Source: Diphasiastrum complanatum
Lineage: Eukaryota > Streptophyta > Lycopodiopsida > Lycopodiales > Lycopodiaceae
Direction of reading: 5' to 3'
DNA: 64,000 nucleotides
Assembly (NCBI GenBank): GCA_029204225.1
Contig: CM055108.1
Location: 12,649,955 to 12,713,954, forward strand
Shown: positions 1-64,000 of the stretch, in pieces
How positions within the stretch are numbered: the stretch's first letter is position 1
Layout of the letters: each line of letters begins with the position of its first letter
Translations under genes and position numbers: made by a program
Notes under the pieces: model-generated
Database searches by the model: none
What the model was told of the DNA's origin: nothing
Seen by the model: the letters and a program-made list of their open reading frames with translations, nothing else

Positions 1-62
1 CTTATCTGGAGAAGAGGGGATATAAGCTCTCATAAATTAGAGACCCCAATCTCAAGAGGTTT

Positions 63-950
63 GTGTGTTTCGCTCTTACTTCCATTTTCTTACCGGAGCA
101 AGAATACACCATTTCCAATAAGAATATGAAATACTTGCTGAGAGCTTTGAATGGAGAACCCATTGCCTTCGGACATATTGCTTTTAAGCAATTCTGTAAA
201 TTAGTAAAGGATAAGCAATTTTCCAGGCTTGGATTGCAGTTTGGTATTCTATGTATGCATGCCGGTGTTTTGTCTATGCAAGAAGATATCATAATTGCAC
301 CGGTGCTGCCACATTTAGCCCCTTCTATTGAGGGTGACTCACAAATGAGAATATCAAAGGTGACCTCTATTGAGATTGCAGTGTCATCACCATCAACCCA
401 ACAGAATGAAAGCTCGGTGAGGATGTCTTTGCCATCATCCCAGTACAAGCCGCTTTCCAGTATAGAAAGGGGCCAAAAAGTAGAGAAAGGAATAGAGATT
501 ATTGCTAAGCAGGAGCAAATCCAAGAAGATATCTAGCAAGAGCCAGTAAAAGAAGATGAATTTTTTTTTGATATTCAGTAGGAAAATGCCGATGACATTG
601 AGTCGCCAATCCTGGATAAAAAACTATATTTGAAGACCTTTGGCACATTGTTGTTAGACAACCAGGCAACCATTACTTCGTCCGTCTAGAAAAGGTCTCT
701 TTACACCAGAGGGGATTGTGAAGCGTAAGAACAAGGTAGTGTATTTACTATTGAGGACAGAATTTCAAGCATTTCAGTAGGAACTAGCCTCCTTTCTACT
801 TCCTTTCTATAGTCCAGGACTCCAGTGGAGAATGGATTACCTCCTTCTACCAAAACTTTTTGGCTATACTAAAGACCAATGGGAAAGCCTTTGGACTTTC
901 ACTAATCTAAACACTTTTTGGGCTAAGTTAACAATGAGCTATGTGTTTAG
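63..950 (+). pseudogene. Decayed unknown plant reading frame
   Basis: An open stretch runs to about 536, starting upstream of any ATG, and is followed by further coding-like sequence after stops and a frame change (about 660-950, with readable text such as KGLFTPEGIVKRKNKVV and LLLPKLFGYTKDQWESLW). The segment near 110-290 has the spacing of the domain found in plant transposon-derived proteins in which a hydrophobic helix is followed by a GxPI motif (here NGEPIAFGHIAF), but the match is weak. The C-terminal half is charged and low in complexity. It could be a TE-captured gene fragment. It abuts a Copia RT remnant on the other strand. No function is assigned. Confidence 0.35.
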
Positions 951-999
951 ATAACGAACTTGTCTGATACTTAATTCACTAATTTTGTGGAAATCTATA

Positions 1000-1444
1000 A
1001 CCACTAGGCTACCACATGCTACAACAAGGATCGATAAATTCTATCGAACCAGGCCCTTGGAGCTTGCTTCATTTCGGAAAGAGCTTTTTGCAATTTGCAT
1101 ACCTTGTGTTCTTGGCCTTGAAGGATGTAACCTTCTGGTTGATAGATATAGATATCTTCTTGTATGTATCCATTCAGAAATGTTGTTTGAACATCCATCT
1201 GGTGAACTTCCACATCTTTGGCAACTGTGATAGAAAGTAATGATCGAATTGACTGAAGTCTTACTACTGGACTGAACGTCTCAGTGTAGTCAATCCCATA
1301 TGTTTGTTCATATCCTATGACGACTAGTCGAGCTTTTCATTTGGTTGTCAAACCATCTGGATTGAGCTTCAACTTGAGAATCCACTTTAAATCGATAATC
1401 TTCTCGTCAGAAGGACCCTTAACAAGATGCTAGGTCTTGTTTTT
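1000..1444 (-). pseudogene. Copia reverse-transcriptase fragment
   Basis: Minus-strand translation gives the N-terminal part of a Ty1/copia RT: KWILKLKLNPDG, then GIDYTETFSPVV, MDVQTTFLNG, and QPEGY with QEHKVCKL. These are in the usual order of the family. One in-frame stop interrupts the stretch after LTTK. The YxDD catalytic segment and RNase H are missing on the low-coordinate side. On the high-coordinate side the fragment stops exactly where the L1 LTR begins at 1445, so the L1 element was probably inserted into, or joined to, this older Copia. Confidence 0.8.
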
Positions 1445-2184
1445 TGTAGTGGGTTTCTTTTCTTGCCTAACCTGAATCCAAGATCTAGTCAATCTAGCAT
1501 CACAGAGATGAAGTTAATTGTCACGCGTAGGTTCGTTCCCATGAGACCGATAGTATAGTTCAGATTTCAACATGAATGGAGGATCCAAATCTAACTCTAA
1601 CATTCATTAACCCTACGATCCATTAACACTACACATCCACAACAAAGATAGCTTACCCTTTCTCTCTCTCCCTTTCTCTCTCATAAAAAGTATAATAACA
1701 CTCAATCCCAATAACATTCAGATCCAACAATCAACAAAAAACAAAGAAAGCATGAAAGATGGAAGAGGAAAGAAGAAGAGCAAGGACATTCATCAATCAA
1801 TTTATGAAGAGAACCAATCTGCTTTATTGAAATGAGTAAATGAACATGAGGAGCAGCTCGAGTTGGTCCCTTCTTATAGTAGAGAAGAGGACCCTGGCCT
1901 CTGAATCCTATTGGTCCATTTCTACCTCCCTAATTATTCAAATTTAAAAAAGTGTGAGAACCATTAAAATTGGAGGGAAACCCAACTTTATTCACTAACT
2001 TGACATTTAGGCCCTGCGACATTAAAAGTCCCACAAAAAGGCCTAAAGTCCTTTTATTGACTTTTAACTAATCAATCAAATAACTATGTGATCATTGGGT
2101 TGGACTTACACACGCAGGGTGCCAAATCCCTCTCATTTATTAACTAGGGTTAGGGTTGCCTTGGGATCCGCAAACCCTCCAACA
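1445..2184 (-). repeat. L1 element 3' LTR (740 bp)
   Basis: On the minus strand this runs from TGTTGGAGGG to CCCACTACA, with the TG...CA ends expected of an LTR. The same sequence occurs as a solo LTR at 46784-47533 and as a partial + strand copy from 63514. A purine-rich tract, GGTGGGGGGTAT, lies immediately upstream of the TG and is the polypurine tract that primes plus-strand synthesis; this makes it a 3' LTR. The LTR carries a short telomere-like TAGGGTTAGGGTT stretch. Confidence 0.85.
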
Positions 2185-2196
2185 ATACCCCCCACC
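2185..2196 (-). other. Polypurine tract of L1 element
   Basis: GGTGGGGGGTAT on the minus strand, directly adjacent to the LTR start. Its position and composition match an LTR-retrotransposon plus-strand primer. Confidence 0.75.
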
Positions 2197-2316
2197 AAAA
2201 CTGGTGGCGGTTCCACAACACCTGCAATATGCAGTTATTGGAAACTTTTATTTGCTTCACGCCACATCTTGATTAAATGGTACTGCACCTTCTCCATAAA
2301 GTCGAGGCGTGCAGTA

Positions 2317-3160
2317 TTAAAATCCATTGTGTGGCAAAAAACAACGGTGGGCTCTGGCAATCCACTTTGAGGTTGTCCATGATGTAAAGCGTGATTCCCA
2401 GGAGTCCCCCATCATTGCTGCACGAAAGTATAAACGAGCAACCAGCAGCTGATCTTTGATTTGCTCTGAAGCCATCGGCTTATTTTGATCGAATGCCAAA
2501 GGAGGGAGGCTATCATCCCATATGATTGCCACTGACGCCAACAGAGTTAGATCTTTAGCAAACATTGTCGATTGTCGCACCGTTGGATCTGGAGAGTGGA
2601 CATACTCTCTCTAATAGGCTTGTAAGGCTCGGTGGAAGTCCATTGAGATTGTCCAACTGTAGGGCTGATGGATAATTGGCCAATTGGGTGTATGGATGGT
2701 GATTTTGTCCATAGCCAATCCCAAATCTTTCCATTTATTCCTTCACGACATTGGCACATAATAAGGGTCGACCCTCAATTGGTGAGGGCTGGCAACATAA
2801 CTCCTGATTGATTCTGGAGTTTTCTCAAACACTGTAATTCTCCATGTCGGCTGCTCTCCCAATGCAGGTATTTTGTCCAACTCTTTTCTAGGCTCTATCT
2901 CGGAGATCTTACACTTCAGAACCAAACCCCCATGCAAGGACTCATGCGGATGTTGCTTTAAGAAGGTTTGCATCTGGTCGTCGACGTTGATGGGCTTTCT
3001 AAATAGAGGTGTGGTCCTTGATGAGGATGGACCTGCTTGTACTACCAGTAAGATTGGCGGTTGTTCTGCTATATCTGGAGCTCTCCCTTGGTCCATGCTC
3101 GAATCTACCCCTGTATCCAAAGTTTTCAAACTCAATGGCACCTTGCAGGGGATTTGAAAA
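2317..3160 (-). pseudogene. Unknown ORF upstream of L1 polypurine tract
   Basis: A single minus-strand frame of about 275 codons, interrupted by only two stops (TGA at 2743-2745 and a TAG shortly after). It ends about 130 bp before the L1 polypurine tract. Readable segments include HESLHGGLVLKCKISEIEP, EQPTWRITVFEKTPESIRS and EQIKDQLLVARLYFR. None shows RT, RNase H, integrase, protease or zinc-knuckle motifs. Its position just before the 3' LTR is where env-like or extra ORFs sit in some plant LTR elements, so it may be a lineage-specific ORF or captured host sequence. The upstream limit is uncertain. Confidence 0.45.
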
Positions 3161-4139
3161 CATTGAAATGTATGTATAAGTAATGTCTCACATGGGGCGA
3201 CATCAAAGCATCCATGTCTTTATTGCATGAAAGATTGCTACAATATGAATTTGGGACAACCCCAATATGAGAAGCAGAAGATCCAACTATGAAAAGTGTT
3301 CTGCCAATTCCATTAAAAAATAATCACATATGCACATTACATGTTGAGGTTCGTATTACTGAAAAATGAATTTATCTGCATATCCTTCTTGCATGGAATG
3401 CAAAACCATAGTCTGTGGCTAAAGCAACTATTAAGAGGTTGGAAGAAGTTCTTTCATAGGTAGGATTACATAAAGGGAATGTCATCATTGAAAAAAAGTG
3501 ACAAACCCTCCAAAAAAGAGGGAAATGTTCCTAATAAGCAATCAATTGGAGGTGCTAAAGCAAGAAGATTCGTATCCAATCACATAGAAAATAATCTAGT
3601 GTTAGATACGGAATTTGGAAATACATTGCTCAAGTCACACAAACAATAGAAGCAAGTAATCAAATGGAAAAGAGACAAGTGTGGAACAACCTAGACAAAC
3701 TCATAGGTGTTATCAAGAAGAAAAAACCTATCATCAGAAGATATGAGGACTTTGCAAAATCATTGCACCACACTTGTACAATCTACACGAGATTGTTGGG
3801 GAGAAGATCATGTGAAAGATATCAGATCAATTAAGATCCAAATCCATAAAATGATCTTGGGTTAGAAAGACAACAAATCAACAATCTAGCCAATGTAGAA
3901 AAACCAACATCTACACTATGAATGAGATGCAAACTCTAATAGATCTTGATCAAACATCAATCAAAACATGAAATAAAATTGTTGTCCATACAAAAACAGT
4001 AAGCTATTGTATTTTACATGTGTGGATCTGAAAATAGCATTTAATGAACATTCTACACACAAAATTTCAAGATATCACAAGTATAGTGCACCAATGGATA
4101 GTAGAATCCAAGAGAACCATGTATAAGCATAAATGAGAT
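3161..4139. other. Unassigned sequence
   Basis: AT-rich sequence between the L1 ORF and the Gypsy integrase remnant. No long frame, domain motif or LTR end was recognised. It may be more internal sequence of the L1 element, whose 5' LTR was not found here. Confidence 0.3.
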
Positions 4140-4253
4140 AAGAGAGAGAGAATGTCTCCTCTTTCCAAGCAGAGCACTTGAAGCTTGTAGACTGTTGCAT
4201 CCGTTGGATATTCCTACTCGATGGATTTTGTAGTCGGTTTACCATGTATAAAT
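4140..4253 (+). pseudogene. Gypsy integrase fragment, left of Copia-1
   Basis: Plus-strand translation gives the junction between the integrase zinc-binding region and catalytic core of a Ty3/gypsy element: LLHPLDIP in one frame, then MDFVVGLPC in another, as in the family pattern MDFIxGLP. The frame continues across the Copia-1 insertion: after removing the element and one TAAAT, it reads on into the fragment at 9993. Frame changes and stops show it was already decaying. Confidence 0.75.
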
Positions 4254-5405
4254 TGAAGAAACGAAATGTTTCTAACTACAAAGCCTTGCTAGCTTTTAGC
4301 CCTCAGCCTGATGAAGATGTTCGCGAACATGAAAGTTAGGAGACACGAAGCACGAAAAGTTTTGCAAACACGAAAGTCAGGAGATACGAGGCACGAAAAG
4401 TTTCGCGAACTCAAAAGTCAAAGAAAATGAAGCCGAACGGTTCGCAAACTCAAAAGTCAAAGGAAACGAAACGAACGGTTTGCAAACGCGAAAGTCAAAG
4501 CAGACAAAGACAAATGGTTTGCGAACACAAAAGATTCATGAACGAGAATCTTTTGCATTCTGGCACAAAAATCTTTTACAGTCTAGTATGAGAGAAGGCA
4601 AATGACCAAAATGAAACCAACGATGGAAACAAAACCTTCTCTTGCCCTCCACGCTCCATACTAGTACCAGCGAGATCATGCAAGTACCCAGAAGTACAGA
4701 TATCTGATCTGATGGCATGATGTCAACAGATACATTTTAGGTCATGGCTAATCTGTCACTCTTGTATTTCTCTGTGTAGATGTTTAATTACTCTAATCTT
4801 AGATTTACATAGAGTGATTATACTTATTGGATGATACTTGACATATAGATCAATAGAGTACACATACAGTGTAATGCAGTAGTCTGATGCAAGTAAGCAA
4901 TCAAGACAAAAATACAGAAATACATGTCTGCCTCCGTGCGAAGATAATTTTATCTAGGATCTGTAGATCCAATTGTCCACTAGTAAAGCGAGACGATTGC
5001 TCATGAGAGAACTGTGTTTCTCCCACACCAACGCACTGTGTGGATTTGCATGCAGTGCTTGAAGAAATCAGAGAAAAATCAATATAGATGACTTTCTTGT
5101 TGTGTCTGAACTCGAATGCAAATGCGTCTGTTGTTTATGCATGTGTCTAAGTTTTCCTGTTCATTTGAATTTTGCATCTTGGTTGAAACTATGTTGAATG
5201 CTGCATTAATTTTATAAACGTAGATCAGCAGTGCTTGACTACACTCTGGAGGACTATAGGAGTAATTTAGTTGGCAGTGTCCAACGATCGCATCTGAACT
5301 CCATCAGAGGGCAAGAGAGTCGTGGTTCCTTCACAAAAGCTTCACGACTGCGATCCTGATTCATTCAGTGGTATCAGAGCATATCACCCCTTCTCATTTC
5401 CATTA
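4254..5405 (+). repeat. Copia-1 5' LTR
   Basis: 1152 bp, TG...TA (CA in the 3' copy). It contains about five tandem imperfect 40-50 bp units built on AAAGTCAGGAGACACGAAGC / AAAAGTTTTGCGAAC at 4317-4545. Near its 3' end lies an internal copy of the primer-site sequence, GTGGTATCAGAGCATA, in addition to the real primer site at 5407. Confidence 0.88.
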
Positions 5406-5406
5406 G

Positions 5407-5419
5407 TGGTATCAGAGCC
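5407..5419 (+). other. Primer binding site (initiator Met-tRNA type)
   Basis: TGGTATCAGAGCC two bases after the 5' LTR end, the standard minus-strand primer site of plant Copia elements. Confidence 0.88.
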
Positions 5420-5521
5420 AATCATCCTGTCATATTCTGACATAGCCAAGAACCTGGTAGATCTAGGAGGCCAAGCATTCAAACAAACAACCATCAACAA
5501 GGAAACAGACTCCAAGAAGCA

Positions 5522-8500
5522 ATGGCTTCAATCAGCAACATGCAGAGCAAGATCTGCACAATACTTGATTCTTCAGGATCTAACTTTCTAGCCTGGAAAG
5601 TTAAAAATTCACTGATACTCAAGGGCAAAGGACTATTCCCCTAGGTGGATGGCACAAAAGAAATGCCTATGACAACAGACAAGGAGCTACGCGAATGGAG
5701 GGGGAAAAATGACAAGGCAGTAGCCTTGCTATCATCTTTCATTGAAGATAGTTTCACACTTGACCTGGCTACACTCTCCAAAGCTAAGGAGATGTGGGAT
5801 GCATTACTCACCAGATTTCAGATGAAATCAAATAGTCAAATCATGATGTTGGAAGATCAGCTGACGAATTTGTAGTGGGATGGAAAAGACCTCACTTCTT
5901 TCGTAAGAAAGATGAAGGATCTATTTCTGTCACTACATAACTCTGGAGCAGAGAACATTGTGTCAGTTGAGAAGTAGCTCATGTACATGTTGAGAGCCTT
6001 ATCCAGATTATTCCAGACGACAAGAACCCTGCTTGCAAAAGATCCCGCCATGAACCTCGAAAAGGCGATTGTCGAGATTCGAAAGGAAGTCGAGGCCAGA
6101 GAACATCTTGATCACAAAGATGATTCTGACCAGGACCTCTACAGCAACAAAGAGAAATCCAAAAAACAATTTAAGCCTAAGAGAGAGCTGAATAAGAGGC
6201 AGGATCATGACCAGCAAGAAGAGGGAACCAGCAAAGGCAACTGGAAGAGCAAAGGGAGGTCGAAACAAGAAGGTGCAGACAAGAAGACTTGCGTGAGATG
6301 CAGAAGAGATGGGCATACAGTAGATACATACTGGCTCAATCCCAAGATTGAGTGTATCCATTGCCATAAGAAGGATCACGCAGCCATGGATTGCTGCCAA
6401 AACAGACAGACAGGAGAACAACAATAGTTCACCCTATTTCGAGGAGTCCGAGAGCTCAAAAATGGGTGAAGAAAGAACAAACAAAAATTGTTTGACCGCC
6501 TATATCTGTGAAAACGTGTGTGCAGCATCAACATCTGACACACATGAGGTGATTCTAGACTCAGGAGCCACCTCACACTTCGTGACATCAAGACGAATAA
6601 TGTCAGATTTCAGAAGTGCGGATCCCTCAAGATTCATAGTTCTTGGAGATGGATCTAGACATCAAGTGAACGGTATTGGTTCACTATGGCTCAACACCAA
6701 CAGCAGAGATAGACGACTCGAAGTTATTCTGTGCCTACTCTGCAACAAGACTTGCTCTCTGTAGCAAGAATAGCAGATGCAGGGATGCGTGTGACATTTT
6801 CTGATGAAGCATGCTATGTGATTGATGCCAATACCAGTACTTTGATCGCTCAAGGCAGAAAGAAAGGAAACCTATATCATCTGAAGGTACGCCTACCTGC
6901 AGATCAGGTGCATCAGACTCATGATGACCAGCCAGACACTCTATGGCACAGGAGACTCTGCCACATGAACTCAATGGTACTTTACCAAGCAAACCATCAT
7001 GGAGCAATAACAGGGGTCAGCATCTCGAATGCAACCAGTTCGACCACCTGTGATGCATGTTTTAAGGGCAAGATGTCACGCACACCATTCATCAAAGACT
7101 CCTATAGAACGACTAAGATTCTGGAGCTAGTGCATTCTGACATCGGTGGACCATTCAACGTGATCTCAGTAGGAGATTCAAAATATTATATAACCTTCAT
7201 TGATGATTATAACAAATTTGTCAGAGTGTATTTTATTCAGAACAAATCTGAAGCACTTGATAAATTCACAGAATATGTGAATTGGGCTGAGAGATGTACA
7301 GGCAGCAAAGTGAAGCAGATCAGAATGGATCGAGGTGGCGAATACATCTCGAATTGCTCCACTAACTTCTGCAATGATCGTGGCATCATTCATAGAAGAA
7401 CTACAGCCTACACACCGTAGCACAATGGTGTTGCTGAACGAAAGAACAGGACCCTGATGGAAGAAGCCAGATGCATGATGGCCTACTCGAAATCTCCAAG
7501 GGCACTGTGGGCTGAAGCAGTAGCTATAGCCACATACATCTAGAACAGAACATGCAAGTCTAGTGTCCCTCACACGACACCACATGAGCTATGGTGAGGT
7601 AGAAAGCCCAATCTGTCTCACGTCAGAATCTTCGACTGTGCAGCTTATGCACATATTCCTGATAAGCTTCGAAAGAAGCTTGATGAAAAAGCCAAGCAGG
7701 GATTTATGGCACGTTATGACAACAATTCGTCATACTACGAGTCTACATGCCAGAAACAAACATTGTGAAAACATTGAGAGATGTCAGATCTGATGAGAGC
7801 AGGACAATGGCCAATGATGATCCTGTCAGCTCCGAAGTTCTAGAGAGACAGTACTATGACCTGCCGCCAATGACAGAGGGAGCAGACGACAAACACGAAA
7901 ACGAAGATTTTTGAGTTGTCTCCCATTCAAGAAACGATTCTGACGAAGAAAGATTCGAGAGGCAACCTGCCACAATAGTTCCTGTAAACCAGGATGGTTC
8001 CGGACTGAGCAGAGCAGACAAAGGAAAAGGCATAGCTGTCCCAGGAGGATCTCCCAGAAGGTCGGCAAGACCACGAAGAGTGCCAACAAGATATGTGCCA
8101 AGCAGGTCAGCTTTCATATCAGAAGAGTTATGCAGATTCAGTGGCAAGGAAGCGATTGAAAGTCCAAAAAAGGACAAATGGATCCAAGCCATGAACAAAG
8201 AGATGGAGTCAAGGAGGAAGAACCAAGTATGGACGTTGGAGTCATTACCACATAAGCACAAGACTGTCAAATGCAAATGGGTTCTCAAGCTCAAATATGG
8301 ACCAGATGGGAACATCACGAAATACAAGGCAAGACTGGTAGCAAAAGATTTCTCTCAGAGATATGGTATTGACTACCCTGAAACCTTCTCTCCTGTCGTC
8401 AAACATTCGTCCCTATGTCTGTTATTTACATATGCAGCAGCTTATGACCTTAGGATCCACATTGTAGACGAGAAGACAGCCTTCTTGCATGGCGAATTAG

Positions 8501-8905
8501 ACGAAGAGGTCTACATGGATCAACCCCCAGGATACGTCTCAAATTCACTTCCTGACTATGCATGCAAAATGCACAGAAATATCTATGTTCTGAAATAAAC
8601 AACCTAACAATGGTACAAGAAGAAAGATCAAGCCCTGAAATCATTAGGATTCAAGCCTCTATTTGCTGACTCTAATGTATATGTCAGAGTTACAGATGGA
8701 CAGATCATCATAGTGGTTGTATATGTGGACGACACTCTGATACTTTGTAGGAGTGAGAAGCTAATTGCTAAAGTAAAGGTAGACATCTCGAAAAATTTTG
8801 AGATAGTGGATCTGGGAGAAGCCAGGTGTTACCTAGGCTTACAAATTGAAAGGGACTACGAGGGAGGTAAGTTATACCTTCACCAGTCGAGATACACCCA
8901 GAAAC
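5522..8905 (+). pseudogene. Copia-1 gag-pol, decayed
   Basis: Starts at the ATG at 5522 (MASISNMQSK). The gag part contains CVRCRRDGHTVDTYW and CIHCHKKDHAAMDCC, two zinc-knuckle-like repeats near 6290-6400. A frameshift near 6415 leads to the protease (ILDSGATSHFV). Next come the pre-integrase region (LWHRRLCHMNS), the integrase with HSDIGGP, MDRGGEY and NGVAERKNRT (the D,D,E residues are kept), and the RT with KWVLKLKYGPDG and the catalytic YVDD near 8722. Gag-pol stops include TAG at 5641, 5873, 5974, 7418 and 7541, and TAA at 8596. Several fall where the family has Gln (for example TP*HNG). It ends in the 3' LTR before RNase H. The product would form virus-like particles and reverse-transcribe the element. 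Confidence 0.9.
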
Positions 8906-9987
8906 ATAAAAGTCAGGAGACACGAAGCACAAAAAGTTTTGCGAACATGAAAGTCAGGAGACACAAAGCACGAAAAGTTTTGTGAGCTCGAAAGTCGAAG
9001 GGAACAAAGACGAACAGTTCGCGAACTCGAAAGTCAAAGGAAACGAAGACGAACGGTTTACGAACTCGAAAGTCGAAGCAGACAAAGACGAATAGCTCAT
9101 GAACATGAAAGATTTACAAACGAGAATCTTTTGTGGTCTGGCACGAGAATATTTTGTGGTCTAGTACGAGATAAGGCAAACGACCAAAACGAAACCAATG
9201 ACGGAAACAAAACCTTCTCCTGCCCTCCACGCTCCAGAGAGTACCATCGAGATCATGCAAGTACCCAGAAGTACAGATATCTGATCTGATGGCATGACGT
9301 CAGCAGATACATTTTAGGTCGTGGCTAATCTTTCACTCTTATATTTCCCTGATTAGTTGTATATGCTTAATTACTCTAATCTTAGATCTACATAGAGCGA
9401 CTATACTTACTGGATGATACTTGACATATAGATCAACAGAGTACACATACAGTGTAATGTAGTAGTCTGATGCAAGTAAGCAATCAAGACGAAAATACAA
9501 AATACATGTCTGCCTGCGTGCAAATACAATTCTGTCTAGGATCTGTAGATCCAACTGTCTGCTAGTAAAGCGAGACGATTGCTCGTGAGAGAACTGTGTT
9601 TCTTCCACGCCAATGCACTGCTTGGATTTGCATGCAGTTCTTGAAGAAATCAGAGAAAGATCAATATAGATGATTTTCTTGTTGTGTCTGATCTCGAATG
9701 CAAATGCGTCCGCTGTTTATTCATGTGGCTAAGTTTTCTTGTTCATTTGAATTTCGCACCTTGGTTGAAACTATGTTGAATGCTGCATTAATTTTATAAA
9801 CATAGATCAGTACTGCCTGACTACACTCTGGAGGATTGTAGGAGTGATTCAGTTGGCAGTGTCTAGCGATCACATCTAAAATGTATTCGAGGGCAAGAGA
9901 GTCATGGTTCCTTCGCGAAAGCTTCGCGACTCCGATCCTGATTCATTCAGTGGTATCAGAGCATATCACCCCTTCTCATTTCCATCA
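8903..9987 (+). repeat. Copia-1 3' LTR (5'-truncated)
   Basis: Aligns with the 5' LTR from AACATGAAAGT onward, with the same tandem units (8903-9125) and the same end through TCATTTCCAT. The first ~66 bp of the LTR and the upstream polypurine tract are absent. The internal primer-like GTGGTATCAGAGCATA is present here too, so it belongs to the LTR. Confidence 0.87.
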
Positions 9988-9992
9988 TAAAT

Positions 9993-10165
9993 ACGCAAAA
10001 TGAAGCAAATTGGGTCATAGTTGATCAGTTTACCAAATTGGCTATGTTTATTTCGATAAAAGCTAGAGGAAAAAAAATATTCTAAATTAGTTTGTGTTGA
10101 ACATTTAGTTAAATTATATGGACTGCCATCCTATTAAGAATCAGATTTGATCTGATATATTTTTA
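9993..10165 (+). pseudogene. Gypsy integrase fragment, right of Copia-1
   Basis: Reads NEANWVIVDQFTKLAMFI and then, after a stop and a frame change, LVKLYGLPS, the family pattern WVIVDRLTKSAHF...LYGVP. It is the continuation of the fragment ending at 4253 and defines the empty site of Copia-1. It ends near the start of the next LTR. Confidence 0.78.
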
Positions 10166-10197
10166 TTGTAAGCTCGAAATGCAGTATTGTAATTAAC

Positions 10198-10583
10198 TAT
10201 ACATATCTTCAGTTAATTAGGATTTACAGTTTTTGGTAGTTATCAGGACGTGACCGATTATTGTCATATCAGTCGGGCAATGATCCCATAGCCGGCTACT
10301 TGGGTTAGCTGAGTATCCACACATAGGAAAAATTAGCCTGTATAGAGTTATTTACAGTACTTGCTATACTTGGGGGCATGTCCCAAGTTTGTTGGTCGAC
10401 AGGTGGTAGGCCAATTTTAGGACACCTGCCTTTTCATGCAATTTGTGAATACTCTATATGTACAGTGTTTCTTTGTAATCTATAAGCTTTTGCTGTGCCA
10501 TCTTTGAGAGCTTGTGAGGAGTGTCTATGGTGATTGATTTATGTGATCTGCATACTGCACTAGATCCTAACAAGATTTCAACA
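10198..10583 (+). repeat. 5' LTR of Copia-5
   Basis: Runs from about TGTAATTAAC to TTTCAACA and is followed immediately by TGGTATCAGAGC, so it is a 5' LTR of a plus-strand Copia. The start is less certain than the end because no second LTR is in the window (an alternative TG lies at 10177). Confidence 0.65.
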
Positions 10584-12730
10584 TGGTATCAGAGCTACAA
10601 GGTGTAGCAAGTATGCACGATCCACTGGAGCTATGGGATAGCATCTTTCACCAGGAAAAATAGCACTCGGAGCATCTCAGGAGAGAGGACTCCATACGGT
10701 GTATCGGCAGTCCGGATGGCAATAGACAACAAACTTCCTTCGATCGGAGCTTCGGGGAAGATCATAACGATTGTCGTAGGTGGATTCCGGGGAGAATTCA
10801 CGGAAAATTGCTCAAAAATGGTTGTATGTGGCTATGATTGGAAGCTGGCCGGATTTCTTTGAGTACTCCGTCAATATGGGGGGTGGAGCAGATCAAAACG
10901 GGCTGCAGGGTAGTGGCAACTTAAGTTTGAGTGGATTTTGCAATCCATTTATAGTGGGAGGAGAAAGCGGGAGTTCGGGGAACTAGCCATAGTGGCTTAG
11001 TTTTCTGGAAAAAACGTAAAGTTGTGGATCTTTCTCCATACTCAACAGAATTGGGCACTGTAATAAGCTATCTAGCATTGTTTAGGTGAGCCCAAGTGAT
11101 TGCCAGAAGGGCAGGGTTAGCCATGGAGCAATCATAAAGCAATTAATTCTCTCTCTCAGGCTATGAAGGAAGGTAGCTAGGGTTTACAACTTGGAAATTG
11201 GTGGATATCTCTCTATAGAAGACAAAATTCGAAGCTCTAGAGGCTTACAACTGAGTGCCCTGGTGCTGCCAAGGAGTGGCTAAGTGGTCATGGTCAGCCA
11301 TGATGCATGAGAAGAGTAGTTTACCCTTGAAGCTATGGAGCTTTCTGATAGCAAGGGTCTCAGATCAAAAATCTTGAAATTTCTCTCATTAGGCAATGCT
11401 TTTGAAAGTTGTTAATGGCTGAAGTAGGACGTTTTGGCAGTGCGACCTAGGCTGCAAGTGGCTGTGGGCGGCCATAGATCAGAGGAGGAGCTGGATCGAT
11501 CCAAAGAGAGCGTAGAAACCACCATAGATTGAAAGCTAAGAAGAAAGAGAGATGAATAGCCACGAGGAGGCTATCACACGCATGGAGAGGAGCCAACACA
11601 TAGTGTGCTGAGGGTTGACGTGACTGGAAGGAATTAGTTCGGAGCAAGAAATCGTGTGTAGCCGTAGGATCAAACATATCATAAATCAATGGTTGTGATT
11701 CAAAGCTCGGGGAGCTATGTAGGCCATTGGATTTGAATTAGCCATTGGATATTGCTGAAGGGGGCTTTGAAAGGGCCCAATGGAGTTGAAAGGCAAATTG
11801 GGCTTTTGTTTCTTTAAAAATTTTCATTCTGAAATGGAGATTGGACCCGAAGGGCATGAAAATGTAATTCTTCATTAAAAATCTTCGTTTTGAAAAAATA
11901 GTTCATTTTGCAAGCAATTCCTTTGGAAAGGGATAACTTTGGCTAGAGGGCACCTATTTTGGCCATCCTTGGGCCAAAATAACCCCTGAAACTAGCTGCT
12001 CAAAGCCAGCGGACAGAGCGACGTCACAGAGCAGGGAGAAAGGTGCTTCGGAGAGTTTTCAGCACCATTCTATCGTGCAGAGTGCGGGTTACCTAGTGAT
12101 GGACTAAATTTGCTATTTGGGTATCGTACGACCAAGCTAGTGAAACCTGCTACAGGGCGCTACAATGAGGAATTATCGCTTCGGAATTATTATTACTTAC
12201 TCTTGATAGGGTAACAGGGTGTTTGGAAGTGGTAAATGCGGTATGGGGTGAATGGTAGCGGAATTGTGTGGAGAAAGCTAGTATTGGCGACGAAAGTGCA
12301 GTTTGGCGGCATGACTACTCATGCGACAATTTTGAGAGGGCAAGCAATCACAAGTGAGAGGTAGGCATGGTATGCCAGTTACAGGTGAAAAATTCTTGTG
12401 ATCAGGTTCAACTCTTGGGGTTAGAACCGACCAACGTCAGATGGTGTTTTGGGGGAACGCTCTCACAAGCATGATCGACGATGGCATTGTCGAGTCGGGT
12501 GATAGCTGCATTGACACACACATCTGTAGCTTGGAAATTTCTCGTTCGGAGGAAAATATGGGCTAGCTTGGAGTTACACACATTTTGGCGGTCACAGGTG
12601 ATTGAAGTGCGAGGTAGTGCCAGTTGGAAGCCATTGGGCAAGATAGCGGACTTGCATTGGACGAGCTGTGTGTGGGACACGCAGAGGATGAAGGACGGGT
12701 CAGTAATCACACTTTGGATGGCTACCTACT
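10584..12730 (+). mobile_element. Copia-5 primer site and long untranslated leader
   Basis: The primer site TGGTATCAGAGC (10584-10595) is followed by about 2.1 kb without a gag frame. Parts resemble the leader of Copia-4: the stretch at about 11690-11860 matches about 49340-49500 (shared CCATTGGAT, GGGCCC, AATTTTCAT blocks), and GGGCACC motifs follow in both. The two are therefore related families with long leaders. The gag-pol part of this copy is gone, leaving a 5' remnant or a non-autonomous derivative. Confidence 0.6.
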
Positions 12731-12731
12731 G

Positions 12732-13110
12732 CTGACTCCGAAGATTTATTCGTAGATGACGAAAATGGCTTGCGAATTGAAAACGGCCCTGAAGATTTGG
12801 ACATTTTTGACATTCAAATATTGAACTACATGGAGGCACTTCCAATCAAAGCATTCTCTTAACATTTGTCCAAGGTGGACCTAATCGCCAAGGTTACGGT
12901 TGAAAAACCTGATACCAAAGTCTATCGTGTCAAACGGCCCATTTATCCATGGGACCTATGTGAGGAGAAAACAATCTATCAAATCGACAATGAGATCCTC
13001 CATGATGTTCCATAAATTCTCATCCACACACCTCACGCCCTCAGCAGCCACAACCTCGCGACAATACTATGAAGGAGAAGATGAAGAAACCACTCTTGTT
13101 CCAACCTCTA
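12732..13110 (+). pseudogene. Unknown decayed coding segment
   Basis: One plus frame reads through about 120 codons with a few stops: SEDLFVDDENGLRIENGPED, then VYRVKRPIYPWDLCEEKTIY and QIDNEILHDVP. The N-terminal part is strongly acidic. No known domain was recognised. It follows the Copia-5 leader where gag would be expected but has no gag features, so it may be an older captured or host fragment. Confidence 0.3.
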
Positions 13111-13246
13111 TCATAAGATATTTGATGATTTTTTATAAAAAGCATATAAATCCTTTTGAGGAAGTCTTTAGAAAATTTAAAAACTTTAAAAAAATGTAAG
13201 ATTTTTAAGAATAACTCAAAGGAGGTTTCACAAGCAATGCCTTGTA

Positions 13247-13320
13247 CTTTTCATTATACAAGAGGGCATTATAGTAAAGGGCTCTTTTCATTATACAAGA
13301 GGGCATTATAGTAAAGGGCT
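13247..13320. repeat. Perfect 37-bp tandem duplication
   Basis: Two identical head-to-tail 37-bp units beginning CTTTTCATTATACAAGAGGG. The identity of the copies suggests a recent duplication. It lies downstream (3') of the RING gene. Confidence 0.9.
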
Positions 13321-13685
13321 CTAAAAAAATGACTTCAGGTGAAATTTTCATTCATAATGAACAAACTAATTAATATATCACAATAAATTTTGATTGCATT
13401 TTAGAGGAAATCACACAATCAAAAAATTACAGAAAATCTGATTTTAATGCTTAAACTCACCTTAGAAGGTAATAACTTAATCCTATATCAAATCATCACA
13501 ATATCATATCATTATCACATGAAAGCCCAAAAATAAAATTCTTTATTGGCACTGTATTTATGAACACAGGCCTCTATGGACTTAAATACTATGGAAGAGG
13601 ACTTTCTCACTTATATGGATTTTCTATACTAGTTCAAAATTTATGACAACCCTTCACATACAAAAAATGGCTGCAATGACACCGA

Positions 13686-14303
13686 TCACAATGACCGATC
13701 ATTCTCTTCAGAATTTTGACGAGAAAGGTGTATATGCGCTCCATACGACGAACTCCTCATTGCGGCAGGGCCATGGTAGAAACAAAACCACAATGCCGAC
13801 TCTGTCGTAAGCGCTTCTTCTCTCTTCTTACTTTTCTGAGTAAGTTCTTCTGTCAAAAGAGAAGATCTACAGGTAGGACAAGTGATTTGGTTTTGGTCAA
13901 GCCATCGATCAAGGCAAGGCTTATGAAATATGTGAGAACAAGATGGTAACAGCCATACAGGATCTTCCTTTTCGTACTCACAAAGGCAAACTGCACAAAT
14001 TGCATCCTCTTCACAACAGAACCTCTCTGCGATTGAGTCCACAGTGACTTTAGTTAGTGAGTCCCGTATCTCATCACCAAAACTGCCACTGTGATCGCGG
14101 GGTCCTGATCCTTGGTTATGGTCTGATTCTCTCAAGTTCCCCCAAAATGAATTTCTTCTTCCCACATCTGGCGCGGCATGCCCAAGGTTGATTCCAACTA
14201 TTTCAAGAATCGAAAAAACAACATTTGTAATGACAGCCAGGGAAACAGTTGAATTCAAGATGCAAAGATCAGAGAACTGCAGGCGACTCATCCAAAATGC
14301 CAT
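13686..14303 (-). CDS. RING-H2 finger protein, probable membrane E3 ubiquitin ligase
   Basis: An uninterrupted 205-codon frame from an ATG at 14303 in good context (A at -3, G at +4) to TGA at 13686. The frame is open further upstream, but no ATG precedes this one. Residues 14-38 form one hydrophobic, membrane-like segment. A RING-H2 finger of the C3H2C3 type occupies residues 103-145, with Cys103, Cys106, Cys122, His124, His127, Cys130, Cys142 and Cys145 and the usual Trp134 that contacts E2 enzymes. The C-terminal 60 residues are polar. Such proteins transfer ubiquitin from an E2 to substrates, here probably at a membrane. It lacks the GLD motif of the ATL family, so the subfamily is open. 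It is intronless, with no disabling change seen, in sharp contrast to its neighbours. Confidence 0.85.
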   Translation of the reverse strand: MAFWMSRLQFSDLCILNSTVSLAVITNVVFSILEIVGINLGHAAPDVGRRNSFWGNLRESDHNQGSGPRDHSGSFGDEIRDSLTKVTVDSIAERFCCEEDAICAVCLCEYEKEDPVWLLPSCSHIFHKPCLDRWLDQNQITCPTCRSSLLTEELTQKSKKREEALTTESALWFCFYHGPAAMRSSSYGAHIHLSRQNSEENDRSL

Positions 14304-15086
14304 CTTCTTGCGAGTGCGGCGTGAATCAAATTTAACGCAGAAGACAAAGAGTGCTAAGATTTTACTGGAAACTTTCTGAATAGGCTTTGATTTCAACCTT
14401 CTCTATATCGCGTTCCCCGAAGCTTAACGTTGTTTCTGTTTCGCATAAACCCCCACTGTACTTGTAAGCTCCGGCTATATTTCTGTCAGTTACAAAGAAT
14501 TGAACAAATTCAGATCTGATGACGATCGTCTTGAAGCTTCAAGAAAATGTTGAAGGAATGTGAACCAAAATTATTCCAATACCTATCACTGGATTCGATC
14601 CAATATTGATAATCTTCTCCAAAGCAGATTATTTGACACTCCTTGATTATTGGTAATGCAATGTGAAGGGAAAGCTGATATACTAAAAACAAATCCTCTT
14701 CTTATAGCATCGACAGCACTGCAAAACGCAACTTCACATTAAAATATAAGAAATCGCGGACAAGCATGTGAAATAGGATAGCGGAACAAACTGCACTCAG
14801 ATTCTAATGCTTGTTTTTGTAACAGAACATATTACAACACATCAGATTGCTTCTGTTTATCTTCTATGATCTGTACTTATAGCAAATGGCAGAAGCTAAT
14901 ATTTACTCAATAAACCCGATCCACGAGCATTATAAGAATTAGGAATGAAATTGAAAATCACTTTCCACGAACTGACTTGAGATGGCCAGTTGTCAGTTCC
15001 CGATCCCGATACAGTCGTCAATCTCACTTTTCCTCATCGTGTGATACAAATGTCCGCGAACTATTGCTTCCACAGTATCACGATCG

Positions 15087-15117
<31 letters not shown>

Positions 15118-15369
15118 CTGCGCTTGGTTCGCGTATGTTTGCTATGGCCACGCGTCATAGCCAGCGCTGATTACTTAGTGCCCACACGTCTGGTGAAAAG
15201 CGTAACACGTGTCTCAACTCAATTTCCTTAGGAAGAGCTCAGTACTTTCCACACAGGTGCTTTGAAAACAAGTAATGGCTTGAGCTCAGATGTCCTTTGT
15301 ATTTTGGGACACCTTCATGGGCATAATGTCCATCCAATTTTTTTTTTCCTAGAATATGTTATTCTGTCT
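14304..15369. other. Region upstream of the RING gene, with (CT)n tract
   Basis: No convincing second gene is present. It should hold the RING promoter and 5' UTR. A pure (CT)14 tract at 15087-15114 reads as GA on the RING strand, a composition bound by plant GAGA-binding factors in promoters. No clear TATA box was fixed. Confidence 0.4.
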
Positions 15370-15505
15370 CCTCTCTTCGCTGGAATTCACTTTCGCTCTT
15401 CTCTCTCCAGTGGAATGCACGTTCTCTTTCTTCTCTCTGGTGGAATGCACGTTCTCTCTCCGGTGGAATGCATGTTCTCTCTCCTCTCTCCGGTGGAATG
15501 TGCAT
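15370..15505. repeat. Minisatellite, five ~30-bp units
   Basis: Five imperfect units built on GGTGGAATGCACGTTCTCTC at about 15379, 15409, 15439, 15461 and 15491. Spacing is 30 bp except for one 22-bp step. Confidence 0.85.
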
Positions 15506-15587
15506 GTGCTATGTGGCAGCCTGTCATTGGCTGTCCACATCCACATTCCACCACAAACGTAAAAAAATTTGCGACGGCAAAAAATCG

Positions 15588-15665
15588 AAAAAAAAAAAAA
15601 AAAACGGGTCCACGCGTACGGCCGTATGGCCGTACCGTACGGCCAAAAAAGAAAAAAAAAAAAAA
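15588..15665. repeat. GC-rich palindrome between two poly-A tracts
   Basis: An A17 run, then about 40 bp of GC-rich dyad sequence (TACGGCCGTA; TGGCCGTACCGTACGGCCA), then another A-rich run. It can form a cruciform or hairpin. Its composition is unlike the surroundings. Confidence 0.75.
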
Positions 15666-15681
15666 CCTTCGCACAATGGCA

Positions 15682-15806
15682 TTACGTAGGGGAAGGGCCT
15701 GCCTAAGGGCCTTCCTTGCTGGTCGGGGCCTGCCCTCGAGCTCCCGCCCTCGGGCAAGGCCCTCCCAGCAAGGAACACCCTCAGGCAGAGCCTGCCCCCC
15801 ACGTAA
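15682..15806. repeat. Imperfect inverted repeat (42-nt arms)
   Basis: Left arm 15682-15723 and right arm 15765-15806 pair with few mismatches (TTACGT... to ...CCTTGCTGG). The loop is about 41 nt and GC-rich. It resembles a fold-back element or a hairpin precursor. No transcription evidence can be seen. Confidence 0.7.
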
Positions 15807-15985
15807 ATGTGGTGGCAATACACATGCCCTGCCTAAATTTTAAAAAATGTTTTTGACACAGGGGCAGGGGTTTTCTAGAGCAAGTGAGTGTGGCCGCAAA
15901 TCACCATCTCACTAGAATGTTAATCATGTTAGACCACACGTAACTTTCAAAACAAGTGAGTGTGCAATTCACACCCACTTTTTGG

Positions 15986-16049
15986 CCCTGCCTTTCAGGC
16001 AGGGTCCTTTGTAATCATATGAAACAGGGTCCTTTGTAATCATATCAAA
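15986..16049. repeat. Perfect short hairpin and 25-bp tandem repeat
   Basis: CCCTGCCTTTCAGGCAGGG (15986-16004) is a perfect 7-bp stem with a 5-nt loop. It overlaps two tandem 25-bp units at 16000-16024 and 16025-16049 (CAGGGTCCTTTGTAATCATA). Confidence 0.8.
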
Positions 16050-16439
16050 CATTGACGTGCTCATGTCTAAAATTAGTTTTTAAATTTTTTATTATATTTG
16101 TTTGTGGTTAATTTTTATGCGCCTCCTTTGTTTTATTAGTTTTTAAATTTTTTATATTTATTTATTTTATATGTGAATAATTTTTAAAGCTTACACGTAT
16201 TTAAAACATATTTGAGTAAAGCATGATGCTATTTTTGGGGAGAAATTAGAATCGTGAAATATTTAGTTCGCTAAATCCACGCTGGCCTCTTCTCTTTTGC
16301 ACGCGTGCCTTTTTGCATGGACGGCAGGGTTCTTGGGTGGATGGCAAGGTTGTTGCGTGGGTTTGTGCATGGATGGCAGGGTTTTTGCTGGCATGCACGG
16401 AAACCACCTGCGAGGCGTCGCGCGACGGATGTGCTTACT

Positions 16440-17388
16440 TTATTTCCGTCTCTCACGTCCCGGATGCGTCGCTTAACTTCTTTCATCTGCTTTCATACGT
16501 CTGAACGCTCCCAATCTTTCCTCCCACTTTCAATCCATTTCAAAGATCAATATCCGTGAGAAGGAGAGGCTCAAAATCCGTGCAGATTCAGATACACAGG
16601 ATCAACTTGGTATGTCATAACAACCCGTCCCATGCATTCATAATTTCTTTCTGATTTTGTCTTTTATCTGATCGATGCAGTAACTTTCGTAACAAAATTT
16701 TCCATGAAACAAAAAACGTATTGGGATCTGAAATTTTCATTAGGAATTGCACTATCAGCAGACGATGCTGGACTGATTGCATGATCTTCAAGTAATCTGA
16801 AAGCCAATTTGCAATCACCACTCTGCTCATCAAACGGTTGATCTACCTGTTCTGAACTCCGTACTAGGCATTTTCTTCATCCACATTCGTAGACCCTGTA
16901 GACGATTGTGAGAAACAAATTATACTCCTTATTTACCTTGTTTTCTGCGACATGGCTTGCTGCAGTATGATGGCAGCATTGCTGAGGATATCTGCGTCTG
17001 TATGAGAAGTGCAGGTAGGCAGAGGTGTATGTATGGGAGTGAAAGACCAAAAGCACTACACACAACCAATCCAAGGAGTTGCCCAATCGATGATCATTAG
17101 GACAAAACGATAGAAAAGGATTAATTATAGAGGTCTTCATGAGGTACAAAGTACACGTACTTTTTTGGAAATGATTTTTTTCCTCCCAAGAAAAGAAGTG
17201 TGCACAATCTTCTTTCTGTTTGCAGATTTGGGCTTCAGATTACAAAATAAATCCAATACTAGAGACGTTTTTCAGAAAAGAGAGCTTTACAAGTTCTTTT
17301 CTCGTAAAACACTTTCTTGTTCATACGAGTGCCATCCTGAGACGCTTCTTCTTTTCAGCTCTTTATAGCTACAAAGTGACTCTCTGAG
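16440..17388 (+). ncRNA. Possible spliced untranslated 5' exons
   Basis: Two candidate exons. The first ends at 16609 (AACTTG, then GTATGT). The second runs from 17226, after a pyrimidine-rich acceptor TCTGTTTGCAG, to 17388 (CTGAG, then GTAAGTTC, a near-perfect donor). No frame stays open across both, so if transcribed they are UTR or non-coding. They could be the 5' end of a plus-strand gene that includes the micro-exons near 23 kb. This rests only on splice-site quality. Confidence 0.3.
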
Positions 17389-19809
17389 GTAAGTTCGTCG
17401 TGATCTGCTCCGAAGGTTCTATATTTGGACTTGTACTTCCTTTAATTGTTGCACTAACACATTCACTTTAGTTTCCTGTGCCGTTTTCCTCATTCTTGAA
17501 GTTTCAAAAAAAAATTGTGCCATGTTTGACTCGTGTACTTTACCTAGTAAGTGTCATTATTGTTTCTCCTCCTAAGAAGTCTAACCATGAATTCCATAAA
17601 TGCACATTTTGAATTGTATTGATGGGAGTGTATGAAGTTTTAGTGCAATTCTAGGCAAAAGCACATGTAGATCTAATTACTGTAACATCTGAAATTGAAT
17701 GTTTGATACTGATATTTGACTTGCTTTTTTGCAGCTTCGTCCTTTTATGTGATTACTATTGGGTTCTTTGTTTATATGTGTGCTCCTATAAGATATGTTA
17801 GTTTTGGGTTGAAATTTACGTGCACAAATTATATTACATATTTTGTTATATGTTTATTTATCTACAACAAAAGATTGTCATTACTTGGATTTGGCTTCCA
17901 TAAACATGCATTTCTATTTGTTTTCTTGTAATATTCGTTGTTTACTTATACTATCATGTTAAAAAAATCTTACATTTACGTTCGTTGTGGAATACCACGT
18001 TCTTGTATTAAGAAAACTTGTCTGTGGATTAGCTAGCAATATCATGTATTTTGTTTAAATTTCGTTACTGCATTTTGTCATGTATTGGTATAGGCATTTT
18101 ACATTCCATGTTTATGTTTTGCAATTAGCCACATATACTTTCTCAATCTAGTTTGAATTTACTTTTCTTTGTTTTACATTGTTTTACGACTTTTTCAAAA
18201 CCGTTGGAAATCAAGTTCATAGAATGTACATAGCGTCTGGTTTTAAGTACATTGATATAATACATATAGTAAAACATTCAATATCATTTCCTATACGTGT
18301 TTTCCTAGATTAAATACATTTTTTAATTTTTCAAAGTTGCCAATTAAAAAAATAGATAGAAATATGTACAAAGTAAAAGATAAATTGCTATTATGTACAT
18401 AAGAAACCGCCGGTTTTTAGCAAAGCTATTCTTAAAATTTATTAGGCATAATAATTTAAAATAATTTGACTACAACCTAGAATAAGTTCTTGTTCTATAT
18501 TGTTACGAACAAGATCTTATTCTACGTTATGGTATATAAGATTCGCATGGTTAGGCATGATAGAATTAAGTCAATAGATATAAATTACATACAATATATT
18601 GCATGTACTTGAATCAGAGTTTGAATACTAGATCAGAAGGAAGGTAATAGAAAGGCCATAGTTCTAAAAAGAAATGGATGTTCTAAATTCTATCTAGGTA
18701 TATAGACTAAGTTACTAATAGCATTATGAAATTAGTTTCACTCTAATCTCTGCCATAGCATATGTACCATTATTTATTATTTAGTGGAAGTCTTTATTAT
18801 ATACCAAATATGGGAGCATTGCTATCGTAATTATGATTTTTAGTTATGTATCATATTCCAATAATTTTGAAATAGTTTATCGCACAAAAAATGTTGGTCG
18901 GTTAAAAATTTGTCCGTTTAATGTTTTCATGAGTAATAAGTTTGTTACTTGTTGAATACTATGAAACTATTTTTTTGGGTGGTGAAAAATTCTCGTGCAT
19001 ACAACATTATGTATGTATGTTGGTGGAAAATCCAACAAGCATATATTATTCATTTATACTTTGTTACAGTTGCGTATATTTGCAGTTGCTACCATGATGT
19101 GTTTCCATGTAGTATTAAAGGAATTGCAAATTTTCATACACGTACGTATGTGTATAGTTGTGTCTCTTGGTTTAATTAATGATTTTCCATTGACCGTATA
19201 TCGGTGTTTGGTTGTTTATCTTATAGGTTCATATTGTATACATCTGTGTCTTGGCCCTAGAATTTATTTCCTGATAATTATTTTACCACACAATGGTAAA
19301 AATTTACGACAAATAAATTTTAAGCTCGATATTTGTATTAGAATATGCGCATGTAGACAATTGATGGTCTATTCTTTTGTAGTGCATTGTTTATGGGATG
19401 GAAACCTTCATACATAGAATGTTGTATGGATTTTTTGTCAGAACATTATGATTATAATAATACATAACTTTATTCATACTTTCTAGGATTAGATTTGCAT
19501 ATAATGGAATTACATTTTTAATTGAGATACATCTACGAAACTAATAGAAAGATTATAGTCATGGTAGTAAAATACTAAATACAAATTGATGTGCCATTAC
19601 TTATTATGAAGTATCGGAGTTAATGTTATGCCAAATACGATATTATTTCTCTTGCAATCGTGATGTTAGTTTTGTATCATGTTCTAATATCTTTTTTAAA
19701 GTTTGCCACCCAAAAACTTTGCTGGTTTTCAAAGGACTTTGAACATTGGTTTATGTAACATGCTTTGGAGTAGGTTGTTAGAAATTTTTAAATTGAAATA
19801 GGGATTGAA

Positions 19810-19925
19810 AAAGTGGGATTCGAACCTAGGATCTTTCACATTCCGGATGAGATTGTCTAGCACTAAGCTATGCGCCTTGTTTGATAGTTCTCTCTAGAGT
19901 GTGAAATGATATTTCAACAATCCCC
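19810..19925 (-). repeat. tRNA-derived SINE-like element 1
   Basis: Read on the minus strand it contains an A-box-like TAGCTTAGTGCTAGA and a B box GGTTCGAATCC at tRNA spacing (about 19816-19880), the internal RNA polymerase III promoter of tRNAs. The flanking TGTTGAAATATC...TCTAGAGAGAA at 19881-19925 is shared with the copy at 20422. It is not a functional tRNA because the stems do not pair properly. Confidence 0.6.
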
Positions 19926-20079
19926 TCGAGCCACACTTGGTTGGGGCCTTGGCTATCACCTGCTCCATAACTTTTGCTACCTAACCATGGTTTTGACACT
20001 ATGAATTGTTACGTCTAAATTGGTTTTGATATTTTGTGAAGTTCTACATGTGTGAGTAGTACATGTGTTTGAGATTTGT

Positions 20080-20400
20080 TAAGGCATGTAGATGCATTAA
20101 GATTAAGACTAGATTTAGATTGAAAATTTATCTTTAAATCTATGACAAATCTACACTTTTACATGCATTCAATCCCTTCGAAAGCTAACACACGTGTGGG
20201 AAATATGAAAAAAATTATGCGAAGCAAAAACAAGTTCTCCTCGGTTTGAGAGAGATAATTATCATGCGTTCTCTGGCTGAGAGTGAAAGTTAGAAATGCA
20301 TATACACGCAAAATTCACTCAATCAAATCACTTACCTCGCAATGAGAAGTATATTGATATTATAGATCCACGCGCTACTACAAATGTTCAATCATGTTAG
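20080..20400 (+). repeat. Interspersed repeat R, copy 1
   Basis: A diverged but collinear match to 57675-58000: AAGGCATGTAGATGCA..., ACATGCATTC...CTTCGAA, AAAAACAAG...CTCCTCGG, GAGAGAGATAATNATCAT, AAAATTCACTCAATC. No coding potential; the family is unknown. Confidence 0.6.
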
Positions 20401-20421
20401 GAATTCATACATCATAATAGA

Positions 20422-20540
20422 GATGGACATACTAGGATTTTAACCTAGGATCTCCCTCATATCGGCTGGTATGTTTTGCACTGAGCTATCCGTCCTGTTT
20501 GATTTTTCTCTTTAGAATGTTGATTGATATTCCAACATAA
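20422..20540 (-). repeat. tRNA-derived SINE-like element 2
   Basis: Minus strand: GGACGGATAGCTCAGTGC (A box), then GGTTAAAATCC, a degenerate B box. The flank (TGTTGGAATATCAATCAACATTC, reading into TCTAAAGAGA) matches element 1. Same orientation, about 600 bp apart. Confidence 0.55.
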
Positions 20541-22896
20541 TCATTTTTTGAATGTTGTGCATTACTATTTTTTAGTAAGTGGAAAATTCCTTTACATACC
20601 ATATATGTATATATGTTGGTGAAACATTCAACAAGTATTCATAATTCATTCATATTTGGGTATAATTTTATATATTTGTAGTTAATAGCATGATGTGTGC
20701 TTCATGTAACAATAAATGAATTACCAACTTTCTTGCACGTATGTTTACATAGCATGTTTTGGTTATAGGAAAATTTCTGTTGTTTTTAAAATGGTAAAAA
20801 ATTGTGTATTTGATATTCATGTGAGTAATCATTTTTGTTACTTGTTTAAGGCTATGTAACTAAATCTTTTTTGAGAAAGGTGGAAATAATACAACATTAT
20901 GTATGTATATTGGTGAAAAATCCAACAAAACATACATAAATTATGAATATTTGGTCATAATGAATATGTTTGGTATCATAGTGTGTTGTATTCGTGTAAT
21001 AGTAAAAAAAACCTTCATACACGTACATGTGTATAATTGTGTTCGGTGGTTTAATTCTTGCAAGTAATCATATTGATCATAGTGTGTTTTTGTTTTTTAT
21101 TTCATAGTTTCATATCATATGCACCATCTTATGGCTGTAGAATTTTTTTTGTTACTATTTTTTTTCCACGAGGTGTATAAATTTCTTGGAAACTCGTGGT
21201 TCTTGTTTTAGAATATGGTATTTAGATATTTATTGTTAATTCTTTTCCAATACAATGTTTTGCCAAGTTGTATGTATGCGATGCAAAATCTCATGTGTAC
21301 AATGGCCTATGTATTTTTGGGTAGTAAACTTGTCAATACTATGTATTTAATTGCTTTTAAATTATTGAAGAAGTTTCGAACATTAAAAATTTTTGCTTTA
21401 GTAGGATAGTTACTTTCATAACAATATTTTGTTGGTGTCACTTGGAGAAGTTAGAAATATAATAATACAAAACTTTGTTAATATGATATAGAATTAGATT
21501 TTGATATATGTAGATTAAAGTTTTAATTTAGGAAAACTTACTAGGCAAAAGTTAATAAAGGAGGTATTGGCGTAGTGATGAATTAGTAAATATGATTTGA
21601 TTTTCTAAGTTTTCTTTATGTACACAAACAATGTTATTAACTACTTCATTAAATTTCCATTTTATTTTTTTGGTACATGTATTTTTACCTATTTTTTAAT
21701 GCAAGTTGGACTTATTGTGTACCAAATATTGTACTTTCTATGTACTATTCGTAATTCATAACATTTTTGACGAGTGAAATTTGGCTTGCCAAAAACTTTG
21801 GCTTTTTTTCAAAGAAAAATAAGTTTGTTTATGCATTGTTTTTGTGTGTTGGCATTCTGGTCGCAAAATACCATGAAATTGATTTTTTTGTGCAAGGTGG
21901 AAATTCCTTGTGGATGTAACATTATGTACGTATATGAGTAAAAAACCTAATAAACGTACATGATTTATTCATATTGTGTTATGATTTTGTATATTTGAAA
22001 TCAATACCATGATGTAGTTGTTTCTAAGAAATAGTGAATAGTGAATTAGAGACTTCTACACATTTAATTGTGTGTGTGGTTGCGTGTGTTTACTTCTAAG
22101 TAATCGTTTACTATTGGTTATATTGTAGTATTTGTTTTTTATTTTATAGGTTCATGATGTACACCATGTTGTAACTGGAGAATTTATGTTTAAGTTATTA
22201 TTATATTATAAAAATGGTGTAAATTTTCTACAAACAAGTAGACCATAATCTACATACTGAAATATGCATACGTACACATTTCATGTTTCATTCTTTTCCA
22301 ATATAATGTTTTCTAAGCTTTTATGTAAAGAAAATTCCGTGTATACAATGTCCTGTACATTTTATGGTGGAGAATTTAGCAAGACTGTGTGATGTATCAT
22401 TCACAAATTAAAGTTATAAGCAATGAATTTTATGTTAATATGATATATGTACTTGCTTATTTGATATTTCGTTGTATTTCATGTACAATGTTTTCCAAGT
22501 TTTATGTACACAATAAACAAGTTCCTGCATACAATTTCCTACATATTTCTCGGTAGAAAATTTGGTAAAACTACGGGATTGATAAGTTACAAATCGCTAG
22601 AATAGTTTTAAACTTTGAAATACTTTATTTTAGAATGATATTTTGATTGTTTGCTTTTAAAATAACAAGTTTTTCGTGTGAACTGAAAAATTTATAAATG
22701 TAATAATACAAAATATTTGTTCATATTTTGGTATATAGTTTTGTATATTTAAATTTATTTTCACGTGATGGTGATGATGCTTCTTGATAGAATTCTGTTT
22801 TATTTGGTTTTTCCCTCCGTTTCAAGAAGAGTTCTTTGTTAGAATTTAATACATTTGAAGTTCATATAATACAGCTGCCTACTTTGTATATCGCAG

Positions 22897-22932
22897 TCTC
22901 AGAAATCGACGAGGATTTCGTGCTTACTGATG
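22897..22932 (+). CDS. Candidate 36-nt micro-exon
   Basis: Preceded by TATATCGCAG and followed by GTAATA. The exon is phase 1 at both ends and reads SEIDEDFVLTD, completing its last codon with the next exon. Length is a multiple of three. Together with the exon at 23052 this suggests a plus-strand gene with very small acidic exons in large introns. The product is not recognised. Confidence 0.4.
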
Positions 22933-23051
22933 GTAATATTTTATTATAGTATAATAAATCAATCCCATACTTATAACATGTCTTGCACAATTTCATAGTT
23001 ATGTAAAATTCAATATACTCTGTATTTATGAATTGTATTGTGCTTTCGCAG

Positions 23052-23099
23052 AAAAGCTTCATCAGATAGAGAAAGAAATTTCTCTTTCATTAATAGACG
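23052..23099 (+). CDS. Candidate 48-nt micro-exon
   Basis: Preceded by GCTTTCGCAG and followed by GTAGGC. Also phase 1 at both ends, it joins in frame to the preceding exon and reads EKLHQIEKEISLSLID, a charged, probably helical segment. A possible terminal exon starts at 24190 after CCATTGCAG and stops after four residues, but that is weaker. Confidence 0.4.
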
Positions 23100-24454
23100 G
23101 TAGGCTAGTAGATATTGCTAGAAATTGACAAATTTTTTATATCAAGATTTACAAAAAAAATTTGATTATAATTTTGGTAGTTGAAAAATAGAAAGGTCTG
23201 TGAGAGTTTACCAATAATAGCCTAAACCATGCGCATAAACTAGGTATGTTGGTCTTTATATAACTTTATTCGTATATAGTTGATGTAAAATGAATGCATT
23301 AGTGAATGGATGAAGTCCAATAAATAGAAGAAGATGGCCAACGACATGAAAGTTTAGGTAGTATCAGTAAATAGAAGTAAGATTTGCACAAAAAAAATGA
23401 TTGGTCTATATGTTTAGTACCATTTAGATTGTATGCGCTTATTTCTATAGTAATAGATTTTTGTGTATTTATAACAAGAAGTTATAGTACATCTTAAATA
23501 TGACGTATGGGTCCCATAAATATGATAATTAATTTTTAGCATCTACTGCATAATGTACGGTTATGATTGTTGATACAATGTATTCGAATCGAATGCCTAA
23601 TGAGATAGATTCAACACTTAAACGCCGTGGAGTTGCTTACTATTAAACTCGTTCGTAAATGAACGTACATTGTTAAAGCATCTACATCAAAATTATGATT
23701 TGCAATTAGATAGATGTATGTAGAAGATATAAAATTAGGATTGCAAAATGTTTTGTTCTAAATCCTATCGAAGTACAACAACTTTGTAATGAACATACCA
23801 TACATGACGTACATGAAATTCGACTTGGTAGACGTATGCGGAAATAATACAATTAGATTGTCTATACAACAAATGTATTACCAGCATTTCAAGACGTTGG
23901 TTTTTAAGCTTTGTAATTTTACAGTTCACAAAAAAAAAAACTCCAAAACGATTACGGGGCTATAAATTTCACATTGATCTACACCCAAGCAACAATTGTT
24001 ATAAAAGTTGTACCACTATACATACATACATGTTGCTTCTTAGAAATTACATTAGCTAATTTCCGAGAAGATTGCATCGAATTGTTAGCAGACAATGCTC
24101 AAATCCATAATTTTACTTGCTTGGAACAGTAGTTGTCGGTATTGGAGTTAACGTTGGCAATGGAAATTGTCGTTCTATTACCATTGCAGACGAGTTTAAT
24201 TAATCTGACCAAGGAGAGAATCTATAAAAAATAAACAATTGATTTCGAAATTGGGGGACAAGCATTGTTTTTTCCCAAAAAGTTGCGTACGTATTATACT
24301 GTCTGAAATTTGATTTAATATTCTGTAGATATGATTTTGGAATGATACTAACAAGTTACACAATGAAATTCTCGACTCTTTCGAAAGCGAACGTTGTTAT
24401 GTATATAGTATCCAAAATTTGGGAATTTGGAAGGAATTAAATCTATTGCTATTT

Positions 24455-25059
24455 GTTACATCGTCGAAGAGAATATTTGCGGGTGTCCCAGGTAGAGAGG
24501 TTTTCGATAAGTTGGTACTGGTGCGTGCGGAGTAAACCAAACAACATCCAGTGCCAATGGAGGTGCTAATTTCATAAATAAATTTTGGAAGTGAATCTGT
24601 TTTGTGTATCAAAACCATATACATTACCCGCAATTGTATATGATATATTTTTATTAGCAATTTATTGTATGTGAATTGATTGTGGTACTCGAAGATTTCG
24701 AGCCGGTTATTGTTAAAGGAATTAATGCATCCTTTTTCGAGCATGTTTGTATATTTCGCAAACATGATAAATTTGGTTATGGGAATGACAATGCTTTCTG
24801 CTTCGTGTGTATGCATCCAACTACTTTAGAAAAAGCCTCCTGCTTGAATGGCATTGTGATTGGGCCAAAAGGTAGACATGAAATTCAAATGAAAGACACA
24901 CTATTCTAAAAAATATATAATTTGTCAAAGCCTCTATCGGTGCTGCAAAATGAGGATCCTATTGCGACTCAGGCAACTTTGGCAAAATTTGAAGGTCGTG
25001 GTCGTTTTTTAATCGATGAGCATGGTTTCGTACTCGAATATGAGAAACTATTTGAGTAG
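24455..25059 (+). pseudogene. Decayed coding segment of unknown family
   Basis: From 24676 to 25059 one plus frame of 128 codons is open except for a TAA at 24907. It reads VVLEDFEPVIVKGINASFFE, CFVCMHPTTLEKASC, IVIGPKGRHEIQMKD and, after the stop, ATLAKFEGRGRFLIDEHGFV. An earlier segment (about 24460-24555) in another frame reads IFAGVPGREVFDKLVLVRAE. The amino-acid mix looks like real protein, but no family was recognised. Confidence 0.4.
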
Positions 25060-25565
25060 CTTTGTAAAAATAACATCAATTGATATATTTGAACTTGTGT
25101 TCCATTTTCAAAAGCAGTATGTATACATATACTTCTACTTTCGATTTCCATAATTCATAACTATGTTAAATCACTTGTGTAGAATAAAAAACCATCGTTT
25201 TCTTTTAAACACTACGTTAAATATATTTTACAAAATTGTATTTGTGGTTGATTATTTATTAGGTAGTACATATTTTTCAATTTCAAAATCGTTATGTAGA
25301 TTGGCATGTAATTTTTGTGGTGGCACTTATTTACCATACTCTAATATATTTAACATTGTAACTTAGCTTCCCGTAATTTCTAAATATTACCGTAACTAAT
25401 TAAATGTACATGGTTTTGAAACTTTGCATTTCTGTAAGGTGCATGTACTTTTTATAAAGTTGTAATTCTATTGTATTGATTTGAATGAATTTCATGAACG
25501 ATAGTGTTGTATATGGGTATTTTCTGACACGACGGTATTTTAATGATACAAAAACATACACGTGC

Positions 25566-25591
25566 GCGCACACACACACACACACACACAT
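25566..25591. repeat. (CA)n microsatellite
   Basis: An uninterrupted CA dinucleotide run of about 12 units after a CGTGCGCG stretch. Confidence 0.9.
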
Positions 25592-26442
25592 ACATTACAA
25601 ATTCCATATGCTATAGGTGTTATATATTCAAATAGCAGGTTATATGGCTCTTGGAATTTTATAAAAAAACCTATTCTGACATTGTTACGAAATTTATTTC
25701 TTATAAATTGATTTACATGGTGGTTGTAAATACTCTTGGAAGTCTAGTTATTGTTTTGAGAATCTGGTTCTTGTAACTTGATAGAAACCTTTCTCATTCA
25801 CAGCCCAAATCAACATGTCACATGTACGCATCTCTTCCAAAACTATCATTAATTTCGAAAATCAGTTGCTACTTGAAATTAGCATTCCGAAAGCCATCTC
25901 TGGTCGGTTCTCTCATTTGTTATTATTACCTCATCATGATTACACTGTATGTTTTCATGATCCACAATTCCATATTTAATTGCGTGAATCCTATTTTGAT
26001 CGTGTATATGCACACTACAATTAATTCATCTAATATCAGAGTGCCAGTATAAACTTGGCAAAGTCGGTCACGGTAATAGTAAAACTAACGTAAGCATCAA
26101 TGATAGTGTATTCCTCAATTAAAAAATTTGTGCAATCAAATTACGAGACACAAATACACAGCTATAAGTTACTGAACATCCTTTTTGTGACCTATTTTGA
26201 ATCCCATACAGTATTCGGAACGTGTACGATTTTTCCGTATTAACCCCCCATGCATGTTTTCGTATTATAAACAAAAACTTGCCATTTGACCTAAATTAAA
26301 AGTGTTTTCACAAATAAAAAATCTTCAGTTCCAGGCATTATGCTATTTCATATGTGATAAAGTTTTGTGCTCCTACGATAATGTATTGCCCATGCTCTAA
26401 ACTAGTATTGCAATTTGTGTTTTCCAAGGTTACCACCCAACA

Positions 26443-27056
26443 ATGGAATCGATTGCTATAAATTGGGCCTCCTTCATAGCTCGCACATGCATCAAAGATT
26501 TATTGACTATTTCACATAAACGTTTACAAGCCAGCATATACTCTATACCTAATCTAGCTCCCTTATACCTAAAAACTAGCGAGTACTTATTGGATTTAAT
26601 TACATTTCAGGTTGGTGCCTTTACACCTGCACCTTCTATTTCCCTGCCTTGCAACATGTTTGAGAATACTATAATTCCAACATCTAATGTGTGTGACACC
26701 CAAGTTATTCAGTCTACCTCATGCATTGCAGTTCCATACAACAAACCTAAATTGCCCAAGCAATTGCGGCCCCATCAATTTTCCAGAGTTGAAATGCAAA
26801 GTAAGCATGTCACACATGATTATAAATTTTGTCAGGCAAGACTAGAATAAGCCTATGTAACCATTATGGAATCTGAAAACGATTTGAGTACATGAAACAA
26901 AATCTTGAACTGACAAAGGAAGCATACATTATAGAATTTGAAAATGTGCGTAATAAATATGTACATGCTATCCATGAAATAACAATTCTAAAGGAATGCA
27001 TTGTAGGCCTCGAAAAAAAACTATTTTTTACAACCACAAGAATCGAGAACAATTGA
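26443..27056 (+). pseudogene. Decayed gene fragment ending in a coiled coil
   Basis: An ATG frame of 135 codons (26443-26850; MESIAINWASFIARTCIKDL at its start, a Pro- and Ser-containing middle) is followed, after a frame change, by 57 codons from 26883 to a TGA at 27054. The latter have heptad-like Leu/Ile spacing (YMKQNLELTKEAYIIEF; HEITILKECIVGLEKKL) typical of a coiled coil. They may be successive parts of one plus-strand gene, possibly the same as the segment at 24.5-25.1 kb. It ends about 110 bp before the Copia-2 LTR. Family unknown. Confidence 0.4.
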
Positions 27057-27167
27057 TGTGTGTATATTCCACCAATAAAGGATCCATCTACATGTTTGCA
27101 TTTACAAAAACGTCATCAAACATTACCTGCCCAATTTACTTTTAACTTGACAAAATTTTATAGCAAA

Positions 27168-27825
27168 TTCAATCTCAATCAATCCTAAAAGTGATGGAGG
27201 ATTCACAAATAAAAGATCTAGATCCAAACTATGAGCTAGAACTAGCAAATTTGGCATTTAACTCCACATTAGGCACATAGATTTGATCAAATGAACCAAA
27301 GTAAAGTACATCAAGCTTCTCAGACCTATAAACAAGTTCAGAACTTTCCAATCCAAGCAATTAATGCATAAAAACACTCACATCCAATAGCTAGAACTTG
27401 CCACCAAAAGACAATGATGATAGAAGTGAAAAAACTCAATTTTTCTTGATAATTTGATGGAGATCCCATCATGTATTTATACATTTTCAGCTCGAATATG
27501 ATCATGTTAGGGCACCTATGAACTTTTCATACCCTAACCCTAATATCTAACCTAATAGGTCATTGGATCCACCCTGACTTGGGGTCAAGATCTCGAGATC
27601 CAAAAACAATGAAAAACATGCTATTTTTAGATCATAGAATTTCTCTAGCCTATCCAAACACATTTTTGCCTCATTTCAAAGATGCTATCACAATGTAATA
27701 TGAGGAATGAACTTATTGGAAAGCATCCTATGTGATTTGGCACGTGTGGCATCTATTTACATGGCCATTTTGCCAAGTACAATGCATGTGACCAAAAATG
27801 GTCAAGCTGGAATTGTGAAATTTCA
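27168..27825 (-). repeat. Copia-2 3' LTR
   Basis: About 658 bp, closely matching the inverted copy at 34883-35557. It starts (minus strand) at TGAAATTTCAC, immediately after the polypurine tract GTGAGGAGGAGTA, and contains TATAAATA as a likely promoter. The 3' end is placed by loss of similarity near TTGAA and lacks a clear CA. Confidence 0.8.
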
Positions 27826-27879
27826 ATACTCCTCCTCACAATCTAGCTAGATGATAACATAGCTTTACTCATTAAGCCA

Positions 27880-30800
27880 AGGGCTGATCTAAGCTTCTAA
27901 AAAGCATTCTTTTGTCAATATATCAGCTATGCATTCTTCACTTGAAACATGCTCCAATGAGACCTCCTTAGCTTGGACCATTTCTCTTACAAACTAGGGA
28001 GCAATCTCTATGTGTTTGCTCCTTGCATGGTAGATTGGATTGGATGCTAGGTGTTAGGCTGAGATGTTGTCATTTTAGATGAGTTAATGACACCTGATCT
28101 GATCACTTTGAGCTCCTCAAGCAACTTCTTGATCCATAGTACTTCCTTGGTTGTGGTTGTTAGAGCCTTGTACTTGGCCTCGGTTGATGAAAGAGATATT
28201 GTTTCTTGCTTATTTAATAGCCAAGAAACCACACCTTCTCCAATGTAAGTTGCAAAGACACTTGTTGACTTTCTATCCTTCTTGTCCCCTACAAAATCTG
28301 AATCACCATGCAAGTTAATGGATTCACCTCTATAAAGGATCCCAAAATCTAGTGTGCCTGAGATGTATCTCAATATTCTTTTGGCACATTTCCAATGGAT
28401 AACTAATGGATCTTGCATATTTTGACTAAGCTTGCAAACACTATAGCAAAGATCAGGTCTTGTTATGGTTATCCACATTAAGGATGCAATAAGTTCCCTA
28501 TAAAGAGTGACGTCCTTGAAGGATCTTTCATCCTCTTTATTGCTCACTTTTACATCATGCTCCATGGGAGTCTCTACATGCTTGCATCCATGCGTGTTAA
28601 ATATATTGAGTAATGAAATGGCATACTTAGATTGACAAATGAAGACATAATCTAAAGATATAAGTACTTCCATACCTAAAATGAAGTGCCAAAGCCCAAG
28701 ATCTACCATCTTGAACTCTTTGGATAGATCTAGCTTAGTTTTCTCAACACCTTCTAAATCATTTCCACTAAGTATGATATCATCAATATAAAGTAATAAA
28801 AGTACAATTCCTTTTGCACTTAATCTTATGTACAAGGTGGGATCATACTCACTATGAGTAAATCCAATAGAGATAAGAAAAGTATTGAGCCTTGTGTTCC
28901 AAGTTCTAGAAGCTTGTTTCGAACCATACAAGCTCCTCTTGAGATGACACACCTTGTCTTCCATACCTTGCTTGATGAATCCCTCGGGCTGCTCCATGAA
29001 TATATTCTCTTCCAAATGACCATTTAAGAAAGCATTTGACACATCCATTTGAAATAATAACCAATCAAAGTGAGAAGCAAGAGCAATGATTAGTCTTATG
29101 GTGACCATCTTTGCCATGGGTTCAAAGGTCTCATCATAATCTATGCCCTTTGATTGAGCATACCGCTTGGCTACAAGCCTTGCCTTGTGCTTAGAAACAC
29201 TCCCATCTTGAATCAACTTGAGCTAAGAAACTCACTTACATCCAATTACATTCCTATCCAAAGGTAAATCAACAAGCATCCAAGTATCATTCTCCATCAA
29301 TGCATTGTACTCATCACACATAGCTTGAAACCACACCTTTGATTCTAAAGCTTCACTAATATTTGAAGGTTCTTCAAAAGATGTGATGAAGGCATAAGAA
29401 GAAGGACTTTCCTCGGCTTGCTTACCCTTGTCCTTGTATGTGAACCTTAATGGCTCCATCCTTGACCTTGTGGAACTTCTTGGTGTGCTTGGTGTTCTTG
29501 GTTCTAGCTCCTCCTCATGATCAAGCTCCTCCTTATGACTTGTCTTTGTGATTGAACTTGAAAAAGGTAACTTGTGTGTCTTAGCCAAGGCACAAGCTTC
29601 ACATACCCTTTCCTCCTTTTCCAAAGATCTTGGAAGGCCGAGAGCAAGCTCCTCCTTGCACATAGCTTCCATGGACTTGGTTAGTGACCAAGCCTCTTGT
29701 GCCACAAGTCAAATGTGGTCATCTTGGTCTCCTCGGCTACCATCACAACTTGGTTAGGATTTACAAAAGCATCAAGCTTAAATAACCTCCCAAACCTTGT
29801 TCCCCTTGCTATGATCATCCCACTTTTCTTGATGTTGCATACATTAGTAGAGAACTCTACAATAAAACCATGATCTAAAAGTTGGCCAACACTAAGCAAA
29901 TTCTTAGTCATGATAGGAATGAAGAGAACACCATCTATCTTAGTCTTCTTGGAGGATCCTAAGCATAGGAGAATGGATTCCACACCTTCAACTTTACATT
30001 CATGATCATTTTCTATAAAAATGGACTTTATAGGTCCTACATAAGGTGTGAGTTGAGAAAAATACTCCCTTTTACTCGACATGTGGGAGCTAGCCCCACT
30101 ATCTATCCACCAAGGATCTTCACCTTTGAGATTTGATGATGAAAAGGTTGACATCATGAGTGAGTCCTCGTGATAGATCTCTTCCTCCTCTTGTCCAATG
30201 TTGGCTTGGCTTTGATCTCGCTTCCTCTTGAAGCATTGCGAGACATAATGCCCCATCTTGCTACAATAGTAGCACTTTATCTTAGATTTGTCCTTCTTGG
30301 GCTTGACTTGTGATGATGAGGATGTGGATCGTCCTTGATCTCCATCCTTTGCTTGCTCCCTATTGAATACTCCTCACTTGGTCTTTGCTTTGCCTTTTCT
30401 CTTGAAAAATAAGGCTTTGTCATCACTATCATTGATGGAGAGCCTCTCCATCCTTGATTTGATATGAGCCTTCCTACTCTCCTCAACCATCAACACACTT
30501 TGAAAGTCTTCAATTGTAGGCAAGTTTCCCATGATGGCATAGCTTTGGACAAGGTTAGTAAAATCACTACATAAGCCATTCAAAACTATTTGCACAAGCT
30601 CTCTCTCTTTAATAGGTTCACCAACATAAGTAAGCTCTTTGCTCAAATCTTTTACTCTCAAAACAAATTGATGTCCACTCTCACTCCTCCCTTGGAAGCA
30701 TTGAAGAACTTGGTTCTTGAGGAAAAGTAACCTTGAGGTATTCTTGGACTCATAGATCTTTTGAATAGTCTCCCAAGCCTCTTGGGCTGAGGTACATGCT

Positions 30801-31039
30801 CCTACTTCTTTGAGCAAATCATTTGCAACATTCATCTTAATAAAATGGAGTGCAAGCTTGCAACTTCTATTGTATTTAGTTGCTTCTTGTGGATGGATTG
30901 GCTCATCTTCCTCTCCATTCACAATATCCATCAAATCTTGCATGATAATGATGGATTCCATTCTTAACTTCCAAATCGAATAATTTGAAGAGTTCAATCT
31001 ATCACTAGAATCCAAAAGATAGGCACTTATGGATGTCAT
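27880..31039 (-). pseudogene. Copia-2 gag-pol lacking the integrase core
   Basis: Start ATG at 31039 (MTSISAYLLDSSDRLNSSNY). Gag carries the zinc knuckle YYCSKMGHYVSQCFKRK near 30240. The protease shows WWIDSGASSHM. The pre-integrase motif LWHKRLGH and CEACALAKTHKLPF follow, then the frame jumps to a charged linker (EELEPRTPSTPRSS): the DDE catalytic core of integrase is absent. The RT is well preserved (MDVSNAFLNGHLEE, catalytic LLYIDDIILSG), as is RNase H (DSDFVGDKKDRKST, SSTEAKYKAL). A frameshift near 28050 separates the last segment (NPIYHARSKHIEI..., ADILTK). Without integrase, the copy could move only with help from another element. Confidence 0.88.
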
Positions 31040-31882
31040 CTTCAATGATAAGGAGATAGATTCAAAGAAACAAGATAGATTGTACAAGATATGATCACTA
31101 CTAGCTATCTCACTCTCTTTGGGACCTGAGATGAATCACTCTCTGATTTATCAACAAGATCTAAGGTGATCTTGAGCTTGATCTATCTTCAAGATCCAAA
31201 CTAGATCCAAACTTACTATAGATTTGATCAAACTAGTCTCCTCCTTGATCTCGACTTCACAAGAAGGGTGAATCCACCTATACTGAACCAAAAGCACTTT
31301 ATAACACACAAATGTCTTACAAATAAAGCCTCTTAAATTCAGGTTGAATCACATTGACATATTCAATCACAAACCTATCTAAAACTGAGTAGAATAGAAA
31401 CACAAATTTCACTAGTTTTGCATTTCTAGATGAAAAACTCATCAAAACACTTGATCTGAACCTAAAAGGTGTATTTTAGGACCTTAAGAAGCCTAAGAAC
31501 GACCTAATTAAGCTTTCAAATTTTTGATCCAAACTTCTAAAGAGTGGTGGCATTCAAATCCGTATGAAAATCTTTACTAGGAGACATGTACTCCAAGATT
31601 CAACTCATAAGAAGTTTCTAATTTGGTTTTGTTGAATGGAAATGGGTCAATCTTGGTTCCTACAGCCATAACTCAGCAAAACAAGTTTCCTTTGATCTAT
31701 AAATGAAACCAAATTTGAAGGTACAATCACTAGATTAGCAACTAGTAGCAAGAGCAAAGCTAATACTACTCAAATCTAGGATCAAAGCTTGAGAAAATTA
31801 AATCTAAAGCTTACTTTTTATCAGGCTCTGATACCATAATCTTGCTAAGTCCTTTTGGGAGGAAGCTTTAGCATGTGCTAAC

Positions 31883-32538
31883 TTTGAACAGTATGGGATG
31901 ATGAACATTGATGTCTCTTTGCTAGTGTGCCTGAAGAGCCTTCTGGCTTTCCTCTCTTTATTCAACAGATGCCCAAAAAATGGAGATACAACAAAAATCT
32001 CCTTCGTGACTGTATATGTATATTTATGTACATAGTATGCACAAGCAGATTCAACTACTGTGTCTGAGATATATGAGGTCTTCTCTTTTAGCTCCCTACA
32101 ATGCGGGTCTTTGATATGCATTGCAAAATTAATATCATTTGTACGAAACATAAACTCCCCTCTGAGATCATCTATTTGCTTGGCTATATACAGGTCAAAA
32201 TAAATGTACCTCTCAGAATCAAAAAATGTGTCTTTAGGTTCATTTGGAAGTCTGATGTGCAACTCTTTATCAATTGCATCAACATCAGAAACAATCATGT
32301 CCACCACTGTATTTAGGTCATCCTCATGTATAGAAGGAGAATCGTGTAGTTGAAGATCAGGGGTTACGGGAGGACTCTCAACCAGTGGAATTGCAGACGT
32401 ACTAGCCAGATCTTTTCTAATGGGAGGAGGTGAGGGTGAAGAGCTGGGAGACCTGGGCTTGGGTTGCGAATGCTTGGGTTGTGCTTGCTTTCTATTTTTG
32501 TGGGGTGGGACAGGCCCCCTTTCAAGAGGAACTTGCCT
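31883..32538 (-). pseudogene. Ulp1 (C48 SUMO-protease)-like domain after a CENH3-like domain, copy A
   Basis: Continues the CENH3-like frame after a single TAG. A Pro/Ser/Lys-rich linker of about 75 residues comes first (SPSSSPSPPPIRKD). It is followed by about 140 residues with the pattern of plant transposon-type Ulp1 proteases: YISDTVVESACAYYV, then SPFFGHLLNKERKARRLFR and MFIIPYC. This corresponds to the stretch before the catalytic His-Trp. The segment carrying His/Asp/Cys is missing: the sequence meets a possible donor (AA, then GTTAGC) at 31883 and then the Copia-2 primer site. Ulp1 proteins cut SUMO precursors and remove SUMO from targets. The active site cannot be judged here. Similarity was read by eye. 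Confidence 0.6.
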
Positions 32539-32952
32539 CTATGTGAATCCAGACTTAAAAATGCTGTCATAGGTGTTTCGAAGCCTCGTGACAAGAAGCA
32601 TGTCCTTGGGCATCAGTGTCACCCTCTTGCCATGAATGGAGCACAACATCGAATCCTCAAACAATTTTGTCTGGAAGTCCTCGTATGCAGTATGGAGGGC
32701 CTCCAATGCAGTGATATTCCACCTCACTGCATAGGGCAGATGGGTGGTCATGTCTTGTGTAACCTCCCTCACAGCCCGGTAGAAGGCTGCTTTCAGGATC
32801 AGAAGTTTGGTGCTCCTCTGCAAGGCCCTGATGTCCCTCCACCATGGACAATGAGGTCTATCACATCCTTGCGGACGTACGGGTTCAGATGTCTAGGGAT
32901 GAGACGGTTGAACGAAACTGGTAAGCCTAGTAGTTTGCTTCGTCCGAGCCAT
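32539..32952 (-). pseudogene. CENH3-like histone H3 domain, copy A
   Basis: From the ATG at 32952 the protein begins MARTKQT, identical to the first seven residues of histone H3 including Lys4. After a diverged tail with one TAG (32893-32895) it continues [19 protein letters not shown], aligning with the H3 alphaN/alpha1 region. Then comes an extended loop 1 with the Trp typical of centromeric H3 (PYAVRW), alpha2 ([15 protein letters not shown]) and [19 protein letters not shown], which is closer to plant CENH3 (DSMLCAIHxRRVTLM) than to canonical H3 (DTNLCAIHAKRVTIM). It ends [13 protein letters not shown], longer than H3, then TAG in frame with the Ulp1 part. It lies behind a good promoter. 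It might be a degenerating gene or a transposon-borne copy. Confidence 0.75.
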
Positions 32953-33019
32953 TGAGGCCGAATATCTATATAACGTGAGGACAGAGACACAGCAGAAGAG
33001 ACACTGAGAACTCTAATGG

Positions 33020-33172
33020 TGATATCGCTATGACGCGAGAGAGTGGCAGCGTCAGGCGAGGAGAGGCAGGGGCTCGCGTGATGGCAATACTGGGAAAGTA
33101 AAGCTAATATCGCTACGACGCGAGAGGGTGTAAGGAACAGGCATGGAGAGGAGGTCGCTCGCGTGATGGTGA
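33020..33172 (-). repeat. Two ~86-bp imperfect repeats in the putative 5' UTR of copy A
   Basis: Units at about 33020-33090 and 33106-33172 share ATATCGCTA(T/C)GACGCGAGAG at one end and CTCGCGTGATGG at the other. They are GC- and CpG-rich compared with their surroundings and lie between the TATA box and the ATG. Confidence 0.75.
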
Positions 33173-33224
33173 TATCACGAATGCATTTTGTATGGATGCA
33201 ATCAAACGTTAGAGCGAATTGTGA

Positions 33225-33460
33225 GAAAACCTGTACAATCCCTGGGAATGGACTTATATAGGAGAGAAAAATTGGCACGTGTGAACCAGCGACACGTGGC
33301 TCAGTCAATTGCTGACATGTGGAACCACACGTCTGTATATGTACATGTGAAACTGCACGTACTAATCAACATGTGTGGGATCCCACGTGGGGACACGTAC
33401 CCGAATGGATCAATGACATGTGTTCTCGCACGTATAGGCTCACGCGTGTGGTCACGTGGC
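33225..33460 (-). promoter_or_regulatory. Promoter of copy A: TATA box with ACGT-box cluster
   Basis: On the gene's strand a TATA box, CTATATAAG (33253-33261), lies about 300 bp upstream of the ATG. Directly upstream of it are eight ACGT cores in about 180 bp (at 33277, 33294, 33329, 33357, 33385, 33395, 33430 and 33454), several as full G-boxes (CACGTG), plus several CATGTG variants. ACGT elements bind plant bZIP/bHLH factors and occur in histone and ABA-responsive promoters. The transcription start would be near 33225. Confidence 0.6.
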
Positions 33461-33479
33461 GGGATCATTACATGAAAAC

Positions 33480-34640
33480 AACACATTATGCTATTAGTTT
33501 TTTAATTTCTAAAGCTATAAAAAAGCATGGATGTATTATGTATGGTCGTTACGGTTTTCACACACACACACACACGTATTGTAACAATTTTATTGTTAAA
33601 AGCAACTTAACTATTACGTTAAAACATATTCAAATATGTGATACGACATAGCAAAGTATTAACCAAATTTCATGTGTTATTGTGTTAGTTCAAGTTATTA
33701 TTGAGGTAAATCACGAGATTGAAGTTAAAAGTAACATGCAAAAATTAATGTCATAAAAGTAGACAATCGAAATATGATACTATGACAAGGACATTTTTTT
33801 GTTTGAAGCTATGTTAATGATTTGTGAAAAATAAATCATGTACTATTAATAAATTTCCTAACAACAAATGTATAGAACATTCTCTGCATGCGTAATATTT
33901 TTTATTGCATAAATGAAACTTGGAAAGCATCATGCTAGAAAACGGTTTGCATGTATTTTTTATAATCTATACAGAATTTGAATCATTATGTGAACAAAGT
34001 TACTGCGATGCATCGTAGGTGCACTAATGCAGTTTTGAGAGATCAGCTCATGGTAAAGTACGAGAATGGTAAATTTTTATATACAAAAATATATATAGAA
34101 GTATAAATGGAATGTTTATAGAAAAAACAATGATGTTCGTATAGCACAACTCATTCAAAATGAATGCATCTACATCAGGAAGAGTATCTGGAAAATTTCT
34201 ATGGAACCGAATTTAATTTTTTTTTGGCAAATCTTGAAGTTGAAATGATACGCATGTCTACCAATATACGAGTACAATATGAAATCTTTTGAAATTGATT
34301 GTTACTTATAACTTTGAAAACTATATGGAAATGTTCTAAAAAAGTACACATTCGTGGTTTTACATACGACCTTATTTGTAATGCAAGAATGTCAATTAAC
34401 TATACAAGGAAACATATATCAAAATGTATAAATTTAACATTTGCAACAAAGGGCAATATACAAAAATGTTATGTATGTCATGGTTCATCTATTTTAAATT
34501 ACAAGTACTCACCAATACAGGATTACATAATAGAATTCGTTCAAAATGATTACCATCCACATCATAAAAACATGTATAAATAAATTTTATCATTTCTGCA
34601 AGTACGATGTGATCCCTAAGACAAGAGTCTCGAACTATTA
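33480..34640. other. AT-rich sequence without a recognised gene
   Basis: Contains a short (AC)n run near 33560-33577. No frame, LTR or RNA gene could be supported. Confidence 0.4.
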
Positions 34641-34644
34641 TGTA

Positions 34645-34880
34645 TCAAAGAACATCACTATTTTTTGGTAATGGCAAATTAGGATTGAACCAGTCCTGAA
34701 GTCTTGGACGACTTCCTTTTGGGAGTTTGATTGCCATCCAATTGAGTAGGTAACTTGCATAGTGCCCAGTGAGGCGTGTGCATGAATCATTCGAGTGTGC
34801 GGATTGGTCAATGAAAGTTGAAAGACTCGTATGTGCTTGTCTAAAAGTTTGGAATTCGCCAGGGATTAGAGGCCAGTTAT
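34645..34880 (-). pseudogene. Unknown C-terminal coding fragment
   Basis: A minus frame open from the LTR edge to a stop at 34645 reads QYNWPLIPGEFQTFRQAH, then HYASYLLNWMAIKLPKGSRP and LQDWFNPNLPLPKNSDVL. The composition (Trp, Pro, aromatic spacing) looks protein-like, but no family was recognised. The N-terminal part is cut off by the LTR at 34883. Confidence 0.35.
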
Positions 34881-34882
34881 AT

Positions 34883-35557
34883 TGAAATTTCACAATTCTA
34901 GCTTGACCATTTTTGGTCACATGCATTGTACTTGGCAAGATGGCCATGTAAATAGATGCCACACGTGCCAAATCACATAGGATGCTTTCCAATAAGTTCA
35001 TTCCTCATATTACATTGTGATAGCATCTTTGAAATGAGGCAAAAATTGTTTGGATAGGCTAGAGAAATTCTATGATCTAAAAATAGCATGTTTTTCATTG
35101 TTTTTGGATCTCGAGATCTTGACCCCAAGTCAGGGTGGATCCAATGACCTATTAGGTTAGATATTAGGGTTAGGGTATGAAAAGTTCAGAGGTGCCCTAA
35201 CATGATCATATTCGAGCTGAAAATGTATAAATACATGATGGGATCTCCATCAAATTATCAAGAAAAATAGAGTTTTTCCACTTCTAACATCATTGTCTTT
35301 TGGTGGCGAGTCTAGCTATTGGATGTGAGTGTTTTTATGCATTAATTGCTTGGATTGGAAGGTGCTGAACTTGTTTAGAGGTCTGAGAAACTTGCTGTAC
35401 TTTACTTTGGTTCATTTGATCAAATCTATGTGCCTAATGTGGAGTTAAATGCCAAATTTGCTAGTTTTGGTAACTAGTCTTGATTCTAGCTCATAGTTTG
35501 GATCTAGATCTTTTATTTGTGCATCCTCCATCACTTTTAGGATTGATTGGAATTGAA
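34883..35557 (+). repeat. Solo-like LTR of the Copia-2 family, inverted
   Basis: 675 bp on the plus strand, collinear with the 27168-27825 LTR along its whole length, with few substitutions. No primer site or polypurine tract adjoins it, so it is a solo LTR or a truncated insertion. No target duplication was found. It contains ATGTATAAATACATG (promoter). Confidence 0.8.
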
Positions 35558-35559
35558 GT

Positions 35560-35990
35560 CATCAATGAAATTTGCATACATCTTTTCCCCACCATTGTTA
35601 GTTGTACTAAAAGAATGAAGATCCGAATGCACAAGTTGAAAAACTTCTTTAGATCTAGAAGTAGATCTAGAATAAGCATGTCTATGAGATTTGGACAAGG
35701 CACAATGTTCACAAAATGTATTATTTTCGATAAGACTTTTAGAAAGACCAAGAACATGCTCTTTCTTGGCCATTACTTCCACTGAATGGATGTAAAATCC
35801 AAATGTTCTGGCTAAGATCTTTGCAAAGCTACAAAAGCTAGAAATGGCAAAGCATCCTAATTCTACCTTTGATGGAAAGATGCTATTACACCACAATCGT
35901 GTGTGCATCTCTTGTTATTAATCCTTTCAACACGAAAGTGAAAACCAAAAGCCCATATAGCATTATACATTTTGCACTGCCACATGACAA
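35560..35990 (-). pseudogene. Copia pre-integrase/integrase fragment
   Basis: The minus strand reads HCALSKSHRHAYSRSTSRS, then LVHSDLHSF and ANFIDDFN, the pre-integrase and integrase start of a copia element. It is cut at FIDDFN by the solo-like LTR. It belongs to a family different from Copia-2. Confidence 0.75.
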
Positions 35991-36193
35991 ACATGAATCT
36001 CATAAATAATCACTATGAATGAACATGGTGTTTCAAAATGATTAAACAAATATTGTTATAAACAAGAATGTTCTAATAATAAAGTATTTAAAGAATAATA
36101 CCTTCCATTTGCATCCTCTTGCAAAGTCCCATTCTGTGTTTGATATTTTTTGTCCCTCTTTTGTTGCTTTTTGTAGTGTGTCATGCATCCACT

Positions 36194-37870
36194 CTATAGT
36201 GCATTGCTTGGGCAATGGCTCAAGATCATGTGAACTTGAGGCCGTGTGTCTACCTCTATTCTATCGTTGGCGCTTTCTAGACAAGGCCCTTTTTTTTTTT
36301 TCCCTTCATATAGGTCTAACCATTTATCCATAACTCCACAATTATAAAGCATGAATGTAGAAATTTTTTCTCGTTGGAAGGGTGCCAACCTATGGACCTT
36401 TCCCATCCCTTAAATTTTTTCGCTAGTTACCTCTTCGGCTTCCTCATCACACCACAATAGTGGAGCAAATGAATGTAGTTGGTGCAAAATTTCAATAACA
36501 TAAAAGAGAGATTCATGTACTAACCATTCCTCTAAAATGCTACCTTCAGGTCTTGTCTTTTGACGCACAAAATCTTTTAAGATTTTCATGTACCTTTCCA
36601 TAAAAAACATCCACCTAAAAAGTCACAAATGGTTAAAAATAAGTGTTTTATTTAATGAGTTCATGTATCAATTGATTTAGTTTAAATACACATGCAAAAG
36701 ATAATTTATGCACTTATACCTAGTATGCACTGGACCTGCAATAGAAACTTCTTCAACCAAGTGCACCAATAAATGCACTTGTGAGTCCATGATGGAAGTC
36801 GGAAAATATCTCTCAAACATGCACACAATCTTATCTTTTGACAAGCACCCACGAATTGACAATGGATAGATGAATTGAATCATCTTTAGCCAATCATGAG
36901 ATTTGAGACCTTGCAACTTTCCATCCACTGTGAATGATGACCGTAGAGAATGGGCAAAACCAGTTGGTGTTCTAATGTCATGAATAAAGGAGTGCACATG
37001 GTTAAGTTCCTCCTTACTGAATGTCCAAGGTACTTTTGGATCATGATCTTCACCATCCTTTATCCAATATTCTTTTTTGGTGTTTGATTCTTTTAGATCG
37101 TGCCTTGCAGCAATGGTATTTTTTCACCAATCAAGTGTTTCCAAATAGATTCACCCACATTTTTAAATCTGTGCATGAGATCAAGTGGGTAATTGATCAA
37201 AAGGTTATTCCAATATTCCAAACGATGAAATATAGATAATCTTTTCATACCATCGATTGGCTTTGCTTGAGATTCCTCCCATAGTATTCGCCAATCTTTC
37301 ACGGATCCTCTTTGGAGGCATCTCTCTCTCAACTCTTCCTCCAAAACCTCTTCTATGAGTGTCTCTGAATGGATGGCCTTCATGCAAGTATTTACGATGA
37401 TTTTCATAAACTACTTTTTTGAGACTAAAAGAGTATCTTTCCACAAGATTTGGCCCGCACAAAAAACAAGCCTGTCCAACAAATGGATACTATCAATCAC
37501 TACTAAAAAAAGTATATGTCAGAGAATAATTATAGCCATTGTAGTATATCATGTAAATGTCAAGAATTACTAGTTGTATGTAATTGTAAACAAACTCCTA
37601 TGTACACAAGATAGACATTGTTTGAATGATTATTAGAGCATTCACCTAATCCTGGATAGTCATGCATTGTCCACATTACAATGGCATGTAGTGTAAACTC
37701 CCTCTCATGTATGGGGCACGAAATGTCATATGCTTTTATCCCCTTCCACAAATCTTCCAAATTTCCATCATCTCTTTTAAGCCTTGATGTAGATGACGAG
37801 ATAATTGCTTTATATGTGGATCGTTGTATTGCATTTGTTGTCTACGTCGACCATTACGAGGATTATTGTC
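36194..37870 (-). pseudogene. CACTA (En/Spm) tnp2-type transposase, spliced, decayed
   Basis: Minus-strand exons in family order: LEDLWKGIKAYD with MWTMHDYPGLGE (about 37850-37640); CGPNLVERYSFSLKKVVY (about 37460); after a frameshift near 37315, LEYWNNLLINYPLDLMHRF; then a DUF4218-type region with GLKSHDWLKMIQFIYP and VHLLVHLVEE. A precise intron at 36615-36719 (AG, then GTATAAG; TTTTTAG, then GTGG) restores HTRWMFFMERYMK, the family's RWMYPFERYMK. A TAA at 36410 interrupts the C-terminal part (REKISTFMLYNCGVMDKW). The protein would bind CACTA ends and catalyse cut-and-paste. The N-terminal third of the family is missing upstream, where the SET exon lies. Confidence 0.82.
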
Positions 37871-38219
37871 TCTAACACTAAATGAGGATGAAGAATCCTA
37901 TATATCAAAATAACAAGAAGTAGGTTGAAATAATACTTGATAAACATTTCCTCCCAATTCTTGATAGATCTAAATGTTGCATATGAATATAAATTACTCT
38001 TAGTTTAAAAAGTATTAACATACCAATGTATCTGTTAGACAGATTTGTCTTTTCAACTTGTTAACATTCAATGAACTCAAAAACGAACAATGCTCCTATC
38101 ATTTAATGTAGGCTAGTGACGAATCATGCTCCTAACATTTGACATATTTAATGACACAAACCAAATACAATCAAGATGCATGGATTATACATCTCTACAT
38201 ATTAACAAAATTTAAATCT

Positions 38220-39182
38220 TCACATTTGACTTATTGTCTTTTGCAAACATTTGGGTAGAGGACGGTTGAAACTAGTCTTGATGAACAATTCCTCCCCAAA
38301 CCTGATAGATCTAGTGGCACGGACCATTACATAAGTGCCCTTTACATTCCTAGTAAAATATTCTTCTTTTCCATTGGTGCATTCCTCAAAATCACAATTC
38401 ATCAATAGAGGGTGGCCAATGGAACTATTTATATATGCAGCAATGTTTTCATGCACATCTGAACGTCCATCAATGTATGTACGATTTGCCCTTGAGATGT
38501 TGCCTCCTTGCATGCATTGCTCCTCTAAAGAACAAGCATTTGAATTCAAGCCATATACTTGCATCCTCCATTGATGATGACACAAAGCATGCCAATCAAT
38601 ACTACTCAATGCAAAAAGGCCCAAACCAGCCTCAAGAAATTGTTTACTAGGTTTGATCATGTACATTCGACCCCAATACGTAAATGGTGTTCCATTTAAT
38701 GGTAATGGTGATTGGAGTGGCCAACACAAATATCTACTTCTAATAAAAGCTTTTACTAATGGTTGCAAGCTAGGTGGAAGAGGAAGGTCAGACAAAGAAC
38801 CTAGAATGTCTTTTGACACATCAACAGTGCATAGTAATTTGCAATTATCTTTCAAACTAGTCATAATACGTCCAAGACGTGTTATCTTTTTTAAAGAGGT
38901 GGTCATGTTTGTGGAATCCACATGGAGTATTGTGGAGAACTCACGTGCAACATCTAGGATAGGTGTGGTTGGGTGGTAAGAATGTTCTAGAGATTCGAAG
39001 ACATGGATTGAGTCACAAGACATTGATGAACTAATTATATCATGCAAGGGGTCATCATCAACAAGAGCATCATCTAGGGCCAATGATAATCTAAAATCAA
39101 TATTCATGTGATTTATCCTATCAATAATATTCTTGATCTCTCTTGCAACTCTTTTTCTTGAAACCAACTTATGGTCCTTCTT
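38220..39182 (-). CDS. SET-domain protein exon (putative lysine methyltransferase)
   Basis: A 320-codon open exon starts directly after a splice acceptor (CAACTTTTGCAG) at 39183 and ends at a TGA at 38220; it has no ATG of its own at the start. The C-terminal part is SET-like: EAGLGLFALSSI (the GxG motif), HENIAAYINSSIGHPLLMNC (the NHSC-like core, here with Ser), then VMVRATRSIRFGEELFIK. The N-terminal 170 residues are unassigned, and the post-SET cysteines are absent. SET proteins methylate lysines on histones, but the NHSC-equivalent is unusual (INSS), so activity is uncertain. The tnp2 exons start about 350 bp downstream on the same strand. Confidence 0.65.
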   Translation of the reverse strand, partial: KKDHKLVSRKRVAREIKNIIDRINHMNIDFRLSLALDDALVDDDPLHDIISSSMSCDSIHVFESLEHSYHPTTPILDVAREFSTILHVDSTNMTTSLKKITRLGRIMTSLKDNCKLLCTVDVSKDILGSLSDLPLPPSLQPLVKAFIRSRYLCWPLQSPLPLNGTPFTYWGRMYMIKPSKQFLEAGLGLFALSSIDWHALCHHQWRMQVYGLNSNACSLEEQCMQGGNISRANRTYIDGRSDVHENIAAYINSSIGHPLLMNCDFEECTNGKEEYFTRNVKGTYVMVRATRSIRFGEELFIKTSFNRPLPKCLQKTISQM

Positions 39183-39211
39183 CTGCAAAAGTTGAAAATG
39201 TTAGATGTATC

Positions 39212-39212
39212 A

Positions 39213-39246
<34 letters not shown>
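39212..39246. repeat. (CT)n microsatellite in the intron before the SET exon
   Basis: A pure CT run of about 17 units; GA on the gene strand. Confidence 0.9.
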
Positions 39247-39250
<4 letters not shown>

Positions 39251-39582
39251 CATGAAACATAAATTAATATATAACACAAACCGTAAACCAGTAGCATGAA
39301 ACACACATACAAACACACACAAACACATGCACGCACACACACACCCACCCACACCGACCCTAAACACACATGAAGAGAAAAATAGAGAGAACATTATAGA
39401 GTGCTAATCAAAACTCCCGAACTACACGATTATATCCTACTCCAGAATGTCACCACATGCTCCCTCCCTGTGGCGTTTGGGCTTTTTTGTGGAACTCATC
39501 TTCCAACAAAAAACATTTGAACCATGCCTTTAACAAAAGAAAACAAGTGCTACACACCTTCCTAGATTTTGGGAGTGTTGGT

Positions 39583-39716
<134 letters not shown>

Positions 39717-39765
39717 GTGAATGAGTCTATTATGGGTGATTGAATATGGAAATCAAGATTAGCTA

Positions 39766-39930
39766 CATCTAACCATTCTATTTGGATTTTTTCTTTTAGA
39801 AGCAAGTGAGAGATTAACTTCATCTAATCATTCCATTTGGATTTTTCTTTTTAGAAGCAAGTGAGAGATTAACTTCATCTAAATATTCTATTTGGATTTT
39901 TCCTTTTAGAAGCAAGTGAGAAATTAACTT
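39766..39930. repeat. Three 55-bp tandem repeats
   Basis: Units at 39766, 39821 and 39876, each CATCTAA...TTTGGATTTTT..TTTTAGAAGCAAGTGAGA, with only a few differences. Confidence 0.9.
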
Positions 39931-41060
39931 CAAAGTATCGTGGCACTCATCCTATCGCTCAATATTTATTGGCCAAACTATACTTGAAGTGTCATAAGGG
40001 TCAAAGGTTAAAGCATTTCCAAAAACACTTTAAAGAGTTTATCTCTCGTACTCTTGGATTCTTTGTGTGCACTCCATTGGCCCAAATATGATCGTTGACA
40101 ATCCTCCTTGTCCGAATCCCAAGGCCTTTGCATTGTGTGCATGTACATGGTATCCTCTCATCATATTCTGGCTAAAACTGGTCCAATAGCTTTCAAGATG
40201 GAATGATCAAAATCAAACAATCAGTCATATACTCAATTGATTCATTGCCCACTCAATCACTCATTTGATTAATTAATATTTGGCTTGAGTTAGTTAAAGA
40301 TAAATCTTTTTAGATTGGCCTAGTGTGCCATGGTATCTCATGACGAGCAATATGCATTCGCCCTTTCTATCTATGGTTGCTTTGTATGCAAGAAATCATA
40401 TACTAGATAACACACCATTGATCAACATCTTTATTACAATGCTAAATGATATTTCAACTAATTACTCTGATTTCATATAAGGTTATATAGTTCACACACC
40501 AACAATTAAAAAGATTTATCATATAGGTCACATATCACTAAGGTCCTCAATATAACATAAATGCTTTTGATCATGAATCTAAAATGAGCCCATGCAACCA
40601 TTTAAGAGGCCACATGACAAAAACAATTTTTTTTTATTTGATCATGTAATTATGTCATCAAATTATATCAAATCTATGACACCTAGATTATCAATAAACT
40701 AAATGTTTTATGGCATCACCGATTTGACATAAATTATGTCATAAAATATTTAAAAAACTTGTCAAATTACTTGTTTAATAATAATATGTACTATTTCTTA
40801 TATCATGATTTTGTCTTGTATGTCAAATCTCAAGAAAAATAAAATTTATAACAATATAAAACTAGTTTTAACAATTAAATACTACCATAATGATCTTCAA
40901 ATTGATTTTCTTACATTCCATCATATTAAAAAAAATATTTTATGTAAAATCCTACAATAAAATATTTCATAAAATCTAGGAAAGATTATGAGAATATTGA
41001 ATGACATTTGAAGCGTGCAAGCCCATGTGGGGGACCCTCTCACATGCCAAGAGAGGGGAA
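39931..41060. other. AT-rich sequence without a recognised gene
   Basis: No supported frame or domain. It precedes the dyad cluster and the gene at 41435. Confidence 0.4.
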
Positions 41061-41067
41061 AAAAAAT

Positions 41068-41140
41068 GCGTGGAACATCCACGCGTGGATATCGCGTGGA
41101 TTATCCATGCATGGATAACTTCTGCGTGGATAATCCACGC
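41068..41140. repeat. Cluster of 17-bp dyad motifs
   Basis: GCGTGGAACATCCACGC (41068), GCGTGGATTATCCATGC (41094) and GCGTGGATAATCCACGC (41124), with a half copy between. Each is an inverted repeat of GCGTGGAT. Arrays of short motifs in both orientations are typical of subterminal transposase-binding regions of CACTA elements, or of factor-binding promoter regions. It is about 300 bp upstream of the ATG at 41435. Confidence 0.65.
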
Positions 41141-41434
41141 GAAACTTGAATGCCAATAAAATAGCATTTTCGCGAGCATTCTTGCTCCTCTTCTTTTGCT
41201 TTCAAGTTTTATAGGTTTTCTAATCTAGTATTTAGTGCTCTTGCTTGCTATTGCTCTTCTAAGCTCTAAGATCTTGCTCTTGCTTTTGCTTGCTCTACTG
41301 ATCTTGTTTGTTCTTGCTTACTATTAATCTATTGCTTTCTTGTCATTGCTTACTCTTCTACCCTAAAAGTCTTCAATACTCTTTCACTCCCATTCTCCAA
41401 TACTTTCTAACTTTTAAAGTTTTTCTTTGATACA

Positions 41435-42330
41435 ATGTCTTCAAGTGGTAGGTCAAGTGGAAGGTCAAGTGGGAGACCATCTAGGAGAAGAGCTCATGAG
41501 AAGCCCAAAGAATATAATCAAGAGTTGTTTGAGAATCTATCTCCTCAACAAAGAGATAGAATAAAAAAAACTTGTGTTATCTTCTTCAGGTGAATCATCC
41601 GAGAGAAGAGCTTCCGAAGATGCCCCTTCCCAAAAATCGTGTAGTGTGTATTATGATCTTAATCCATGTGGTGGAGTTATAAAAAATACGCGTGGCAATG
41701 TAGTTCATGCCCATTTGCGTGATTTAGTTGCTTTATATTTTGGTAAAGATTACATGATCGATTGGTCCTCCCAATCGCTTGAAGACAAAATTAAAATAAT
41801 AGAGACTTTGTATTCTGAATTTCCTCAATCCAATGCTTTTAGTATGACTTGGGCCTTGAATACAATGTGCCTTTGGATTCGAAACAAAAGGCAATTGATG
41901 AGAAGAGTCATGAGGAATTTCAAGAATCCCACGAAGCCTAGATTGTGCTCCAAAAGGGATTGGAGGAAGGTGAAAGGGGAATTGTTGCAAAACAATCCCC
42001 AAAAGTATGAACAACAACGTAGGGCCACCACCGAGAAGCTCTTAAAACATGGCCAAAGTCACTTGGGATCGGGAGGAAGGGGCAATCTAGAGGCCCAATT
42101 TGTAAGTGTAATATTTTTTTAAATGATTCTATTTTTATAGTGAGATTGTTAATGTTTTTTATTGCTAAACTATATTGTATTGCTAAACTATGTTTTTTTG
42201 TTGAATGTAGCTTAGTGATTTTGGAAGACACATGACCGCCGCGGAGTACAAGCAAGGTTATGATCATGGATGTGCCGGCCTTAAGGCTTTTATGAAATCC
42301 CATGGATTGTTTCCAATCGTAAACTCTTAA
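41435..42330 (+). pseudogene. Two-exon gene resembling plant En/Spm Transposase_24 proteins
   Basis: The ATG at 41435 starts an Arg/Ser-rich segment (MSSSGRSSGRSSGRPSRRR). A one-base shift in an A8 run at about 41563-41570 moves the frame to SSSGESSERRASEDAP. The exon ends at 42101 (CAATTT, then GTAAGTG). The intron 42102-42210 ends in GTTGAATGTAG, and exon 2 reads LSDFGRHMTAAEYKQG to a TAA at 42328. The layout (charged, Trp/Lys/Arg-rich core with MCLWIRNKRQLMRRVMR, then KYEQQRRATTEK and HLGSGGRGNL) resembles the accessory CACTA protein, whose family has R..WK...K and HTxGSKSF motifs. The assignment is moderate. The frameshift could be a sequencing error. Confidence 0.5.
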
Positions 42331-42420
42331 CCTTTATTGTTTTGTGATTGTTTACTTTGTTGTTTACAAGTAAGTTTAATCTCAATGTAATTAAATCTTT
42401 GATTCTATTCTGTAGAGAGG

Positions 42421-45400
42421 CTCTACAACTTCAAGCCATAATCACAAGATGAAGATACATATCTTAGAATCCTCTTGGCCATCTTCCAATGATGGATCTT
42501 AGGATCTTGCATAAATTGACTCAATTTGTGCACACAAAAACTTAGATCGAGCCTAATAATGGTAAGCCAAATCAAGGAGCCTACAAGACTCCTAAAAAGT
42601 GTGATGTCCTCAAAGGATATTTCATCACCTTTATTAGAATATTTTACAAATTGCTCCATTGGAGTATCTATGCTCTTAGAATTTTCCATATGGAATTTTT
42701 TCAACATAGAGTGAGCATATCTAGATTGGCATATAAAGACATGATTTTCACAAAAAACAATTTCTAGGCCTAGGATGTAGTGTATCTCTCCTAGATCTTG
42801 CATTTTAAACTCACATCCAAGTGCTAGCTTAGTTTCATCAACTAGCTTGATACAACTTCCACAAAGAATAATGTCATCAACATAAATTAGAAGAATGACA
42901 ATATTGCTATCAACAAACTGTAGATACATGGAAGGATCATAGTCACTAAGAGTAAATCCTAGTGAGATAAGAAAAGAATTAAGTCTTGAATACCATGATC
43001 TTGGTGCTTGCTTGAGTCCATAAAGACTTTTGAAAAGCAAGCACACTTTGGACTCATCCTTGATGAATCCTTGAGGCTGTTCCATATAGATCTCCTCCTC
43101 AAGATAACCATTTAAAAAAGCATTGGATACATCTAATTGGAACACCTTTCACTTAAAGAAACAAGCAAGAGAGATAAGAATTCTTATTGTCACCATCTTT
43201 GCAATGGATACAAAGGTCTCCTCATAATCAAGGCCATGGATTTAAAAACATCCTTTGGCACATAATCTTGCTTTATACTTGTTGATGGTGCCATCATGAT
43301 TGAACTTGATCCGAAATATCCACTTGCAACCAATCACATGCTTTTTGGATGGAGGATCCACAAGCTCCCAAGTATTGTTGGTGATCAATGCATCATACTC
43401 TTGCTTCATGGCATCATACCACTCCTTGGTATTGAGTGCCTTTTGTACATTCTTTGGCTCTTCAATAGAGACATAAAAAACATAATTAGTGGAATCAAGA
43501 TCCACTTGTTTGCCTTTGTTAACATATGAGAGCCTCTTAGGCTCGGATCTATCTCTCATGGATCTTCTTGGTGAGAAAATCCGAGGAGAGTCTTCTTCAA
43601 ATCTCAACCCCATCACATCATGATTGTCTTCAAAATCAATAATTGGTGATGTATCCATAGACTTCTTGATCTCGGCCTCTTCAAAAGATGAGTGTTGATC
43701 TTCATGAAAGACAACATCTCTACTTTTAATAACTTGAGAAGTAGAGAGTATAAAAACTCTATAGGCCTTCTTGGTGGATGAGTATCCAACCATGATCCCT
43801 TTGCATGCACTAGGATCTTCCTTCTTCCTTGTTTCCAAGGTTATATGGACAAAGCATATGCATCCAAAAACTCAACCTTAGGCTTCTTCAAATATAAGAT
43901 TTTATATGGTGACTTTCCTCCAAGATCTATATGTGGGAGCCTATTGCAAAGATAATTTGCACAATTAATGGCTTCTCCCCAAAAATCTTTGGGCAAAGAT
44001 GCCTCAATTCTCATAGATTTTTCACATTCACATAGAGATCTATTCTTTCTCTTGGCCACTCTATTTTGAGATGGAGAGTAGGCACAAGAGAACTCTCTTT
44101 TGATGCCTTCAAGCTCACAAAAATCATGAAATGTATTGGAGATATATTCACCACCTCCATCACTTCTAAGAGCTTTAATCTTGAATGAGAATTGCTTCTC
44201 TACATAAGCTTTGAAAATAAGGAAATGATCAAACACCATAGATTTAGAAGCAAGAAGATATATCCAAGTGAATTTTGCGAAATCAACAATGAAAGTAACC
44301 AAACAAGTGGCTCCTCCCTTGCTTGTAGTTGATGAGAAATGCACATCCTAGTGGATTAACTCCAAAGGATGCTTTCTTTTGATAGAAGATCTTGTAAATG
44401 GCTTTTTGTGAGATTTAGCAATAGCACAAGCCTCACAAGGCTTGATCTTCTTGGAGAATGATTTTGGCAAGCCAATAGCTTTGGCTTCTTTGATGATAGA
44501 GATCATGGATTTGTAGTTGGGATGTCCCAAACTCCTATGCCATAATTCCTCCATAGAGAGCCTTGTTCACAAGAGCAACATTACAAGCATTCACATACTC
44601 ATTTGGATCTAGTTTATAGATGCCTCCAAATCTAGATCCTAATGCAAGTATCTCATCATTCTTCTTGATAGTGCAAGTATCAACATTGAATTTTACATCA
44701 AGGCCATTATCAAGCAATTGGCCAACACTAATAAGATTCTTAGTAAGCTTAGGTACATAAAGAAATTTAGAGAGAGAAAGAACTTTAGAGGATGCAAGCT
44801 TCAAGGAAATGTTCCCTATGCCTTCAATAGGACATTCAAAATCATTTGCAGTGTATATTGATTTCTTGACTCCATCATAAGGTGCAATATAAGAGAAAGA
44901 GTCCTTGGAGCTACACATATGTGAAGAGGCTCCACTATCAATATACCATAGGCCATCCTTCTTGAAAGGAGTATATGAAAAACTAGAGACCATAAGAGAT
45001 CCCTCTCCATCACTTGCAATAGTGTCTTCCTTCTCATTGGAAATGTTGGCTTGCTTGAGTTGATTCTTCTTCTTGAAGCAATTGGTGGCATAATGGCTTT
45101 TCTTGCCACAATAAAAGCACTTGATCTTCTTCTTCGAAGCATTAGAGGAATCATCTTCCTCCTCACCTTTGGATTTGACTTTGTCCTTGCTTGAGGATTG
45201 TTGATGTTGGTTCTTGCTCCTCCCTTTGTGCTTATCCTTGGCAAAGAGAGCTTTGCCATGATTATGAGTGAGAGAAAGCTTGTCCATCCTCAAGAGCTTG
45301 TACTCTTGTCTTGAATCTTCAGAAATTAGCACACTTTGGAGAGCCTCCGAACTTGGTAGCTCCTCCTTAATGGCATAGGATTGGACAAGGTTATCAAATT

Positions 45401-45692
45401 CACTTCTCAATCCATTGAGAATGACTTGGACTAGCTCATTTTGTTTGATGAAATCACCAATACAAGCAAGTTCTCTATGAATATCTTTTACTCTCAAAAC
45501 ATAACTAAATGCACTCTCATCACTCTTTTGGCCACCTTGAAAGATTTGATTCCTAAGAGTGAGAAGCCTAGAGGTTTTCTTAGCCTCATAGATAGTCTTG
45601 AGACAATCCCAAGCTTCTTTGGTTGTTGTACAAGTACCTATCTCCCTCAATATCTCATTAGAGACATTCATCTTAATGTAGTGGAGGGCCAT
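42421..45692 (-). mobile_element. Copia-3 gag-pol, truncated at both ends
   Basis: Minus-strand copia polyprotein: gag from MALHYIKMNVSNEILREIG (N-terminus missing), zinc knuckle CFYCGKKSHYATNC, protease YIDSGASSHMC, pre-integrase ELWHRSLGHPNYKSM with CEACAIAKSHKKPF, and integrase with ALRSDGGGEYISN, where the catalytic Glu motif is changed (NRVAKRKNRS instead of NGVAERKNRT). RT follows in two pieces (KWIFRIKFNHDG; MFQLDVSNAFLNGYLEEE with LLIYVDDIILCG) across a frameshift near 43150-43240. It ends at WKMAKRILRYV at 42423 without RNase H or LTR, abutting the gene at 41435-42330. Confidence 0.88.
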
Positions 45693-45770
45693 CCTCTAAA
45701 AATCTACCTAAAACTACTCCAAAAAGCAAGAAATAGTGAAAATACAGCTATATTAGTTAGTGAAAACCTA

Positions 45771-46050
45771 TCCCCGGCAACAGCGCCACTATAGGGTCGA
45801 TTATCTCATGTAGTATAGCCCTACCGCCTGTCAACAAGGGTTAGATCACTAGATAGGTACCTAACTATGCATAGATACTACTTTTAGATAGTTCTCTACT
45901 TTCTCCCTTAACTCTACTCACCACTAACACTACCCATCATTAACTTCACTCCACTACACTAGCATTCATCATGGCTGAGGGTGAAAGAGAAGCGAAGAAG
46001 ATAAGAAGAAGAGAGGGGAAGAGGGTGCGAGAGAGTGAGAGAGATGAGAT
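45771..46050 (-). repeat. Orphan Gypsy primer site and adjoining LTR end
   Basis: TGGCGCTGTTGCCGGGGA (45771-45788, minus) is the tRNA-Asp-type primer site of plant Gypsy elements. The sequence above it (to about 46050, with a CT-rich tract at 45970-46050) should be the end of its LTR. About 75 bp beyond the primer site the sequence becomes Copia-3 gag, so only the 5' tip of this Gypsy remains. Confidence 0.55.
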
Positions 46051-46239
46051 GGAGGTTAGCTCAAATGCTCAATATCATTGCTTATGGAGAAACCTTTACT
46101 AGCATAACCAAAAAGCATGAAAAATGGAATTAACAAATCCACAACAATAGCATAAGCAAGAGTGATTAGCAATTGAGGATGTGTAATAAAGTTTATTTTT
46201 AAACAAACTGGATTACACACACCCTCATCAGACGTATAA

Positions 46240-46783
46240 GGACAACACATATAAGCTCCAATGATCATTGCAATCTAAAAACAATAAATTTATGAGAATG
46301 AATGTGAAATCAAAATTCATATGAAAAATTCAACTTAATAAAATCTGAAAAAAAAACACTTACTTTATTATGTATGGGAGCACAAGAATTAGAGTCCCCG
46401 GTCTGATGTATTGGAGCATATCATTGTGTAGAATTTTGAAATCAGAAAAATCAAATGCAGCCATGAATTGAAGGGGAAACAATGCTACATCTATGAACAA
46501 TGGGGTATGGAAAAACCCAATCCAGTATTGAATTGCCCCACCTCCTATATTGTCACCTAGCATTTTATCCCTACTTTCTAATTCACTTGTATCTAATTTA
46601 GAAAGGGGAAGACCAACGTTGGTCTTTGGCACCTCAAAACTATATCGAGGACCTAAAGCTTTAAGATATGTGTTTAACAATTGGTCATACTGTATATATT
46701 GAGGAGTATTTACAAAGGCAAGTGTAGGGGGTGACGAAAGTAATACAGATAAACCACAAAAATAATTGTCATTCAAAATTGAT
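46240..46783 (-). pseudogene. Ulp1-like protease part, copy B
   Basis: Resumes on the other side of the solo LTR in the same frame: NDNYFCGLSVLLSSPP, then KMLGDNIGGGAIQYWIGFF and TLILVLPYI. Exon 1 ends at 46364 before a strong donor (AA, then GTAAGTG). An 89-bp intron ends in TTTATTGTTTTTAG (acceptor at 46275). The next exon contains CNDHWSLYVLSLY, the Ulp1 catalytic His-Trp, but one base out of frame with exon 1. The catalytic Cys region was not found. Compared with copy A, the intron sits at the same place and phase (after LPYIIK versus IIPYCSK). Confidence 0.6.
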
Positions 46784-47533
46784 TGTAGTGGGTTTATTTC
46801 CTTGCCCAACCTGAATCCAAGAACTAGTCAATCTAGCATCAAAGAGACGAAGTTAGATGTCACGTGAAGGTTTATTCCCATGAGAGCAATAATATAGTTC
46901 ATATTTCAACATGAATGAAAGATCCACATCTAATTATAACATCGATTAACCCTAACCATTAACACTACAATCATTAACACTACACATCCACAACAAAGAT
47001 AGCTTACTTTTTTTCTCTCTCCCTTTCTCTCTCATAAAAAGTATAATAACATACAATCCCAATAACATTCAGATCCAACAATTAGCAAAAGCCAAAGAAA
47101 GCATGAGAGATGGAGGAAAAGTGATAGAGAGCAAGGACATTCATCAATCCATTCCTGAAGAGAACCAATCTGCTTTATTGAAATGAGGAAATGAACTTTT
47201 GTAGGAACTCGAGTTGGTCCCTTTTTATAGTAGAGAGGAGGACCTTGGCCTTTGAAGCCTATTGGTCCATTTTTGCCTCCCTAATTATTCAAATTTAAAA
47301 TAGAGTGAGAACCATCCAAATTGGAGGGAAACCCAACTTTATTCACTAACTTAACATTTAGGCCCTGTGACATTAAAAGTCCCGCAAAAAGATAGAAATG
47401 TCCTTTCATTGACTTTCTAATTAATCAAATCTCTATGTGATCATCAGGTTGGACTTACACACGCATGGTGCCAAATTCCTCTCACTTATCAACTAGGGTT
47501 AGGGTTGCCTTGGGATCTACAAACCCTTCAACA
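46784..47533 (-). mobile_element. Solo L1 LTR inserted in copy B
   Basis: A complete TGTTGAAGGG...CCCACTACA LTR of the L1 family (750 bp), flanked by TTGAT on both sides (46779-46783 and 47534-47538), a perfect 5-bp target duplication. Removing it with one TTGAT restores an open frame through VKVESILNDNY. Solo LTRs arise by recombination between the two LTRs of an inserted element. Confidence 0.93.
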
Positions 47534-47930
47534 TTGATTCTACCTTTACATTTACAAAATCATCTAGATCATTTCCTAGAACAAGAGGTAGGGAGCTAAT
47601 ATTTATGGGGGTAGGAGGAGACTAAGATTTTAAAGGAGGAGGAGATTTATTAGGAGAGGAAGATTTAGCAAGAGAAGATAAAAATGGAGTTTTGGGAGGA
47701 GAAGAAGGAGACTTAGGAGGAGATTGCCTACTAGATAGAATCTCATCCAGAGGAGATGGCTTTGAAAAATCCCTCATTTTATTAGGAGGGTCATGAGACC
47801 TCCTCTTCTTTGAAACACTCCCACTTTGTATAAGAAAAACAAGCTGAGATGGTTGAGATTGCTTTCGTTTTCTCCTCTCTGAATCTTGTTTTGGAGGAGA
47901 GGAATGAGCATGTCTAAAGTACTATACAAA
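47534..47930 (-). pseudogene. Pro/Ser-rich linker between the H3-like and Ulp1-like parts, copy B
   Basis: In frame with both flanking domains. It is basic at first (ERRKRKQSQPSQ; SKKRRSHDPPNK, possible nuclear-localisation signals), then repetitive Pro/Ser (SRQSPPKSPSSPPKTPF), then acidic (LGNDLDDFVNVKVES). One TAG at 47622-47624. It is longer than the copy A linker but of the same character. Confidence 0.6.
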
Positions 47931-48320
47931 TTTGTCATATGTGTCCCATAGCCTGAACACAATGTTGAAATCCTTGGGCATGATGGTCACGCTCTTGGCA
48001 TGGACAGGTGCAACAACAGTTTCTGAAAAAAATTTCACTTGGAAATCCTCATATGTAGTGTGCAGCGCCTCTATTGCCGTTACAATCCATCTCACATCTA
48101 TAAATAGACTTCTTGTAACCTGTCTGATGGATCTCTGTATGTGAGCTTTCGGAATCAGAAGATTATTGGTCTTCTATAACTTTCGAATATCCTTGAGCCA
48201 GGGTGGGTCTCTTCTTCTGCCCCTTGGCCTAGGAGGAGGTGGTGGTGGACGAGGCGGTGGTGGTGCATTTCCCTGTGATTGGGATTCCACCAGGGTGGAC
48301 TCGTAGTTAGAATTAAAGTA
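47931..48320 (-). pseudogene. CENH3-like histone H3 domain, copy B
   Basis: Pro-rich tail (APPPPRPPPPPPRPRGRRR), then LKDIRKL*KTNNLLIPKAHI, which aligns with CENH3 KEIRxFQKQTNLLIPAASF. The TAG (48174-48176) falls exactly on the Gln of the H3 motif RKYQKST. Next are the loop-1 Trp (IDVRW), alpha2 (EALHTTYEDFQVKFF), a degenerate SETVVAPVHAKSVTIMPKD, and FRLWDTYDKFV, then TAG (47931-47933) in frame with the linker. The true N-terminus is cut off by the Copia-4 insertion at about 48327. Confidence 0.7.
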
Positions 48321-48327
48321 GAATCAT

Positions 48328-48568
48328 TGTGTTACTGTACTGTGGGTCCTGTCCGTGGATAAGGATCAGTTGGCCTCGCCACGAGGCAAGTCAATGGGAC
48401 ACGCATCCCGCCAATGGCAACCTGGGTCATGCATGGGTTGCCTGAGTGAACAACTATATATACAGTGTAATTTCATTTTGAGAAATACAGTTGCTATGTG
48501 AGCTTGCGGTGGAGAGTGTTTTCTGTCTGTGTTACTGTGTAGCATGATATGTGTTCCTGTGCAAAGCA
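48328..48568 (+). repeat. Copia-4 5' LTR
   Basis: About 241 bp from TGTGTTACTGTACTG to GCAAAGCA. Ends ten bases before the primer site. The exact start could be 48328 or 48330. Confidence 0.75.
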
Positions 48569-48578
48569 GATTCTAAGT

Positions 48579-48590
48579 TGGTATCAGAGC
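48579..48590 (+). other. Primer binding site of Copia-4
   Basis: TGGTATCAGAGC, complementary to the 3' end of initiator Met-tRNA. Confidence 0.85.
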
Positions 48591-49903
48591 CGTACAAGGA
48601 GTGTACACAGTACAACATCGCCATTGAAGAGAGCTTCAGGAGAACTGTCTTCTGAGAGTTCAGGGTTTACGGCAGGTTGAAGACAGAAAGAGAAGCTTTG
48701 GTGCACGATTTCTAGTTTATAGAGGCTTGTCAAGCTCAACAGAGGGATTATTAGCCTGTGCATAGCATCAGATAGGAAAAAATCTGGTGAAAAATTGACA
48801 ATTTTGAAGCCAATTGAAAATTGAAACCAGGTTTGGGGTAACGATTTTGTTTATACATAACTAGTGATTTCTTTGCTGTTTGTGCACCGTTTTGGATGTC
48901 GTAAGGACAGGAAGGAAGCTAATCACATTGTCAACCAACCTTGGAGAGATTCTGAGGTTTATGTCAGAGATTTGTCTCCAGACAGATAACCTAGCAGATT
49001 TGCGGTAAAAGGTGAAAAAAGCCACTTTGTCAAGTTGAGCTAAAATCACGGTTTCTCCACGGAATTTCTTGAGTGAATACTCTACAAACTTGGTATCAGT
49101 AGGGCGACCCTGCTCCAGGCCTCAGATTGTGTTCAAATCGATCCATAGACGAGTTAGATCAAGCAAAAACGAGTGTGAGGAGACGCGGTCGTAGACAAGG
49201 AGGTCACAGACTATTCACGCGTAGAACCAGGGTGAAACCATAGCGTTTCAGAGTGGGTAGCGCTTACAAGACTCTCCATTAGTGCACAAGAGTGCTCAGT
49301 TTCATTGGATAGAGAAGCTACAAGATCTACGGCTCAGTTCGTGCTATCCAGAAGGAATATCCATGGTTGGATTAGAATCAACCATTGGATGGAGTCTGAA
49401 GGGTTGTTGAAGAGGGCCCTAAAGAAGTGAAGTGCATTTTGGCCTTCAACTTCATTAAAAATTTTCATATTGAAATTGGAGTTGGGTCCCTTCACAAGTG
49501 AAGAGTGAAGTTTCTTCAAGGTGAAGAAACAGTTCAAAAACTAGAAAAGTCCCTATTTTTGGGTCCTTTGCCCGTTTTAACCAAAACGAAAGGCTATAAC
49601 CTCCAAAGGAAGGGCACCTGGACTGTACCTACAAGTACGGTACAACAAAACAGAGTGATTGCAGTAGAGAAAGTGTTCGGAGTGCGTCAGAAGTAATTTC
49701 ACCATTCCACTGGGCACGTTGTTGGGAGTTGACAATTGAGTGCATTTCAGAAGGCGACGCTGATTTGGCTTTCAAATCGGTGGAAAAGCGGCGAGTGGCC
49801 TGGTAAGGGAAAAAGTGCAAGTCATTATTTTCGACTTCTGACATCATTGTTGGCCTCGACATATTGTTTTTAGCCTACGACAGAAGTTTCAAGCAGTTTT
49901 GCG

Positions 49904-52220
49904 ATGGCAAACATGGGAGAGTCCATTTTGAGTGAAAGTAGCAAATTGGACGGGATTTCCAACTATGCAGTGTGGAAATTCAAAATGAAAAACATACTGA
50001 TGGAGAAAGATGTGTGGGAAGTCATCACAGGTGATGAGAGAAGGCCGCCAAATGAAGTAGATATCAAAGTGTTCAACAAAAAGATGAGGAAAGCTTTGAC
50101 CTTCATTAACTTGTCAGTGAAGGATCACATTATTACCCACATTTGTGATGCTGTTACACCTAGACAGGCATGGGATGTGCTAAAGAAGCAGTTCGAGATG
50201 TCAAATCCGTCAAGAATCATGTTTCTGATGTCAAAGTTGAACAGTGCACGCATGGAACAAGAAGAGCACATTCAAACGTATATGACCAGAATCAAGACAA
50301 TGAGAAATGAACTGCATTCTATTGGTGAGCGCATATGTGATGTGGAGCTAGTGCACAATGCATTGTGTAGCATTACAGAACCCTATCAGATGTTTGTGAG
50401 CGGAATAGCATCAAGAGAAAGATTGCCAACCTTTGACGAGCTCACAGGAATCTTGATGCAAGAAGAGCAACGGCAAGAAATGGTGAAAGCTAGACGTCAA
50501 AATACTGACGATCAGGCACTTGCGACATGCCAAAAACAAGGCAAGAGCAAGGGCAAGAAGAAGTCTAAGCAGCAATTTGCCAAGTCTCATGAGCACAAGG
50601 GATCTTCCAGTAAAACTAAAAAGAAAGACAAGTGCTTCCATTGTGGTGAAAAGGGCCAATGGAAGAGTGAATGTCGCAAATTCCTGGTGGAACAAGACAA
50701 GGGAAAACCAAAACACGCAGGTAACCTTGTCGATGAGGGTGAGATTGAAGACTCTAGCATCTTCATATCTGCATTATCATCTAATCAAGATGATCAAGCA
50801 TGGTATATTGACTTGGGAGCCACAAGACACATGACAGGTAACAAGAATTGGTTCAGTAGTTTGAAAGTGTTGGATAATGGAACATCTATTTCACAAGCAA
50901 ATGGTGAGGTGTGCAAGATCAAGGGGATAGGCATCGTTTCAATCCAACTACTTGATGGCAAAAGCAGGATGATCACGAAGGTACTTTATGTACCAGGTTT
51001 GAAGAAAAATCTACTTTCTGTTGGAGTCATCACTAATCAAAAGCTGAAAGTAGAATTCGCCCATGATCATTGCTTTGTGAAGGATGTGAACCAAAAGTTC
51101 AAAGTTATTGCAAATGGAGTAAGAGAGCCCAAGTACAGGTTGAATGCTACAATTAAGGGGCAACATGGACTTGTATCGTCCATTCCATTGCAAACTGAGT
51201 TGTGGCATAAGAGGCTTGGTCACTTAAACTTGGGAAGCCTCAGTTTGATGAGAAAATTGGAGATGGTAACAAGATTGCCTACTATAGAAGATCACTTGAA
51301 ATTGATGTGCGAATCTTGTGTATATGGGAAGTAGCATCGAGAGAAGTTCAATGAAGGGGGTGTTTCAAGAGCAAAGAACATCCTGGATTTAATCCACACA
51401 AATTTATGCAGGCCTATGAGGACCATGTCCTTAGGTAAAGCCTTCTATTTCATGACCTTTATTGATGATGTGTCACGTAAGACGTGGATCTACTCTTTGA
51501 AGAAGAAATAAGATGCATTTGATAACTTCAAGAGCTTCAAAGCATTGGTCGAAAATCAGACAAGTAGGAAGTTCAAAGTCCTAAGATCAGATATTGGATG
51601 TGAGTACAAGTCTAATGACTTCAATGATCTTTGTGATTAATGTGGGATTAAAAGACGATTTATGCAAGCTCATACTCCTGATCTCAATGGTGTAGCTGAG
51701 AATCGTACGATTGTGGAAAGTGCCAGATCTATGCTAGCTGAGATGAAACTACCAAAAGATTTTTGGTCAGAAGCATGTAGCACGACAATCTATTTTCAAA
51801 ATAAAAGTCCTACCATTGCCATACCAAAGATAACACCTGAGGAAGCATTCACAAAAAAGAAGCCAAAGGTGAACCACTTGCGAATATTTGGATGTAAGGC
51901 CATTGTACACGTTCCTAAGGAAGAGAGACGTAAACTTGATGTAAAAGCTATCAAGTGCATATTCCTAGGATATGATGATCGTGTGAAGGGCTATAGATGT
52001 TTTGATCCAGTGGAAAACAAAACCCATATACGCCGTGATGTTATCTTTGATGAATCCAAGATGTGTGAAGACGAGGATGCTGAGAAGATAGACACATCCA
52101 GTGGGAAAAATGGTATAGTGAGGATACCACCTGATGATGATCCATTCATTGACCTTTGGGTCAATCACAAAGAGGAGTGTGGCATCACACCAGCAGCATC
52201 TTGCCACCGGTCATGCTATC
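49904..52220 (+). pseudogene. Copia-4 gag and start of pol
   Basis: The ATG at 49904 begins an uninterrupted 476-codon frame: gag (LDGISNYAVWKFKMKN), zinc knuckle CFHCGEKGQWKSEC (the zinc-binding His replaced by Gln), protease YIDLGATRHMTG (active-site DSG changed to DLG) and pre-integrase LWHKRLGHLNLGSL. A TAG at 51331 follows CVYGK. The integrase then shows IHTNLCRP (catalytic Asp of HTDLxGP changed to Asn), LRSDIGCEYKS and NGVAENRTIVE. Further stops lie near 51510 and 51640. The linker (RRDVIFDESKM) runs to about 52220, where the Gypsy-2 LTR starts. Several independent catalytic losses show it is dead. Confidence 0.9.
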
Positions 52221-52577
52221 AAGCATATACTAGTCAGAACCCAATAGGTATACTTATACCCTACAAGGCCCATGCACCACTAGTGAGAGCCCAATAGGTA
52301 TACTTATACCCTCCAAGGCCCATGAACCACTAGTAGTGCACCGTGACACCTCACTGGACACCTCTGCAGCCTATCTGGGCCACGTCATCCGATTTTCCAA
52401 TGACTCACTGATGACCCATACAAATCCACCATCAAGTGTTTTAGGTCTACAACCATTAATTATGACCATGTACATATAAGGGTCCCAATTCTCTTATAGT
52501 CACGATTAACTTGCAGATTGTTTGTCTACCGGTCCCTAGCGTGGACACACTACCTGAGACCAGTCATGGGCATGACA
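52221..52577 (-). repeat. Gypsy-2 3' LTR, truncated
   Basis: Begins (minus) TGTCATGCCCATGAC right after the polypurine tract. It contains two tandem ~57-bp units (52221-52336), each with a GGGTATAAGTATACC promoter-like core. The far end is lost where Copia-4 begins. Confidence 0.75.
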
Positions 52578-52594
52578 TTCTTCCCCCCTTATTC
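52578..52594 (-). other. Polypurine tract of Gypsy-2
   Basis: GAATAAGGGGGGAAGAA directly before the LTR start. Confidence 0.8.
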
Positions 52595-52639
52595 AAGTTC
52601 TGTCCTCAAAAATTAAAACTGGAAAAGTTCCTCCTTAAG

Positions 52640-53300
52640 CTTCCTTTTTGTTATCAGGAATTGTCATCGTCCGTATATCCCTTCCATCGAACCAGATGCT
52701 TGGTAACTATATGATTTTTCAATCGTTTAGTTCTTGTTTCCAAGATGTTTCCGGGTTCAAGTGGACACACCCAATGATTCATCCAACGGGTCTAATCGAT
52801 CTCCAGATCCAAAATACTCTCCTTTACGTAGACTCTTCTAGAGATGGCTTACATGAAATATGGGATGCACTTGCGATCCTTCTGGGAGTTCCAATTGGTA
52901 GGTTAAGGATCTGATCTTTTTCAAGATCTTAAATGGTCCTCTATATCTAGGGGACGACTTATAATGCTTGCCGGTATGCATTACACTCGAATCTATCAGG
53001 ATTCTCGAATATGCCCAATCCCCCACTTGGAATTCTCTCGGTGATCTTTTCAGACTTGCATAACATCGGTCCCCATCCTGGGTACACTAGACATTCTCTT
53101 GTGCAATCCATAGCAACATCCTACATATCATGTAGGAAATCCGCTACTTTTTGAAACTTGAACACTCGAGTCTCTATCACAATGGGTGATATAGGTTCAA
53201 AACTACATGTAGGCACTCGTGGGCTATATTTGGTAGCCAAATGTTTCCTATAACCATCAAGGTGACTACCTCTCTGAGGAGATTGCTATGAAAATATGAA
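52640..53300 (-). pseudogene. Gypsy-2 integrase C-terminus and chromodomain-like end
   Basis: Minus frames read [57 protein letters not shown] (the GPF/Y module of Ty3/gypsy integrases) and, after stops, PLEPGNILETRTKRL with KHLVRWKGYTDDD, a chromodomain-type tail. Such tails guide insertion into chromatin with specific marks. The upstream catalytic core was not found. Confidence 0.85.
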
Positions 53301-56050
53301 TAGATATCATAACCGATCTTCTAATCATGCAAGTAATCCTTCTTTCGATCTATCAAGTATAACTAGAATCTGAACTATGACTCATCAATCATAATTCATC
53401 GGATTTTTGTCCTATACTCAATAAAAGAACATGATACCCTCACATAGGCAACAACCAATGATCAGAAAATCTTTTAAACTTAGGGTCATCTCTAGTTTAG
53501 CAAATACAGCCAACCAAAATTGACCAGTGAACTTCGAATCGCGAATGTTCATAATGTCACTTTGGTATCATAAAGCCTAAATAGACACTCTATAACTACT
53601 TGGTCTATATCCAAATAAACATAGTCGATTTGGTAAGGTGATCAGTCGTACCAAAATTTCACTAGCCTGTTTATTCATCCGGGGTATGAACACTATCCTC
53701 TTCTATGGATTAGGTATTTTCTAGAATCTGCATTATGATGCACCAATCCCAACTCTCCAGATTTGTCAGACCATACCATATCATAAGAGTGTATTTCAAT
53801 TTTTAAAAGACACATGAATTGTTCCAAAAAGTCTTTTTCCATCTGGAAAGTTTCAAACCTCAACTCATATACGATGTCTATAAAAGGATTTTAATCCCAA
53901 GAACGCCCTTACTTTAGACATGGCACAAATTGTCATTCCAAAGTTAGGGTCCCAATCTATAATACGTCTAGATTTTCCTCTTAAGTTCTAATCTAGAATA
54001 ACTTAAGATTTAACGGAATCTCATTACGTGAAGTGCTAACTTTTGGCAAACAACTATCCAACTCTCCCGAGTCTTCCGAGATAGAATTTCATCCATTCCT
54101 CGTGGAAAAAGATAAGGCCCAAAAGTTCTCGTGTATTCTATGCACACACATCAGTAGATGAATCTAAAATGACTCATACACGTTGTGACTTATAAGCAAT
54201 ACATCTCAACAATAACATCCATAATTAAGATTATATTGTTGATTTCCAACAACTAACTCAGAAATAGCGCTTCTGACACGGTTAGTTGTATCAGATTTAG
54301 AAAATATTTATATGTCTAGGTGTGGTACCAAAATACCACATTCAATTTGATTCTAAATCAACCCTGAGTTCATAAGCAATTCTCAACCCAGCGAGAAATT
54401 GTCTCAATTACAATTCTCATCAATATGCATATGTATCAACAACTAGTTTATGCATGCAAAAAACTTAGTTCATGGAATATCGTTTCTGATTGATAAAACA
54501 GGTCTGTCATCTATAACAGATTCCTCCTGGAATCTCTGACAGATGCTTCTCCTTGATAATTCTCTTTTCTTTGTACCTCTCCCCCTTTTTAATAGGAAAC
54601 GCCACGAGTTTCCAAGGGGTGCATATCATTCGTAATTTGCTTAGGAGAAGTTTCAAAGAAAAGCCAAATAAATGTTGCATCATTGTTAGCAAATGCCAAT
54701 GATGTCCCAACACAGTGACTAAACCAAAGATTTTCTTCGTTACCAAGCTTGAGAATTAACCCGTAAATCATAATAGGATTTCTTGAAAATTCAAGTAGAG
54801 AAAACAATTTTAGAAAACAGTTTCATTAACCATTTCTGTGACATTGTCCATGGTAAATAGGTAATCAAAACTTACCTTCCAAGGTATCACAAAAAAACGG
54901 ACTAATTAATGTGTTAAGAAATTCACCAATATATCCTTTATAAAGAAATAGCTTTCCGGGTTTCCGGTTTGGTAAATTTGAGATATCCAAAAAGGGGTCA
55001 TGACCGATATCTCAAATTTCCGACAAAACACCCATTTTATGACCAATAACTTTTGGCATCACTTAGATTTACGGCCTTACTACGGTCAATTGATCCAGTT
55101 AAGTTTCAGATCTTCATTTTGGAATCACTTGCATCCCATACCACAGGTTTTTCCTTCACGAAGGCCCTCCACTTCCTGATCAAAGTGTCAGAAAAAAATA
55201 AGACAAGAATATGAAGTTCTCGGAAATTATTAACAAATTCTAATTTCATAGAACAATTTCAAAACATACATTCTTTCGCCCCTTTTCATAATCTTTACGG
55301 TCACTAAAAGGATAAAATTATTCATCCTAACATGCCTTGAGTGAAAAATTTAGAACTGGGGAAGAATGAACCAGCTTTTTCTTGTTCTAAATGTGAAGGA
55401 ACGCCTTATTTTCAAGCTTAGCAAACAAGTTCTAATTTTTGGACCTGTAAATCTGAAAATCAGATCTGAAAAGTGAAGTTTTCATTCAAACTTCATTAGT
55501 TATGCCTTTCTATCTCCTAGTTTCATGAAAAATGGCAATGCAGGAAGGGAATGGTAGTCTAACTTTGTGCATAAAACAAGTTTTGAAATTCTGTTTTTTG
55601 TCATTTGAAGTTTTGATTTTCAGACCTGTAAATCTGAAAATCAGATCCGAAAATTAAAGTTTTCATAAAGCTTCATTAGTTATCCATTTCTAGACACTAG
55701 TTTCTTGGTTTTGGAAATCTAGAATAGTGAGAAATGTGAAAACTTTGGTTGCTTTTGAAATGACAAATGGAATTGGAATTGAAATGTGAACTTTATGTAA
55801 ACATTAGCTTGTAATAGTTAATTAAAGTTTGCATAAAGATTTGGTTTTCAGTTTTGCTTTTGATTAAGGCAAATGTAGCTTGTTGTTGTTTTCATCTTAA
55901 GCTTGGATTAAGCTTGCAAATAGTAGGCTTGGATTGAGCTTACAAATAATAAGATTGAATGAATAGAAGTAAATGCTTTTTATTTGCATTGGATGTAACA
56001 AGAAGCATTTCTATCATTTTAAATTTAGCACTTCTTGTTGTATTTGCATA
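53301..56050. other. Unassigned region with a diverged ~180-bp direct repeat
   Basis: No domain recognised. Two segments starting at about 55446 and 55626 share CTGTAAATCTGAAAATCAGA, then GTTTTCAT...CTTCATTAGTTAT, then CACTAGTTTC-like text. The right part probably is the LTR or leader of Gypsy-3. Confidence 0.35.
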
Positions 56051-56075
56051 ATAGGAAAACACACAAGCAACTCCA

Positions 56076-57360
56076 ATGGATCAAACCAATGAAAACCCAA
56101 CATTTGATCTATCAAACCCATCCAATATGGCACAAGCTCTTGAACTTTTATACCAACAAATTCAAGCCACTAACAAGCAGCTTCTTGAAACTAATCAAAG
56201 AGACCAAGACTTAGAGTCTAGGTTAGCCAATCAGAAGAAGCATGTAGTTTCACCTCCTGTATAAGTGTTTAAGAAAGATAGGAACTTGCAAGTGGTAAGT
56301 TCTTGGCTAAATGTTGGGAACAAATACTTTGCCATGAACCAATTCCCTGAATCTGAAAAGTTATCCACTGTCACCATGTTCCTTGAAGGAAGAGCCTTAG
56401 TTTGGTGGAATGACTTAGTTGCAAAGGGCAATCAACCTTGTACATGGGATGATTTTTGCAAGCTTTTTAGGGATTATTTTCTACCACTTTTAGATGACTA
56501 TGAACACTTCCAAAAGTTGAGTCATCTAACCATGAATAAAGGTTTGGAACAATTTATTCAAGATTTTCATGAGTACCTGAATCCACTCTATAGTGATATT
56601 CTGCCTAAGGTACAAATGTTAATGTTCATTGATGGGTTACCAAAAGATTATCAAGTGGATGTTCGTAGGAACCATCCAAAAACCCTAGAAGATGCTATTA
56701 GGGCTGCAAAATACTTTGATGACACACCTAAGCCACCTAGGGGTCAACAGTCTAATGAGCAGAAAAAACGTTTTTAATTTAAGAGGGGGGATAGGGAAGC
56801 TGTTAGTGAAACACATCTCAATTCCAACAATCTTAAGAAAACCAAGAAAAACTTTAAAAATCATCAAGATGGCATTGATAAAACTGAAGCTCGTAAGAAG
56901 AACCTGTGCTTCAAGTGAAATGGCGAGGGTCACCTTGCACGAGATTGCATCAAATAACCAGTTTCTACCTCAAGTAATCTATCTCGAAGTAATGAGATGG
57001 ATGTATTTTGTCCTTAGTTATTTAGTCTTTGGACCTAATGACCTTAAGTGCATTAAAAGTAAAGAAATTGAACAAGGTAACTGTTAAGAATAAATATCCA
57101 CTGCCATAGATGGATGACCTAATAGATTATCTTGGTGGTGCTGGGTACTTTACCAAGATAGATATATGGTCGGGATTCCATCAGATACGCATTAAGACAG
57201 AAGATATACCAAAAACTGGACTTTGAACTCGCTTTGATCACTACAAATTTTGGTGCAACTTTCCAATAGATGATGAACGATTTGTTCAGGCCATATTTGG
57301 AAAGATTCGTAGTGGTATTCTTAGATGATATCCTAGTGTTCAGTAAGCATTTATGCCAAA
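56076..57360 (+). pseudogene. Gypsy-3 gag and RT remnant
   Basis: Start ATG at 56076 (MDQTNENPTFDLSNPSNM). After a TAA at 56262 the retrotransposon gag domain follows: TMFLEGRALVWWNDLV, DDFCKLFRDYFLP, LMFIDGLPKDYQVDVRR. A zinc knuckle has its second Cys changed to a stop (CFK*NGEGHLARDC). The protease is missing. An RT fragment follows (GGAGYFTKIDIWSGFHQIRIK, TRFDHYKFW) with an internal deletion before [14 protein letters not shown] (catalytic FLDD kept). It is truncated at about 57360. A plus-strand Ty3/gypsy. Confidence 0.88.
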
Positions 57361-57674
57361 AAAACACTAGTATTGATCAAAACACAAAGCTAGAATCAAT
57401 CTTTTTGCCAAAAAGAGTTTTGTGTATGTAGAGGAAGACTTCCTTTACCCATCCCACAAATCTTTTTTCAAAACTTTTAAAAACCCAAAGCCCACTTTAA
57501 AACTTCTCTAACATGCCAAGAAATCAGCCCCTAAACAATTCTATAAGCATCACTACTCTCTTCCAAAGAGAACTAGATTCGTTGGGTACTTCAACTACAA
57601 CCTTCCTACAACTACAAAAGCCTATAATCTGTTGATTTCACACATGTGGACTGTCCACAACAAGTACTTGTGAT

Positions 57675-58000
57675 CTCCTAAGGTGTGTAGATGCACCAAG
57701 ATCAAGACTAGATTGAGATTCAAGATCTATCTTTGATTCTATGGCAAAAACACACTACTACATGCATTCCATCGCTTCCAACTCTCACTCACACATATGG
57801 GAAGTGTTCCAAAAGTAATCTAAGTAAAAACAAGCTGCTCTCCTCGGGTAGAGAGAGAAAATCATCAATAGCTCTCGGGTAGAGAGAGAAAGCTAGAAAA
57901 TCAATACACTCAAAATCCACTCAATCTCAAAATCAATTAGATCCAAATGAGGAGTACAATGATACTAGTAGATTCATGAGCTACCACTATGCTTAACTAT
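57675..58000 (+). repeat. Interspersed repeat R, copy 2
   Basis: Collinear with 20080-20400. Here the AG-rich part CTCTC(C/G)GGTAGAGAGAGAAA is duplicated. No coding potential. Confidence 0.6.
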
Positions 58001-58544
58001 GATTGGACCACACTTTGCCACCTCTTGATCCTATTGGACCATTGATCCACACATCTCAAATTCTATTAGACCACTCATGGTTCCACCTCTAAATCCTATT
58101 GGACCTCTTAAATTTCATCAAACAAAAGCATTACACTTGTCTACACTCTAATTGGCACAAGTTTGGCCTCCTACTCTATTTTGGCTCAATAGTGGCATTA
58201 CAAGTGGAAATGGATAATTTGCCATCTATGCCAAATTTGACTCTATCAACATCCTACACTTAAATGCTTGACTATGAAATTCTATGAGACCCCTATATGA
58301 AACATTTTTATTTACTTTACAATTATCCACACGTGGGAACATCCTCCACACATGTGAGATTCACTTACAAACTTCTATCATAAAAGATACCAAGCTAGAT
58401 TTTTGCCAATTTCTCCAAATGCTAATATATGTGAGGTAAATTTCTCAACTTCCAGTATCCTAACGATATTATGTTAACTTTGTGTAATTATATTCTTTTA
58501 GACATTGGCTAATACATACATACACTCGATGTTTTAAATTGCAG

Positions 58545-58730
58545 TTCCAATGTCCTGAAGTATCAACAAATGCTATTCATCAATACCAGCATGGAATGTT
58601 GCAAATCCTGCTATCGTTTGCAAGGCCCTACAAGCATGAAGGTGCCTCGGATGAAGCTGTCAGGGGTTCTATGGATAGTGAAGTTGTAGTGCTTGAGGAT
58701 ATGCCTCAGGCACTTATGATTGGAATGTAA
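58545..58730 (+). CDS. C-terminal exon of an unknown gene
   Basis: After the acceptor GTTTTAAATTGCAG the sequence is open for 61 codons to a TAA at 58728, entered in phase 0. It reads QYQHGMLQILLSFARPYKHE and SEVVVLEDMPQALMIGM. The splice site, open frame and composition fit a genuine last exon. Upstream exons were not identified; the R repeat and LTR remnants precede it. Possible further decayed coding on the same strand lies at about 59480-59640 (MVEAGGIHSSLEKEGNDIA). Confidence 0.4.
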   Translation, partial: FQCPEVSTNAIHQYQHGMLQILLSFARPYKHEGASDEAVRGSMDSEVVVLEDMPQALMIGM

Positions 58731-60390
58731 ATATTGAAGTATAAGTTCCGACAAATACATAGAAATATATCATCACATAATGATGCATAGAACAGATAGG
58801 CAAACAGAAAATCGGCTATTATTGAAAGCCATGAATATTTTATTTCGATTTTAAGAACAATGTACATTTTTCAAAATACTGAACACTATTTGTTTGATGA
58901 AATCTTGAAGTCATTTGAAACCACTTTGTATTTTTTTTTTTAAAAGTACATTGTTGTTGCACGTCTACTATGCCAATGTTTATGCGGTTTCGACAATTTC
59001 TACTCTTCTACTTAAATCCTTGCATTGTATGCAATTTTTTTGTCTTGGTCTTACATGTACATCAAATAAACTTGTTAAACAATATCAACATTGAGATTAG
59101 TCTAAATGCAATCTTGCAATACCGAAAACACTGAAATAAGTTATTGAATGTAAAATTCTGATCCAATGCTTTCCATTCATTGCCAACTTTGGACCATCTT
59201 CTATAATAAATGTTAAGAAAACACTTGTTTTTCTATAAGATATCCAAATTTCATTGACGATTTATTAACTATGCACTCAATGTTGCCATTACTCTTCTTA
59301 TCCCATTGATCATCAAGGAGGCTTGATAACATATCGTCTGTTAAATCACTACAAATAAACATTATCACTATTCTAGGAATATTACATGCAACAAAAAAAA
59401 AACATTGCAAACGATATAAACCAGTGCAATCTATTGTTTTTTGAATCTGTACTACATTTCATACAGTTTTGAATGTCCATAAAAAACCTTGATCGGAAGC
59501 TCTCTAATATGGTGGAAGCCGGAGGAATCCATTCTTCACTTGAGAAAGAGGGTAATGATATCGCCTCTAATCTTCCACCTAAACTAAATGGTGTGTAAGA
59601 TGAATCATAGAAGAAAATACAAGAATCCAAAAGTGATCTTGTGGAGCGGTTCTAAAAACCAATATCAGAATGAATAATGTCCATGATGCCGACAAGGGAT
59701 TGTATAGGTTGCCATTTGATTATGCTTGATGGATACAAATTTGCACAAACCCATAAAACTATATATCATTTAAATACTCAAATACACATCTAAATGATTG
59801 ATGAAAAAGCTCAAAGAAAAAAATTCTCCAAAACTTACAATTGCATTTGAGTCTGTCATTTGAACTTACACCTTCCACTCTAATTTCCTTATATCTACCT
59901 TTTCAAAAGCTATTATAATCCATATTTGATTTTTTCTTTTTACCAAAAACACCTCTTGATGAGGGATGCATGAGAACCCACTAAATTTTTTTATAGATAT
60001 GTGGTATCCAAGAGCCATCAGAGTCTTTTTCATTACAAACAGAAATTGAGACAATATTGCTTCGTGATCTATGGCTTCCGAAAGCCATTGCAAAGCTAAA
60101 ATAACATGGACAATAGAGTTTGATACTAAAAGTAGATGAATCAGTATGAAAATATAAAACCAAATTTGTAATAAATGCTGGTGGTCTTTCATTTATCGTA
60201 TATGTTATTCTCACTACAGTTAGATCCAAATAGACTTACTTTAACCACAAGTGTTAGGTCCTGGCAATAAAAAAACTCACGGGCAACAATTACGGTCCAA
60301 TCACAAGTCAGTTACCTGCCCGGTGGGAGTCTTGAATTGTATAAAAATATGAATGAAAAGTTTCAAAAAAAATTCGACCGACAAACAACG
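58731..60390. other. Unassigned AT-rich region
   Basis: Apart from the possible decayed coding near 59480-59640, no gene, LTR or RNA was supported. Confidence 0.35.
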
Positions 60391-62886
60391 TTACGGTCTT
60401 TCACAGGTGTAAATATATAATTGGGCCAAGTGTACGTCGAATAGTTGAAAAGTGAAAAACAACATTTTGACAAAAGGCCCTTTTGGTGCTCGAAACTCCT
60501 TTTCTAAAATCATTCTAACTTTTTCAATATCGGCTTGAATGCCATCCTTCAAAATTTTGTGGCCTAACAAAATGCCTTCCCTCATGCCAAAATAGCATTT
60601 GGACGGACGCAATTTTAAAAATATCTCTTGACATCGTCTTAAAGTCTTTTCTACTGGATCTAAGTGATCTTTAGTGGATGAGTAAACACATAAGTCACCC
60701 ATAAGAATTTCTAAGAATTTTCTCAAAAAGTTTTGAAAAATGTTTGTCATCATGCACTGAAATGTAGTAGGCACATTACACAAACTGAAGGGCATACACA
60801 TATAAGCATATGTCTCTCAATTGGTGGTAAAAGTGGTTTTTGATCTATCTTCTTCTTTAATAAAGACTTGATTGTAATTGGAAAAACTATCTAAAAAACT
60901 GTACCATTCTTGTCCAGCCACTTGGTCTAGGATCATGTCTGTATATGGTAATGGATGATAGTCTTTTGTTGTGGGAGCATTTAAGTTCCTAAAATTTTTA
61001 CATACCCTAGTTTTACATGTCTTCTTTTTGGGAATCACAATAGGTGATACTCATTCACTACTTAGAACATGGTATATGATACCTGCTCTTATGCATTTAT
61101 TTAATTAATCTTTCACTAATAAAGAATACTTTGGATTTAACCTATATTGTCTCTGTCTAATCGGTACGGCTCCCTGGATCAAGTGTATTCTATGCTCCCC
61201 CCATTCAACCGGTATACCAGTTAAACCTTCCATTGACCAGGCGAATACATTTGGATACTTTTGAAGGAGTATTATGTACTCTTCTTGATATAGCCACGAT
61301 CTACCAAATAAGACTTTGTAAGATGATTCCCTAGTGGTCTTTAATATAATGAAATCTATAAAAAACTTATGGCCGCCAATGTAAACTGCGACCTGAGGAA
61401 ACTCCCCTATTGGAGTTCTTCTAGTTGCATCTTCTAATCTCATATGTCTAAGTGTATTCACTATTCTATGATGAATGCCTAACTACCTCTTCAATCATTA
61501 TATTTACACTGGATCCGGAATCTATGGGCACACTATTTAAAATGCAGCCATTGATTATCACTTGGATTTCAGGTGGGCCTTCGTCACCACAGTTTACCAA
61601 TCCCACGTCGACCAATGGCAACTTAGCTTTCCTTTTATTTTTCCTTTGTAAGAATTGTTTAATCTCTTTCGTATAATATTGATTATCCTCTAATAATTGT
61701 TTACAAGTTATATTGGGCATTATAGATACAAAATCTTCCACTATATTGTATGAACGACATCTAAGTGGGGATGGATCTCTAGGTATCTCATTACTTATTA
61801 TTGGATCTGAAAACATTACTTTCAACTAGTTTCTTCTTCAGACGACGAACAATCAAAAGACTCTTTTTCATTTGCTGAATTGGATTCTAATTCAGACTTA
61901 GTAGATGAGTCAGATTCTTCTTTTCTTTTATGTTTATGCTTCTTATTACTTTTTCTATCATTTCTTCTTCTTTTAAAAAAATTAGAAGTTTCATAATTCT
62001 CTGCGGATGCTATGACATCCTCTAACGAATTTGTCAATCCCTGATGATAGTACCTATCCATCTTCTTGGGTAATCCACCCAAGAACCATTCATTTTGCAT
62101 GGGGACAAGATACTGTACTCCGAGCTTCCCTATCAAATTCTTAACTCTTTGAGTGTATTTCCTAAATGATTCCTTTGATTTTTTCTACACAGAATTAAGT
62201 CGTGCTAACAATCTTATAGAATAGCCTATTTTTCTAAACTCTTTAAGAAATACTGCCTTTAGATCATTCCAAGTATTAACCATTTTAGGAACCAACTAAC
62301 TATACCAGATTCTTGCCTGCTTACGTAGAAGCCCTGGTAGGATTCTAACCTTATCTTCATCAGTGTTTTCCTTATTGGAAAAAGTAATTGACTTGAACTG
62401 TGATAAATAGCTATCTGCACCATCAGATGATGACCCTTGAAGAAGTCATATCTGATTTTGGTAGATGTGGGTGACACTGGGTTTGTCATATTATCAAGTG
62501 GTGAGTTAGGTAGTGGATCAGGAGGATCAGATGACTCGAACGACAGTAGATTCAGAAGACAGTTCATGATCTTGTCCAGATTATGGTTCTGATGGTGGTT
62601 CAGAGTCTTGTTCGGACTCAGATTCAGAACTATGTTCGGAAGAAGAAGATGATGATGAACTTGAGTAATCTGTCAAATTAAAAGACTCTTTCTCAAACGA
62701 ATTAACAAGTGATACAGAAGTTTTGTAAAGATTATCAAACACTTTAGTACTAAGTCTATTTCTTATAGGTGAATTTAGTAAATTTCGAAAATACAAATCG
62801 CGTGCTCTCCTATATGCTTCTAATCATTGCGCTCTCTCTAAGCATTTCTGCTCAGAGTAGTGCGTGACTAATCTGGTGGCAGACAT
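60391..62886 (-). pseudogene. Gypsy-1 gag-pol, decayed
   Basis: The gag start ATG is at 62886 (MSATRLVTHYSEQKCLERAQ, then TGA). A Ser9 tract and acidic region follow, then the gag core in pieces (GLLRKQARIWYS; IGKLGVQYLVPMQNEWFLGG) and a basic tail (KKHKHKRKEE). The protease reads VPIDSGSSVNIM. The RT follows with RVCKNFRNLNAPTTKDYHPL, and then the palm segment LMGDLCVYSS, where the family has YIDDILVYS, so a catalytic Asp is lost. It ends at about 60391, before RNase H and integrase. Plant Ty3/gypsy order. Confidence 0.85.
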
Positions 62887-62948
62887 TACATAAATAGGAT
62901 TTGGCGGACTTAGTACACTTAAAAATCATATAAAGATGAAGATTTGTC

Positions 62949-62966
62949 TCCCCGGCAACGGCGCCA
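62949..62966 (-). other. Gypsy-1 primer binding site (tRNA-Asp type)
   Basis: TGGCGCCGTTGCCGGGGA on the minus strand, 60-80 bp upstream of the gag ATG; the classic plant Gypsy primer site. Confidence 0.88.
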
Positions 62967-63513
62967 AGTTATGTGGTAGCCTAGTCATTATATATTTTCA
63001 CAAAATCAGTAAATTAAGTAGTATAAAAGGTTTTATCGTTCCCCAAGAGAGGGAGAAATCTTTTCTTTCAGATGATAAGTGTACAAAAGTAATGGAGAGA
63101 TGGTGGATGTAATATTCAACACCGAATACTACAATGACATATCTGGTTATCCAAAGATGTTGAGTAAATTGTCGTCTAGAAACACCAAGATAAAACAATT
63201 TGGTCAAGGTCTGAATGGTATAGAAGGGTATGTTATCTTCTAGGCTCTTAAAATAACAATAAGCAACTTAATCTGATAGCGACAAGCTTTACAACATAAT
63301 TTGTTTGGTTGTTGATTCCTCTTAAAAAAACACAAGAAATTAGTTCTTATCATAGAAAGCTAATAGAGCAAAACATCAATAAAGTTCTTTATCTGAATAC
63401 ATAGCTCATTCTAAATTAAAGGAGGTTCTGTTTAAAGTTATGCTTTTAGGCTTCGACTGATTCCTTGCACAAATTAGTTATAATTGTCGCTCTCGGATGT
63501 CACCTGTAAATCT
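62967..63513 (-). repeat. Probable Gypsy-1 5' LTR sequence
   Basis: Lies directly upstream of the primer site up to the L1 LTR boundary. No second copy is in the window to define its ends, so its extent is inferred from position. Confidence 0.45.
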
Positions 63514-64000
63514 TGTTGGAAGGTTTGCGGATCTCGAGGCAATCCTAACCCTAGTTAATAAGTGAGAGGGTTTTGGCACCCTACTTGTGTAAGTCCAACC
63601 TGATGATCACATGGTTATTTGGTAATTAGAAAGTCAATAAAAGGACTTTAGGCCTTTTTGCGGGACTTTTAATGTCGTAGGCCTAAATGTCAAGTTAGTG
63701 AATAAAGTTGGGGTTCCCACCAAATTTCAAATTTAAATTGGTTCCCTCCAATTTTTGAATGGGTTCCCACTCTTTTTAAATATGAATAGTTAGGGAGGTA
63801 GAAATGGGCCAATAGGATTTTGAGGCCAAGGCCCTCCTCTCCACTATAAATAGGGGCAAACTCGAGTTGCTCCTCATGTTCAGATCTTCATTTCAATACA
63901 AGCAGATTGGTTCTCTTATGAAAAGGATTTGTGAATGTCCTTGCTCTCTAACTCTTTTCCTCCATCTCTCATGCTTTTGTTGCATGTCTATATGTGGTCT
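63514..64000 (+). repeat. L1 LTR, plus strand, cut by the window end
   Basis: Begins TGTTGGAAGGTTTGCGG and aligns with the 1445-2184 LTR (reverse complement) up to the end of the window. It contains CACTATAAATAGGGGC, a convincing TATA box at about 63842. Whether an internal region follows cannot be seen. Confidence 0.85.

Follow-up and report, generated by a model that had tools for sequence, protein, structure and literature searches.

Results

An H3-like and Ulp1-like frame is joined to Copia sequence

The window, meaning the whole 64-kb stretch of Diphasiastrum complanatum DNA that was analysed, contains on its minus strand a reading frame that begins with MARTKQT at position 32952, ends at 31804 with a final TAG, and is interrupted internally only by TAG at codons 20 and 138. 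The section at 31885..32952, which comprises 356 codons with the two TAG stops, aligned in translation with relatives over amino acids 1-357 and appears to be a remnant of exon 1 of a transposon's H3-Ulp1 gene. Within it lie, all on the minus strand, a histone H3-like region (32542..32859), a Pro/Ser/Lys-rich linker read from the translation (32308..32541) and the N-terminal half of a putative Ulp1/SENP-like domain (31885..32307), the last recognised from the alignment, from spliced relatives and from a profile search of the PDB. When each TAG was read as Gln, residues 37-125 of the frame matched the Pfam Histone profile (7.2e-21) and H3 chains were the closest relatives in the PDB (~ 4e-20), in both cases far above chance. 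The original prediction for this locus had described a MARTKQT start, an H3 fold, a Trp in loop 1, a Pro/Ser linker and a single frame with TAG as the only stop, and all of these are present in the translation. It also named the type of the Ulp1-like domain correctly, although 31883..32952 includes no more than the N-terminal half of it.

Homology to other copies of the element runs in the window from 33475 down to ~ 31880 and is followed by Copia sequence, so that residues of the frame past ~ 31880 are Copia-side sequence and not part of the element. Because the element homology stops there, the window copy lacks the catalytic exons, which carry the His and Gln/Cys motifs. At the junction (31804..31880, minus strand), the end of the element homology is followed by TGGTATCAGAGC, which we take to be a Copia primer-binding-site-like sequence. 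A query spanning the junction gave 1,035 candidates in the genome and was covered in full in two of the 40 places scored, both on contig C17; these are the window and a copy on the same contig, and the region is ~ 99% identical between them. Copia gag-pol frames adjoin the remnant at 28047..31135 (minus strand; open frames, with the family assigned by eye), and no direct repeat pair flanking them was listed in the repeat comparison of the window. That the frame might be a domain of a Copia protein was rejected, since the whole junction was found only in the window and its near-identical copy among the 40 scored places. By alignment, the window copy is a dead fragment that stops at exon 1 and is fused to a Copia element.

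An inverted repeat has one arm at 27168..27828, an LTR-like end (by eye) beside the Copia pol, and the other at 34880..35557; the arms are 94.7% identical over 680 columns and enclose the H3 remnant together with the Copia gag-pol. More Copia-type gag-pol frames were recognised by eye at 5978-8985 (plus strand), 42423-45695 (minus strand) and 49874-52297 (plus strand). An open frame at 13689-14402 (minus strand) contains a RING finger (zf-RING_2 6.1e-13), and a tandem repeat unit is present at 39756-39932 in three copies, 55 bp apart. A 326-aa open frame at 38223-39200 (minus strand) matches the Pfam SET domain above its cut-off (4.6e-5) and lies ~ 1.1 kb upstream of a frame at 36680-37123 with DUF4218 (1.2e-8), a domain of CACTA transposons; the SET frame is perhaps a second transposon-borne chromatin gene.

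The gene is carried by an abundant DNA transposon family

The window's own assembly (1.745 Gb, 5,176 contigs) was searched with the histone part and with the N-terminal Ulp1-like part (Ulp1-N) of the frame. These gave 6,441 and 4,296 first-look candidates, respectively, counts that are not copy numbers, and all 150 places scored for each part were matches, those of the histone part with 82-100% identity and E values from 2.5e-68 to 1.7e-52. At least 73 places were listed for both parts among the 150 scored for each, and in all 73 the two parts lay on the same strand at one spacing (478-664 bp, with modes at 552 and 657 that represent the one spacing on two strands). A lone host gene was rejected on the abundance of candidates for the histone part.

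Twenty loci of 9.9 kb were sampled, most of them chosen for long open frames, together with the window copy's three closest matches. The protein aligned as one piece, over amino acids 1-357 or more, in 17 of the 20 loci; the exceptions were L008 and L019, which aligned in two pieces, and L020, which aligned to amino acid 335. Extension of seven loci and comparison of copies located the common ends of the element, the left being CATTA(G/T)AGGAGTTCCAAGGCCC and the right CTCAAAACTCCTCTAATG, which form short imperfect inverted ends (in short form, CATTAGAGGAGTT...AACTCCTCTAATG). Searches with the end sequences yielded 839 and 1,180 candidates, with 40 of 40 scored places matching in each case, and two complete copies with both ends measured 9,979 and 10,087 bp. 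Sharp common ends, inverted repeats and many copies place the element with the class II TIR transposons. No target site duplication, including the 8-bp hAT type, was seen by eye in any of three two-ended insertions (E08, E14 and L019).

Further genes of the element comprise a plus-strand gene at the left, DDE-like by eye only, while its middle and right parts hold minus-strand frames. The larger open-frame pieces outside the histone gene gave no Pfam match above cut-off and no Mutator or hAT transposase domain, a test that is weakened by introns. One minus-strand frame in the right part of the element (L008:5705-5935; IEIQVRKNNSTLTTIEVEEDWTL...) resembles a ubiquitin-like fold by eye and had no Pfam match. 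On these comparisons the frame in the window is what remains of a gene belonging to a family of ~ 10 kb DNA transposons whose terminal inverted repeats are short. The original prediction had missed both that this is a multi-copy transposon gene and that the window copy is a fragment.

Predicted splicing completes a probable fusion of histone and Ulp1-like domains

Alignment of 14 copies revealed three small introns after exon 1, with lengths of 99 (106 in one copy), 92-98 and 94-111 nt, and the splice-site patterns derived from that alignment were all present in nine of the 12 copies tried. All sites follow the GT-AG rule apart from a donor in L005 and the second acceptor in each of L001, L009 and L012. 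Joined in this way in life, the exons would give a predicted product of ~ 517 aa. Exon 2 encodes KHWSVHVIS...MNSLHATHS and exon 3 QQDDAFSCGWYSIWN; beyond exon 1, copies other than that in the window have a QQDDAFSCGW motif along with the KHW, and the His and Gln/Cys motifs are retained in most spliced copies. The spliced product was free of stops in three of the nine copies, and all motifs were kept in one of them. Of the other two, one has lost a splice acceptor, some of the tail and the catalytic Cys, while the second lacks the Trp of the HW motif and five histone residues.

The 517-aa protein matched the Pfam Histone profile at 2.6e-23. The Ulp1-like assignment in the original prediction found no backing in Pfam, where neither the 517-aa protein nor five domain sequences had a C48 match at E ≤ 10, and in NCBIfam the domain sequences produced unrelated matches only (best 0.0013, for one member). 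A single typed query, a mix of copies, had two matches in the PDB, a dynein chain (0.51) and then a Ulp1-like SUMO protease (0.73). A profile built from subfamilies A (three copies), B and C had four PDB matches at E ≤ 10, all of them SENP proteins (SENP8 at 0.024 and 0.031; SENP7 at 1.4 and 1.4), with alignments that cover either the greater part of the domain or the Q-C end.

The motifs of the Ulp1 family run HW ... N/D ... Q and Cys, marking the His, Asp and Gln/Cys places. In the element protein His, Gln and Cys are present, and an Asn codon stands at the usual Asp place in 12 of 14 aligned family-A copies (of the remaining two, L004 lacks the stretch and L011 is unaligned there) and likewise in copy B, a diverged relative described below. 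Protease activity is uncertain, because Asn replaces the usual catalytic Asp; papain-type enzymes use Asn. From the motifs and profile matches, the second domain is likely to have a Ulp1-like fold. AlphaFold models were too poor for use, with pLDDT averaging 36.5 over exon 1 and 53.7 over the histone part, and helices in these low-confidence models sit, by eye, where the histone fold requires them. The models prove nothing, since Foldseek returned no match for them at E ≤ 0.001.

The product of this transposon gene, spliced to ~ 517 aa, is very probably a protein in which an H3-like N terminus and a divergent H3 fold are connected by a basic Pro/Ser linker to a Ulp1/SENP-like cysteine protease domain with Asn for Asp.

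The fusion is kept in diverged subfamilies

A second remnant in the window, copy B (46231..48331, minus strand), appears to derive from a diverged subfamily. Its H3-like part, with 39.7% amino acid identity over the histone part and a Pfam Histone match of 2.2e-11, is followed by a Ulp1-like part with DHWSLYVLS. Subfamily C, found as a second element within locus E01, has the same order at 41% (histone) and 25% (Ulp1-N) amino acid identity, and a frame with QNDAFSCAWF lies farther along. For subfamily D (L031), the histone part gave 2.9e-26 and no Ulp1 part was recognised within 2.1 kb (L031:1-2101). The histone-like frame in this stretch faces a minus frame, which includes a 25-aa match to the middle minus-strand frame of the element (E 2e-4, single comparison). 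The histone fold was found by Pfam in all of A, B, C and D. The fusion of a histone with a protease-like domain, as originally predicted, is thus upheld by the 73 of 73 co-listed places and by the order kept in two diverged subfamilies. The possibility that the two parts are always separate genes in relatives fails in that relatives hold both in one gene, although subfamily D has no recognised Ulp1 part in 2.1 kb.

The family-A histone fold is not closer to CENH3 than to H3

The original prediction had read the histone as CENH3-like. The letters concerned are present in family A, where the loop-1 Trp, DSMLC and RVTLM are as in Arabidopsis CENH3, but most of these features are peculiar to family A and absent from its sister subfamilies. 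The loop-1 Trp is retained in copy B, DSMLC is absent from B, C and D, and loop 1 is four residues longer than that of H3 in A and not in B, C or D.

The folds were compared with a host H3 gene (L032) and with the CENH3 sequences of Arabidopsis, maize and rice. Identity of the family-A fold was 43-48% to host H3, 43-45% to Arabidopsis CENH3 and 42-45% to maize and rice CENH3. The fold of subfamily C had 48% identity to host H3 versus 44-48% to plant CENH3, and that of subfamily D 52% versus 45-47%. Copy B had 36% versus 31-38% and leans slightly to Arabidopsis CENH3 (38%). A small unrooted tree of 12 sequences and 97 columns, with Cse4 but no host CENH3 among them, split A-D from H3 plus CENH3 with a support of 93. 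Weak Pfam matches of the window frame to CENP-T_C (0.002) and CENP-S (0.0037) fell below the cut-offs.

A host CENH3 was not recognised among the best 150 of 5,209 candidates obtained with the Arabidopsis CENH3 fold, in which the top identity was 56%; the matches read were L032, which proved to be an H3 gene, L031 and copies already sampled. The contigs C1-C23 hold 135 of the 150 scored H3 places, spread over 21 of these contigs with local groups (e.g. C3 at 20-21 Mb), and no preference for any single site is obvious among the scored copies. A centromeric reading of the locus was not sustained, the family-A fold being no nearer to CENH3 than to host H3 and the copies being scattered over 21 large contigs, and a CENH3 origin of the family-A histone is not supported by these comparisons.

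Short sites are clustered upstream of the gene

The upstream stretch of the element in the window (32953..33475, minus strand; the element homology starts at 33475) contains CACATG/CACGTG-type sites and a TATATAAG box. Nine such sites occur within 850 bp upstream of the window copy's ATG, versus a maximum of six in 200 shuffles. Across the 19 family-A copies, 15 had more of these sites (6-18 per 850 bp) than any of 200 dinucleotide shuffles, and four (L009, L011, L012 and L019) were not above shuffles; subfamily C has eight upstream sites. In one element, ACATGTG occurs 11 times within a 700-bp upstream stretch and nowhere else in that element. Seven or fewer sites were counted in 369 of 384 half-overlapping tiles from the seven extended loci, these promoters included, and in the window eight or more occurred in two of 149 tiles, both over the H3 upstream stretch.

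VANC proteins are reported to act through, or bind, dense arrays of short motifs in their own elements (PMC5735166). The parallel with the upstream cluster is suggestive because VANC acts through such arrays in its own element. By this analogy the cluster could be a VANC-like array; a plain G-box promoter recognised by factors of the host is as likely.

Differences shared by several copies are mainly silent

Nonsynonymous and synonymous differences per site (N/S) were compared among 19 exon-1 rows, that is, 22 less L016, L018 and L020 (near-duplicate or partial), a sample biased by the choice of most copies for the length of their open frames. Over exon 1, N/S was 0.82 for differences in single copies, 0.41 for those in 2-3 copies and 0.27 for those in at least four. 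The corresponding values were 0.93, 0.24 and 0.18 for the H3 fold, 0.90, 0.38 and 0.25 for Ulp1-N, and 0.81, 0.41 and 0.33 for the linker; the N-tail showed no clear drop (0.55, 0.87 and 0.52). Note that the class of at least four copies is small, with 19 N and 20 S differences overall, 5 and 8 in the H3 fold, and 5 and 5 in Ulp1-N. Since the multi-copy differences are mainly silent and singletons are near neutral, the pattern suggests that the protein was under selection while the element spread and that copies later decayed in place.

Most examined copies are decayed. C>T change affected 10.7% of CG, 9.5% of CHG and 1.6% of CHH positions (22 rows), and the two TAG stops of the window copy fit decay of this methylation type; some stops in other copies are not of the C>T CG/CHG type. 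Recoding of TAG as a sense codon was rejected, as most other copies keep a sense codon at both places and the CG/CHG excess explains the stops.

Discussion

The fusion protein is fairly likely to help the element rather than the host, and with moderate confidence we regard it as an accessory chromatin protein of the transposon, perhaps an anti-silencing factor. For the mechanism, only a tentative proposal can be made by analogy. The protein would enter or bind chromatin through its histone fold, for which H4 or a histone chaperone is the probable partner, and its protease domain would take SUMO off silencing factors on the element or in its vicinity. Removal of SUMO would then let the element escape silencing, as VANC does for Arabidopsis VANDALs by another route. 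Weaker silencing is to a transposon's advantage. SUMO and the SUMO-ligase-like PIAL2 have been studied together with MOM1 in Arabidopsis silencing (PMC6084981), and a chromatin-bound deSUMOylating protein would be expected to counter such silencing.

It is somewhat unlikely that the protein is instead a targeting or accessory factor of transposition, in which the transposition complex would be anchored to particular chromatin by the histone fold, with the Ulp1-like part being inactive as a protease and serving a structural or substrate-binding role. The Asn in place of Asp in 12 of 14 aligned family-A copies and in copy B would suit such a role, as would the weak C48 signal. Most spliced copies nevertheless keep the His and Gln/Cys motifs, papain-type enzymes use Asn, and the scored copies have no obvious preference for a single site.

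A passive hitch-hiker, made of histone and protease fragments that were captured by chance and are functionless, is improbable. The decay of most examined copies is in keeping with it, as is their excess of C>T change in CG and CHG contexts, and the damaged H3 of fungal hAT elements offers a precedent, the hAT-borne H3 of Pseudocercospora fijiensis being reported as mostly truncated and mutated (PMC6710886). Against this, differences found in at least four copies are strongly silent in both domains, and the architecture is kept in a subfamily at 25-41% amino acid identity. That the gene is a host gene derived from CENH3, with a product that marks centromeres and deSUMOylates proteins at them, is highly improbable, given the very many transposon copies at scattered genome positions, the split of A-D from H3 plus CENH3 (support 93 in a small unrooted tree of 12 sequences and 97 columns) and the lack of the loop insertion and DSMLC in B, C and D, even though the loop-1 Trp, DSMLC and RVTLM are shared with Arabidopsis CENH3, copy B has 38% identity to that protein versus 36% to host H3, and weak CENP-T_C and CENP-S matches occur below the Pfam cut-offs.

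The protein shares with SENP/Ulp1 proteins (C48; SUMO and NEDD8 proteases) the motif order HW...N/D...Q and Cys and the profile matches to SENP8 and SENP7, and differs from them in having no Pfam C48 match, in its Asn for Asp and in its fusion to a histone. Family A resembles plant CENH3 in the MARTK start, the loop-1 Trp, DSMLC.IH and RVTLM, whereas A-D split from the H3 plus CENH3 group and most of these features are absent from the sister subfamilies.

Several transposons offer parallels to the accessory chromatin protein proposed here. The Ulp1 genes KIU/KAONASHI occur in VANDAL-type Mutator-like transposons (PMC13317346); these and the VANC system have in common with the present element a plant DNA transposon, a Ulp1-type domain in an accessory gene and dense short motifs in noncoding DNA (PMC13317346, PMC5735166). 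In contrast, the excerpts of those papers mention no histone fold, and no Mutator transposase was recognised here; the KIU/VANDAL elements are described there as non-TIR, whereas the present element has short TIRs and upstream sites of the CACRTG type. Transposons of the hAT group in Dothideomycetes carry histone H3, are ~ 9.5 kb long with TIRs and reach hundreds of copies, so that both cases involve an H3 captured and amplified by a TIR DNA transposon, with transition-type decay (PMC6710886). The fungal elements differ in that their H3 is mostly truncated and no protease is mentioned in the excerpts of that paper (PMC6710886), while the multi-copy differences here point to selection. They also have an 8-bp target site duplication and a hAT domain according to the same source, neither of which was seen in the present element. 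Fungal DNA transposons that encode TET/JBP dioxygenases likewise carry an enzyme acting on chromatin marks, and differ in enzyme, host and element (PMC12730594). Among the best-matching titles in the open-licence literature, no paper on a histone-Ulp1 fusion or a histone-carrying plant transposon was noticed. Ulp1 in VANDAL-type elements and H3 in fungal hAT elements are already in print separately.

A bolder and unlikely extension of the preferred reading is that a plant transposon lineage has long used a histone variant of its own, in which an H3-like protein with a deSUMOylase fused to it would enter or bind element chromatin and erase SUMO-dependent silencing, with the upstream CACRTG array as promoter or loading site.

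The finding raises the question of whether a transposon can deliver an enzyme to its own nucleosomes via a histone fold. A selected fusion with thousands of first-look matches in one genome, in an order kept in very diverged subfamilies, would be a parasite's direct weapon against chromatin silencing, and it would also show that a selfish element can evolve a histone variant.
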